Below, in pieces: positions 1 to 48,493 of a stretch of DNA of 48,493 bases. How positions within the stretch are numbered: the stretch's first letter is position 1; every line of letters starts with the position of its first letter. Made by a program: the position numbers and the translations under genes. This stretch comes from Gammaproteobacteria bacterium (GTDB lineage: Bacteria; Pseudomonadota; Gammaproteobacteria; Steroidobacterales; GCA-2729495): positions 1 to 48,493 of the forward strand of contig JAJFJS010000099.1 of NCBI GenBank assembly GCA_021773815.1, written 5' to 3'. The notes beneath the pieces were generated by a model, which saw nothing but the letters and a program-made list of their open reading frames with translations, did not search any database and was not told the origin of the DNA.

Positions 1-25
1 TGCGTAAAGATCGGGAACGGGCCGA

Positions 26-131
26 CATGACGGAGCGGCACCTTTCCGAGACACGCCGTGAACACGTCCATGTGGGCTTGGGGCCCGCGTCCCTGCGGGC
101 CACAGTCTCGGAAAGGTGCCGCTCCGTCATG
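26..131. repeat. Long perfect inverted repeat (REP-like hairpin)
   Basis: Bases 26-52 and 105-131 are exact reverse complements over 27 bases, separated by 52 bases. The spacer holds a second small hairpin: GGCCCGC at 82-88 pairs with GCGGGCC at 95-101 around a 6-base loop. No coding potential is visible. Such nested palindromes resemble intergenic REP-type elements of gammaproteobacteria. A transcription attenuator is less likely because no T-run follows the stem. Confidence 0.85.
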
Positions 132-133
132 CC

Positions 134-205
134 AGCCTGACAGGATGTGCAAGGTTGTGGGACAGCAGTGCTAAGGAATTCGATTCGTGTGTTGCCTGTC
201 AGGCT
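134..205. repeat. Second inverted repeat beside the first
   Basis: AGCCTGACAGG at 134-144 is the exact reverse complement of CCTGTCAGGCT at 195-205. The right arm also folds on itself (GCCTG T CAGGC, 194-204). It starts two bases after the longer repeat ends, so the two may form one compound element. The right arm is only 48 bases from the start of the methyltransferase gene, so it could affect that gene's transcription. Confidence 0.7.
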
Positions 206-222
206 CGTGAGCAACGTAGAAT
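192..222 (+). promoter_or_regulatory. Possible sigma70-type promoter of the methyltransferase
   Basis: TTGCCT at 192-197 and TAGAAT at 217-222 resemble -35 and -10 boxes, but the 19-base spacer is longer than ideal. The -35 box lies inside the right arm of the inverted repeat. This is a weak call based only on sequence resemblance. Confidence 0.3.
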
Positions 223-252
223 AGGGCCGATACCTTCGTTACCTATTATCAT

Positions 253-1032
253 ATGAGTGCCCCGATGATCCCGAGATTCCCAGAATTGCCCATGGAAGAG
301 TTCGATGCCGACTACCGTCAGGCCGAAATCGAGAATCTCGACAAGCTGAAGAACATCATTGCCGAATTTGAGGCGGTGGCCGAGATGGTTCCGTCGATGC
401 ATTTCGGTTACTTCACCGGGGAGCCGGTCAGAATCCTGGATATCGGTTGCGGCACGGGGACGTTGCCGTTTCATCTTGCGCAACGGAATCCTGCGGCGAC
501 CGTCATCGGCGTCGATATCAGCGAGGAGTCGATTGCCTACGCGCGGGAGCACTATGAGCCCAGGGCCGCGAACCTGAGTTACGAGGTCGGCTCGGTGGAG
601 GATCTCCACGGACGGTTCCGCGATATCGATATGATTACCTGCGTGGGCGCATTACATCATTTTCCCGATCTGGATTCGGCGGTTCACCAGATTACGCAGA
701 CGCTTGGTGACGACGGCGCGTTCTTTTTGAGCGACCTGAATCGGGAAAATATCCACGCACATTTCTCGGCCAAGGAATTGAAGTACCTCGACAGTGTTCG
801 CCGGCTGCCGGAGAAGGTCAGGAACAACAAACTGCGCAGGCAGGGATATACCAAGGGGCAGAAAGTGCGTCGGTTCCTGACGCTGATGTCGTTTCAGGCC
901 GCCTACACGCCGGCGGAAGTGTCCGCCGCTCTCGGTTTGCGTTACGGGTTCAAGGGCCGGATGGCCGGCGTAGACTACGTGCTCGTCGTATATAAGAGGG
1001 ATGTCGCCGCGACGGACGCCGAATCCGTGTAA
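253..1032 (+). CDS. Class I SAM-dependent methyltransferase
   Basis: A 259-residue soluble protein with a Rossmann-type methyltransferase core. Motif I, ILDIGCGTGTLPFHLA, is at about residues 58-73 and binds S-adenosylmethionine. An acidic VIGVDIS strand follows, then the post-motif CVGALHHFPD near residue 130. There is no signal peptide or membrane segment, so it should act in the cytoplasm. The substrate cannot be read from the sequence. The C-terminal half is basic (RRLPEKVRNNKLRRQGYTKGQK), as in several small-molecule methyltransferases. No good ribosome binding site precedes the ATG at 253, and in-frame ATGs at 265 and 292 are alternatives. It stands alone, convergent with the large peptidase gene. 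Confidence 0.85.
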   Translation: MSAPMIPRFPELPMEEFDADYRQAEIENLDKLKNIIAEFEAVAEMVPSMHFGYFTGEPVRILDIGCGTGTLPFHLAQRNPAATVIGVDISEESIAYAREHYEPRAANLSYEVGSVEDLHGRFRDIDMITCVGALHHFPDLDSAVHQITQTLGDDGAFFLSDLNRENIHAHFSAKELKYLDSVRRLPEKVRNNKLRRQGYTKGQKVRRFLTLMSFQAAYTPAEVSAALGLRYGFKGRMAGVDYVLVVYKRDVAATDAESV

Positions 1033-1049
1033 TCGTAGCGCCTGAGGGA

Positions 1050-1090
1050 CGATCCCGTTCGCCCGCGGTAACCGCCGGAAAACGGGATCG
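1050..1090. terminator. Probable bidirectional terminator hairpin
   Basis: CGATCCCGTT at 1050-1059 pairs exactly with AACGGGATCG at 1081-1090, and the loop holds a smaller GCGGT/ACCGC stem. It lies between two convergent genes (ends at 1032 and 1121). The T-tracts are poor, so termination strength is uncertain. Confidence 0.5.
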
Positions 1091-1120
1091 GATCGTTTCG
1101 TCGACGCGTAGCGCGATGCA

Positions 1121-4100
1121 TCAGCGGGCGGTGACGGTCACCTCCGCGTCGATGGTCTGCCCGTCCCGCTGAATCACTGCCGGCACCGTATCGCCCGGCG
1201 TCAACGACTTCAGCAGATCCGTATAGCCCTGCAGGTTTGCGATCGACTGCCCGGCCAGGCTCAGCATCACATCGCCCTTGCGGATATCGGCCGCGGCGGC
1301 CGGCGATCCCGGCACGACGGCATCGATACGCACCCCGGGTCCCTGGAACGCGAAATCGGGCACGGTGCCGACGGACACGCGCCGTTCACGCGCGGCGCCG
1401 GATGGCGCGGCCGCGGGCATAGAGGCCTTGCCGGTGATCGTGACTGTCAGTGGTTCCGGCCGGGCGGCCAGGTACGCGACGGTTTCCTTGACGAAAGCTG
1501 CGACCTTGATCATGCCCGCCCCGTCGATCTTGTCCGCGGTGTCGGTCGGCCGGTGATAGTCGAGGTTTGCGCCGCTGGAGATCTGCACGCCGGGCACGCC
1601 CTTGTCGATGAAGCTCTGGTGATCCGATGACGCGAAGTCGCCGGTGATGCTCCGCGACCCGATGCCGGCCGAAAAGCCGATGCCACGAAAAATATGCGGC
1701 CATTCGGTCGCGGTGCCTGCGCCGAATACCGAGATATCCTGATCGCCGAGGCGGCCGACGGTGTCCATGTTGACGACGCCGTTGATGCCGTTGAGCGGCA
1801 CCGGCAGCGGGTGTTCCGCGTAATATCGTGACCCGAGCAGACCGGCTTCCTCGCCGGTGAAGGCGATGAACACGATGCTGCGCTCGGGCGCCGGTTCGTC
1901 GGCCAGTAATCCGGCCAGTTCGATCAGGATTGCGACGCCGCTGGCGTTGTCATCGGCGCCGTTATAGATCTTGCCGCGATCCGCGGCCCGCACATCCGGC
2001 CACCCGTGGCCGAGGTGATCATAATGTGCCGTGACCAGCGTTGCCTGACCGGAGAACGCCGGGTTGCTGCCGGGGATGACGCCGATGATATTGGCGACAT
2101 CGTGCGGCTTGCCGTCTTCGCTGGTTTCGACGCGAAACGTTTGCCGGTAACTGTTGTCCGTCACGGGCGCCAGCCCGATTTCGGCAAACCGGGCCGCGAT
2201 GTAATTGGCGGCCAGTTCCAGGCCGGGCGTGCCGAGACCGCGCCCGCCGAGTTCGTCCGATGCGAGGTACTCGATGTGCGTGAGCAGGCGCTCGCGCGAG
2301 AATACCGGCGGGATCTCGGCCAGCGCCTTGCGTCGCGGTGACTCGGCGCCGGGCACCGGGCCTGCGGCGCGATCACTGGCCGGGCGCAGGTCGACGCGCA
2401 GCGGTGAGTCGGTCGCAACCCACTCGCCCTTGGCCATGTTGGCCGGCTCGGTCCCGGCAAATCCGAGGAACGAATACTTGCCGTAGTGTGGCAGCTTGCC
2501 GGCGATGCCCGGCACCGCCGCGACCGGATCGACGACGATCCAGCCGACCGCCTTGGACGCATTCGCCGGGTGCCGGCGGACCAGCACGGCCGAGTGGCCG
2601 TCGCGCGGAATCGACTGGCCCTGCGCAACGATAGCCGAATCGGTCAGTTGCATATCCAGGGTGGCGCCGCTCGTAAACAATGTTCGTGCCAGTCGATTCT
2701 CCGCGCCGAACACCCAGGCGGCACGGTCCGCAGGCAGGGTTTCGATTTCGGTGTCGTTCACGATCGAGATTGCATGCGCATCGCTCTGCCAGGCTTCGGC
2801 GAGTTGTCGGTAGCCGGCCAGCTTGTCCGGGTTGCCGGTTGTCGGCAACACGACGATGATCTCGGGTTCGCCGAAGATCTGGCCGATCGATGGCGCGGTC
2901 TCTTTGGGATCCAGTAGTCGAAACAGGTCAAACGCCGGGTCGACCTCCAGCAGCAGCGGTTGTGCGCCGGACTCGATCGTGAATGTCTGCGTTCGCCCAT
3001 CCGTGCGTATCGTCGTGTGTTCTGCGCCGCTGGCGGTCGTCATTCGGATCGGGACATCGAGTGCATAGGCCGGGCCATCCTGAACCTGCGCCAGCGTGCC
3101 GGTGATCGTCCAGGTGTTGCCGGTTTGCCGTGCTGCCGTGTCACGCACGACGAGGTTCGGCGCGCCGGTCCGCTCGACCCACTGCGCAAAGAACGCGCCG
3201 AGATCGAGGCCGCTGACGGCTTCCAGATCGGTGCGTATATCGGCAAAGCTGGCCTGGCGGCCGCGATTGTTGCGGTAGAACCGGGCGAGGCCCTGTTTGA
3301 ACATCTCGTCGCCGAGCCGCATGCGCAGCATATGAAAGCCCATCAGCGTCTTGCCGTAACCGACGGCCTCGGTCGCGGCGCTGTGGCGGGAGCGGAACTC
3401 GGTCAGCGGGAAATCACGATCCGCCTTGACGAAGTCGCGGTACTTTTTCAGCGTGTCCCGGCGATAAGGCGCGCCGTTGCCGCGCTGTTCCTGGATCAGG
3501 TGATCGGCCATGTAGGCGGTCAGTCCTTCGCACCAGTTGCCGCTCGCGTAATCAACGAATACGGAGTTGCCCCACCAATTGTGCAGGATCTCATGCGGAT
3601 ATGACGAGGTCAGGATAAACGGGAAGCGGATGATCTGCGGGCCGAGCAGTGTGAACGACGGCATGCCGTAACCCGTTTCCCAGAAATTCTCGACCAGCGC
3701 GAACTTGCCGTACGGATACGGTCCGATCAGGTTGCGGTACATCTCCAGGTACTGTGCAGTGGCGGTCAGGTATTGCTTGGCCAGCGCGTCGTCGGGTTCG
3801 TGCAGGAAAACCTCGGCAGTGACCGCGCCAGCCGGTTCCGAATAACGGACCAGCGGCCCGCCGACGAGATAGATCTCGTCGACAGCGCCGGCCGAATCCC
3901 ATTGCGTCCGACCCTGGTCGTCACGCGAGGCGCCGTTGCCCTGGCTGATCAGATGCCAGCCCTCGGGCACATTACCCTGCAGCCGAAACGTGATCAAATC
4001 GTTGCTGAAATACGGGTACCACAAGGAACTGCCGGCGAGATAAATACCCTGTTCGTCGACAAGGCCGGCAGTGCTGCGAAAACCGCGGGTGTATTGTTCT

Positions 4101-4522
4101 TTCAGATCGCCGAGTTGGAAGTTAATCGTGCCGCGATAAGTCATCTGCAGTTCGGTGCCGCCCGGCGGCAGTTGCACGGCGTAGCGGGCGACATGCCCGC
4201 TTTCGGTCAGGTCGACGCTGGACCCATTGATGCCGGTAAATCCCGGGCCGTCGCCGCCGTCGGGATCGAAGGGCAGGCGTTCCACGGCCGGATTCGCCGT
4301 GACGATTTCGACGGCATCGGTCAGCAGGAATTCGATGCGCTTACCCGCCTGCTCCGGCGGCAGCGTCATGCGCGTCACGGCTTCGAGCTGATGGCTGTCG
4401 GGCGTGATGACCAGGTCGAGGGCATAGTCCACCGGCTGCGCCGCGTGGGCCGTGCCTCCAAGCAGCATCGCGGTCAGCAGATAATGTGACAGTGCGCGCA
4501 GGCGTGCCGGCAGGTACTTCAT
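1121..4522 (-). CDS. Secreted M1-like / M28 metallopeptidase fusion with C-terminal PDZ
   Basis: A protein of 1133 residues from the ATG at 4522, chosen because AGGAGG precedes it and a signal peptide ending AHA follows (residues 1 to about 27). The longer ORF reaches 4564. An M1-type (gluzincin) domain carries HEILH near residue 311 with the third zinc ligand, Glu, 18 residues later in NWCEGL. The usual GXMEN exopeptidase motif is replaced by GYGMPSF. A linker domain follows. Then comes an M28 aminopeptidase domain with its zinc ligands in AHYDHLG (about 829), GADDNASG, TGEEAGLLGS, NMDTVG and DYHRPTDT. The last ~75 residues form a PDZ domain (SPAAAADIRKGDVMLSL). It likely degrades peptides in the periplasm or outside the cell. 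Each family is well known; both catalytic units in one chain is less usual. Confidence 0.9.
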   Translation of the reverse strand: MKYLPARLRALSHYLLTAMLLGGTAHAAQPVDYALDLVITPDSHQLEAVTRMTLPPEQAGKRIEFLLTDAVEIVTANPAVERLPFDPDGGDGPGFTGINGSSVDLTESGHVARYAVQLPPGGTELQMTYRGTINFQLGDLKEQYTRGFRSTAGLVDEQGIYLAGSSLWYPYFSNDLITFRLQGNVPEGWHLISQGNGASRDDQGRTQWDSAGAVDEIYLVGGPLVRYSEPAGAVTAEVFLHEPDDALAKQYLTATAQYLEMYRNLIGPYPYGKFALVENFWETGYGMPSFTLLGPQIIRFPFILTSSYPHEILHNWWGNSVFVDYASGNWCEGLTAYMADHLIQEQRGNGAPYRRDTLKKYRDFVKADRDFPLTEFRSRHSAATEAVGYGKTLMGFHMLRMRLGDEMFKQGLARFYRNNRGRQASFADIRTDLEAVSGLDLGAFFAQWVERTGAPNLVVRDTAARQTGNTWTITGTLAQVQDGPAYALDVPIRMTTASGAEHTTIRTDGRTQTFTIESGAQPLLLEVDPAFDLFRLLDPKETAPSIGQIFGEPEIIVVLPTTGNPDKLAGYRQLAEAWQSDAHAISIVNDTEIETLPADRAAWVFGAENRLARTLFTSGATLDMQLTDSAIVAQGQSIPRDGHSAVLVRRHPANASKAVGWIVVDPVAAVPGIAGKLPHYGKYSFLGFAGTEPANMAKGEWVATDSPLRVDLRPASDRAAGPVPGAESPRRKALAEIPPVFSRERLLTHIEYLASDELGGRGLGTPGLELAANYIAARFAEIGLAPVTDNSYRQTFRVETSEDGKPHDVANIIGVIPGSNPAFSGQATLVTAHYDHLGHGWPDVRAADRGKIYNGADDNASGVAILIELAGLLADEPAPERSIVFIAFTGEEAGLLGSRYYAEHPLPVPLNGINGVVNMDTVGRLGDQDISVFGAGTATEWPHIFRGIGFSAGIGSRSITGDFASSDHQSFIDKGVPGVQISSGANLDYHRPTDTADKIDGAGMIKVAAFVKETVAYLAARPEPLTVTITGKASMPAAAPSGAARERRVSVGTVPDFAFQGPGVRIDAVVPGSPAAAADIRKGDVMLSLAGQSIANLQGYTDLLKSLTPGDTVPAVIQRDGQTIDAEVTVTAR

Positions 4523-5138
4523 CGAAGGTCCTCCTGAACAGGCGGCGGCAATGCCGTGCAGCATCAGGGTGCGCCCCGACTGGCCCTGGCCCCGCCTGAA
4601 TCCTTTTAAATTATTGATCTGAAACGATTTTTACGTATCGGGTTAATTGCGTCGAGTACTGTAGCACGGTCGCGAAATGGGGTGACCGATGTGCCGGGCG
4701 TGATCTGAACGTCTGACCGGGAGGTGGTGCGCCCGGCAATGCGAGCGCATTTCGCGCATTTTGGTGTGTTGCCGGCACGCAGGTCGGCGGATGGCTGGTT
4801 TGATGACCGGTGTCTCGACCCGGCGTCGGTGCGGGCGGCGCCCGGGCCGAACCCGCCCAGGCGCCGCCCGTCTCCCGGTGGGACGCGTTGCGCTGCAACG
4901 GTTTCACGGCTATTTGCGCTCTGCTACAGTGCAATGTTGTATTTCTACTACACTCGCGCCGGATAATGGTTGTTATGTACGCTGATGCTGAGAGACTAGG
5001 AACCTTCTAGACATTAGCATCCTTTTTGCATCACATAATCCGCTGATTTATAGTCGGGCCGTTCGAAGGTCGCCAATCACGCGGGGGCGTTGATGGCTTC
5101 TTTTTTGTGGTGTTTTCGCAAATCCGGGGGGATTCGTC
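4523..5138. other. Intergenic region between divergent peptidase and TonB receptor genes
   Basis: About 600 bases with no convincing gene; short ORFs here have shadow-like, Pro/Arg-rich composition. Two AT-richer patches (about 4600-4670 and 4920-5050) are where promoters for the two divergent genes should lie. The near-palindrome CTAGGAACCTTCTAG is at about 4996-5010, just upstream of the predicted receptor promoter, and could be an operator; that is a guess. Confidence 0.5.
5026..5054 (+). promoter_or_regulatory. Predicted sigma70 promoter of the TonB receptor gene
   Basis: TTGCAT at 5026-5031 and TATAGT at 5049-5054 are separated by exactly 17 bases. Transcription would start near 5061 and leave a leader of about 78 bases before the ATG at 5139, which has a GGGGGGA ribosome binding site at 5126-5132. 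Confidence 0.6.
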
Positions 5139-7943
5139 ATGTCCGACTCATTTATCGGCTCCATGCGCTTGTGCGGGCTGGTTCTTTTCATTGGTCTGTT
5201 TCTGGCACCGCCCGCGACTTTCGCGGCAGACGAGGAAATGGTTATTACCGGCTCGCGCATTCCCCAAGGGGATCGCTCGAGCGTTAATCCCATCACGGTG
5301 CTGTCGGATGAAGACTTCCAGGTCTCCGGCAACATCACGATCGAGGATTTCATGCAGGATCTGCCGCAGGTATTCGGCGGCGATTATGGTTCGAGCGTAA
5401 ACAACGGCAACCCGGGTCTGGCGACGGCGTCATTGCGCGGTCTCGGTCCGAACCGCACGCTGATCCTGATCAACGGTCAGCGCCCGGCGCCGGTCAGCAC
5501 GAATGGCTTCGTCGATCTGAACATGATCCCCGGCTCGATCGTCGAGCGTGTCGAAGTGCTGCGTGATGGCGCGTCGACGATCTACGGATCGGATGCCATT
5601 GCAGGCGTCATCAACATCATCACGAAGAAGGATTTCGAAGGCGTGCAGTTTGATGCCCAGTGGGGGCAATCATCGGAAAGTGACGGCGACGAGATCAATA
5701 TTGCGATGACGATCGGCGGCTCGTCCGAGCGCGGGAATTTCGTGATTGCGGCGCAGTACACGGATCGCGAGGAAATTCGCCAGGGCGACCGCGGTTTCTC
5801 GCAGTGCCCGTTCGGTGAGGAAGACGTCATGGGCGTCATCACCCGGAATTGCGTCGGCAGCGGCACGACATACCCGGCCGCGATCTTCCCGGACGTCGAC
5901 GATGCGTTCGATTATATAGTCGACACGGACACCGGCCTGGTGCGGCAGTTCACGAGCGCCGATACGTTCAACTACGCGACGTCGAGCTACCTGGTGACGC
6001 CGCAGGAAGTCTACAGCCTGTATGGTTTCGGCACGTTCAACCTGATTCCGGAAGGCGATAGCTTCACGTCGGTCGACGCGAACATGATGATCAACTTCGC
6101 AAACCGGCAGTCCGAGCAGTTGATGGCGCCGGAAGGCACGTTCTGGGCGCCGCAGATTCCGGCTGATCATCCGAGCAACCCGTTCGGCGATGTGCTCTGT
6201 GCATTGAACCCGGACTGCACGGCGCCGCAGGATGTCTTCATCGCGCGGCGATTGCGCGAGACGCCGGGACGCGGGTTCACGCAGGATGCCAGCAGTTTCC
6301 AGATCATTCCGTCGATCAACGGCGTATTCAGCAATGAGTGGACCTGGAACGTCAGCTACAGCTTCGCGCATTACACGGATGCGCAACGCGACCTCGACCG
6401 CGGCAACCGGCCGCGCATCGACATGATGCTCGACCCGGACCTGTGTAACGCGGATGCGGATTGCCTCGCGGCCACTGACAACGTCGGCTACTGGGACCCG
6501 TTTGCGATCGATTCGTTGTCGCCGGCGATGCAGGCTTATGCACTCGTCGACCCGAACCAGATCGAAAAATCCACGCTGAAGGTTTTCGAGGCCAATCTCG
6601 GCGGCGATATCCCGGTGCTCGAACTGCCCGGTGGTCGCATGGGGTGGTCGGTCGGCGTACAGCGCCGGTCCGAGGAATCGGAGGTGTTGCCGGACGGTGC
6701 GGCTTTGCTCGGTCAGGTCTTCAACGTGGCCGGTGAAACGACCTTCGGCAAATACGAGGTCGATGAGGTCTACGGTGAGCTTCGCGCGCCGATCCTCGAG
6801 GGCGCGCCATTCGCCGAGGTCCTGACGGTCACGGCCTCGGTCCGCTGGTCCGATTACGACTTCCTGAGCAGTTCCGACACGAACTGGAAGTTCGGCGCCG
6901 AGTGGGCGCCGATCAATGATGTGCGGTTCCGGGCTACGGTCTCGGAGGGCTTCCGGGCGCCGAATATCGACGAACTGTTCGCACCGGTCGAGCAGACCGC
7001 GTCGAACTATAACGACCCGTGCGTGAACTACGGCGCACTGGGGTCGGGCGTCGTATTTGACAACTGTGCGTCTGAGGGGCTGCCGACGAACTTCTCGCTT
7101 ACCTCGAGCCAGGCGTTCGGCAATATCGGCGGCAATGCGGCGCTGATACCGGAAACGTCCGATAACTGGACCGTCGGCGTTGTGATCACGCCCGAATCGA
7201 TGCCGACGTTCTCGGTCACGCTGGACTGGTTCAACATCGAGATCGACAACGCGATCGGCACGGCCGGTACGGACAACATCATCACCGGGTGTTACGACAG
7301 CGTCGGTTTCTCCAGCCCGCTGTGCGACCTGATCGAAGGCCCGGCGGCCGTCAACGAGTCGCCGCACCCGACGAGTCCGTTCCGCAACGTACTCGGCAAC
7401 ATCTCGGGCCAGAGCCTGCAGAACGCCAATCTCGGCAGCTTCGAGACCAGCGGCCTGGACTTCGCGATCGACTACGGCCTCGATACCGACTGGGGTGCCG
7501 TGGACGTCGCGCTGACGGGCACGTACCTCGATTCGTACAAGTTCCAGCCATTCCCGGGCGGCCCGTTGCTGGAACTGGCCGGCAAGTTCGGCATCGACCC
7601 GTATCAGGGCGACAGTTCGGCGACGTTCCCCGAGTGGCAGGCCAATCTTCGCATCGGCCTGGCGCAGGATAACTGGGGCGTGACCTGGATGACGCGCTGG
7701 ATGGACGAGACGACCGATCTCAACGCCGATGTCGCCAATCTCGTCAACAAGGCCGACGAGGTCTACTATCATGACCTGCAGGGCTACTACGAGTGGAAGG
7801 GTATGACCCTGACGGCCGGCGTTATTAACCTGACGGATGAGGATCCGCCGTATGTCACGAACTACGATGACATGAACACGATTCATTTCTCGTATGACAC
7901 CATCGGTCGGCGTTACTACCTGCGCGCCAGCAAGAAGTTCTAG
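5139..7943 (+). CDS. TonB-dependent outer-membrane receptor
   Basis: A 934-residue receptor with a signal peptide (residues 1-30, ending TFA). A TonB-box-like stretch with VITGSRIPQG starts near residue 36. The plug domain is at about 45-165, with the family hallmarks ASLRGLGPNRTLILINGQR and VERVEVLRDGASTIYGSDA. The rest is a 22-strand-type beta barrel ending in RRYYLRASKKF, with a terminal Phe for BAM recognition. The long form without an N-terminal signalling domain matches receptors that import large substrates such as oligosaccharides or peptides in gammaproteobacteria. The ligand is unknown; the divergent secreted peptidase makes peptides a reasonable guess. It is transcribed alone, with a promoter at 5026-5054 and a terminator at 7965-8000. 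Confidence 0.95.
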   Translation: MSDSFIGSMRLCGLVLFIGLFLAPPATFAADEEMVITGSRIPQGDRSSVNPITVLSDEDFQVSGNITIEDFMQDLPQVFGGDYGSSVNNGNPGLATASLRGLGPNRTLILINGQRPAPVSTNGFVDLNMIPGSIVERVEVLRDGASTIYGSDAIAGVINIITKKDFEGVQFDAQWGQSSESDGDEINIAMTIGGSSERGNFVIAAQYTDREEIRQGDRGFSQCPFGEEDVMGVITRNCVGSGTTYPAAIFPDVDDAFDYIVDTDTGLVRQFTSADTFNYATSSYLVTPQEVYSLYGFGTFNLIPEGDSFTSVDANMMINFANRQSEQLMAPEGTFWAPQIPADHPSNPFGDVLCALNPDCTAPQDVFIARRLRETPGRGFTQDASSFQIIPSINGVFSNEWTWNVSYSFAHYTDAQRDLDRGNRPRIDMMLDPDLCNADADCLAATDNVGYWDPFAIDSLSPAMQAYALVDPNQIEKSTLKVFEANLGGDIPVLELPGGRMGWSVGVQRRSEESEVLPDGAALLGQVFNVAGETTFGKYEVDEVYGELRAPILEGAPFAEVLTVTASVRWSDYDFLSSSDTNWKFGAEWAPINDVRFRATVSEGFRAPNIDELFAPVEQTASNYNDPCVNYGALGSGVVFDNCASEGLPTNFSLTSSQAFGNIGGNAALIPETSDNWTVGVVITPESMPTFSVTLDWFNIEIDNAIGTAGTDNIITGCYDSVGFSSPLCDLIEGPAAVNESPHPTSPFRNVLGNISGQSLQNANLGSFETSGLDFAIDYGLDTDWGAVDVALTGTYLDSYKFQPFPGGPLLELAGKFGIDPYQGDSSATFPEWQANLRIGLAQDNWGVTWMTRWMDETTDLNADVANLVNKADEVYYHDLQGYYEWKGMTLTAGVINLTDEDPPYVTNYDDMNTIHFSYDTIGRRYYLRASKKF

Positions 7944-7964
7944 GGCGCAAAGGCAAGTGTGAGT

Positions 7965-8000
7965 AAGGCCGCCGGGGGCAACCCTGGCGGCCTTTTCTTT
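7965..8000 (+). terminator. Rho-independent terminator of the TonB receptor gene
   Basis: AAGGCCGCC at 7965-7973 pairs perfectly with GGCGGCCTT at 7986-7994 around a 12-base loop and is followed by TTTTCTTT. It lies 22 bases past the receptor stop codon. Confidence 0.9.
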
Positions 8001-8052
8001 ATGCGTTCCGCGCGATATGTTTGAGTACGCATTCGTGCCTGGAGGATTGCCG

Positions 8053-8556
8053 ATGAACAGGGTCTTGATCGCCGGCTGGCTGCTGGCATGCTGCACGGGC
8101 GCAGCGGCTGCGGATGCGCTTGATGAGGGCTGCGTGGCTATTGATTCTGATGCAGAGCGGCTGGTCTGCTATGACCGCTTGCACGGCCGGCCGCTGATGA
8201 ATGACTCGCCCCGGGCGGTGGTTGTCGCGCCTGCGCCGGTGAGCGCTCCAACCGCAAAGGTGTCGACCGAAGGTTTGTTCGGCAAGCGCGTCGAGGAACA
8301 GAACGTCGCGCTGGAGCGATCACTCAACGCAAAGCATCTGGAGTCCCTCGATGCCGAGATCGAGCACGTCGAGACAAATCGTGTCGGTAAAATGTCGATA
8401 CGGTTGACCAACGGCCAGCTCTGGAGGCAAATCGATTCGAAGCGTCTGCGTCTCGAGGCCGGCGACCAAGTTGTCATCGAGCGTGCCGCGATGAGTTCGT
8501 ACTTGCTGCAAAAACGTGCCGGCAGCAGCCGTATCCGGGTCAAGCGGGTCGATTGA
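8053..8556 (+). CDS. Conserved hypothetical periplasmic protein
   Basis: A 167-residue protein from the ATG at 8053, chosen because GGAGG at 8041-8045 is well placed and a cleavable signal peptide (residues 1-21, ending AAA) follows. The longer ORF starts at 8017. The mature N-terminus has CVAIDSDAERLVCYDRLHGR, a CxxI-x2-D-x2-RLxCYD pattern seen in uncharacterised small exported proteins. The C-terminal half (about residues 110-167) looks like a small beta domain with LTNGQLWRQIDSKRLRL and a basic end, RIRVKRVD. I recognise the family type but know no function. It precedes the transglutaminase-like TPR gene by 28 bases and is probably co-transcribed with it. Confidence 0.75.
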   Translation: MNRVLIAGWLLACCTGAAAADALDEGCVAIDSDAERLVCYDRLHGRPLMNDSPRAVVVAPAPVSAPTAKVSTEGLFGKRVEEQNVALERSLNAKHLESLDAEIEHVETNRVGKMSIRLTNGQLWRQIDSKRLRLEAGDQVVIERAAMSSYLLQKRAGSSRIRVKRVD

Positions 8557-8584
8557 ATTTCGAACTGACGCACGTGGCGAGTCC

Positions 8585-9778
8585 ATGCACATGAGCGATT
8601 CCCCGCGCAGCACGGGCAGCATCGCACGCCGTACCGCGCGAGCCGCCGCGCCGTTGATCGTGATCTGGCTCATGAACGGTTGTGTGAGCATGGCGCCCGA
8701 TGAGCCGGCGGCAACAATCGGCCCGGATCGTCTGCTGTCGGGTGACGCACTCGGTGTTTCAGGGGGCGGCAGATTGATGGCTGATGCCGATGTCCTGCGC
8801 CTGAGTCCCGAGATGACGGCCTTCATCGATCAATATGTCGACCGCAATGCGAATGCCTACCTGCAGCTACACCAGTTGATCTACGCCGTGATCGGTGATG
8901 CTACCTTCGGACTTACGTATGACAATCAGACACAGACCGCCGAGGAAACGTTTCGCGACCGGAGCGGGAACTGCCTGTCGTTCACGAACTTGTTTGTATC
9001 GATGGCGCGCGATGTCGGGCTCCGGGTGTCCTATCAGGAGGTCGATATTCCGCCCGACTGGACCGAGAGCGACGGTACTTTTACGTTAAACCGCCACGTG
9101 AATGTGCATGTCGATCTCGGCATGGCCGGCGGTCATGTCGTGGATTTTAATATCGGGGACTTTCGATCAAGTTATGACCGGCGCATTATTTCGGACCAAC
9201 GGGCGCTGGCGCATTTCTTTAACAACAAAGGTGTTCAAGCACTACAGCGCGGCAATGCGGGTGCGGCATTCGCCAACCTGCGACACGCACTGGCGCGTGA
9301 CCCGGAGTTTGCACCGGCCTGGAGCAATCTCGGCACGCTGTATCGCCGGCAGAGGTTATGGACGTATGCCGAGGCGAGTTATTTGCAGGCGCTGGAGGTG
9401 AACCGGAACGAGTACGTGGCCATGAGCAACCTGGCCAGCCTGTATGCGGAGCGGGGCGATGCAGAACGGTCGGCCTGGTTTGAAAAGCGGGCGAGTCGGC
9501 ACCGGATGCGCAATCCGTACTATCGGTTTGGACTCGCGCGCGATGCGTTTCGCGATGGCGACTTCGACAGCGCTATCGGCCACCTGCGTTATGCCGTTCG
9601 CCGCAAACCGCAGGAAGACAGCTTTCATTTTCTGCTGGGCCTGAGTTACCTGCAAAAGGGCGATGCGAAGCGCGCGCGTCCGTGGCTCGACAGGGCTGAG
9701 GCGCTGGCGCAGACCGATGCGCTGAAAAGAAATTACCGGAGCAAGATCGATTTGCTGTTATCGAGTGGCGAGGAATAA
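8585..9778 (+). CDS. Transglutaminase-like TPR protein, probable lipoprotein
   Basis: About 397 residues from the ATG at 8585; ATG 8591 is equally possible and the ORF reaches 8516. The N-terminus is basic, then hydrophobic, ending WLMNGC, an imperfect lipobox, so a lipid-anchored periplasmic protein is likely. The first half has a transglutaminase/cysteine-protease-like core: Cys in GNCLSFTNLF (about 129), His in NRHVNVHVDL (about 169) and Asp in VVDFNIGDF (about 185). This triad is complete in order. From about residue 212 onward come five or so TPR units (for example AFANLRHALARDPEFAPAWS). Similar fusions in proteobacteria are uncharacterised; peptide hydrolysis or crosslinking are both possible. 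It follows the small periplasmic protein gene. Confidence 0.85.
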   Translation: MHMSDSPRSTGSIARRTARAAAPLIVIWLMNGCVSMAPDEPAATIGPDRLLSGDALGVSGGGRLMADADVLRLSPEMTAFIDQYVDRNANAYLQLHQLIYAVIGDATFGLTYDNQTQTAEETFRDRSGNCLSFTNLFVSMARDVGLRVSYQEVDIPPDWTESDGTFTLNRHVNVHVDLGMAGGHVVDFNIGDFRSSYDRRIISDQRALAHFFNNKGVQALQRGNAGAAFANLRHALARDPEFAPAWSNLGTLYRRQRLWTYAEASYLQALEVNRNEYVAMSNLASLYAERGDAERSAWFEKRASRHRMRNPYYRFGLARDAFRDGDFDSAIGHLRYAVRRKPQEDSFHFLLGLSYLQKGDAKRARPWLDRAEALAQTDALKRNYRSKIDLLLSSGEE

Positions 9779-9859
9779 AAGAAGTCAGGGGGCAGGGACA
9801 TTAAGGGGGCAGCTAGCTGATCTCTCGGACGGATGTAGAGAGATGGAAAAATTCAGCTG

Positions 9860-9951
9860 AGAATTAAGGGTCAGTTTACTTATCTCCCGTCAACGTCGTG
9901 TGAGTCATTGACCATCTGTGCGGGGAGATAAGTAAACTGACCCTTAATTCT
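9860..9951. repeat. REP/MITE-like inverted repeat (GTTTACTTATCTCC type)
   Basis: Bases 9860-9888 and 9923-9951 are exact 29-base reverse complements with a 34-base loop. The arms read AGAATTAAGGGTCAGTTTAC and onward to TTATCTCCC. The core AAGGG-(T/A)CAGTTTACTTATCTCC resembles arrays found near RAYT/IS200-type transposases, but no transposase is present here. It fills the gap between two convergent genes, so it may also stop transcription. Confidence 0.85.
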
Positions 9952-9964
9952 CCTGCCACCGCAC

Positions 9965-11203
9965 TTATTCGGCAGCGCGCCGGAACGGTATCTTGAGCGT
10001 CAGCGTTTCGCCGCCGCGCCGGATCTGCATGTCGGCCTCGTCGCCCCAGCGAAAGCCCGACACCAGTTTGCGCATCTGCACCGAGGATTCGACGGGTTGG
10101 CCGTCGAAGCTCAGCAATACGTCGCCGACGAGCAGGCCGGCGCGTTGACCGACGGAGTTTTCGCTGACCTGGATCAGCTTGGTGGGCTCTTTGCCGATGG
10201 ATCCCATCATCGAGACACCGAGCGACGGATACAGGGGTTCGGATTCTTCCGGCAGGCCCCAGATGAAGTTGGCGTAGGAGGCGCGCACGGTTTCGATCGG
10301 CAGGCCATCCTCATCGACGACCGGAAGCGGGATGATCGAGGAGATCTTGCCGTCATACCACGGCGCGACCTGCCGTTCGGCGCCGAGTCCGAAGGTCACG
10401 TGGCCCGAGCCGATCAGCACGACCATGATGGCATCCTTCCCGCCATTGTCTTTTAGCGCCTGCAGCGCATTCCAGCCCATCGTCGCATCCCAGGTCGTCT
10501 GGGCGCGATACATGCCTTCGAGCGCGTCTTTGTCTAATGCCCGGTGCAGCGTATCGTCGGCCTCGAAAAACGCGTTGTACATGCGCCGCTGGTCGTCGGT
10601 GACCGGCACGATTTCGTGCGGGATATGGGCGGCTTCCTCCTCTGTCAGGTTCGCGTAGCCTTTCTTGCGCACGGCCGTGACGACCTCGCGCGGTGAGTTG
10701 ACCGCAAACATGCGCAAACCGTGTTTCTGCGCATACAGAAAAATATCCCGGTAATACTCCCAGCGGTAGCCCCAGTGTTTGTACCAGTCGGCGAGCTGGA
10801 CGAACCCGGCTTCCGTATAAAGCCCGTCGTTCCAGCCGGTGAGAGCCGCCTGCTGCGTATAGGGGAACATCTCGAGGCCGATCAGGACCTCGCGGCCGGC
10901 CCGGTGCAGTTCAGTGATGACACGAAGCTGGACGTCGTGATAGTCCTGATTCGTGTGCGTCTCGCCGACAAACAGCAAGCCGGTGTCTGCCAGTCGCCGT
11001 GCCATCTCGGGCGGCGTGATCAGCTTGCCCGTGCGCGTATCGGTAATCCCGTCGAGAATCAACGGCACCTCGGTGCCGCTGCGGGCCGGATCGCCGATCT
11101 GCATGTGCAGGACGGCCTGATCGGCCTGGGCCGCGCTCATCAGCGCGGCCCAGGCGATCGCGGCCAAGACCATCGTCGAATATAGGAACCGCATCATCGA
11201 CAT
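9965..11203 (-). CDS. ChaN-like (DUF399) periplasmic protein with C-terminal PDZ
   Basis: About 412 residues from the ATG at 11203; ATGs at 11197 and 11194 also fit. A signal peptide ends near AQA (about residue 28). The body is the ChaN/DUF399 fold: LLFVGETHTNQDYHD near residue 74, LIGLEMFPYTQQ, and a SGHVTFGLG motif near residue 275. ChaN of Campylobacter binds stacked haem and is iron-regulated; related members are also suspected hydrolases. The final ~75 residues form a PDZ domain (NSVGQRAGLLVGDVLLSFDG), which suggests a partner or substrate-tethering role in the periplasm. The start lies 11 bases after the stop of the upstream beta-propeller gene, so the two are an operon. The proximity of two TonB receptors is compatible with haem or iron handling (inference). 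Confidence 0.85.
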   Translation of the reverse strand: MSMMRFLYSTMVLAAIAWAALMSAAQADQAVLHMQIGDPARSGTEVPLILDGITDTRTGKLITPPEMARRLADTGLLFVGETHTNQDYHDVQLRVITELHRAGREVLIGLEMFPYTQQAALTGWNDGLYTEAGFVQLADWYKHWGYRWEYYRDIFLYAQKHGLRMFAVNSPREVVTAVRKKGYANLTEEEAAHIPHEIVPVTDDQRRMYNAFFEADDTLHRALDKDALEGMYRAQTTWDATMGWNALQALKDNGGKDAIMVVLIGSGHVTFGLGAERQVAPWYDGKISSIIPLPVVDEDGLPIETVRASYANFIWGLPEESEPLYPSLGVSMMGSIGKEPTKLIQVSENSVGQRAGLLVGDVLLSFDGQPVESSVQMRKLVSGFRWGDEADMQIRRGGETLTLKIPFRRAAE

Positions 11204-11214
11204 GCCGAACCCGC

Positions 11215-12339
11215 TTATTTCGCTGCGGGCGGCGTGATGCCCGGCACCTTGCCGGTCCAGTTCTTCGGTCCCAGGTTGAGTGACGAGACATCCATGACCC
11301 ACGTGTACAGGCCGGACATGAACCGGCCGCCCTCGCTGCGGGCGAACAGCATCTTCGTGCCGTCCGGTGACAGTGACGGGAAGCCGTCGAAGCTGTCGTT
11401 ATACGTCAGTCGCACCGGTTCGCCGCCGGCAAGATCGCCGAGGAAGACTTCCCAGTTATTGTTCTCGATGATGCGCACGAACACATAATGGCGGCCGTCC
11501 GGCGCCGGATAGGGCGCCCAGTTCATGTCGCGATTGAAGGTCCGATGTGTCAGTTGGGTGCCGTCATGCTTGATCGTGAACACCGTCATCGGCGTGGGCT
11601 TGACGCCCGCGGCGATGTCGCTGCGCTTCCAGGCGCGCATCATGATGGTTTCGTTGTCCGGCAGGTAAAACGGTGCGCCTTCCTGCCAGTCGTCCGTGAA
11701 CGTAATACGCTTTTCGTCGGAGCCGTCCGGGCGCATACGCCACAGGTCCATCTTGCCGTCGATCTGGCGGCCGAACACGATCCATTTACCGTTCGGTGAG
11801 ACGGATACTTCGGCCTCGTAGTATTGGTTGTTCGTCAGGCGACGGACGTCACTGCCGTCGAGATTCGACGAATATAACTCGGCGCCCTGTGGGTAATCCG
11901 TGGAGTCCGACCAGTTGCCGATCGGCATGTCCATGTTGTCCTTGGTCGATGTCCAGACCAGTCGCTTGTTGTCGGGGAAGAAGTACGAGCAGGCGTCCTG
12001 ACCTTTGTCGTTGATGCGGCGGACATCGTCGCCCTGATCGGTGAAGGTATAGGTCAGCGCGCCGCTGGCCCGGCCTTCTTTCTTCATTGCTGCAGCGTCC
12101 TGCGTCTGGGCGATGACGTGCAGGTTATCGGGGGCGTAATACGCTTCTGCGGCCTCGGGGATATTCGGAATCTTCCAGACCGGAAGTTCTTTGCCACCGG
12201 CAGTTGCGTTTGCTGCTGCAGACGTCTCGGCCGCATTGGCTGGTTCGTTGATTGCGCAACCGGTCAGGCCGGAGAAACACAGGAATGCAATCAATGGTTG
12301 AAACCATTGGGTTGTCGACGCGTTGCGAGTATTGGTCAT
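11215..12339 (-). CDS. TolB-like WD40/PD40 beta-propeller lipoprotein
   Basis: About 374 residues from the ATG at 12339; the longest ORF begins at 12441. GGAGA lies about 12 bases upstream, and the N-terminus is a lipoprotein signal ending GLTGC (Cys near residue 28). The body has repeated PD40 blades: LYSSNLDGSDVRRLTN, EVSVSPNGKWIVFGRQ, PSLSPDGTKMLFARS. It should be anchored in the outer or inner membrane facing the periplasm, where such propellers bind proteins or peptides. It closely resembles the protein at 42835-43914, which lacks the lipobox. It is the first gene of an operon with the ChaN-like gene and is divergent from a TonB receptor gene. Ligand unknown. Confidence 0.85.
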   Translation of the reverse strand: MTNTRNASTTQWFQPLIAFLCFSGLTGCAINEPANAAETSAAANATAGGKELPVWKIPNIPEAAEAYYAPDNLHVIAQTQDAAAMKKEGRASGALTYTFTDQGDDVRRINDKGQDACSYFFPDNKRLVWTSTKDNMDMPIGNWSDSTDYPQGAELYSSNLDGSDVRRLTNNQYYEAEVSVSPNGKWIVFGRQIDGKMDLWRMRPDGSDEKRITFTDDWQEGAPFYLPDNETIMMRAWKRSDIAAGVKPTPMTVFTIKHDGTQLTHRTFNRDMNWAPYPAPDGRHYVFVRIIENNNWEVFLGDLAGGEPVRLTYNDSFDGFPSLSPDGTKMLFARSEGGRFMSGLYTWVMDVSSLNLGPKNWTGKVPGITPPAAK

Positions 12340-12797
12340 TTGAAGGTGTCTCCAGATAAGTAACTGTGCCTGGCGGCCTCTTGCTTTTGCCGGGCCGCTG
12401 CCCGACCGATGAGACTCGCACCATCGACTGCAGACTGTCAACGCCTGCGCTTGTTCTGACGGGCAGCGAACCCGTCTCGTCCACTCTTCGGCGAATCTGT
12501 GGCAAAACTCCGGGCGGGGCCCGCCGGATTATCCGGCCGAACGGAAGAGATGCCCGGCGCCTTCGCCTTCGCCTTCGGTTTCCCACGCGAGTGCAGCGAG
12601 CGGTCACCGGGTCCTGCCCTGCGATCGACGGGTCGTCAGGCCGGTTTTCCGACACCGACCGAAGTTCTTGTTGCGTCAATGCAAATTCGATTCGCTTAGA
12701 ATCAGTCAAAAATGTACTATGTAAAATCCGCAGCCGGACTCGGGGCCGTTACGCGGTCACTCCGGTTGTTGTTTTTTAGCAACACAGGAGCTGTGCA
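12340..12797. other. Intergenic region between divergent propeller and TonB receptor genes
   Basis: 458 bases without a convincing gene. It contains the perfect palindrome GCCGGAT-T-ATCCGGC at 12523-12537, a possible operator or transcription-affecting hairpin. A threefold hexamer, CGCCTT, is at 12558-12575. An AT-rich stretch at 12676-12725 is where the receptor promoter is expected; no single -35/-10 pair stands out. Confidence 0.5.
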
Positions 12798-15353
12798 ATG
12801 ATCTTCAAACCCCCCGCTGGCGGCCTGCGGCCGCCGGACTGTTTGGCCGCTTTGCTGCTTCCGATGGCCCTGATCGCCTGCAGTACGGTGGCTGCCGCTG
12901 ATGCGCCGAAGGAAGAACTGATCACGATCGGCACGCGAACCGAAGGCCGGACGGCGATCGATTCGCCGGTGCCCGTGGATCTGATCGATAGCGAGGCGAT
13001 GGCGACGACCGGCGCGACCGAAGTCGGCCGCATGCTGCAAACACTCGTGCCGTCGTTCAACTTTTCCAGTTCCTCGATCAGCGACGGCACCGATGCGTTG
13101 CGGCCGGCCACGTTGCGCGGCCTGGGACCGGACCAGACCCTGGTCCTGGTCAACGGCAAGCGTCGGCACGGCAGTGCGCTGATTCACGTCAACACATCGG
13201 TGGGCCGTGGCACGGCCGGCACCGATCTGAACGCGATTCCGGCCAGTGCCATTCAGCGTATCGAAGTGCTGCGCGACGGCGCGTCAGCGCAATACGGTTC
13301 GGATGCGATCGCGGGCGTGATCAACATCGTGCTGAAAGATAACTCAGAGGGCGGGAACGTTCGTGCGTCCTACGGTGAATATACGAAGGGCGATGGCGAT
13401 ACGTATGTCGTCAGCTACAACCAGGGGCTCAGCCTCGGCAGCGACGGGTACCTGAACCTCGATATTGAGTACCGTGACCGCGAGAGCACCAATCGTGCGG
13501 GTCTGACCGGGCAGTGCCAGTACACCTGCACCGATCTGGGCGGTGGAGTATTCGAGTCGACCGATCCGCGCGAAGCGATCTTCCCGCGCCAGAACTTCCG
13601 TATCGGTGACTCAGACTCGCAGCACCTGGCCGGCACGCTGAATCTCGGGCTGCCGATCAATAATTACGTGGAGTTCTACGCATTCGGTACGTTGTCCGAC
13701 CGGGAGAATGAGTCAGCCGGCTTCTATCGCCGCGCGAATCAGGCGGGCAACAACCCGACCTTCCAGTCCGATGGTGTGACGCCCGTCAACAATGGCGCTG
13801 CGTTCTACCCCAGCGGGTTTCTGCCGCTGATCAACACGGACATCACCGATGTGTCGCTCAATGCGGGATTCCAGGGTGAATTTGCCGGGGACTGGCAATG
13901 GGATGCCAGTGTCGGTTACGCGCAGAACCAGTTCGGTTTCTTTATATCGAATTCGGTCAATGCATCGCTGGTCTCGGCGACCGGGACGAGCCCGACCAGC
14001 GCCGATGCGGGTCAACTGGAACTCGGCATGACCACGTTCGATCTCGAATTCGTCAAGCCGCTGAACTGGGGTTCGCTGGCCTTCGGCGCGGCGTACCGTG
14101 AGGACACATATGAGATCAATCCCGGCGAACTGGTGTCGTACGCGGACTTCGATACGATCAACGGTGTATCGATCGGCGTGCTTGATGCCGGCGCGGGCAT
14201 CCAGGTATTCCCGGGCTTCAGTCCGCAGAATGCCGTGGATGAAGACCGCGATGCGTGGTCGCTCTATGTGGACACGGAGTTCGATGCGGTGGATCGTCTG
14301 CTGATCGGCGGCGCCGTGCGCTTCGAGGATTACAGTGATTTCGGCAGCACGCTGAACGGCAAACTCACGGCCGCGTTCGATGTCGTCGACAGCTTCAAGA
14401 TTCGCGGTGCAGTAAGTTCGGGGTTCCGCGCGCCGTCGCTGCAGCAGCAGTTCTTCAACAATACCAGCACGCAGTTCGTGATCGATCCGATGACGATGAT
14501 GACCGTGGCCCAGCAGCGTGGCACGTTCCGCAACGACAGCGCGGTCGCGCAGGCGATTGGGATTCCGAAGCTGGAAGAAGAGACGTCCATGAACTACAGC
14601 GCCGGCTTTATCTGGCAGCCGGCCGACGCCTGGACGATCACCGTTGATCTGTACAAGATCGATATCGATGATCGCATCGTGATCAGCGGTTCCATCGGCA
14701 CGGGTCTGGATCCGGCGCTGGACGCGGCACTGGCGGCAGCCAATGCCAACTCGGGGCAGTTTTTCCTTAACGCGGCCGATACCAGCACCGAGGGCGTGGA
14801 CATCGTTATCGACTACGCCACGGAAGTCTTCGGTGGCACGCTGGACGTGGCGCTGGCCGGCAACCACACGGATACGGACATCGATTCGGTGCAGGCGCCA
14901 AGCAACCTGTCGAGCATCCCGGGGATCCAGGATGTCATATTTACGTCGCAGGATCGCTCGATTCTGACCGAATGGCAGCCCGAGACACACGTCAATCTTT
15001 CCGGCCTGTTCTCGCGTGATGCGTGGAGCTGGAATGCCGCGGTGAGTTACTACGGTGAGTACACGGTGGAAGAGGGCGGACCGACGCGTCAGGAGTTCGA
15101 CGGGAAATTCCTGGTCGACACGCAGTTCCGCTATTCGTTTGACAACGGTGTGTCAGTCAACGTGGGCGGCAACAATATCTTCGATGAGAAGCCCGACATC
15201 AATACAATCGGCCAGTCGCGTGCCGGCACGATCGTGGATGGCAACGGTGACCTCATCGTGCAGTCGGACGGCGTGTTCCAGTATTCACGCCGCTCGGCGC
15301 CTTTCGGCTTCAACGGCGCCTACTTCTACGCGGGGGCTGATTACAGGTTCTGA
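12798..15353 (+). CDS. TonB-dependent outer-membrane receptor
   Basis: An 851-residue receptor whose ATG has AGGAG eleven bases upstream. The signal peptide covers about residues 1-35 (ends AAA). The N-terminal part has ELITIGTRTEGR. The plug at about 45-180 shows ATLRGLGPDQTLVLVNGKRR and IQRIEVLRDGASAQYGSDA. A long beta barrel follows, ending in a canonical aromatic strand (AYFYAGADYRF, terminal Phe). The receptor type is the same as at 5139-7943, but the two are clearly diverged. No signalling domain is seen. It is divergent from the propeller-ChaN operon, and the shared promoter region suggests common regulation. Ligand unknown. A strong terminator follows. Confidence 0.95.
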   Translation: MIFKPPAGGLRPPDCLAALLLPMALIACSTVAAADAPKEELITIGTRTEGRTAIDSPVPVDLIDSEAMATTGATEVGRMLQTLVPSFNFSSSSISDGTDALRPATLRGLGPDQTLVLVNGKRRHGSALIHVNTSVGRGTAGTDLNAIPASAIQRIEVLRDGASAQYGSDAIAGVINIVLKDNSEGGNVRASYGEYTKGDGDTYVVSYNQGLSLGSDGYLNLDIEYRDRESTNRAGLTGQCQYTCTDLGGGVFESTDPREAIFPRQNFRIGDSDSQHLAGTLNLGLPINNYVEFYAFGTLSDRENESAGFYRRANQAGNNPTFQSDGVTPVNNGAAFYPSGFLPLINTDITDVSLNAGFQGEFAGDWQWDASVGYAQNQFGFFISNSVNASLVSATGTSPTSADAGQLELGMTTFDLEFVKPLNWGSLAFGAAYREDTYEINPGELVSYADFDTINGVSIGVLDAGAGIQVFPGFSPQNAVDEDRDAWSLYVDTEFDAVDRLLIGGAVRFEDYSDFGSTLNGKLTAAFDVVDSFKIRGAVSSGFRAPSLQQQFFNNTSTQFVIDPMTMMTVAQQRGTFRNDSAVAQAIGIPKLEEETSMNYSAGFIWQPADAWTITVDLYKIDIDDRIVISGSIGTGLDPALDAALAAANANSGQFFLNAADTSTEGVDIVIDYATEVFGGTLDVALAGNHTDTDIDSVQAPSNLSSIPGIQDVIFTSQDRSILTEWQPETHVNLSGLFSRDAWSWNAAVSYYGEYTVEEGGPTRQEFDGKFLVDTQFRYSFDNGVSVNVGGNNIFDEKPDINTIGQSRAGTIVDGNGDLIVQSDGVFQYSRRSAPFGFNGAYFYAGADYRF

Positions 15354-15380
15354 ACGACGATTCACCGTTTGAGGCATTTC

Positions 15381-15411
15381 AAAGGCGCCGGCATCCGCCG
15401 GCGCCTTTTTT
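15381..15411 (+). terminator. Strong Rho-independent terminator
   Basis: A perfect 12-base stem (15381-15392 with 15397-15408), an ATCC loop and a run of T through 15411 lie 27 bases after the receptor stop codon. Confidence 0.95.
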
Positions 15412-15722
15412 ATGACGGTTGGAAGCGGCCTGCGCCCCGTTTCGAGTTGGCCTTTGGCATCGGGCTGATACCGCCATTGTGACTGCCTGATGGCGTCACC
15501 ACCTAGTGGCGCAAATGGTGGATGGTCGGACTCGGGCTACGGTGTATTAACTCGATGATTTTTCGCTTGAATTTACCCCGGTCAATCGCGAGGTTCTGCT
15601 CGTCTGGAGACCAATCGGCCGCTTGATCCCCGGTGGGTCGCCGCGTATGTTTACGAGTTGCATTTGCCGCCGTTGCGGGCGTTCGGAGGTTGTTCGCAGT
15701 GATAAGAATAAATGGGGGAGTC
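15412..15722. other. Intergenic region upstream of a large Ig-like surface protein
   Basis: About 310 bases with no gene. No riboswitch signature like the one at 28130 was found here. AT-rich stretches near 15536-15580 and 15695-15713 (GTGATAAGAATAAAT) are candidates for promoter and leader sequence. Confidence 0.4.
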
Positions 15723-18542
15723 ATGGGGGAATTGATGGTCGGTTTACGGGGGCTCTGGAAGCCGGCGATCGCGATGGCACTAATCGGCGTGTCGGCTGTT
15801 GCCAATGCGGTTACGGTGCAGCTGGTCAGGCACAACCAGACCAGTAGCAGCGGCGCGATCAGCACGCTGATCACGGACGGCAGCCACGTTCAGGGCCAGC
15901 CGGCCACGACGGCCGTGTTCGACTGGGACGGCACGACACTGAGCTCGACGGGCCTGTATTCGGCTCTCAGCAGCCTCGGCAGCAGCCCGTACGGGCCGAC
16001 GGTCCTGAACGACCGGATCACGGATCTGTCGATCAACACCGGCGCGGGCACGGCGACTGCGACGGCGTACGCATGCCACGAGGGCACGTTCCTGGCCGGC
16101 GTCGGCGCCAGCGGCTGCGGCGGCCATAACCTGGGCGCTAACTATTTCAACGAGAGCACGACGACCTGGGGGCCGGGTCTGGCCTTTTCCCGCACGATCG
16201 GTGGCGACGACGTCGCGACAGGTACGCAGCGTTCAATCTCCGCCTATGATTTCGGCACGGTATCGCTGACGGGGACGGGTCTGAATACCGGGGACCAGGT
16301 TCGGATCGGCAACGGCATCCCGGTCGGCACGCCGGGCGGCGAACTCATAATCTTCGATGTCGTCTCGTCAGCCGTCGCGGTCGACGACACGGCCAGCGGG
16401 CGGGCCAACGAGGTGATCAACATCGCCGTGCTGGCCAACGACACGCTCGTCGACAACATCACGGCCCTGACCACGGCATCGGTGTCGAACGGCACAGCCG
16501 TCCTCAACGGCACGCCGCCGGGGCCGAAGGCGGGACTTTCGGTCGACTACCGTTCGGCGATCGGGTTCAGCGGCAATGCGACCTTCGATTACACGGTGAC
16601 CGACGCAGACGGATTCCCCGTCACGGGGTCGGTGACGATAGCGGTCTCCAACCAGGCGCCGACGGCCGTGAACGACACGGCGGCGACGGCGGTTGCAACG
16701 CCGGTCGTCGTGAATGTGCTGGCCAACGATACGCTGGGCGACGGACCTTCGAGATCCGTCGATGTGACGTCCGGACCGACGAACGGATCGGTCACGACGA
16801 CGTTGCCCGTCACCTGCACGGTGCCGGCCAACTGTGCGCTGTCGTATACGCCGAATGGCGGCCATACGGGGCCGGACACGTTTACCTATCAACTGACCGA
16901 CGCCAACGGCGATACCGCTACGGCAACCGTGACGGTGACGACGAGCGCGGGGCTGGCGGCGGCCAACGACTCGGCTACCACCGAGATTGCGACACCGGTG
17001 GTGATCAACGTGCTGGCCAATGACGTGGGACTGGTCAATCCGGATTTCACTGTTGACGTGACGACCGGCCCGACAAAAGGCACGGTGACGACGACGCTGC
17101 CGGTGACCTGCACGGTCCCGGCCAACTGTGCACTGTCGTATACGCCAGGCGCCGGGCAGGTGGGCAACGATACCTTTGTTTACTCCCTGACCGACAACCT
17201 TGCGGCTACGGATTCAGCGACGGTTACCGTGTTCATCAATGATGTTCCGGTGGCTGTTGACGATACGCTGCCGGCGCTGACGGCGATTGCGACGAGCCTG
17301 GCTGTGCAGGCGAACGACACGGGCCGGAACGATACGCCGATCGTGGTCTCGATCGTCGGAGCGCCATCCAGCGGCACGGCTGTGCCCGACGGCAGCAATC
17401 CCCAGCGGGTCACCTACACGTCGGCGGCGGGTTTCGTGGGCGTCGATTCGTTTACGTACCGACTGGACGACGACAACGGTGATACGTCGAATACGGCAAC
17501 CGTCACGGTTAACGTCGACGATCAGCCGGTTGCTAACAACGACGGTACGATGGGTGCGCCGCTGTTTACGGTTGCGCCGGGCACGACCGTAGCTCTGAAC
17601 GTGCTGGGCAACGACACGGGTCTCAGTGATACACCGCTGACCGTCACGATCGTTAATCCCGCCGCCGCGCTCGGATCACCGGTGGTTACCGGGTCGCCGG
17701 GCAATGCGGCTGCGATTCGCGTGAACTATACGGCGGGGACGACGCTCGGTACGGACGCGTTTGGTTACCAGATCATGGACAATAGTGGCAACACCGCGAC
17801 GGCCACGGCGTACGTTGCGGTCGCGGCACAGAATATCCCGGTGGCGTTCGATGATGCGGTTTCGACTTACGCGATTCCGGAATTCGCAGGCGGGGAGGAA
17901 GATTTCGTCTTTCTGGATGTGCTCGCGAATGACCAGGGACTGGCCGACGCGCCGTTGCTGGTGACGATCACATCGGATCCGGCCAACGGCATCATAGGTG
18001 CGATTCAGGGCTGCCTGCAAAATGGGACGTTTTGCCAGGTGTCTTACCGCCCGAACGAGGGATTCAGCGGCACCGATTCTTATCAGTACATGGTGACGGA
18101 CGGTAACGGCGACAGTTCCAACGTGGCCACGGTCACGGTGACCGTCGATGAGGTGCCGGTGGCGGTCAATGATGCGTCATCAACCACGGCGGGCACGCCC
18201 GTGACAATTGATGTGCTGGCCAACGACACCGGGCTGAGTTTCCCGCCGCTGACGGTCACGATCATCGGATTGCTGGCCAATGGCACCGTCGGCACGCCGA
18301 CGGTGCAGCCCGATAATACGATCCTGTACACGCCGCTGGCCGGCAGCATAGTGACGACGGACACGTTCGACTATCGCGTGATTGACGCCAACGGCAATTC
18401 GTCGTTGGCAACGGTAACCGTGACGATCAGCCTGAACCAGGCTGGGTTGCCGGGCAGCGGCAGCTCAGCCGTCGGACCGGTTGGCATTGGGCTGCTGATG
18501 TGGCTGGTCGGTCTGCGCCGTCGCCGGCAGGACGTCCGGTAA
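15723..18542 (+). CDS. Large secreted Ig-like (cadherin/Big_9-type) repeat protein with C-terminal anchor
   Basis: About 939 residues from the ATG at 15723 (GGGGGAG upstream); ATG 15735 also fits and the ORF reaches 15633. A signal peptide ends VANA near residue 31. Residues ~32-210 form an N-terminal domain with CHEGTFLAGVGASGCGG and RTIGGDD, shared with the proteins at 19136 and 28286. Then follow about seven modules that start VAVDD/AVNDT and contain V-x-VLANDTG, the signature of tandem bacterial Ig/cadherin-like domains. The end is LPGSGSSAVGPVG, a hydrophobic stretch and RRRR: a C-terminal sorting signal. It should be an extended adhesin-like protein anchored at the cell surface (inference). 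Two modules share near-identical DNA (about 16793-16855 and 17086-17148), pointing to recent internal duplication. Confidence 0.85.
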   Translation: MGELMVGLRGLWKPAIAMALIGVSAVANAVTVQLVRHNQTSSSGAISTLITDGSHVQGQPATTAVFDWDGTTLSSTGLYSALSSLGSSPYGPTVLNDRITDLSINTGAGTATATAYACHEGTFLAGVGASGCGGHNLGANYFNESTTTWGPGLAFSRTIGGDDVATGTQRSISAYDFGTVSLTGTGLNTGDQVRIGNGIPVGTPGGELIIFDVVSSAVAVDDTASGRANEVINIAVLANDTLVDNITALTTASVSNGTAVLNGTPPGPKAGLSVDYRSAIGFSGNATFDYTVTDADGFPVTGSVTIAVSNQAPTAVNDTAATAVATPVVVNVLANDTLGDGPSRSVDVTSGPTNGSVTTTLPVTCTVPANCALSYTPNGGHTGPDTFTYQLTDANGDTATATVTVTTSAGLAAANDSATTEIATPVVINVLANDVGLVNPDFTVDVTTGPTKGTVTTTLPVTCTVPANCALSYTPGAGQVGNDTFVYSLTDNLAATDSATVTVFINDVPVAVDDTLPALTAIATSLAVQANDTGRNDTPIVVSIVGAPSSGTAVPDGSNPQRVTYTSAAGFVGVDSFTYRLDDDNGDTSNTATVTVNVDDQPVANNDGTMGAPLFTVAPGTTVALNVLGNDTGLSDTPLTVTIVNPAAALGSPVVTGSPGNAAAIRVNYTAGTTLGTDAFGYQIMDNSGNTATATAYVAVAAQNIPVAFDDAVSTYAIPEFAGGEEDFVFLDVLANDQGLADAPLLVTITSDPANGIIGAIQGCLQNGTFCQVSYRPNEGFSGTDSYQYMVTDGNGDSSNVATVTVTVDEVPVAVNDASSTTAGTPVTIDVLANDTGLSFPPLTVTIIGLLANGTVGTPTVQPDNTILYTPLAGSIVTTDTFDYRVIDANGNSSLATVTVTISLNQAGLPGSGSSAVGPVGIGLLMWLVGLRRRRQDVR

Positions 18543-18576
18543 GCGATACCGCCTGAATAACCATTCGTGATCAGTA

Positions 18577-19065
18577 AGGGTCAGACTCCAAAAATCAGGG
18601 GTCTGACCCTTCAACCCAACTGCCGGTTATAAAACAACGAACCCTGCATGGGGTCAGACCCCTGATTTCTCCGGACCCTGGTGGCGATTGGGGAGTGTAT
18701 GGGGGTACTTGTACCTGGTGAGCGACAACGCGCCGGGAAAGGCCTGAAAAATATGGGGTCAGACCCCAGGTTTCCCCCAGGCTCCTGATTTTCGGGATCT
18801 GAGCCTTAATTCCAACTTCCGGTTATAAATCAAAAAACCCTGCATGGGGTCAGACCCTAAATATCTCCGGGCCCTGGCGTCATTTGGGGGAGTGTATGGG
18901 GTGCTGTACCTGGTCAGTGTCCGCGCACCGGAAAATGTCTAAAAACTATGGGGTCAGACCCCATATTTCTAAGGGCCTTGGCGGCGTTTGCGGTTGAGGG
19001 TATGGGTATGGGGGGGTAGGACTCGGCGGGGCAGATAGCGTCTTAGAAAAGTAGGGTCTGACCCT
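18577..19065. repeat. Block of GGGTCAGACCC palindromes in a diverged tandem duplication
   Basis: Seven copies of the palindromic core (A/G)GGGTC(A/T)GACCC(C/T) lie in 490 bases: about 18577, 18597, 18650-18662, 18755-18767, 18846-18857, 18950-18962 and 19053-19065. Two ~150-base units, 18621-18770 and 18818-18965, align along their length (CCGGTTATAAA, CCCTGCATGGGGTCAGACCC, GGGGAGTGTATGGGG). The copies are spaced 196 bases apart. The core matches palindromes that often flank RAYT/IS200-type transposase genes, but no transposase remains. No protein-coding potential is seen. Confidence 0.85.
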
Positions 19066-19079
19066 ATAAGCCCATAAGC

Positions 19080-19107
19080 AAGAAACCCCGCCGGAGCGGG
19101 GTTTCTT
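19080..19107. terminator. Bidirectional Rho-independent terminator
   Basis: AAGAAACCCCGC (19080-19091) and GCGGGGTTTCTT (19096-19107) form a perfect 12-base stem with a CGGA loop. It lies 28 bases beyond the stop of the minus-strand gene and also faces the plus-strand Ig-like gene. The A and T ends of the stem let it work in both directions. Confidence 0.9.
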
Positions 19108-19135
19108 AATTGGCCCGAGTGACGGGATTTGACCC

Positions 19136-21040
19136 TTAGTCTTTCCGGCGGCGTCGGCTGCGAAGCAGCGGAAGGCCGGCCAGCAGGCTCAGCAGGCTGG
19201 CAGGAGTGATGGCGCTGGAGCCGGGCAGGCTGTCCTGCGTCGGGATCGTGACGGCCGGGCCGGTCATCGTGATCGTCGCCGTGTTGCTCGCCGCGCTGCC
19301 GTCACCGTCGGTCAGATCCACCGTCAGCACGTCGGGTCCGGCAAAGCCGTCCGGCGTGTAGGTGAAATCGACTGTGCCCGCGGTGCCGTTCACGGTCGGG
19401 TTCGAGACCGTGCCAAACTGAGGTGTCGATACGCTGACCGAGTGATCGCTCGCGGCACCGTTGCCGGCCGTGAACGGCAGGGAGACCGTCGTCGCGCCCG
19501 GGGCTGAGATCGTCTGACTGGCTGCCGTTAATGTCGGCACGACATCCGGGATCGACAATGAGATCGTGCCGGTGGCCGCCTCGCCGTCGGCATCCGTGAT
19601 CGTGTAGCCGACGGCATCGCCTGCACTCGTGAAGGCCGAGGCGGCGATCGTGATGGTCGCGCCAACTACCGTCGAGGTGACGTCGTTGGACGGTGTCGTC
19701 GTGACGACCGCGGTGGCGTCGCCAACGGCGTTACCCGCGATGGCGCCGCCCGCGCCGACATTGACCGTCGTGGTCGCAGCGGCCGGGCTGATGCCCTGCG
19801 TGTCGAGCGTGATGCCGGCAAGATCGCCGGCGACCGGCAGTGCATTGTTGACCTGGACCGTGACGACGGCCGTGTCGCTGGCTGCAACGTTGTCGGTGAC
19901 CTGGTACGTGAATGTGTCCTGATAGGCGGCGCTGCCCAGCGGCGCCGTCGATGTGTACGTGATCGTGATATTGGCCAGCGGTCCGCCGTTACCCGTGATC
20001 GTCGTTGTGCCCTGGGTCGGCGCGACGGTTACCGCCACCGAGGACGGATCGGAAAAGCCGAAGTCGTTGGTGCCTACTGGTATTACGACGGGCGCGCGCA
20101 GGCGTGTGGTCGCGGCGTTGTCATCGGTCGCGCCGAGCGGCGAGACATTGACGGTCAGCGTCGCCGTGTCGGTCTGCCCGGACAGCGGGCCTGCTGCGTC
20201 GGTGACCCGGTAGACCCAGGTCTCGGTGCCCGTGAAAGCCGGGCTCGGCGGCACGTAGGTCACCGTGACATTGCCCGGTGAGCCGACCGTGCCCGAGTTA
20301 TTGATTGTGAATGAGCCGCCTTGGCTGCCCGCAGTCTCTTCGATGACTGTCGCACCGGGCGGGCTAACGGTGCCGGTATTCCAGTGCAAGTCGTTGGCAC
20401 CGATCGGGAAATCCACGGTCGCCGTGCCCTGGGGAATGTTGCCGACGTCATCGACGGCGTCGCCGGGTTTTTGCAGCGTGTAGGTGTAGCCGGATACGCC
20501 CGGGATCGCGTTCGAGACGATGAGTTTCGTTCCATCAAAGCTGCTGACACTGAAACCATCGTTCTGGTCGATATTCTGCTGCGTGCCGATGGCCATGTCG
20601 TCGCCGCCGAGGGTTCGTGAGAACGCAAGGCCCGGACCCCAGCTCGTCGAGCTGTCATTCGTGTAGTTGGCGCCGAAGTTGTAGTTGCCGCAGATCGAGG
20701 CGCCGACGTAGCCACCGAAGAGGCCTTCAATACAGGTGTAGTCCGTCGCCGTCGCCGTACCGGAACCGGTCACGTCGATGATGAAGCCGTTGATCACATG
20801 GCGAAAAATCGGGTTCACGGCGACGTTGTACTGCGCGTCATAGGCGCTGCCGGCCGTCAGCGTCTGTGCGACGTCGTCATAGGTCCAGTCGTTGCCGTTG
20901 ATATTCAGTACCGGCGTCGATTGACCGCTGCTGCTTTCGCTGACGACGCCGGTGAGCTTGAGCGTGTGCGTTGCCGCATCCGCGGCGCTCGTTGCGGAAA
21001 TCGCGGCTGCGACGGCCAGTGCGATGGGAGATTTCTTCAT
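19136..21040 (-). CDS. Secreted Ig-like module protein with two-cysteine N-terminal domain
   Basis: 634 residues. MKKSPIALAVAAAISATSA starts a signal peptide that ends near residue 22. Residues ~23-200 hold the shared domain: CIEGLFGGYVGASICGNYNF, then NYTNDSSTSWGPGLAFSR and LGGDDMAIGTQ. About four Ig-like modules follow (SGQTDTATLTVNV, FTYQVTDNVAASDTA, ITLDTQGISP, VLTVDLTDGDGSA). The C-terminus LPGSSAITPASLLSLLAG...RSRRRRKD is a hydrophobic segment plus arginines, a sorting-signal arrangement. It probably sits on the cell surface or outer membrane. Its ATG overlaps the stop of the upstream gene by four bases (ATGA), so the two are translationally coupled. The first 45 residues closely match the small protein at 28286. 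Function beyond structure is unknown. Confidence 0.85.
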   Translation of the reverse strand: MKKSPIALAVAAAISATSAADAATHTLKLTGVVSESSSGQSTPVLNINGNDWTYDDVAQTLTAGSAYDAQYNVAVNPIFRHVINGFIIDVTGSGTATATDYTCIEGLFGGYVGASICGNYNFGANYTNDSSTSWGPGLAFSRTLGGDDMAIGTQQNIDQNDGFSVSSFDGTKLIVSNAIPGVSGYTYTLQKPGDAVDDVGNIPQGTATVDFPIGANDLHWNTGTVSPPGATVIEETAGSQGGSFTINNSGTVGSPGNVTVTYVPPSPAFTGTETWVYRVTDAAGPLSGQTDTATLTVNVSPLGATDDNAATTRLRAPVVIPVGTNDFGFSDPSSVAVTVAPTQGTTTITGNGGPLANITITYTSTAPLGSAAYQDTFTYQVTDNVAASDTAVVTVQVNNALPVAGDLAGITLDTQGISPAAATTTVNVGAGGAIAGNAVGDATAVVTTTPSNDVTSTVVGATITIAASAFTSAGDAVGYTITDADGEAATGTISLSIPDVVPTLTAASQTISAPGATTVSLPFTAGNGAASDHSVSVSTPQFGTVSNPTVNGTAGTVDFTYTPDGFAGPDVLTVDLTDGDGSAASNTATITMTGPAVTIPTQDSLPGSSAITPASLLSLLAGLPLLRSRRRRKD

Positions 21041-23226
21041 GACTCGACTCCAGTTCTGCCGATGCTGCGTTGATTCGTGGCGCCGCGTGCGCGGTGGAGC
21101 CCCACCAGCAGCAGCATCAACAGCATCACAAGACTCCAGCTATCCATCGCGCTGCCGCCCGGCAGTTTGATGACGATGCCGCTCTCAGTGACCGTGATCG
21201 TCACGGTGCCATCGACATCGTTGCCGTTGCCGTCCTCATCCGTGACGGTATAGGTGCATGTCGCATCACCCTCGAAGTCTGCCGGCGCCGTGTAGGTGCC
21301 GCTGGCCGCGAAGCCGGTGCCCGCGGCGGCGATGCTGACCGTGCTGCTGCCGCTGTCGCAGTCGATCGCGACCTGGTGCTGGGCCAGGGAACCATTACCG
21401 AGTGTAACCGCGGCCGTGAAATCCACCGACTCACCGGCGTCGACCTCGACGTCCACGTCGGCCGCCGTCGGCGAGACATCGGCGATATTCACCGTAACGG
21501 TGGTTGGGCCGGCGGTCTCGTTTGATGTGCCGGGTGAGTTGAAATTGTTGTCAACGATCCGATAGGTAAACGAGTCCGAACCCTGGAAGAAATCCGCGTC
21601 GGCGACATACGTAATCTCCGCGCCGCTAACCGTGGCCGTGCCGGCCGTGGCCGCCGTGACAACGGCCACCGTCGGGTTGTTGCCGCCCGAATTGCCCGTC
21701 ACGCCGGTCAGTACGTTCGTCGTGTTGCGCAACGATGCCGGTGCCGCACCCTGCGAGTCCAGCGTGATCGTATACGCGTTGGCGACCGGCGCCGTATCGG
21801 CCGTGACCGTGATCGACACGGTGCCCTGCAGGCCGAATTCCGGGCCGAGCACGCCGTCGTCGAGCGTGTACGTGAAGCTGTCGGTGAACGCCGCGTTGAA
21901 ACTGTTCGTCGCCGTGTAATCGATACCCAGGTTCGCGACGTTGCCCGGCGAGCCGGTCACGACGCCGCTGCCGCCCGTCGGTCCGGGGGCGTCGATCGTC
22001 AGCGTCGTGGTGCCCAGCTGCCCGCTCGGGTCGTCGTTGGCGCCGACCGCCAGCGGCACCGTCGCGTTGGTGCCGGTCACGAAGTTATAGGTGTCGTTTT
22101 TCGCCACGCTGCAGTCGTCGCAGGTGGCCGTGAACGTGATCAGCGGGCCATCCCAGCTGTTGTTCGCGCCGGGCGCCGGGGCAATGTTGAACACGATCGA
22201 TTCGTTGTTCGCGAAGATCAGCGCGTCCTCGACAATATCGCCGGACGGATCGACGACGATGCGCACGATCCAGTTCTCCATGACGCGCCGCACCCCGCAG
22301 AAATGCGCGCCGGTGGTCGCACACGGGCCGGAGGCGGTCGGACCGAACACGCAGCCGTCGGTGACCGACGGATTGTTCGGGTCGCCGGAGTTGGCCACAC
22401 ACGCAAACGTGCCGTTGTTCAGCGCCGTGTCATCCAGCGTGACCTCGACGCCGACGTTGCCTGCGAAACCGGCGCCTTCGAACGTGCCGACGCCGATGTC
22501 GGTCGGGTTGCTCGCGCTGTCCCAGGCCTCGTTCTCGTTGTCCGGCGGATTCGGGTTGATCGGATCCGAGCCGATCGCGGCATCGACCGGGTAGCTCTGC
22601 ACGCCGGCCGGCAGCAGGCCCATGGTCTGCAGCAGCGGCGGGAAGCCCTGGCTGCCGAAGATGTATTCACAGCCCTCGGTGATCGTGTTCTGAAAATCGG
22701 GCACGGACTCGGGCAGCACGTAGACGACGGTGTCGGCGCCCCAGGTCTCCTCGCCCCAGGTACCCGGCCCGCCGGAGAACGTCCGCGTACCGGCCTCGAG
22801 TTCGAAGCGTCCGGAAATCGTGTCGTCGCCGTCACAGGTCGTGCCGTTCTGGTCATCGATGACCAGCGAGCCCGAAATCGTGAGCTCGGCGGTGTCGGCA
22901 TCCGGCTTTGCTGCCTGGGGCAGCGTACCCGGGTTCTTCTGGAACGGGGAGTCGCCGGAGCGATAATAGCCGGACCCGTACACGGGGCCGACCCATTTGT
23001 TGGTATTCCACGAATCCTGGGCCGACAGCAACTGGTCCGTCTGATTGTAGGTACAGTCTTCGCCGGTTGCGCCGGGCAGGGCGCCGACACAGGCATTGTC
23101 GACGTTGGACTGCGATGAGCCGGCATCAATGGTGTAATTTGCTACGTCTGCGTTGACCGTTCCTGCGATGGCGAGGAAAAAGGCTCCACAGACCAGCGCG
23201 CGATGAAAAGCGCGAAGTGTCGTCAT
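21037..23226 (-). CDS. Secreted Ig-like module protein with LPGGSA C-terminal anchor
   Basis: About 729 residues from the ATG at 23226, chosen for GGAGG upstream and the signal peptide ending VNA (residue ~27). The ORF itself extends to 23364. The first ~370 residues are a Cys-containing region without an obvious family (DNACVGALPG, CDDCSVAKNDTY). Then come three or four Ig-like modules, one of which (YTITLDSQGAAP) matches a module of the downstream protein. The C-terminus LPGGSAMDSWSLVMLLMLLL with HRAR is a membrane-plus-basic sorting signal, followed by a 13-residue tail longer than usual. It is first in a two-gene operon with a four-base ATGA overlap. It is likely a structural surface partner of the coupled protein (inference). 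Confidence 0.8.
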   Translation of the reverse strand: MTTLRAFHRALVCGAFFLAIAGTVNADVANYTIDAGSSQSNVDNACVGALPGATGEDCTYNQTDQLLSAQDSWNTNKWVGPVYGSGYYRSGDSPFQKNPGTLPQAAKPDADTAELTISGSLVIDDQNGTTCDGDDTISGRFELEAGTRTFSGGPGTWGEETWGADTVVYVLPESVPDFQNTITEGCEYIFGSQGFPPLLQTMGLLPAGVQSYPVDAAIGSDPINPNPPDNENEAWDSASNPTDIGVGTFEGAGFAGNVGVEVTLDDTALNNGTFACVANSGDPNNPSVTDGCVFGPTASGPCATTGAHFCGVRRVMENWIVRIVVDPSGDIVEDALIFANNESIVFNIAPAPGANNSWDGPLITFTATCDDCSVAKNDTYNFVTGTNATVPLAVGANDDPSGQLGTTTLTIDAPGPTGGSGVVTGSPGNVANLGIDYTATNSFNAAFTDSFTYTLDDGVLGPEFGLQGTVSITVTADTAPVANAYTITLDSQGAAPASLRNTTNVLTGVTGNSGGNNPTVAVVTAATAGTATVSGAEITYVADADFFQGSDSFTYRIVDNNFNSPGTSNETAGPTTVTVNIADVSPTAADVDVEVDAGESVDFTAAVTLGNGSLAQHQVAIDCDSGSSTVSIAAAGTGFAASGTYTAPADFEGDATCTYTVTDEDGNGNDVDGTVTITVTESGIVIKLPGGSAMDSWSLVMLLMLLLVGLHRARGATNQRSIGRTGVES

Positions 23227-23852
23227 TCGACTGTCCTCCAAAGACAGGGATCTCATGTGCAGTGTCATGCCGGATGGCACGGTGACGCGATTCCTCTTGC
23301 TTATCCCCCGACGAAGCGTCGCGACCCTGCAAGATTCGGAACAGGTTCCGTGTTGTTTTCCCACCCCCGGTAACAGGCGATTTCCACCTTAATACTGGCC
23401 GCGTAACCTTACCGTGCGTCAGGGGCCGAGGCAAGTCACGTCAAGGCATGGCAGGGGGTGAACCAGACTGCGCCGGGCGGTCCCGCGGGCGCCGCCAATG
23501 GAGTCCTGCCCCCGGTTTTCGGCCTGCGGCGAAAGCCGTCGAGACTCGGTTCGGTCAGCCTTTGACCGCCGGGATGAGCTTGCTCTGCCAGTCCGGGAAG
23601 GCGGCTCCGGACAGCCTGTGTTTGTCGCTCTGTCGTTCGCCGTCGGGAAAAATAAGGATCCGGAAACCCGGACGGGTGATGTTTTCGTGAATCTCGGATT
23701 CCAGGTCGGATCAAGAGTATGCATTCAGTCATGGGTCGGGTCTGGGTGATTTTCGGCAACCGGGCGGCAGAAACATCGACCGAGAATGGATTCCGGCGTA
23801 AAACCGGGTGACGGGATCGGCCGTATGCCTCGCGCGGGCCTGGCCTCCTTCC
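23227..23852. other. Long intergenic region without a recognised gene
   Basis: 626 bases between two minus-strand genes. Several overlapping ORFs of 80-107 codons exist on both strands (for example 23436-23759 minus), but none has a ribosome binding site or recognisable sequence. The part at 23227-23400 is the leader of the Ig-like operon; it can form a small hairpin (GTCATGCC...GGCACGGTGAC, about 23263-23286). A decayed repeat or pseudogene in 23440-23760 cannot be excluded. Confidence 0.4.
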
Positions 23853-25610
23853 TTACCAGTCAGGGTCGGGATAGCCATAGGTATTGACCAAAGCGCGAAC
23901 GTGGTGGGCATGGGGCTGCAGAAACTCCCGATAGTGCTGCCACTTGAAGCGTGAGGACTGATACAGGGGCCGGATAACCTGCGACCGGGAAGGCGTGTTG
24001 ATCAGCTTCTCTCTGTTTACCGCGTGAAACGACCGATACGAGTCATCGGGTCGAATGCCCAGGAACTCGAATACCCCGGTCACGGTGCGTTCGAAGTCTT
24101 CGACCAGATCCTCGTAACGCACGACATGCAGTTCGAGATTGAGTTCATCGCGGAATCGTTCAAACAGCGTCATAACATCCCGGTATCGGCTGAAGCATCC
24201 CTCGAGGCTCGTGAAGAATGCCATTTCGTTATTCAGTAGAAAGTCCTGCTGAAAGCAGCTCAGGCAGACATCAAGGGGATGGCGCAGCGATAGAATATAT
24301 CGTGCATCCGGAAACAGCAGTCGAATCAGCGGCAGGTGCATGATATTCAACGGCAGCTTGTCGATGACGACCGTACAGTCTTCCGTATTTTCGAGGTAAT
24401 TTTTCGTCGTGGCCGCGTACAACTCCCGGAGGTCAGCTGTCTGTTCCCGCGTCAGTGCTGATAGTCCGGCCGGGTAGGTCAGCCCGATCCGCTCGATTGC
24501 TTTGCGAATTTCCAGCAGCGTGTCGACTTCGCTGAGCGTTGATACTTGCGGCTGTGTGTCGAGAATGGTTTCCAGCAGCGTCGTGCCGGAACGGGGGAAC
24601 GCCACCATGAATACGTGCCGACAGGACATCGGCTCATCGCCGGGGAATGACGGTAGATCGTCAAGCGCTACATCACGCCAGGCCTGCACCGACTCCGACT
24701 GGTCCGCAGGCGCGTACATGCGCCGCGCAACGCCATTCATCTGCCGGAAGCTCTCGAAGGCTTCGGCATATTTGCCGATTTCTTCCAGCGCTTTCCCCCG
24801 GTAATAAAAGAGACGCCTGGCAACAGCCGGCTCCGGGCAGCCGGCGGCGATGTCTTGTGTCGCGATGTCCAGCACGCCCTGGGTGTTTCTTGTCTCAAAA
24901 TACACCTGCGCCTGCAGTTCCCGCAGTAACTCGTCATTGATTTGCTGTTCGTGGCAATGATCCAGCAGTTCCTGCGCCGGCTCGAAGGCGCGGAACTGCA
25001 CGTACAGGCTGAGCAGCCAGAGCAATTGGCGCTTGTCGAGCCGTGCGAGGCTGGATCGTGCCTGGCCCAGGTGCGCGAGACCCTGCGGCCTGTTGCCGAG
25101 TTGCTGATGTGCCGCCGCCAGCCAGAGCTGTGCTTCCGGCGAGAATTCGGGAATGGCGGCCAGTCGGGCCGCTTGCGCCATCAGTCCATCGATATTGCCG
25201 ATCGTCTGGTAGCAATTGCATAGCTTGATGATTGTGCCGGCATTTTCCGCGGTGGCGTCCAGTGCGATCGATCGTTCGAGGACACCGGCCATCCGCGCCA
25301 GATCGTCCTGCGATATCCGGTCCTTGTGCTGCAGGTAGATCAGGTCACTGATGCGATTGAGGATGCGCACCTTGTCTGCCGGTTGCGTGGCATGCGCTTC
25401 CGCGGCTTCAAAGGCGCTTGCTGCCTCGCCGTATCGTTGCCGTGCCTCGAGCACGTAGGCGTATCGCAACAGGGTGTCCAGATTCCTGCGCGCGGGCTTG
25501 CGATTGATCGCCTCGAGCAGCGTTTGAGCACGTGACAGGTCGCGGTTGCGAATCGCCGCGTCCACCTGCTCCAGTGATTCTTCTGTGTCGGTCACTTGGC
25601 CCTCCCGCAT
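23853..25610 (-). CDS. TPR-domain sulfotransferase
   Basis: 585 residues. The first ~300 are TPR-like helical repeats (LLRYAYVLEARQRYGEAASA, QLWLAAAHQQLGNRPQGLAH). The C-terminal part is a sulfotransferase of the Sulfotransfer_3 type: VAFPRSGTTLLETIL near residue 337 binds the 5'-phosphosulfate of PAPS, and ILSLRHPLDVCLSCFQQDF near 440 binds the 3'-phosphate. No signal peptide is present. It should transfer sulfate from PAPS to a protein or glycan presented through the TPRs. The ATG at 25610 is followed by a GTG at 25595 with GGGAGG just upstream, so the true start may be that GTG. A second member lies at 35261-36613. It is followed upstream by a methyltransferase gene on the same strand, 321 bases away. 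Confidence 0.9.
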   Translation of the reverse strand: MREGQVTDTEESLEQVDAAIRNRDLSRAQTLLEAINRKPARRNLDTLLRYAYVLEARQRYGEAASAFEAAEAHATQPADKVRILNRISDLIYLQHKDRISQDDLARMAGVLERSIALDATAENAGTIIKLCNCYQTIGNIDGLMAQAARLAAIPEFSPEAQLWLAAAHQQLGNRPQGLAHLGQARSSLARLDKRQLLWLLSLYVQFRAFEPAQELLDHCHEQQINDELLRELQAQVYFETRNTQGVLDIATQDIAAGCPEPAVARRLFYYRGKALEEIGKYAEAFESFRQMNGVARRMYAPADQSESVQAWRDVALDDLPSFPGDEPMSCRHVFMVAFPRSGTTLLETILDTQPQVSTLSEVDTLLEIRKAIERIGLTYPAGLSALTREQTADLRELYAATTKNYLENTEDCTVVIDKLPLNIMHLPLIRLLFPDARYILSLRHPLDVCLSCFQQDFLLNNEMAFFTSLEGCFSRYRDVMTLFERFRDELNLELHVVRYEDLVEDFERTVTGVFEFLGIRPDDSYRSFHAVNREKLINTPSRSQVIRPLYQSSRFKWQHYREFLQPHAHHVRALVNTYGYPDPDW

Positions 25611-25931
25611 CCTCAGACCGCCGGTTCCTTATACCAGAATGCGTGTCCACCGATAGTCGGCACGTCGGCCGGCCGCTTTGACACGTCGGCGGCGATGTTC
25701 GCGCGTGCGGCCTGTTGCGCCCGATCCCGAATGTTGCGAGCGGCGCAAAGCCGTCCGACAGACTGTCGGCTCGATGCAGCGATGGCTTTACGTGACCTCC
25801 CGTGTCGGTTTATCGCGGCATGGCTTCACGCCGTCCAGGCGAATCGGCCGGATGACCGCATATACCCCGCCTTTCCTGTCGACGATTGAGGACGGACTGG
25901 CCGTCAGGGCCGCACCCGACGCACGTTGGGG
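25611..25931. other. Intergenic region upstream of the TPR-sulfotransferase
   Basis: 321 bases with no gene. It contains a perfect palindrome, CCGACAG-A-CTGTCGG, at 25755-25769, which could be a regulator site for the sulfotransferase gene. No clear promoter boxes were found. Confidence 0.4.
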
Positions 25932-27725
25932 TCAGGCTCCGGCCGGATTCAGCGGCTGTGCAAAGAACTGGTACATCCCGGTAAACAGTCTCGGTTCCTT
26001 TTCCTCGACTTCCTGCCAGGCGCTCAGGTCGTAAGGATTTCCTGTACCGCCCAGCAGGTTGAATCGATGGATTTCGGTCGGCGAGAAAGTCAGGAACTCC
26101 AGCTCGTTGTCGCGCAGAATTTGAACCAGCTCCGGAATTGTGTATTGGCTTTCCTGCTCATGCAGGATCAGGTCCCGGCAACCGCTGACCGAGAAGAAAT
26201 CCCGAAATTCCATGATCCGGCGGTACCGGGCGAAGCTGTCGTCGGTAAGAAATCGATGCCGCAATTCGCGAATCGCGTCGGCGTCCCAGCTCTTGCCCAG
26301 ACGTGAATGCTCGCGACGAAATGCAATAATCGTTTGCCTGGCCAATTGGCTGTAGTAGCCGAGCCGGATGATGCCGTCGGCCCGCAGGAACTTGCGCAGG
26401 ATTGCCAGTCCCGCATTCGGATCCTGCAGATGATGCAGTACACCGATGCTTTCGATGATGTCGAAGCGGTCCTCCGGCTCACCCAATGTCGTTTCATCAA
26501 GGGCCAGAATATCGGCCTGCAGGAATTTGATATTCCGGATGCCCAGCCGCTCGGCCATCATTCTGGCGTATGCCAGACTGGCGGCGCTGATATCGATTGC
26601 GGTGATCTCCAGCCAGGGAAAGGTGATGGCATGCGAGATCGGGTGCCAACCGGTGCCGCAACCGGCTACGAGCATGCGGCGAAACGGATTGCCGGATTGC
26701 GGGTGCCACGCGGGGCAACGGGTCAGGGAAAAGAATTCCGGGTATGGCAAGGCTTGTGTGTTGGTGTTCCATTCCGGCGTGACCCAGCGCGGATAGGGGT
26801 TCTCCGTATACATCCGGGCGACGGCCCTGGAGGTGTCGTCGGTGAGTCCGGCGCTCTCGCTGAACTCACGGGAATAGTGTTTCAGGACCTGCCGTTCCGT
26901 CAGGTCGGCGTCGATGAAGTCGGCCAGTACCGGCAGATTGGCGGGTACGCAGGATTTCAGCGTCGCACCGGTGATGGGCAGTTCCCCGGGCGCCCGATAC
27001 ATGAGTGTGCCGAGGAGCAGGGGCAGCGCCTTGTTTGTCGCGGGACGGTCGTTGGCGCACAGAGTGGTCAGCCGTGATGCCATCTGATCGAGAATCGTCG
27101 CCTCGTCGGCCCCGATATAGAATGCATATTCATTTCGTCTACCCTGGGCGGCTAATGAGACGGCCAGTTCCGATAGGTCCCGGAAAGATTCCGGATCGGC
27201 CTGCAGCAAGAACAGCATTTGTTTCCTGAGGTCCGTGCACAGTAACTCCGCGCCGGGAGACACAATCCAGAAATTGCGCAGTACCGCGTGGATCAACCGA
27301 GAGTGATCGCATGCGGCCAACGGTGACGGCTCCAGCTGCGCGCCGGCGATCTTATGCTGCAGGAGCATGTGAACGAGTTCATTGATCGGCATGCAATCGA
27401 TACCGGGGCAGGCCAGGATGCGACAGACCTCGGCTTCCACCTCGGCACTGATGTCGATGTTTCGCAGACCTTGCATGATCGCGACGATCTGGAAGGTCAC
27501 CTGGGGCTGTTGCTTGAATGGCGTCGATAAGGTCAGCGATATTGCGAATGCCCGTTCAAAATCCTGTGTTTGCGCAAAGTTGATCATCTTCTGATGCAGC
27601 AGGCGGTCGTCGCCCGGGTGCGTGGTCAACATTGCGTCCAATTGCGCGTTGGCCGCCTCGAATTGACCTTTGGCTAGCAGCTCGTGCTGGGTGACAAAGA
27701 ATTCATCGGGAGTCTTGGGGGTCAT
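25932..27725 (-). CDS. SAM-dependent methyltransferase with long helical N-terminal region
   Basis: 597 residues, ATG at 27725 with AAAGGG upstream. Residues ~1-270 are helical and repeat-like (FFVTQHELLAKGQFEAANAQ), suggesting TPR-type binding repeats. YTENPYPRWV near residue 300 is typical of this methyltransferase subgroup. Motif I is MLVAGCGTGWHPISHA near 348, followed by ITAIDIS and VLHHLQDPNAG near 428. The last ~150 residues include RLGYYSQLARQ and may shape the acceptor site. The acceptor is unknown; a protein or glycan bound by the N-terminal repeats is the obvious guess. No signal peptide. It is on the same strand as the TPR-sulfotransferase downstream and shares its architecture (repeat plus transferase). 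Confidence 0.85.
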   Translation of the reverse strand: MTPKTPDEFFVTQHELLAKGQFEAANAQLDAMLTTHPGDDRLLHQKMINFAQTQDFERAFAISLTLSTPFKQQPQVTFQIVAIMQGLRNIDISAEVEAEVCRILACPGIDCMPINELVHMLLQHKIAGAQLEPSPLAACDHSRLIHAVLRNFWIVSPGAELLCTDLRKQMLFLLQADPESFRDLSELAVSLAAQGRRNEYAFYIGADEATILDQMASRLTTLCANDRPATNKALPLLLGTLMYRAPGELPITGATLKSCVPANLPVLADFIDADLTERQVLKHYSREFSESAGLTDDTSRAVARMYTENPYPRWVTPEWNTNTQALPYPEFFSLTRCPAWHPQSGNPFRRMLVAGCGTGWHPISHAITFPWLEITAIDISAASLAYARMMAERLGIRNIKFLQADILALDETTLGEPEDRFDIIESIGVLHHLQDPNAGLAILRKFLRADGIIRLGYYSQLARQTIIAFRREHSRLGKSWDADAIRELRHRFLTDDSFARYRRIMEFRDFFSVSGCRDLILHEQESQYTIPELVQILRDNELEFLTFSPTEIHRFNLLGGTGNPYDLSAWQEVEEKEPRLFTGMYQFFAQPLNPAGA

Positions 27726-28084
27726 TATTTTCGGCCCTTTCCGTCGCCGGTAGCGAAAGTGAAAAAATTGCTCGATGCCGGACCTAGCCGTCAGGCGTTT
27801 TCGCCACCGATAGTGGCGAAGCGAAAATCATAGCCCCTTTCGTCGCGGCGTCGCCTGCTGCGGATCGATCGACGATGGATGGCGGGCCCGCAAATGACTG
27901 CAGAGTGGTCGTTCCGGCAAGAGGCGGCTGATGGATTGGCGACCTGACGGCAGCTGTGTGGTGACTGCGGTTCACCGGACCCCTAAAGAGAATGAATTAA
28001 GTCGATGTTTGCCGGACAGAATATCGCCCATACTGCGGTACGGCGAAAATAGAGGTAAATCCCGCGCTTATGTCAACTTGAGGC
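27726..28084. other. Divergent intergenic region with a perfect hairpin
   Basis: No gene is supported here. TTCGCCAC at 27800-27807 pairs exactly with GTGGCGAA at 27813-27820, with flanking GCGTTTT and GCGAAAA extending the symmetry. It lies in the leader or promoter region of the minus-strand methyltransferase gene and may be an operator or RNA hairpin. The region also separates that gene from the riboswitch-controlled gene. Confidence 0.45.
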
Positions 28085-28112
28085 TTGCCCTCGGCCGTGC
28101 ATCGGGTATAGT
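28085..28112 (+). promoter_or_regulatory. Predicted promoter of the c-di-GMP riboswitch mRNA
   Basis: TTGCCC at 28085-28090 and TATAGT at 28107-28112 are spaced by 16 bases. The start of transcription would fall near 28119, about ten bases before the first helix of the riboswitch, as expected for its leader. Confidence 0.6.
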
Positions 28113-28129
28113 CGGGACGTCCGAAAAAG

Positions 28130-28242
28130 AAGGAAAGGGCACTCCAGGCGCAAGCCTGGTTCGCAAAGCCACGGGTCTTGCTACTCAGGCTGCATCGCAG
28201 TCGGGAGCGAATAGGGGAAGACAGCCGGGCTACAACCTCCTT
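28130..28242 (+). promoter_or_regulatory. Cyclic di-GMP-I (GEMM-I) riboswitch
   Basis: All landmarks of the GEMM-I aptamer are present in order. P1 forms from AAGGA (28130-28134) and TCCTT (28238-28242). P2 is CCAGGC-GCAA-GCCTGG (28144-28159) with the GNRA tetraloop that docks in P3. The invariant CGCAAAGCC is at 28162-28170. P3 closes with GTCTT (28175-28179) and AAGAC (28218-28222), followed by the conserved CAGCCGGG (28222-28229). GEMM-I RNAs bind c-di-GMP and control motility, biofilm and surface genes. The controlled gene is the small surface protein at 28286, 43 bases downstream. Confidence 0.95.
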
Positions 28243-28276
28243 GAAAAAGACATGTCAATTCGAAAATCTTTGGAGG
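28236..28276 (+). promoter_or_regulatory. Expression platform: anti-Shine-Dalgarno overlapping P1
   Basis: CCTCC (28236-28240) is complementary to the ribosome binding site GGAGG (28272-28276), and AAAGA (28246-28250) pairs with TCTTT (28267-28271) in the same hairpin. CCTCC overlaps the 3' strand of aptamer helix P1. Ligand-stabilised P1 would therefore free the ribosome binding site, so c-di-GMP is predicted to turn translation on. This is inference from base pairing only. Confidence 0.6.
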
Positions 28277-28285
28277 ATTATTTCA

Positions 28286-28915
28286 ATGAAGAAATCTGCA
28301 ATTGCCTTGGCAGTCGCGACGGCCATGGGGGCGTCCGCTGCGAATGCGGCGGCGTGGAATCTAACCACCTATATCACAAAGTCGAGTAACGGCCAGAGTG
28401 CAGGTGTACTGGCTGGTGACACCAGCTTTGTGACCGGCGTCGGCAACAGCCTCGTCTCGAACGGTGCATTCAGCGCCGCGTTTTCCGTTGGCGTGACGCC
28501 GCTGATGACGCAAGCCTGGGGCGCCGGCACGACGATGTCGGGTGGCGGTACCGTATCGGGTTCTTTCAACTGTCTGGAAGGTCTTTTCGGCGGATACGTG
28601 GGTGCCAGCATCTGTGGTAACTACAATTTCGGCGGCAACTACGCCAACGAGTCGACCGTCAATACCGACGGTAGCAATCGTGTGATTGGTGGTGACGATA
28701 TGTCCATCGGGCCTGCGCAGTCGGTCGCGGACTTCACCGGGTTTGCTCCGGTATTTCCGGATTCCGATTTCGTGACGACGATCCGGCTCGAAAGCGGTAC
28801 GGCGAATTCCGGCAATATCTGGGAGTTCACGGCAGTTCCGGTTCCGGCAGCCGCATGGTTGTTCGGTTCGGCACTCGGCCTGCTCGGCTGGGCACGCCGT
28901 CGCACGACTTCCTGA
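28286..28915 (+). CDS. Small exosortase-type surface protein with shared two-cysteine domain
   Basis: 209 residues from the ATG at 28286 with GGAGG at 28272-28276. MKKSAIALAVATAMGASAAN is a signal peptide ending about residue 22. The core (about 90-165) has CLEGLFGGYVGASICGNYNF, NYANESTVNTDG and VIGGDDMSIG, nearly identical to the protein at 19136 and related to that at 15723. The C-terminus VPVPAAAWLFGSALGLLGWA plus RRR is a PEP-CTERM/VPLPA-type sorting signal, cut by an exosortase before export to the outer surface. There are no Ig-like modules. The gene is under the c-di-GMP riboswitch and ends in a strong terminator, so it forms its own unit. A biofilm-matrix or surface role is likely (inference); biochemical function is unknown. 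Confidence 0.9.
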   Translation: MKKSAIALAVATAMGASAANAAAWNLTTYITKSSNGQSAGVLAGDTSFVTGVGNSLVSNGAFSAAFSVGVTPLMTQAWGAGTTMSGGGTVSGSFNCLEGLFGGYVGASICGNYNFGGNYANESTVNTDGSNRVIGGDDMSIGPAQSVADFTGFAPVFPDSDFVTTIRLESGTANSGNIWEFTAVPVPAAAWLFGSALGLLGWARRRTTS

Positions 28916-28969
28916 GTCGCGAGACCGCAATGATTTTCGGCCGGGTTCTGCCCGGTTGGTGATCGGAAG

Positions 28970-28997
28970 AACCCCGCCCTCGGCGGGGTTTTTTTTT
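28970..28997 (+). terminator. Strong Rho-independent terminator
   Basis: AACCCCGCC (28970-28978) pairs with GGCGGGGTT (28982-28990) around a CTC loop, and nine T residues end at 28997. It terminates the riboswitch-controlled gene. Confidence 0.95.
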
Positions 28998-29043
28998 GGG
29001 GGGGGCTGTCGTAGACGGCGGGAATTGAGGGGATTAAGGGGAC

Positions 29044-29101
29044 GACTTATCTCCCCAGGCCTCATCGCTATGATATGCACGGCCCTGGCACGAGATAAGT
29101 C
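29044..29101. repeat. REP/MITE-like inverted repeat, related to the one at 9860
   Basis: GACTTATCTC (29044-29053) pairs exactly with GAGATAAGTC (29092-29101), and the inner CCAGG/CCTGG extends the stem. The flanks GGATTAAGGGGAC and CTGTCCCTTCATT resemble the outer arms of the 9860-9951 element. It is a diverged copy of the same family; no transposase is nearby. Confidence 0.75.
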
Positions 29102-29267
29102 AACTGTCCCTTCATTTCCGTTATTCCCTGTCGGGATATCCCGGTGATTGGCTGCGTTCGCTGTGAAGAGCTCGGTTGCGGCGGCGGAATCGCTGTCCAA
29201 TAATACGGGCGGCTCTGTCATCGCCTGATCGCGCATCGTCGATCGGGCCCACGAGAAGGAGAATACA

Positions 29268-31652
29268 GTGTTGGCGAGATCAGTTGCCCTGCTTTGCGTT
29301 ATTGCGTTGCTTGCCGCCTGCAGTTCGCCGGAGGATCGGGTCGCGAGTTATCTCGATAAGGCGAGGCAACTGTTCGACGAGGGCCAGTATGTCGAGGCCC
29401 GGATCGAGGCCCGCAACGCGGTCCAGATCCGACCCAAAAACGCCCAGGCGCGTCTGCTGCTGGCGGAATTGGCGTTGGAACAGAAAGCTTATGTCGCTGC
29501 GCTGAACCATCTGAAGATCGCTGTGGAAACCGAACCCGAGCTGCTGGATGCCCGCTTGTCGCTGGGGTTCCTGTATTACTATGGGCGGGCCCTTGAGGAA
29601 CTGTCCGAACAGGTCGAGATTGCGAACCGGTTGGCGCCCCAGGATCCCCGCGTATTGCTGATGAATGCCCGGTTGCTCGAGGCCAGGGGCGACAAGACTG
29701 CTGCGCTCGACAAGCTGGACAAATCCTTGCGCGCCGACCCGTCGAGTGCACAGGCGATTGGCTTCATGGCGTCGCTCGCCGCCGAATTACAGGGCGAGGA
29801 TGCGGGTATCGCCGTCATCAATGGGTATCTCGGAGCGGTTGCGGCCGATGAGGTTGAGACGTTGCGCGCCCTGAAAGCCGTCTTCCTCAGCAATGCGGGG
29901 CGTGATGATGAGGTCGAGGCCGAGATTCGGCAACTCGCGGCCGATTATCCAGATAATGAACGTTATCCCGAGGCGTTGACCCGGTACTATGTTGCCGAAG
30001 GTCGCGTCGAGGACGCGGAACAGGTCTTGCGTGACGTGATCCGCCGGGACCAGGCGGATGTCGGGCGCCAGATCGACCTGATTCAGTTTCTCGCGGGGCA
30101 GCGTGACAGCGAATCGGCGGAGGCCGCGCTCAAGGATTTTATCCGCAACTCCCCCGACTCTCCGGAGTTGCGGCTGACGCTTGGCCAACTCTATGATTCC
30201 GAAGGACGTCTGGATGATGCGATCGTCGAGTACGAGCGCACTATTGCGATGGCGCCCGGCAGCAACGAGAGCTTTGTCGCACAAAATCGCATTGTTTCGG
30301 TGCTCGCGCGCCGCGGCAAATCCGACGCAGCGCGTGCGCTGGTGGAACGGATCCTCGCCGAGCGGCCGGACGATGAGGGGGCTCTGCTGGCGCGCGCGGC
30401 GTTCAATATGGCCTCGGGCCACTACCAGGACGTGATTGCCGATGCGCGTGTGATCGTGCGCAAGAACCCGGCGTCGGAGGATGGCCGGATCATGATGGCC
30501 CGTGTGCATCAGGCGCTGGGTGAAACCTTGCTGGCACAGGACGCCTATCGTTCGGTGCTGGACGATAATCCCACGAGTGCGCCCGCGGCGACGGGCCTGG
30601 CTACCCTGCTGGTCGAGGGCGGCAAACCCGGCGAAGCGCTGGCCGTACTCGAACCCGTGACGCAGTCTGAACAGACCGATGTGGCGGCGCTCGAGGTGCT
30701 GGCAGTGGCGTTAACGGCTCTCGGGGATCTGGAAGCGGCGGAAAATGCGGCTCGGCGCATCGTCGAGTCAGATTCGGGCTCGGGAAGCGGTGACTACCAA
30801 TTTGGCCGGATTGCAGAGACGCGCGGCGATATCAATGAGGCGATCAGCTTCTACAAGCGTGCCCTGCAGAAGGATCCTGCCTTGCTGGCTGCGTTGCAGG
30901 CTTTGGTGTCGGTCAGCCTGTCCGGCGGTCGGTCCAACGAGGCGATCGAAGCGTCGCAGCAGTTCATCGCCGATAATCCCGACCAGTCTGGTGCCCGGCT
31001 GCTGCTGGCCAGCGCGTACCTGCAGGCGGGCCGGGCGTCCGCTGCCGAGCAGGAATTCAAGCAGCTGATTGCGGATGAGCCTGCGCTGCCGCAGGCCTAT
31101 GTCAATCTCGCGGCGGTCTATGATGATGACAGCGATCAACGATACGAGACATTGCGTCGCGGCTTACGGGCCAACCCGGAGGACTTGCGGCTCGGTATTT
31201 TGCTCGGGCTGGAGTATGAGCGCCACGGGCGTGTCGACGACGCCATCGCCGCCTACGAGGAGGCGATGGCGTTGAACCCGGACAATGCGCTGGTGCCCAA
31301 CAACCTGGCGATGCTGCTGCTGGACCACCGGTCCGATGAAAGCAACCTGGGCCGGGCGATGGAACTCTCCCGGCGTTTCGAGCGCAGCGACGAAGCCACG
31401 GAACTGGATACGCTGGGCTGGGCGTACTACCGCAACGGCGATTATCCCGCGGCGGTCAGGGTACTGGAGCGTGTCGTCGCATCGGTCGGCGAGGTCGCGG
31501 TCCTTCGCTACCATCTTGGCATGGCGTATCGCGCCGCGGGTAATCTGGTTCAGGCCGAGGCCGAACTTGCGCGCGCCGTGGCACTGGCCGATCAGCCGTT
31601 TACCGGTATCGAGGAGGCCAAGGTCGCGCTGGCAGAACTCAGAATCGAGTGA
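29268..31652 (+). CDS. prsT: PEP-CTERM-system TPR lipoprotein PrsT-like
   Basis: 794 residues from GTG at 29268 (AAGGAG just upstream; TTG at 29271 is possible). The N-terminus LLCVIALLAACSSPE is a lipoprotein signal with lipobox LAAC. RVASYLDKARQLFDEGQYVE is the characteristic opening of the TPR lipoproteins named PrsT in exosortase/PEP-CTERM genomes. The rest is continuous TPR (for example LRLTLGQLYDSEGRLDDAIV and ALNPDNALVPNNLAMLLLDH). PrsT is thought to act in export of exopolysaccharide or of sorted proteins, but its biochemistry is not established. It follows the riboswitch-controlled PEP-CTERM-like gene, separated by a terminator and a REP-like repeat. No exosortase or EPS genes are in the window. 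Confidence 0.85.
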   Translation: MLARSVALLCVIALLAACSSPEDRVASYLDKARQLFDEGQYVEARIEARNAVQIRPKNAQARLLLAELALEQKAYVAALNHLKIAVETEPELLDARLSLGFLYYYGRALEELSEQVEIANRLAPQDPRVLLMNARLLEARGDKTAALDKLDKSLRADPSSAQAIGFMASLAAELQGEDAGIAVINGYLGAVAADEVETLRALKAVFLSNAGRDDEVEAEIRQLAADYPDNERYPEALTRYYVAEGRVEDAEQVLRDVIRRDQADVGRQIDLIQFLAGQRDSESAEAALKDFIRNSPDSPELRLTLGQLYDSEGRLDDAIVEYERTIAMAPGSNESFVAQNRIVSVLARRGKSDAARALVERILAERPDDEGALLARAAFNMASGHYQDVIADARVIVRKNPASEDGRIMMARVHQALGETLLAQDAYRSVLDDNPTSAPAATGLATLLVEGGKPGEALAVLEPVTQSEQTDVAALEVLAVALTALGDLEAAENAARRIVESDSGSGSGDYQFGRIAETRGDINEAISFYKRALQKDPALLAALQALVSVSLSGGRSNEAIEASQQFIADNPDQSGARLLLASAYLQAGRASAAEQEFKQLIADEPALPQAYVNLAAVYDDDSDQRYETLRRGLRANPEDLRLGILLGLEYERHGRVDDAIAAYEEAMALNPDNALVPNNLAMLLLDHRSDESNLGRAMELSRRFERSDEATELDTLGWAYYRNGDYPAAVRVLERVVASVGEVAVLRYHLGMAYRAAGNLVQAEAELARAVALADQPFTGIEEAKVALAELRIE

Positions 31653-31657
31653 CTCGA

Positions 31658-31686
31658 CCCCGGGCCGCCCCGGGAGCGGCACTGTT
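31658..31686. terminator. Weak GC-rich hairpin after prsT-like gene
   Basis: CCCGGG at 31659-31664 can pair with CCCGGG at 31669-31674 (loop CCGC), or GCCGC 31664-31668 with GCGGC 31676-31680. GTTTT follows. It lies between convergent genes. Possible terminator. Confidence 0.3.
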
Positions 31687-31748
31687 TTCCCGATAGATTA
31701 TGGGCGCGGAGATGGGAGGCCGGTCGTCCGGCCGTTCCATCCCGGGCC

Positions 31749-32234
31749 TCAGTGCTCGGAAGGTCGGTTTCCGACCAATTCCATGTCGTTACTCAACCCG
31801 GATACCATAGCGTCGAAATCGACCGGTCGAATCAGCAACGGCGGGAAGCCGCCCTTGCCGATGATCGACCAGATTGCTTCCCGGGTGAACGGAAACATCG
31901 AGGACGGACAGATCGAAGAGATCATGCTCTTGCGTTCGGCTTCGGAATATCCCTGGATCAGGAAGATGGCCCCCTGGTCGACTTCAATCAGGAATACGGT
32001 ACCGATGTCCGTGGTCGCAGTGATGGTTACGCTCAACACGATCTCATACTGATCGTTCGTCCTGTCTTTGCTGGTGATCTGCACATTCATGCTGAGCTGC
32101 GGTTCCGCAGCGGTCGTGAAAACGTCCGGAGAGTTCGGTGATTCGAAAGAGAGATCTTTCAAATAGACCTTCTGCATGGTGAAACGGCGCCCCTTGTCTC
32201 CGGAAGCGCCCATGCCTGCTGTGGTTTCGTTCAT
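31749..32234 (-). CDS. secB: SecB-family protein-export chaperone
   Basis: 161 residues. Family hallmarks are visible along the length: FTMQKVYLKDLSFESPNSPD (about 18-37), the beta strands FLIEVDQGAIFLIQ, CPSSMFPFTREAIWSIIGKG (about 109-128) and FPPLLIRPVDFDAMV (about 130-144). SecB binds unfolded precursors and delivers them to SecA; in some bacteria it also serves type I secretion. The C-terminal tail (ELVGNRPSEH) is short. The usual neighbours of a housekeeping secB (grxC, gpsA) are absent; instead it follows a methyltransferase gene by 83 bases on the same strand, inside a surface-modification region. It may be a second, dedicated copy (inference) or the only SecB. Confidence 0.9.
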   Translation of the reverse strand: MNETTAGMGASGDKGRRFTMQKVYLKDLSFESPNSPDVFTTAAEPQLSMNVQITSKDRTNDQYEIVLSVTITATTDIGTVFLIEVDQGAIFLIQGYSEAERKSMISSICPSSMFPFTREAIWSIIGKGGFPPLLIRPVDFDAMVSGLSNDMELVGNRPSEH

Positions 32235-32317
32235 ATTCAGTATCTGCCTGACGAAAAGAAGTGAAGTGTTTGCGGACTTCCGGCCGGGCCGGCCTGGCCG
32301 ATTTGAACCTTAGCAAA

Positions 32318-33292
32318 TTATGGCGCGCAACGCGCTGCGCTCAGTGCCGTGCCGATGTTTTTTTCTGCCTTGTATTCCAGTGTGAACATCCCGGTGATTT
32401 TCATGCCTTCGGTCTCCAGCAGCGCTACCAGGCGTTCGCGGCCGGACGCGGACAGAGCCGCGGCGCTGAGATCCTCGACTCGCCTGATATGCGCGATGAA
32501 TGCATCGCGCGCGCGCGTTATCAGCTTATTCCGCTCCGTGCGCGAGCGTTTTTTTGTCTGGTCGAAAGCCGAATTCAGGCGCCGGACGTACAGGTGCAGC
32601 GGAGAATTGCCGGGGTGGTGTCGTGCCATGTCGTCGACACGGCCGGATGCGTGCCGGATCTGCGCCATCAGAGTGTTGAATTCGGGTATCGTGGCCCGTC
32701 TGGCCGGATTCTTGTGTTTCTGGTACAGGCGGTCCATTTCGAAGGCCAGGTCATGCAGCCGGATTTCCTCGGCGACCCGCCGAAAATCGTCGAGATGTTC
32801 CGTGGCGCCCCTGATGATCGAGGACTCGCGGTCGTGAAGAATCAGGCCCAGCCGGCCCGTTGCCGCAAGCGTTCGACCGATCTCCGGGATGGCCTCTTCC
32901 GGGTTCGCATACTCCAGGCCGTACTGGCTGACGAACATATCGATGGAGTAGTCCGGGAATGGCAGCCGCTCGATCGGCGTGTTGCCAATAAAACGGATCG
33001 CGGGAAAATCTTCGGGCTTGCGCCCGAGCACCCTGAACGGAGAGATGTCCGCGAAGTCGACACCGGTAATTCTGGATTCGGCATCGTCCGCATTCAGGAT
33101 GTCGTTGCAGATCCAGGTCAGGGCGCCGTTACCGCAGGCCAGGTCGACGACGTGCGCCGGCTGTCCTTCAAGCTGTATACGCCAGAAATCCAGGATGGGT
33201 CCGTCATAATTGTCCGGAAACAGCTCGCCGAACGAGGTGATGCTCTGATTCTTCCAGAACGGCGACCAGTCTTGTGGGTCGAGCTTTTTCAT
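32318..33292 (-). CDS. Class I SAM-dependent methyltransferase
   Basis: 324 residues from the ATG at 33292. The ORF extends to a TTG at 33355, but the internal ATG matches the start of the conserved part (MKKLDPQDWSPFWKNQSITS). Motif I is VVDLACGNGALTW near residue 44. ITGVDFADISPF follows, and the SQYGLEYANPEEA segment occupies the post-motif-III position. A basic, helical C-terminal region includes KKRSRTERNKLITRARDAF. It is cytosolic, substrate unknown, and probably co-transcribed with the SecB gene. It is not closely similar to the other two methyltransferases in the window. Confidence 0.85.
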   Translation of the reverse strand: MKKLDPQDWSPFWKNQSITSFGELFPDNYDGPILDFWRIQLEGQPAHVVDLACGNGALTWICNDILNADDAESRITGVDFADISPFRVLGRKPEDFPAIRFIGNTPIERLPFPDYSIDMFVSQYGLEYANPEEAIPEIGRTLAATGRLGLILHDRESSIIRGATEHLDDFRRVAEEIRLHDLAFEMDRLYQKHKNPARRATIPEFNTLMAQIRHASGRVDDMARHHPGNSPLHLYVRRLNSAFDQTKKRSRTERNKLITRARDAFIAHIRRVEDLSAAALSASGRERLVALLETEGMKITGMFTLEYKAEKNIGTALSAARCAP

Positions 33293-33456
33293 GTCTAATC
33301 GCGCAACGGCCTGAAAGTGGGCAGCGGTGATTATAGCCTTCGGGCTTTCTGGCAAAATAACTGTGCATCCCGATCCGCCGGCGACCGCCTGTGCATGCGC
33401 TTCGGGGTCCTATCAACCGCGTGACGGCTTGACATAACGATGTATCGGAACCCGGC

Positions 33457-35226
33457 ATGACAGAACCAACCAGTTACCGGCGCGCACCGGGCCTGCGGGT
33501 GACCGCCGACGGTGCGGTCGTGATGCCCGGCGGTGCGGCTCGGCCGTTCTTCCCGACAGCCGCCCAGCAGCGCATCCTGCAGTCCTGTGCGTCATTCAAG
33601 ACGGCTCGTCAGCTCGCAACCGAGGCGCCCTTGTCGGGCAGCGATCTACGGGCACTGGCGGCTGCTGGCCTGCTCGAAACGGATCGAGCGATTATCGAGG
33701 CCTGCCTATTGCAGGCCGTGGCCGAGAAGCTGGCACCGATTGCCGACCTGGGGATACTGACGTGTGCATCGCCGCCACTATTGCGCCGCTCCGTGGAGTC
33801 GTGGCACAAATTGGCCCGGCACTGCGCTCGGGATGCGCGTTTCATTGTCGTAGATGACAGTCCGACGGAGTCGTTGGCTGCCGAACAGCGACAGGCGGCA
33901 CAGGGACTGGGTTCGGTCCTGGGTGCCGAGCTGCGCTTCGTCGACCCGCAAGCGCGCGCCGAGCTCGGGCGAGAGATTGCAGGCCTCGCCGGCGTCGACC
34001 CGGCGCTGCTGGAATTTGCTCTGGCCGGCCGCGAGCCGCCGAGAGTCGGCATCGGCGGCAACCGGAATGTTCTGAACCTGCTGACGCAGGGGCGCCGCCT
34101 CTTGAGTGCGGATGACGATGTCGTCGCGGAGTTTTCCGATGCCGTCGGCCGCATGGATGTGCTGTGGATTACCTCCGCGGATGTGCCGCTGGATACGTGG
34201 TTCTTCGATTCCATAGAGGAAATGCAGCAGCAGGCCAAACTCGGCCGGCATCAAGATCCGTTCCGGTTGCATGAATCGTTTGTGGGGCGTTCGGTCGGGG
34301 ATGTACTCGACGGCTTTAACGGCGACGTCAGCCTGGTCGGGGCGAGCCCGGCACTGACCGACGCCATGCGGAACGATACTGCGCGCATCGCCGTAAGCGC
34401 GCTGGGACTCGCCGGAGATGGGGCATCCGATTGCCTCGCATTCTTCAGCATGCTCGCGGCCGGCCAAACCAGGAACAGGCTCTTCGAGCGGCCGGATCCG
34501 ATGTCCGATAGTCGCGAGATCATGCGCCGGGCCGCGGGCCTCGCTCTCTGTCAGGGCGCCGGCCTGATGACTTTCTGCCACGCAACGGATAATTCACTGG
34601 CCTTGCCGCCGTATTTCCCGGTCGGACGGGGGGAAGACCAGGTGTGGCAGAAGCTGATTCACTGGAGCGACCCGGCGACACTGGTTGCGCATCTGCCGCT
34701 GGCGGTTTTGCACCGACCCGCAACGGCGCGTCGATATAGCGAACAGGATTTTATGAACCCCTTCGCGAAATTTCCGGGTAATGCTTTTTTGCTCGGTGCG
34801 ATCGAATCATGTGCGAAGCCATATATCGGGTTCAGCCCTGATCAGCGTCTTGACTGGCTGGGAGACTACTTTGAGTCAATCGCCGGTAGCTCGTCAGATT
34901 TTTCGGCACTCGTCGAGCAGGCATGGCGGGCGTATCTCGAGCATCATCGCGAACTGGTAGACACGGCGCTGGAGACGCAGAAAGATAGCCCCCGGTGGTG
35001 GGTCAGGCATATGATAGGGCTGGGAAAAACGCTTAAGAAACAAGTAGATGTCGGCGGCCCTATTCCTCTGGAATATGCTTCCTTGCAGCCCGCGGCCGCG
35101 GTCGAGGCATTGCGGATCGATGTCAGCAGGTTTTCAGAACTGCTGCGGGCATGGCCGGATATCCGGCGTGCTGCACGGGTATTTTCCGATCGACTGGTCG
35201 CGGATCCCGGCTGGATGAGTCCTTGA
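33457..35226 (+). CDS. Glycosyltransferase-like protein with winged-helix-like N-terminus
   Basis: 589 residues; I do not recognise a named family with certainty. Residues ~1-85 resemble a small PqqD/RRE-like winged helix (beta strands, then TAAQQRILQSCASFKTARQL and LRALAAAGLLETD). Residues ~95-430 look like a GT-A glycosyltransferase: LGILTCASPPLLRRSVESW, FIVVDDSPTE, GNRNVLNLLTQGRRLLSADD (acidic DxD-like site near 216), GRGEDQVWQKL near 391 and VLHRP near 417. The C-terminal ~120 residues are helical. No signal peptide. The combination suggests a sugar transferase that recognises a peptide or protein (inference). It lies between the SecB/methyltransferase pair and a divergent TPR-sulfotransferase. 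Confidence 0.65.
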   Translation: MTEPTSYRRAPGLRVTADGAVVMPGGAARPFFPTAAQQRILQSCASFKTARQLATEAPLSGSDLRALAAAGLLETDRAIIEACLLQAVAEKLAPIADLGILTCASPPLLRRSVESWHKLARHCARDARFIVVDDSPTESLAAEQRQAAQGLGSVLGAELRFVDPQARAELGREIAGLAGVDPALLEFALAGREPPRVGIGGNRNVLNLLTQGRRLLSADDDVVAEFSDAVGRMDVLWITSADVPLDTWFFDSIEEMQQQAKLGRHQDPFRLHESFVGRSVGDVLDGFNGDVSLVGASPALTDAMRNDTARIAVSALGLAGDGASDCLAFFSMLAAGQTRNRLFERPDPMSDSREIMRRAAGLALCQGAGLMTFCHATDNSLALPPYFPVGRGEDQVWQKLIHWSDPATLVAHLPLAVLHRPATARRYSEQDFMNPFAKFPGNAFLLGAIESCAKPYIGFSPDQRLDWLGDYFESIAGSSSDFSALVEQAWRAYLEHHRELVDTALETQKDSPRWWVRHMIGLGKTLKKQVDVGGPIPLEYASLQPAAAVEALRIDVSRFSELLRAWPDIRRAARVFSDRLVADPGWMSP

Positions 35227-35260
35227 GCCTGCGCGCCGGGAACCGGTCAGGATAGGGTCT

Positions 35261-36613
35261 TCATGTAGAAATCAGCGGCCCGAGATGTTGTCGGTAGTTC
35301 TTCCAACGACCGACCGACCCCTTGTATATCGGTTGGCGCACCTGATCCCGACTTGCCGTCATGACCACCCTGTCGGTGGCATGAAATGTCAGACATGCGG
35401 GTTCGAAATCCAGATCGCAGTGCGCGAGTAACGAACGAATATGACGTTCCGGATCGGAAACCAGATCTTCATATTGTATGGCGAAGACATCATCGGGCAG
35501 GCACTCGAGCCAATGTTCCGTCAGGTTGTCGAAGTAACCGTGGAATTTTCGAATCTGGTCGAGGTCATAGCTCCACGGGTATGCGCGGCCGAGATCTTTC
35601 TGAAAAACAGAGAGCCCCATGTCGCGGACGTCGCGCCGGCAAATAATGATCTTCGCGTCAGGCAGCATGATTTTGATCAGGCCGATAAAAAGATAATTGA
35701 ATATGCTCTTGTCGGTAACGTGAGGCCGGTTGCCGCCGAGAGATCTCAGTGAGGCGACATATTGGCTTGCGATTTTCTGAATTCCGGTCGGACCGAGCCG
35801 ATCGATATTATCGGGAAAGGCTTCATTGACTGAGTTTGTTCGGCTGACGCTGTTCACGATCGCCACGAGTTGCTGGATTTCTCCGCCGCCGAAAACTCGC
35901 GAATGGCTCGCCAGGATCTGCTCGACGAGCGTGGTTCCCGAGCGGGGCAGGCCCGTGATGATAATCGGTGTGTCGTCCGATATACCCGAATGCTCATGAC
36001 CTCTGAAGAATGCCGCATCCATACATTCTTGAATTCTCCGGTGGCTGACCTCCGCTGTCGCCATATCCATGGGCGCCATGTCGGTCGACGCGATTTGATT
36101 GCCTTCACGAAAAAAATCGAAGGCTCTGTCGTAGTGTTTCAGGTCGTCGAAAACCTTACCCAGTGCGAATGAGAGGCATCTTCGTGCCAGGCTGGTCGGT
36201 GCCGTTGTTTCGTAGGCTGCTTCCATTGCCCGAACGTCATCGTCGTGGTCTGAGTATCGGCAAGTCGTTGCCAGATCCATATATGTTTGGGGCATCGCCG
36301 CGGGATTCAGTGCTATACAGCGCCGATAACAGGCCTTTGCCTGGTCGAATTTCCCGAGGTTTTTGTAGGCAGTAGCGATCCGAATCAGGGTGGTGTGATC
36401 TGCTAACGCTTTCGTACAGGCCTGATCCAGGGCCTCGATTGCCAAATCAAATTTCTGCTGATGAATATAGACGGCGGCCAGGACGCTGGTGGCCGCAGCA
36501 TTGTCCGGGTCCAGCGCCAGGATTTGCCTGACAATGGCTTCGGCTTGATCGATTTGCCCGGACTGCATCTGCCGATGGGCCATCTGGAGACGGATGTCGA
36601 GTTGGGTCTGCAT
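35261..36613 (-). CDS. TPR-domain sulfotransferase
   Basis: 450 residues. The first ~150 are TPR units (MAHRQMQSGQIDQAEAIVRQ, LIRIATAYKNLGKFDQAKAC). The catalytic domain has ITGLPRSGTTLVEQILASHS near residue 221 (5'-phosphosulfate binding) and IIICRRDVRDMGLSVFQKDL near 319 (3'-phosphate binding), the Sulfotransfer_3 pattern using PAPS. No signal peptide. It is the second such enzyme in the window, with fewer TPRs than that at 23853. It is transcribed divergently from the TPR/OGT-like gene across a 200-base promoter region. The acceptor could be a surface protein or glycan; tyrosine sulfation is one of several possibilities. Confidence 0.9.
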   Translation of the reverse strand: MQTQLDIRLQMAHRQMQSGQIDQAEAIVRQILALDPDNAAATSVLAAVYIHQQKFDLAIEALDQACTKALADHTTLIRIATAYKNLGKFDQAKACYRRCIALNPAAMPQTYMDLATTCRYSDHDDDVRAMEAAYETTAPTSLARRCLSFALGKVFDDLKHYDRAFDFFREGNQIASTDMAPMDMATAEVSHRRIQECMDAAFFRGHEHSGISDDTPIIITGLPRSGTTLVEQILASHSRVFGGGEIQQLVAIVNSVSRTNSVNEAFPDNIDRLGPTGIQKIASQYVASLRSLGGNRPHVTDKSIFNYLFIGLIKIMLPDAKIIICRRDVRDMGLSVFQKDLGRAYPWSYDLDQIRKFHGYFDNLTEHWLECLPDDVFAIQYEDLVSDPERHIRSLLAHCDLDFEPACLTFHATDRVVMTASRDQVRQPIYKGSVGRWKNYRQHLGPLIST

Positions 36614-36658
36614 TCTCTGGTTTGTAATGGGCCGGTCGGGATAAATCGATGATGCGCG

Positions 36659-36678
36659 TATAATTTCAAAATATTATA
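36659..36678. promoter_or_regulatory. Divergent -10-like boxes
   Basis: A perfect TATAAT occurs on the plus strand (36659-36664) and another on the minus strand (36678-36673) in the AT-rich gap between two divergent genes. Neither has a good -35 match, so activator dependence is possible. Confidence 0.35.
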
Positions 36679-36816
36679 TCAAAGCGGTAAACAACCGAAT
36701 GAACTCGCGCGGCACAGTGCCGCCGGGGCGGGTCTGTGCCGCGGTTTTGGTGCCGGCGTTCCGGCGTTAGAGTCGTTTTTGGCAGCTATTTCCAGGAACT
36801 TGTCTGACACGATGTG

Positions 36817-38907
36817 ATGGCGAGCCGAGAGTATTTCGATCTCTTGCAGCACGCGGGAAACTGCCTGGCGTCGGGTCAGTTTGCGCAGGCGCAAAGTGCC
36901 TGTGAGCAGGCCGCCCGCCTCGAGCCCGACAATGCTGATGCCCACGCCCTGATGGGCCTGATTGCAGCGCAACAGGGCAATCGGGAGCGCGCTGTCTTTC
37001 ATCTGCAGTCGGCGGCCGACCGGGCGCCCCGGGCGCCGGGGGTGCAGAATAATCTCGGCGTCGCCTATCGTGACTGTGGTCGGTTCGATGAGGCCATCGC
37101 CTGTTTTCGGCGGGCGATCGAGTTACAACCGGATTATGCCGTCGCCCATTTGAATCTTGGTGAAGCACACCGCGCGCAGGGTGATGCGAAAGCCGCGATT
37201 GCCTGTTACCGGCAGGCCCTGGCGATGGATCCCCGATTGGCGGCGGTGCATGTTGCCTGGGGTATTCTGCTCCGGGCGCGGGGAGAGCTGCCGGATGCAG
37301 TGAAGCATTTCCGGCAGGCGCTTGAGTTTCAGGACGATCACGGGATCCGCATGCAACTGGCCGATGCCCTCGATGCATTGGGGCGTCATCAGCAGGCAGT
37401 CGATCTCTACAGGGATGTGGCCGCGAGGTTGCCGCGCGATGCGGGCGTGCTGAATAATCTGGGCCTCGCGTTGGTCCGAATCGGAAGTGTCAATGAGGCA
37501 ATTGATTGCTATCGGCGCGCCATTACGCTCGATCTCGCCAATCCGATTCCGCACAACAGCCTCGGGAATGCGCTGACACAGATCGGTCAGCCCGCGGCTG
37601 CAATGAATGCCTTTCGCCGCGCGCTCGAACTCAAGCCCGACTACGCCAAGGCGCATTCAAACCTGCTGTTGAACATGAACTACATCGAGGACCAGCAGGA
37701 AAATATCTATGCGGAGTCATTGCGATTTGACGACCAACAGGTGCGTGACGTGGGTGCCTGCGCCGCGTTTACGAACGTGCCGGATGCGGACAGGAAGTTG
37801 CGGATCGGCTATGTATCCGGAGACTTCCGCCGTCACTCGGTCGCCTATTTTCTGATGCCGCTGTTGCAGGCGCATGACCGTGATCGATTCGAGATCTTTG
37901 GTTATTCGAATACGTCGGCACCGGATGCGGTGACGGCGCAGATCCGGTCGTGCATGAATCACTGGGTGGTGATTCACGGCCTGTCTGACGAGGCTGCCGC
38001 CGAGCAGATTGCACAGGATGGGATCGATATCCTCGTCGATCTTTCGGGTCATACCGGCGGCAACCGGCTCATGGTCTTTGCACGCAAGCCGGCGCCGATA
38101 CAGGTTAACTGGCTGGGTTATCCGAATACGACCGGCGTCAGGGCAATCGATTACCGAATAACGGATGCGGTTGCCGATCCCGTTGATCCGCAGGTCGATC
38201 GCCGGCACACCGAACGGTTGATCCGTCTGCCGGGGGGCTTCCTGTGCTACCGCAGCGATCCGGTCAGTCCGCCGGTTGCGGCCGTGCCATCGGCCGGTCA
38301 GCGCCAGGTGACATTCGGCAGTTTTAATGCTCTCGGCAAGGTGACGGACGAGGTTGTCGGGGTCTGGTCGGCGTTGCTGAATGCGGTGCCCGATGCCCGG
38401 CTGTGCCTGAAGGCCGGCGCGCTGGGTGACGAGCAGGCGAGGCGGTCCGTCGCCGAGCGATTCGCCGTGCACGGCATTGGTTCCGAGCGGCTCGACCTGT
38501 TGGGGCTGCTGCCCAAGGCCGAGCATCTCGGTACATACGGCCGGATCGACATTGCGCTCGACACCTTTCCGTACAACGGCACGACGACAACCTGCGAGGC
38601 GCTGTGGATGGGCGTGCCGGTCGTCTCGCTGAGCGGGCACCATCACGCCGGTCGGGTCGGTGCCAGCATCCTGCGGCAGGTCGGGCTGGCGGATCTCGTG
38701 GCGCAGGATTTGCCCGGTTATCTGGCGCTTGCCGAATCGCTGGCTGCCGATGAGAGGTATCGGGCCGGTCTGCGTCAGAGCCTGCGCGGGCGAATGCAGG
38801 AATCGACACTGATGAACCCGTCGCGCCTGGCGCGGGAGATGGAGTCGGCCTACCGTGGCATCTGGAAGACCTGGTGTCGGGAACAGGGCGGAGCCGGCGG
38901 CCCTTAG
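36817..38907 (+). CDS. TPR O-GlcNAc-transferase-like (SPINDLY/GT41) glycosyltransferase
   Basis: About 696 residues from the ATG at 36817 (GTG at 36814 is in frame). Residues 1 to ~285 are about eight TPR units (GVQNNLGVAYRDCGRFDEAI). The GT41 catalytic region runs from ~326: LRIGYVSGDFRRHSVAYFLM carries the conserved His, and ILVDLSGHTGGNRL, PIQVNWLGYPNTTG, FGSFNALGKVTDEVV with the UDP-binding Lys, and DTFPYNGTTTTCEALWMGVP follow. Relatives add GlcNAc or other sugars to Ser/Thr of proteins selected by the TPRs; in bacteria several modify flagellin or adhesins. No signal peptide, so it acts before export. It is divergent from the TPR-sulfotransferase, making a pair of TPR-guided protein modifiers. 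Confidence 0.92.
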   Translation: MASREYFDLLQHAGNCLASGQFAQAQSACEQAARLEPDNADAHALMGLIAAQQGNRERAVFHLQSAADRAPRAPGVQNNLGVAYRDCGRFDEAIACFRRAIELQPDYAVAHLNLGEAHRAQGDAKAAIACYRQALAMDPRLAAVHVAWGILLRARGELPDAVKHFRQALEFQDDHGIRMQLADALDALGRHQQAVDLYRDVAARLPRDAGVLNNLGLALVRIGSVNEAIDCYRRAITLDLANPIPHNSLGNALTQIGQPAAAMNAFRRALELKPDYAKAHSNLLLNMNYIEDQQENIYAESLRFDDQQVRDVGACAAFTNVPDADRKLRIGYVSGDFRRHSVAYFLMPLLQAHDRDRFEIFGYSNTSAPDAVTAQIRSCMNHWVVIHGLSDEAAAEQIAQDGIDILVDLSGHTGGNRLMVFARKPAPIQVNWLGYPNTTGVRAIDYRITDAVADPVDPQVDRRHTERLIRLPGGFLCYRSDPVSPPVAAVPSAGQRQVTFGSFNALGKVTDEVVGVWSALLNAVPDARLCLKAGALGDEQARRSVAERFAVHGIGSERLDLLGLLPKAEHLGTYGRIDIALDTFPYNGTTTTCEALWMGVPVVSLSGHHHAGRVGASILRQVGLADLVAQDLPGYLALAESLAADERYRAGLRQSLRGRMQESTLMNPSRLAREMESAYRGIWKTWCREQGGAGGP

Positions 38908-39169
38908 CAAGCGGTTAGAGCGCACGCAGGCGGCACAATTGGTGTGGTTAACGGATTCCTTTCGCTGATTTACCGAGGGTTCATGTGCCGGCGCATCCGC
39001 TGCGCTTGCCTATTCGGCTTGCCTTGTTCTGGCGCTGGCCGGGACTATTGTGCCAGCCCGCCGGTTGATCTGGCCGGGCGTGTTGCGGAAAATGCAGGGT
39101 TTTCCGAAGGTCGCCAGTGTTTAGAATATGGCGACGCTTGTGTCAGGGGTTTTACGGAGGTTTCTGTTG

Positions 39170-40423
39170 ATGAATGTTATTGTGGTCGCGGCCGGTCTCG
39201 CGGCTTCATGGCTTTCTGTGGAGTTTCTTCCATTACCGTTCATCTGGGTCTTTGCCGGATGGTTCGCTTTCTGCGTCACGATAGTGCGGCGGTCTCCGGG
39301 GACGGTGGCGCGGATTGTCGGTATCAACCTCGCGGCGGTTTTGTTTGTGCTCCTCGCCGGGGAACTGCTGTATGTCGTCAAGGCCGAGCCGTGGAAACCG
39401 CAAGAAACAGGATCACCGGCAGCCGCGGCTTCGGCTGTCGAGGGCCGCGATCCGGCGGAGCCGCGGGCCGGAGAGGGGTGGAGTGTGGCGAGCACCGGGC
39501 CGGTGCAGTATCGGCCATCCCGTTCGCGCTATATTCAGGATCACGAGCATCTTGGCTATGCGCCGCTGCCGGACAACCGGGTAGAGGCGCGCCGATACGA
39601 CGGTGACCGACTGCTTTACGACGTTGTCTACGACATTGATTCACAGGGGCTGCGCCGCGCGCCGGAATGGGCTGGCGCCGACGATGCCGATTGCGTGCTG
39701 TTTTTCGGCGGCTCCTTCACGATCGGGGAAGGTGTCAACGGTGAAGAGACGATGTCCTATATCGTCGATATCCGAACCGGCGAGCGCTACCGTACCTATA
39801 ACTTCGGGTTTCATGGGTACGGGCCGCATCAGATGCTTTCTGCGCTCGAGCATGGCATCGTCGAGGACGTCATCGAATGTCGCCCGAAATACGTCTTCTA
39901 TCAGGCGATCCGGGCCCACGTGAATCGATCAGCGGGACTGTCGTCCCATGACCGGCACGGGCCGCGGTACCGGTTGCAGGCGGACGGAACGGTGCGCTTC
40001 GATGGCCGCTTCGATGATGAGTCGGTCGGCGCAGATGAAATATCCGCCGGTCGCTCACCCATCTACCGATGGTTGTCGAGATCCTTCCTGGTCGCAGAGA
40101 TGCACCGACTGACCGTCATTTACTCGGAGCAGACCGATTTGCTTGCGTCCATCGTCCACGCATCCCGGGACCTGGTTGAGAGCCGCTGGCCGGGCAGTGA
40201 ATTCCACGTCATTCTCTGGGACGAGCGCATCCAGTGGAAATTGCAGATGCTCGAGAAAGCGCTCGCGGAACGCGATCTAAGTATTCACCGGGTCGGGGAG
40301 ATAATTTCCGATTACTTCGACGACAAGAACAAGTACCGGATTCACGAGGACGACCATCATCCCAATGCGTTGGCGCATGCGCGGATTGCTGATTACCTGA
40401 TGAGTGAGGTGCTGGCCAGGTGA
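39170..40423 (+). CDS. Membrane-anchored SGNH-like hydrolase
   Basis: About 417 residues from the ATG at 39170, chosen because GGAGG at 39156-39160 is well placed; the ORF also allows ATG 39128. The N-terminus has two or three membrane segments (MNVIVVAAGLAASWLSV, LPFIWVFAGWFAFCVTI, IVGINLAAVLFVLLAGELLY). The large domain should be periplasmic. VLFFGGSFTIGEGV near residue 180 is the block I Ser of SGNH/GDSL esterases; YNFGFHGYGPHQML gives the Gly/Asn region; DDHHPNALAH near 393 supplies Asp and His. Such proteins add or remove acyl groups on polysaccharides or glycoproteins. It follows the TPR/OGT-like gene after ~260 bases on the same strand, which supports a role in glycan decoration (inference). 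Confidence 0.8.
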   Translation: MNVIVVAAGLAASWLSVEFLPLPFIWVFAGWFAFCVTIVRRSPGTVARIVGINLAAVLFVLLAGELLYVVKAEPWKPQETGSPAAAASAVEGRDPAEPRAGEGWSVASTGPVQYRPSRSRYIQDHEHLGYAPLPDNRVEARRYDGDRLLYDVVYDIDSQGLRRAPEWAGADDADCVLFFGGSFTIGEGVNGEETMSYIVDIRTGERYRTYNFGFHGYGPHQMLSALEHGIVEDVIECRPKYVFYQAIRAHVNRSAGLSSHDRHGPRYRLQADGTVRFDGRFDDESVGADEISAGRSPIYRWLSRSFLVAEMHRLTVIYSEQTDLLASIVHASRDLVESRWPGSEFHVILWDERIQWKLQMLEKALAERDLSIHRVGEIISDYFDDKNKYRIHEDDHHPNALAHARIADYLMSEVLAR

Positions 40424-40488
40424 GCGTTATGGCGTGACGGAACATTCGGAGTAAATTCCGGAGACAGTAAACTGCAACATTGGCACCC

Positions 40489-40513
40489 GAAATTGGTGTC
40501 AGACACCAATTTC
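40489..40513. repeat. Perfect 25-base palindrome
   Basis: GAAATTGGTGTC (40489-40500) and GACACCAATTTC (40502-40513) are exact reverse complements around one A. The surrounding CCGGAGACA is directly repeated (about 40459-40467 and 40526-40534). The TGTCAGACA core resembles the GGTCAGACC palindromes at 18577-19065, so it may be another member of that repeat class. It lies upstream of the dehalogenase-like gene, where it could also serve as an operator. Confidence 0.75.
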
Positions 40514-40633
40514 ACGATTTCGCACCGGAGACAAGTTAACGGCCCCCGAAACTCTCCCGCGCGGAACTTGTCGCGGTCGTTACGGTCATTAAAAGAGCAC
40601 GACGTCTCGTGTCGGCTGAAACCGGGGGAAAAC

Positions 40634-41611
40634 ATGGGTGATTTCAGAATGTCTCGTCGCGATCTGTTCGCGACAACGGCCGCATCGGCCCTGGCGCTGA
40701 GCGGTTCGGCCGCCGCCGCCCCGCCGCCCGCTGCCGACTGGTCGGCGCGCAAGAAGTATCAGACCGTCGACGGCGTCCGGATGGCCTACTACGAGATCGG
40801 TGCAGGCGATCCGATCGTTTTCCTGCACGGCAACCCGACGTCATCCTACCTGTGGCGCAACGTGATTCCGCATGTCAGTCACCTCGGTCGTTGTATTGCC
40901 CCCGATATGGTCGGCATGGGCGATTCCGCGCACCTGCCAGACAGCGGCCCGGGCGTGTACACGTTCGTGAATCAGCGCAAGTACCTGTTCGGTCTGCTGA
41001 AAAAACTCGGTGTCGAAGACAACGTCGTGCTCGTGATCCATGACTGGGGTTCGGCGATGGGTTTTAATTGGGCATACCAGAACCGGGGCAGCGGGAAGGT
41101 CAGGGGCATCGCATACATGGAATCGTTGCTCAGTCCCCCGGACAGGGATGATGCCGGACACAAGCCGAGCAAATTCTTCCAGGTGCTGCGATCGGAGCGG
41201 GGAGAGAAGGCGGTTCTCGAGGACAACATTTTTATTGAGATGTTTCTTCGTGAGGTCGGCCTGTATCTGAGCGAGGCGGACGAGGCCGAGTATCGGCGGC
41301 CATACCTTGAACCGGGTGAGAGTCGCAGGCCGATGCTGACCTGGCCGCGTGAGGTGCCGATCGGCGGAACGCCGGCGGGCAATGCCGCGATCATCGGCGA
41401 ATATTCGCGCTGGCTGGCCACTTCGGATGTGCCCAAGCTGTTCATCCAGGCCGTGCCGGGAATTATCTTCAGCGTCGACGAGTTACGGCGTTTTGCGCGC
41501 AGCCTGCCGAACCAGAAAATCGTTCAGGTATATGGCGGGCATTTCGTCCAGGAGATTTCCGGTGACGCGATCGGCCGTGCGCTGCGCGACTGGATTCCGT
41601 CACTCGGCTGA
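40634..41611 (+). CDS. Tat-exported haloalkane-dehalogenase-like alpha/beta hydrolase
   Basis: 325 residues from the ATG at 40634 (GGGGGA upstream); the ORF reaches 40493. The N-terminus has a Tat signal, MSRRDLFATTAASALALSGS, cut near residue 29. All five residues used by HLD-II haloalkane dehalogenases are present: Asn67 in FLHGNPTSS, nucleophile Asp137 and Trp138 in VIHDWGSAMGF, Glu163 in YMESLLSPP and His303 in YGGHFVQE. These enzymes cleave carbon-halogen bonds to give alcohol and halide. Tat export is unusual for the family. An ester or epoxide substrate remains possible, because related hydrolases share the fold. It ends 20 bases from the convergent aminotransferase gene. Confidence 0.85.
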   Translation: MGDFRMSRRDLFATTAASALALSGSAAAAPPPAADWSARKKYQTVDGVRMAYYEIGAGDPIVFLHGNPTSSYLWRNVIPHVSHLGRCIAPDMVGMGDSAHLPDSGPGVYTFVNQRKYLFGLLKKLGVEDNVVLVIHDWGSAMGFNWAYQNRGSGKVRGIAYMESLLSPPDRDDAGHKPSKFFQVLRSERGEKAVLEDNIFIEMFLREVGLYLSEADEAEYRRPYLEPGESRRPMLTWPREVPIGGTPAGNAAIIGEYSRWLATSDVPKLFIQAVPGIIFSVDELRRFARSLPNQKIVQVYGGHFVQEISGDAIGRALRDWIPSLG

Positions 41612-41631
41612 GGTTAGCCGGCATTGCGCGA

Positions 41632-42744
41632 TCAGGTTTCACGGCCGAAATAGCTGCGGGCCGCGTCGGCAAAGATGCGCATGTCCTCGACCCGGCCCAT
41701 GCTGACGCGCGCCCATGACGGATACGGCGCATAATGCATCCCCGTCATGATGCCGGCACGCCGCATCGCGGTTGCAAAATCGGCCGGTGAGCCGCCGGTG
41801 TCGAAATAGACGAAGTTACCGTAGCTGGAGATGAACGGTCGGCCGAGTTCTTTCAGGACGCCGGCGGTGATGTCCATGCATTCGCGAATTCGTGCGCGGC
41901 TGAAGGCCAGAAATTCCGTGTCCCGTAAGCTCGCCGCGGCAGCCATGACGCCCGGATAGCTCATATTCGTCACGCGTAGTTTTTCGAGTTGCGAGATCAG
42001 CGCCGGCGGCGCCAGTGCGTACCCGACACGCAACCCCGCCATGCCATGAAGCTTGGAGAATGTGCGGGTCACGACCACCGGCTTGCCGTCCCGTATGCTG
42101 CTGATGGCGGTATGTTCGGCGTGATCATTCCAGAGATCGAGATACGCCTCGTCGACCAGCACGGTCGCGCGTGGTGTGACCTCATCGATGAAATCCGCCA
42201 GCGCGGCGCCGGTGACGCGCGTGCCCGTCGGGTTGTTTGGATTGCACACGTAGATGAGCCGCGTATCCGGACGCACCGCTGTGGCCATCGCCGGCAGATC
42301 GTGTGTCATGCCGGCATCGAGTGGAATCTCGTCGACCGTGCAGCCGATGTTGCCCGCATAGGTCGGCAGGAAGGCGAATGTCGGGGTTGCACTTACGACC
42401 CGGCCTTCGCCATGCGTGAATGCCATCGCCGCCACGCGCAGTGCTTCGCTCGAACCGGCACAGACCATGACATGACTCGCCGGGACGCCCTCGTGCGCGG
42501 CGATTTGCTTTTTCAGTGCGCCGGTCTCGCGGAACGCATATTTCCAGCCGTCGGCGACTGCCTGCTGGGCGGCCGCGCGGGCGGCGGGTGAGGGGCCGTA
42601 TGGGTTCTCGTTGGCGATCAGGCGCAGCAGGTCGGCGGAGGGGTTGCTGGTCGGGCTGCGGCCCGCACCGAAAGCCGGCAATCCGGCACCGAGCAGCCCC
42701 ACAGTGGTTGCGATCACGGATCGACGGGACAGTTTGCGGTTCAT
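41632..42744 (-). CDS. Tat-exported class I/II (HisC-like) PLP aminotransferase
   Basis: 370 residues, with GAGAGGG upstream of the ATG. A Tat signal, LSRRSVIATTVGLLGAGLPA, opens the protein. The enzyme domain is of the histidinol-phosphate aminotransferase type: IANENPYGPSPAA near 43, YVCNPNNPTGT at 165-175, VDEAYLDLW at 197-205, TRTFSKLHGMAGLRVGYA with the PLP lysine at 231, and a C-terminal arginine region. It transfers amino groups between an amino acid and a keto acid. Periplasmic export of such an enzyme with its cofactor is unusual; folded, cofactor-loaded export is what Tat provides. It should not be assigned to histidine synthesis on similarity alone, because no his genes are nearby. 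It is divergent from the propeller gene. Confidence 0.85.
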   Translation of the reverse strand: MNRKLSRRSVIATTVGLLGAGLPAFGAGRSPTSNPSADLLRLIANENPYGPSPAARAAAQQAVADGWKYAFRETGALKKQIAAHEGVPASHVMVCAGSSEALRVAAMAFTHGEGRVVSATPTFAFLPTYAGNIGCTVDEIPLDAGMTHDLPAMATAVRPDTRLIYVCNPNNPTGTRVTGAALADFIDEVTPRATVLVDEAYLDLWNDHAEHTAISSIRDGKPVVVTRTFSKLHGMAGLRVGYALAPPALISQLEKLRVTNMSYPGVMAAAASLRDTEFLAFSRARIRECMDITAGVLKELGRPFISSYGNFVYFDTGGSPADFATAMRRAGIMTGMHYAPYPSWARVSMGRVEDMRIFADAARSYFGRET

Positions 42745-42834
42745 CGGTTTACCCTCTCAGCAAGTATCAGGCAGGGCGCCGGGGGGAACTGGCGGCACCG
42801 TGGCTAATAGTACCAGTGTAAGGAGGAGGACCTG

Positions 42835-43914
42835 ATGATCGAATTTACGCGACGTACCCTGACCGGGGTATTCATCTTCTTGTTGATCGGCGTTGTGGCG
42901 CTGACCCATGCGGGCAAACCCGAATTCAAGCAGGCCGATCCGCGGGAGCTTCCGTCCTACGTGATTCCGAATATACCGGTCGCCGCGGAGGCTTACTGGG
43001 CGCCCGATTCCCGGCACCTGATCGCGCAGACGCACGATGCCGATGCCGTGCCGTCTAACCGCGGCGGCGACGGCAACCTGACCTATATCTTCACCGATGA
43101 CGGTGAGGAGATCTGGCGGGTCAATGACCGCGGTCAGGATGCGTGTTCGTATTTCTTCCCGGACCAGAAGCGCGTTGTCTGGACATCTACACGAGATCGC
43201 ATGGACATGCCGGTCGGTGACTGGACCGATCCCGACAATTACCCGCAGGGCGGGGAATTGTACTCATCCGATCTCGATGGCGGAAATATCAAACGGCTGA
43301 CGAACAACGAGTGGTATGAGGCAGAAGTATCCGTGTCGCCGAACGGCGAATGGATTGCATTTGGCCGCCAGGTCGATGGCAACATGGATATCTGGGTCAT
43401 GCGTTCGGACGGGTCCGACCAACAGCAGGTCACGCATACGGCCGACTGGCACGAAGGTGCGCCGTTCTTCATGCAGGATAACGAGCATATTATTTTTCGG
43501 GCCTGGCGCGATGAGGATTTCGGTGTGGTCAAGCCGACGCCGATGACGATCTTCACGATCAAGAAGGACGGCACAAACTGGCGGCGCCACACGTTCGATA
43601 AAGGGATGAACTGGCATCCGCACCCCGCGCCCGACGGTCGACATTACGTCTACGTCAGGGCAATGGAGCATAACTGGGAGATCTTCCTCGGGGATCTGGC
43701 GACCGGCGAGCAGCGACGCCTGACGTTCAGCGATGCGCTGAATATCCTGGCGACGGTGTCCCCGGACGGCAAGAAGATGAACTGGGGTCGCTCGACCGGT
43801 GGGGGATTCGCGAGCATTCGGACTCACATCATGGATGTGTCGTCACTGAATATCGGCCCGGAGAATGCCGTGCCGTACGATCCCGAATGGGGCGAGCCGA
43901 TGGTCCTTGACTGA
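42835..43914 (+). CDS. Exported TolB-like PD40 beta-propeller protein
   Basis: 359 residues; AGGAGG precedes the ATG. The N-terminus is a signal or anchor (LTGVFIFLLIGVVALTHA). PD40 blades are easily seen: LYSSDLDGGNIKRLTN, EVSVSPNGEWIAFGRQ, HPAPDGRHYVYVRA, ATVSPDGKKMNWGRS. It is closely similar along its length to the lipoprotein at 11215-12339 (both have IP-x-AAEAY-x-APD and GQDACSYFFPD), so they are paralogues. This copy lacks a lipobox cysteine. The role is likely periplasmic binding; the partner is unknown. It is convergent with the subtilase-like gene. Confidence 0.85.
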   Translation: MIEFTRRTLTGVFIFLLIGVVALTHAGKPEFKQADPRELPSYVIPNIPVAAEAYWAPDSRHLIAQTHDADAVPSNRGGDGNLTYIFTDDGEEIWRVNDRGQDACSYFFPDQKRVVWTSTRDRMDMPVGDWTDPDNYPQGGELYSSDLDGGNIKRLTNNEWYEAEVSVSPNGEWIAFGRQVDGNMDIWVMRSDGSDQQQVTHTADWHEGAPFFMQDNEHIIFRAWRDEDFGVVKPTPMTIFTIKKDGTNWRRHTFDKGMNWHPHPAPDGRHYVYVRAMEHNWEIFLGDLATGEQRRLTFSDALNILATVSPDGKKMNWGRSTGGGFASIRTHIMDVSSLNIGPENAVPYDPEWGEPMVLD

Positions 43915-43966
43915 CAGTGGATTTCCGGGTGGGGCGATTCGGGTGAATCGGCTTCCGCCGGCCTCG

Positions 43967-45760
43967 TCAGAAGCCGCCACCGGCGTGGCAGGCGCCGCAG
44001 ACATAGCCCGGCAAGGTAACTGCGATCTGCAGATCCAGCGTCGCGGTTTCCGCTGCGGCATCCGTGACCTGTACCGTAAAATCAGCGGTAGTGACGATGG
44101 TTGGCGTGCCGCTGATGACGCCGCTCGTGGCCAGTGTCACGCCTGGCGGCAGCGCGCCGGCGCTGACGGCCCAAGTATACGGCGGCTGGCCGTTCGATGC
44201 CGTCAGCGTATGGGGTCCGTATGCCTGATTCCAGTCCGCATCAGGCAGCGTGATCGGATCGATGACCAGTGCTGAGACGGGCGTGACCTGCCACGCAAGA
44301 CCGAAGTCCCACTTAAATGTCCCCTGCGTCGCGCCCCGTTCGACGCGCAGCGCATAATCTTTTCCGGCTGCGAGGAGTTGCCACAGGTGCTCGCTGTTAT
44401 CCGTCGCGCTGTTTGAACTCGCGATCGTTATCCAGTTGGCCGGATCGGTAACGTCAAACAACTGCAGGTCCAGGTCATGTAGCGTCGCGGTGCCGTCGAA
44501 GTTGTTGCTGGTACCACCATCGATATCGATATTCCACACCAGCGCCGCCGTCAATCGTGCCGCACCCGAAGGCTGCGCGAAGAAGTAAGTCGCGGTCACG
44601 TTGCTGCCGTTCGATCCGCCGAATTTCGGATCGAAGTCGAATCCGGCAGGCCCGATTAGCCCGGAACTGCCGCCGTCGTCCTCGAGGCTGTTCTGTTCCC
44701 CGGCCGCGATGATGTGGTAGCTGTTCTGTATGTTGAGTTGCCCGGCCCCGTAGCGGCGATCGAGTCCGTTGGCGGTCTGATTGATGACGGCGTTGCGATA
44801 ATCGGTGATATCACCGCTCGTGGAATTGGCGGTCTGCCGGTCGGCGCCGGCCATCAGGGCCGCCTTGATGACTTCGATGCGTTCGGCGTTGTAAATCGTG
44901 TCGCCGCTCCGGTTGGTCGTGGACAGGCCGGCCGGGTCCGTGGACAGCGTCGGGTTTCCGTGCCCGACGTCGACGAGTAACGCGGCTGCCGACGCGACCC
45001 GCGGCGTGGCGGTACTTGTCGAGGCTTCGGGCGCGACGATATCGGGCCTTGTTCGTCCGGCCGTGTAGACTCCGCCGGCATCGGCCGAACCCGTGTTGGT
45101 CGGTGAGTCGGTGCGGTTGACGGCAATGACATTAAAGGCGCTGGCCAACAGCGGTTTGGTCGAACTGCCGGTGAACCCGACGACCTGCAGCATCTCGTCC
45201 GTCTCGATGGCCCAGTCCAGGCGGGCCAGTGCGTCTGCGTCGTAGCTGCCGGCGCTGCCGATCCAGCTGTGGTTGCTGATGCGACTCGGCGATGCGAGCG
45301 GCTGGTATACCGGCCAGCCGCCGGTATTAATGCGCAGGAACCCGCCGCCGATCCAGTGGTCGGCGAGCCAGGCGTCGATATCGGCGATGCCCGGCGATGT
45401 TGACGTGGCGTTGCCGAAGAAGCGCTTGCCGACACTGGTCGCGTGCCCTGAATAGACGCCAGGTACCGCTCCGGTGATATCGGTGATTGTCTTGCCGACG
45501 AATTCGCCGTCGGTGGTGTTCGGCATCCAGGCCAGGTCTTCGCCGGATTGCACGGCTGCCTCGATCAGGCTGACGGGCACACCATCGCCGTCGGGCGTAT
45601 TGGCGCCCAACTCTGAGGCCAGCGCCGTGTAGCCGATATCGTCTTCATACGCGGCTTGTGCCGCCGGCGCGCCGAGCGAGCACGACGCGACGAGCAACCA
45701 GATGGCACCGCATCGTTGCCGTATTCGGCCCGCTTTTTTAACAGTGTTTAATTTGAACAT
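43967..45760 (-). CDS. Divergent subtilase-like (S8) protein with Ig-like domain and C-terminal CGACH
   Basis: About 597 residues from the ATG at 45760; the ORF reaches 46009 and ATG 45793 is also possible. A signal peptide ends AAQA near residue 36. The region of the S8 catalytic Asp reads VPVSLIEAAV, with Glu67 in place of Asp. The His motif is YSGHATSVGKRF (His106), the oxyanion Asn motif is ISNHSWIGSAG, and the Ser motif is STSTATPRVASAAALLVD (about 245) instead of GTSMAAPH. A jelly-roll-like region follows, then an He_PIG-type Ig domain (LPPGVTLATSGVISGTP). The protein ends LPGYVCGACHAGGGF, including a CxxCH haem-type motif ten residues from the end. It may be a protease with altered chemistry or an inactive relative. 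It lies 145 bases downstream of the sugar-dehydrogenase gene, on the same strand. Confidence 0.7.
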   Translation of the reverse strand: MFKLNTVKKAGRIRQRCGAIWLLVASCSLGAPAAQAAYEDDIGYTALASELGANTPDGDGVPVSLIEAAVQSGEDLAWMPNTTDGEFVGKTITDITGAVPGVYSGHATSVGKRFFGNATSTSPGIADIDAWLADHWIGGGFLRINTGGWPVYQPLASPSRISNHSWIGSAGSYDADALARLDWAIETDEMLQVVGFTGSSTKPLLASAFNVIAVNRTDSPTNTGSADAGGVYTAGRTRPDIVAPEASTSTATPRVASAAALLVDVGHGNPTLSTDPAGLSTTNRSGDTIYNAERIEVIKAALMAGADRQTANSTSGDITDYRNAVINQTANGLDRRYGAGQLNIQNSYHIIAAGEQNSLEDDGGSSGLIGPAGFDFDPKFGGSNGSNVTATYFFAQPSGAARLTAALVWNIDIDGGTSNNFDGTATLHDLDLQLFDVTDPANWITIASSNSATDNSEHLWQLLAAGKDYALRVERGATQGTFKWDFGLAWQVTPVSALVIDPITLPDADWNQAYGPHTLTASNGQPPYTWAVSAGALPPGVTLATSGVISGTPTIVTTADFTVQVTDAAAETATLDLQIAVTLPGYVCGACHAGGGF

Positions 45761-45905
45761 CGGGTTTCTTATGCTGTTGACAATACCGTGCATGATCCGG
45801 TCGTGGCATGCAACCGGGCAGGCATTATGTTTACTGTTCCGGGCTTCGGGTGTGGAATGCCGCGGGTGGCGGCCGGGGTGACGACGACCCGAAAGGCCGG
45901 CCTGT

Positions 45906-47123
45906 TTATGTTTCGTCCGGCTCCGCCGCAAGAGTCGCTCGACCCGGGCCGGAATCGCCGCCGGAATAGACGATCCGGTATATCGCGTTGGCAAAATCAT
46001 CCGAGACAAAGATTTCTCCCGCCGGACTTTCGGCGATGTCGACGGGTCGACCGATCACGTCGCCGTCGATGAGGAAACCTGTCATGAAGTCTTCCCCGCG
46101 AATGGCCCCGTCTTCGGACCAGTGCAGCCGTACGACTTTGTAGCCGTCTTTTTCGGCCCGGTTCCATGATCCATGCAGCGCAACGAGGGCGTCATGACGA
46201 AACGCGTCGGGGTAGCGTTCCGCGCGCAGGAAGCGGACGCCGAGCGGCGCGTTGTGCGGGCGGAAACCGAAGACCGGTTCGAGCGCTTCATCGATGCGGT
46301 CATCCTCGGCGGGCATGTATTCGGGATCCGGCTCGCCGAAACCGTTAACGGCGGGCCACCCGTAGAATTGTCCCTGTTCGACCCGGTTCAGTTCGTCCGG
46401 CGGAGCGTTATCGCCGAGCAGGTCGCGGCCGTTGTCCGTCGCGTATAGCGCGCCGTCGTGCGGAGACCAGTCAAACCCCACCGGATTGCGCAGGCCGGTG
46501 GCGAAGGGTTCCACGGTCCGGCCGTCGAGACTGGCGCGCTGAATCGTGCCGCGGCGTTCATCGGGTTCGCGACAGGCGTTGCATGCCGAGCCGATGCCGA
46601 TATACAGCCATCCGTCCGGACCGACGCGCACGGTTCGGGTCCAGTGACGGCCCTCGACCGGTAATCCGGTCACGATCCGTTCGTATTGTCCGGTCGTCTG
46701 CCGGGTCGTCGCGTCGAAGCGGATTCGGCCGACGGCGTCGATCTCGGCGACGTACAGCCAGTCGCGGTACAGTTCGATCCCGTGTGGCCGGTTCAGGTCC
46801 GATAACAGGGCGATTCGGCCGTCCGCCGTGCCATCACCGTCGTCATCGCGATACAGCAGGTGCACGGTACCGTCCCGCGGTGTCGTGACCAGCAGGTCGC
46901 CGCCGCTCGTGACCTGCATCATGCGGGCTCCGGCCAGTCCGGATGCAAACACCGTGAAGCGAAACCCGTCGGGCAGCCGAATGCGGCGTGCCAGCAGTGC
47001 CGCATCGGCGTCGATACCGCCGCGCAGGACCGCAATAGGCATGTTGACGGGCGGCGCAAAAAAATAGAGGGCGCCGGTGGCGACCAGCACGAAGATGATC
47101 AGACCGGTCAGGAATGTCTTCAT
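45906..47123 (-). CDS. PQQ-dependent aldose/sorbosone-dehydrogenase-like protein
   Basis: 405 residues; GAGG is 10 bases upstream of the ATG. The N-terminal segment MKTFLTGLIIFVLVATGALY is a membrane anchor or signal. The rest is a six-blade propeller of the soluble glucose/sorbosone dehydrogenase family: RPHGIELYRDWLYVAEID, VGPDGWLYIGIGSACNACRE (which includes a CxxC), LRNPVGFDWSPHDGALYATD, ELNRVEQGQFYGWP and ALHGSWNRAEKDGYKV. These enzymes oxidise sugars in the periplasm with PQQ and calcium. Its product would enter the respiratory chain through a cytochrome. Sugar specificity cannot be read. It is probably upstream of the subtilase-like gene in one transcript. Confidence 0.88.
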   Translation of the reverse strand: MKTFLTGLIIFVLVATGALYFFAPPVNMPIAVLRGGIDADAALLARRIRLPDGFRFTVFASGLAGARMMQVTSGGDLLVTTPRDGTVHLLYRDDDGDGTADGRIALLSDLNRPHGIELYRDWLYVAEIDAVGRIRFDATTRQTTGQYERIVTGLPVEGRHWTRTVRVGPDGWLYIGIGSACNACREPDERRGTIQRASLDGRTVEPFATGLRNPVGFDWSPHDGALYATDNGRDLLGDNAPPDELNRVEQGQFYGWPAVNGFGEPDPEYMPAEDDRIDEALEPVFGFRPHNAPLGVRFLRAERYPDAFRHDALVALHGSWNRAEKDGYKVVRLHWSEDGAIRGEDFMTGFLIDGDVIGRPVDIAESPAGEIFVSDDFANAIYRIVYSGGDSGPGRATLAAEPDET

Positions 47124-47525
47124 CGATTTGCCTCGGTTGTATGTTGTCTGACGGAACTCGATGCCACACTCGGCCTGCCGGTGAGCAAGATCATGGCGCG
47201 CTCGGGCATGGTAGCAACCTCACGCGGAACATCCACCGCATTGGCCGTTGACGGTTTGTGCACATGCCGGACTGCGTGAATCGATGGTCGACGGATGATA
47301 AGGCTTGCGGTCGGCACATGAGGAATATTTTTGTGCAGGGTTCGTCGCCGGCCTGGCTGTGTCCGTTCCTGAATGCCGCCTCATCGAAATGCTCCCGGTC
47401 TGTTCCGGTCATGCTACGGAGTGCACGACCCGGCGGACGCGTTATTGCCCGGCCGGGCCGCGTGCTGGCCACTTGCGGCCTTTTGGGGGAGAATCGATCG
47501 TCTGCGGGAAAAAGAGGATCGGGCG
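47124..47525. other. Divergent intergenic region before the M1 aminopeptidase gene
   Basis: About 400 bases with no convincing gene. GCCCGGCCGGGC at 47447-47458 is a perfect palindrome and a possible operator. GAGGAATATTTTTGTG near 47321-47336 is the main AT-rich stretch. No clear promoter pair was found. Confidence 0.4.
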
Positions 47526-48493
47526 ATGCGAAATGTTTATCTCTTGTCGATACTGTCCATCTTGCTGCTTGCCGCCTGCGGTCAGCCACAGGCGCCCGTG
47601 CCGGATGCGTCGGTGCCGATACCCGTTGGTCGACTCGGCGCGGCGGTCCGTCCGAATCATTACCGTCTGGACCTGACGATTCTGCCGGCGCGGGCGGATT
47701 TCTCCGGGACCGCCGAAATCGATGTCGAGATTGCCTCGGCAACCGCCGTGATCTACCTGCACGGCAACGGACTCGACGTATCCGACGCATTGCTGCGGAC
47801 GTCGTCCGGCGCTGCGCACGCGGCTGTCTACGAGCAGGTCGATGACACGGGTGTGGCCCGATTGACGTTCCCGGCGCCGGTGCCGGCCGGCGCCGCCACG
47901 TTGCGGTTTGAATATACGGCACCGTTTCGCGCCCGCCCCGAAGGCCTCTATCACACGACCGTCGACGGCGAGGCCTATGCCTTCACGCAGTTTCAGCCGA
48001 TCGATGCGCGGCGCGTATTTCCCGGATTCGATGAGCCCGCATTCAAGACCCCGTTCGATATCACGGTCACAGCCCGCGACGGCGATGTCGTTATCGGCAA
48101 TACGGAAATACTGCGCGAGGAGGACGTTGCGGGCGGTCTCCGGCGCATGACGCTGGCGACGACAGAACCGTTGCCGACCTATCTGCTGGCGTTCGCGGTC
48201 GGTCCGCTCGACGTCGTGACCGGCACGTCGCTGCAAGCCAACGCCGTGCGCAAGCGACCGTTGCCGTTTCGCGCGGCGGCAACCCGCGGCAAAGGCGAGC
48301 GATTGCGCTTTGCGCTCGATCATACCGAGGTGATCGTCCGCTATCTGGAAGACTATTTTGCGGTCGAGTATCCCTATTCGAAGCTCGATCTGATCGCCTC
48401 GCCGGAGAATGGCACCGGCGCCATGGAGAACGCCGGCGCCATTGTCTACGGTGATGCGCTGCTGCTGCTGGCCGACAACGCGTCGGTCGAACA
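47526..48493 (+). CDS. M1 aminopeptidase lipoprotein, cut by window end
   Basis: The reading frame is open from the ATG at 47526 (GAGG about 11 bases upstream) to the end of the window, 322 codons with no stop. The N-terminus YLLSILSILLLAACGQPQ is a lipoprotein signal with lipobox LAAC. The M1 N-terminal beta domain follows (VRPNHYRLDLTILPARADFS, FPGFDEPAFKTPFDITVTAR). The exopeptidase motif is present as NGTGAMENAGAIVYGD near residue 297. The zinc-binding HEXXH should come just past the window. It is a lipid-anchored aminopeptidase N-like enzyme that trims peptides in the periplasm. Unlike the M1-M28 fusion at 1121-4522, it keeps the GXMEN motif. Confidence 0.9.
   Translation, partial: MRNVYLLSILSILLLAACGQPQAPVPDASVPIPVGRLGAAVRPNHYRLDLTILPARADFSGTAEIDVEIASATAVIYLHGNGLDVSDALLRTSSGAAHAAVYEQVDDTGVARLTFPAPVPAGAATLRFEYTAPFRARPEGLYHTTVDGEAYAFTQFQPIDARRVFPGFDEPAFKTPFDITVTARDGDVVIGNTEILREEDVAGGLRRMTLATTEPLPTYLLAFAVGPLDVVTGTSLQANAVRKRPLPFRAAATRGKGERLRFALDHTEVIVRYLEDYFAVEYPYSKLDLIASPENGTGAMENAGAIVYGDALLLLADNASVE

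Follow-up and report, generated by a model that had tools for sequence, protein, structure and literature searches.

The pairing of a riboswitch with a PEP-CTERM gene is as such already in print, since it is listed for Methylophaga nitratireducenticrescens GP59, in which Ribo4 to Ribo7 each flank a gene of the PEP-CTERM or VPLPA-CTERM type in the vicinity of exopolysaccharide genes; three of them are more abundant in biofilm, and Ribo5 shows the opposite (available part of PMC12530212). These pairs are presented there in a table of annotations together with relative transcript levels and are likened to the cassette described below by description only. In Aquincola tertiaricarbonis, prsT is preceded by the PEP-CTERM gene pepA, and a putative terminator stands between the two. 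Flocs require prsT; pepA depends on RpoN1, and its overexpression in an rpoN1 mutant lowered soluble and raised bound exopolysaccharide and did not restore biofilm formation, on which pepA had no effect, its role being in flocs (available part of PMC9850573). Vibrio cholerae shares with the present locus a c-di-GMP-I riboswitch, Vc1, which promotes gbpA at high c-di-GMP (PMC11218506 and PMC4744006, in the parts available), and a biofilm mutant of Geobacter shows changes in GEMM-I genes, gsu1945 and gsu1948 among them (PMC10599522, likewise in part). The switch-plus-tail cassette of the family studied here was not found reported in open-licence PMC papers. We know of no exosortase signal in GbpA.

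We analyzed a window of 48,493 bases (the whole stretch of DNA examined), which is contig C148 of a 3.87-Mb gammaproteobacterial genome in 149 contigs. An earlier note on this DNA had called a c-di-GMP-I (GEMM-I) riboswitch in the leader of a small secreted protein and suggested an Infernal/Rfam check. Results of cmscan bore out the call: the single Rfam match at the gathering threshold in the window was RF01051, c-di-GMP-I, which covered positions 1 to 87 of the 87-position model in full length at 51.6 bits against a gathering threshold of 35 (E 2.6e-07), and the landmarks that had been named (the GCAA-capped P2, CGCAAAGCC and CAGCCGGG) were all located. The locus comprises the following features, in window positions.

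28068 to 28076 (+): TTATGTCAA box, candidate activator site upstream of the promoter, at a constant distance from it
28085 to 28112 (+): sigma-70-like promoter, TTGCCC-N16-TATAGT
28128 to 28237 (+): c-di-GMP-I riboswitch aptamer, type-II-like, from the RF01051 match at 51.6 bits
28130 to 28134 (+): P1 5' strand AAGGA, partner TCCTT at 28238 to 28242, from the sequence and the forced-state fold
28138 (+): G, equivalent of the c-di-GMP contact Vc2 G20; G in 13 of 13 aligned aptamers
28144 to 28159 (+): P2 stem CCAGGC-GCAA-GCCTGG, GCAA loop at 28150 to 28153
28162 to 28170 (+): CGCAAAGCC landmark
28171 (+): A, equivalent of Vc2 A47; A in 11 of 13 aligned aptamers
28222 to 28229 (+): CAGCCGGG landmark
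28233 (+): C, equivalent of Vc2 C92; C in 12 of 13 aligned aptamers
28236 to 28240 (+): anti-Shine-Dalgarno CCTCC, overlapping the P1 3' strand and pairing with 28272 to 28276 in the ligand-free minimum-energy fold
28246 to 28250 (+): AAAGA, pairing with TCTTT at 28267 to 28271 as the second half of the sequestering hairpin in the minimum-energy fold
28272 to 28276 (+): Shine-Dalgarno (SD) GGAGG, well conserved in aligned relatives
28286 to 28915 (+): gene for a 209-aa secreted surface protein, ATG at 28286, stop ending at 28915
28835 to 28906 (+): VPVPA-type C-terminal sorting signal, membrane helix and RRR, residues 184 to 207
28972 to 28997 (+): intrinsic terminator CCCCGCC-CTC-GGCGGGG-TTTTTTTTT
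29268 to 31652 (+): PrsT-like TPR lipoprotein beyond the terminator, TIGR02917 at 266.8 bits

Aptamer fold and subtype

Among 13 aligned aptamers (the window and 12 relatives), 95.6% of the cells of the structure including P1 were paired, and both sides had changed in 13 of 21 pairs versus 6.2 in shuffles, a value reached by 0 of 500 shuffles, with counts of covariation that are inflated because the aligned aptamers are related. Compensatory changes were found in the P1, P2 and P3 helices; the three modelled P1 pairs vary on both sides in relatives, with 87.2% of their cells paired. An A at the place of Vc2 G20 would mark variants that sense 3',3'-cGAMP, and a change to this ligand was rejected, given the G found there in all 13 aptamers. 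G20, A47 and C92 are named as contact nucleotides of Vc2 (available part of PMC11218506), and the equivalents of all three are kept in the window aptamer.

Type I aptamers of this class have been described with a GNRA loop and a receptor, and type II aptamers with a GYRA loop and no receptor (PMC11218506, same part). The window aptamer has neither a GAAA loop nor the customary receptor letters; judged from the sequence alone, its GCAA loop reads as GYRA and also as GNRA, and its GGUC is followed by UUG, where 47 of 74 ordinary aptamers have UAA or UAC. By its loop and P3 letters, the aptamer fits the known type II subtype. Across the 19 genomes that carry the ectodomain of the target protein, RF01051 gave 95 matches, 94 of them above the cut-off; a CCGG-type P3 base occurred in 74 of the 94 (58 of the 74 with a GAAA loop) and another P3 base in the remaining 20, with 1 GAAA and 13 GYRA loops. 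The kind with the altered P3 base fits type II. A new aptamer variant was considered for the loop and receptor change and ruled out, the same having been described as type II (PMC11218506, same part). Most members of the subtype scored 35 to 55 bits with RF01051, versus 57.9 to 89 for the ordinary aptamers of the same genomes. With type II, the subtype shares the RF01051 fold, the contact equivalents, the GYRA loop in the window and the missing receptor letters, whereas it differs in a long P3 extension, which ends in AGGGGAAGA in the window and several relatives, and in having the GYRA loop in just 13 of the 20 aptamers with an altered P3 base.

The source genome holds seven c-di-GMP-I matches. 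One of them (L007, on contig C89) belongs to a second cassette, and from frame reading we take the targets of L001 to L005 to be a large secreted protein, an M23-type peptidase, a TlpA-like protein, PilM and a FAD-linked oxidase-like protein, respectively. As a separate observation, a class-A c-di-GMP-I riboswitch ∼235 to 315 nt before a frame of 353 to 358 aa recurs in the 19 ectodomain-bearing genomes (L004, L121-L123, L129-L132, L135, L136, L139, L141, L142, L144, L146 and L149); the frame is PilM by reading in L004, and the other loci are matched by length only.

Promoter and predicted switching

One sigma-70-like site was found between 27950 and 29350, where shuffles gave a mean of 0.6 (sd 0.8), so that the promoter match taken alone carries little weight. 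The -10 is conserved in most relatives and the aptamer begins 15 nt past it, and the -10/-35 pair that the earlier note had placed before the leader (TTGCCC-16-TATAGT) is present.

An ON switch at translation is most likely, because the P1 3' strand overlaps CCTCC, which is complementary to the SD GGAGG. In the ligand-free state, the CCTCC at the aptamer's end would pair with the SD and translation would be low; bound c-di-GMP would stabilize P1, which competes for the same strand, and so free the SD. Complementarity of the P1 3' strand or its extension to the SD, which is CCTCC/GGAGG in the window, takes the form ACCTCCTT/AAGGAGGT in G168:C39 and ATCTC/GAGAT in G177. In the folding model of the window, the unpaired probability of the SD rose from 0.03 in the free leader to 0.35 with the aptamer and P1 forced, in agreement with the anti-SD overlapping P1 and the translation turned on by c-di-GMP that had been predicted from this leader. 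Over 21 leaders the mean rose from 0.17 to 0.34, going up in 15, down in 2 (L086 and L217) and staying about equal in 4 (Wilcoxon p 0.0006, which is indicative only because the leader rows are related). The anti-SD strand beat composition-preserving shuffles at the 5% level in 9 of the 21 leaders (among them L093, for which the wrong SD was used), and the P1 strands did so in 11. P1 is short, with 3 to 6 pairs in the genus of the window, and forcing the aptamer together with P1 costs 5.6 kcal/mol in the window according to the model, with partial opening of the SD.

Two other readings of the leader have to be set against a translational ON switch. The leader might be a decayed or ligand-changed relative, blind to c-di-GMP and kept as a structured 5' untranslated region, as the low RF01051 scores of the subtype would suggest, together with a T at the place of C92 in G029, the missing A47 in G099 and G127, and a further diverged copy in G070 and G153, which scores 32.6 bits with R1 (a covariance model of the subtype built from 13 aptamers) and has no RF01051 match. 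However, compensatory change maintains the pairs, the window retains every ligand-contact equivalent, and the long P3 extension probably depresses the RF01051 score, and we hold such decay to be very improbable. The riboswitch might also be genuine yet act as an OFF switch, or chiefly via transcription or RNA stability and not ribosome access, which we regard as unlikely: several c-di-GMP-I mechanisms have been described, for instance the dual regulation by Bc1, the promotion of tfoY by Vc2 when c-di-GMP is low, and that of gbpA by Vc1 when it is high (available part of PMC11218506), and the SD stays partly paired under forced P1 in the model. This reading is opposed by the overlap of the P1 3' strand with the anti-SD and by the opening of the SD in 15 of 21 leaders, and no terminator-like hairpin was found between the aptamer and the start codon in the window.

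The surface protein and its neighbors

The 209-aa target protein consists of a signal peptide, an ectodomain with CxEGxFxxxVGAxxC and GGDD motifs, and an exosortase-type tail; the signal peptide MKKSAIALAV...ANAA and the tail VPVPAAAWLFGSALGLLGWARRR, both recognized by reading, give it the architecture of an exosortase substrate, with a C-terminal tail that reads VPVPAAAWLFGSALGLLGWARRRTTS. Since its scores lie below the curated cut-offs (20.7 of 25.35 bits for TIGR03370 and 14.9 of 20.7 bits for PF07589), we call the protein VPVPA-tailed or exosortase-type and do not file it under these models. The tail is clear by eye, which upholds the small secreted exosortase-type protein proposed behind the leader, and similar tails occur in 21 other targets, themselves picked by the tail pattern. 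Neither Pfam nor NCBIfam gave a convincing match for the ectodomain itself, the profile of which matched no PDB sequence at E up to 1, in accordance with the earlier description of a domain without a nameable function; an AlphaFold2 model of it from nine sequences had a mean pLDDT of 49. Exosortases are encoded in the source genome, namely, XrtD on contig C30 (TIGR04152, VPLPA-specific exosortase, 568.5 bits against a cut-off of 400) and XrtA (TIGR03109, 292.3 bits against 208). The product would be secreted and then sorted via its VPVPA tail, most likely by XrtD.

The second cassette, on C89, encodes a VPVPA-tailed protein of 223 aa that is 39% identical to that of the window, and a PrsT-like lipoprotein that is 45% identical to that of the window over the first 186 aa. 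Tail-like DNA matched 13 places in the source genome (the window, the C89 tail, the C89 riboswitch and 10 further places), and two more tailed genes lie on C18 and C147, so that the switch is carried by two of the dozen or more tailed genes. Elsewhere in the window, the genes at 19136 to 21040 (-) and 15633 to 18542 (+) encode larger secreted proteins that begin with the same ectodomain and continue with repeats and a different tail, and neither has an Rfam riboswitch match in front. A search of 396 genomes of the order with a four-copy alignment of the ectodomain found relatives in 19, every one of them from the family of the window; in genome records, the ectodomain was found at four loci, all from MAGs, three labelled Chromatiales bacterium and one Gammaproteobacteria bacterium.

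Of the 20 cassettes in which the gene end was found, 19 have a GC-rich hairpin and a T tract behind the gene, as counted by a purpose-made pattern with no shuffle control. The neighbor beyond it is called PrsT-like because its TIGR02917 score lies below the curated cut-off of 312.2 bits (266.8 in the window, 224.0 for the second copy). Of the 19 cassettes with more than 4 kb of downstream sequence, 13 have a same-strand PrsT-like frame no more than 7.4 kb further on, a count that includes the window, which supplied the query gene, and the twin pair G070/G153. An exosortase gene lies downstream in 6 of the 20 cassettes with at least 3.8 kb, and the three of these six that were scanned (L095, L093 and L214) are XrtD at 465 to 573 bits. 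Neither a PrsT-like gene nor an exosortase was found within L094, L096, L099 and L100, which have more than 4 kb downstream and in which no tailed gene was found. In L100 (G162:C175), frames ∼3.2 to 3.8 kb past the riboswitch translate to PSPRPWGT/VHPHARGEH-like repeats, which resemble a CRISPR array translated as protein.

Given these same-strand neighbors, the switch might govern the surface protein, XrtD and PrsT as one operon; yet the intrinsic terminator stands directly after the surface gene in nearly all cassettes, the window included, and in Aquincola, too, pepA and prsT are separated by a putative terminator (available part of PMC9850573), which makes a common operon quite improbable. 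The surface gene and the PrsT-like gene are neighbors that probably do not form one transcript, since the terminator separates them.

The arrangement is shared with Aquincola, in which a tailed gene also lies upstream of a prsT-type TPR lipoprotein gene with a putative terminator between; however, pepA has a -24/-12 RpoN promoter and a riboswitch is unmentioned in the available part of PMC9850573, whereas the window has a sigma-70-like promoter, the TTATGTNAA box and a c-di-GMP riboswitch. PepA homology was rejected for the target protein, which scores 22.9 bits against the cut-off of 80 of the PepA model NF033554, and the likeness would be one of function only. Weak matches to NF033554 occurred in three of ten other targets, wholly or largely via the tail in L213 and L095 and over residues 230 to 356 in L214. 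Beside a PrsT-like lipoprotein, the product probably acts like PepA, holding exopolysaccharide at the cell. The candidate biofilm or surface component of the earlier note is better framed as a PepA-like protein beside a prsT-like gene, an arrangement that flocculation depends on in Aquincola, where the role found was in flocs and not biofilm (PMC9850573, in the part available). Around the PrsT-like gene (23853 to 27725 and 31749 to 38907) lie genes for SecB, a sulfotransferase-type TPR protein and two methyltransferase-domain proteins. From reading, the same flanks presumably also hold TPR sulfotransferase- and glycosyltransferase-like genes. This neighborhood suggests surface modification.

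Recurrence in the family and its meaning

Searching 396 genomes of the order with R1, with 8 first-look candidates scored per genome, revealed 21 matches of at least 78 bits, all in the family of the window, the next best being 74.8 bits in other families. All 20 assessable matches precede a protein with a VPVPA-type tail, the 21st (G168:C39) ending at a contig end and being left out. Eight of the 20 were not in R1 (two in G147 and one each in G159, G119, G177, G015, G111 and G153, the last nearly identical to G070), and in G147, G159, G119, G177, G015 and G111 the order-wide search found no relative of the window ectodomain. Tailed proteins also follow the matches in G077 (69.6 bits) and G171:C121 (67.0 bits). 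Among the best 11 matches outside the family (L170-L175 and L178-L182), L170, L171, L172, L174, L175 and L180 have a complete first frame without a tail, the frames of L173, L178 and L181 run off the locus, and none is listed for L179 and L182. In a sample of the class, 60 of 369 genomes matched R1 at E up to 0.001, and none of the nine listed loci (of 28 new ones) was tailed, L184, L185 and L188 having no listed frame. Below 78 bits, R1 fails to separate tailed from untailed targets; L097 (64.8 bits) and L094 (47.4) were not assignable, L096 (51.2) has no tail and L098 (49.1) has one.

Counted by RF01051 in the 19 ectodomain-bearing genomes, matches below 57 bits gave 14 tailed, 1 untailed (L096) and 3 not assignable targets, one of the last being a match below the RF01051 cut-off, and those of at least 57 bits gave 5 tailed (raw), 60 untailed and 12 not assignable ones, a tally that is biased when taken alone because presence of the ectodomain was the criterion for selecting these genomes. 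Four of the five raw tails are spurious short frames (L054, L055, L056 and L145), and the fifth is L098. L140 (VPEPA), flagged by a looser pattern, was ruled out as a tailed target, as its end reads VPEPALREEIARLLAE with no sorting tail. With the signal peptide and tail removed, the 22 targets, which were found by the tail pattern, fell into eight groups in BLASTP with composition correction, stable from E 1e-3 to 1e-8; without L098, the middles form seven groups with no detectable similarity between them. The leader and tail are conserved and the middle is exchanged. This family-wide cassette with different ectodomains goes beyond the earlier note, which had one window.

A near-palindromic TTATGTNAA box lies upstream of the promoter. 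Among the 22 leaders with at least 60 nt of upstream sequence, TATGTNA starts 36 to 39 nt upstream of the -10 in 16 and at -48 in one more, and it is absent in five. The pattern TTATGTNA-N29-32-TATANT had 39 matches in 40 genomes of the family and 3 when read backwards, whereas a gap of 17 to 20 gave 5 matches but 15 for the reversed pattern, so that chance is not negligible for AT-rich patterns of this kind. Riboswitch leaders account for 14 of the 39 matches (13 with a verified tail and one at a contig end), and 10 precede other tailed proteins (G119:C122, G070, G153, G000:C18, G000:C147, G029, G156, G150, G107 and G041), the box also falling inside another long frame in G156 and G150. In the twin genomes G070 and G153, the diverged riboswitch copy follows the box and precedes a second tailed gene (L241, 1385 to 1497 on the minus strand, and L254, 1549 to 1661 on the plus strand; R1 E 9.6e-9, no RF01051 match at E up to 1); the other eight loci had no R1 match at E up to 0.1. 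The remaining 15 matches have no tailed protein or are not assignable. By reading, we take 4 of them to precede polyphosphate-kinase-like genes (L249-L252, in G183, G015, G177 and G052), three of these sites holding TGTCATAAAGT, presumably a coincidence with a Pho box, and 2 to lie upstream of a carboxy-terminal-protease-like gene (G147:C49 and G099:C68); 9 others complete the 15. At its fixed distance from the -10, the box marks many tailed genes of the family (L230-L262), also ones without a riboswitch. The cassette has the box in common with further tailed genes, and a regulator at the box probably helps the promoter.

Overall, the locus is best read as a surface-protein cassette that is monocistronic and under the control of c-di-GMP, a model that we consider fairly probable as a whole: a sigma-70-like promoter, probably with a regulator at the TTATGTNAA box, would start an RNA whose leader is a type-II-like riboswitch. 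The observation made in the earlier note is confirmed, and its interpretation was largely right on mechanism, partly supported overall and overrated in novelty. More tentatively, and with perhaps somewhat less than an even chance of being right, the family may possess a frame of TTATGTNAA box, promoter, riboswitch, VPVPA tail and terminator that holds interchangeable ectodomains, in which the regulator at the box picks the proteins and c-di-GMP, sensed by the RNA, sets the amount of those mostly encoded beside PrsT or XrtD. If so, there would be a dedicated regulon of tailed surface proteins, with seven or eight ectodomain groups so far that show no detectable similarity, and the surface coat would be swapped between species while the command line is kept.

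Such a cassette would link the main biofilm second messenger, via RNA, to exosortase-type surface proteins, RpoN control having been described in an experimental study of such a gene (available part of PMC9850573). It offers testable functions for domains without their own Pfam or NCBIfam match, and the promoter box can be used to find its regulator. Since the leader and tail are conserved and the middle is exchanged, the leader can be used to find surface-matrix proteins of uncultured bacteria, and the recurrence of the switch-plus-tail cassette with different middles suggests that c-di-GMP commands how these bacteria coat their surface.
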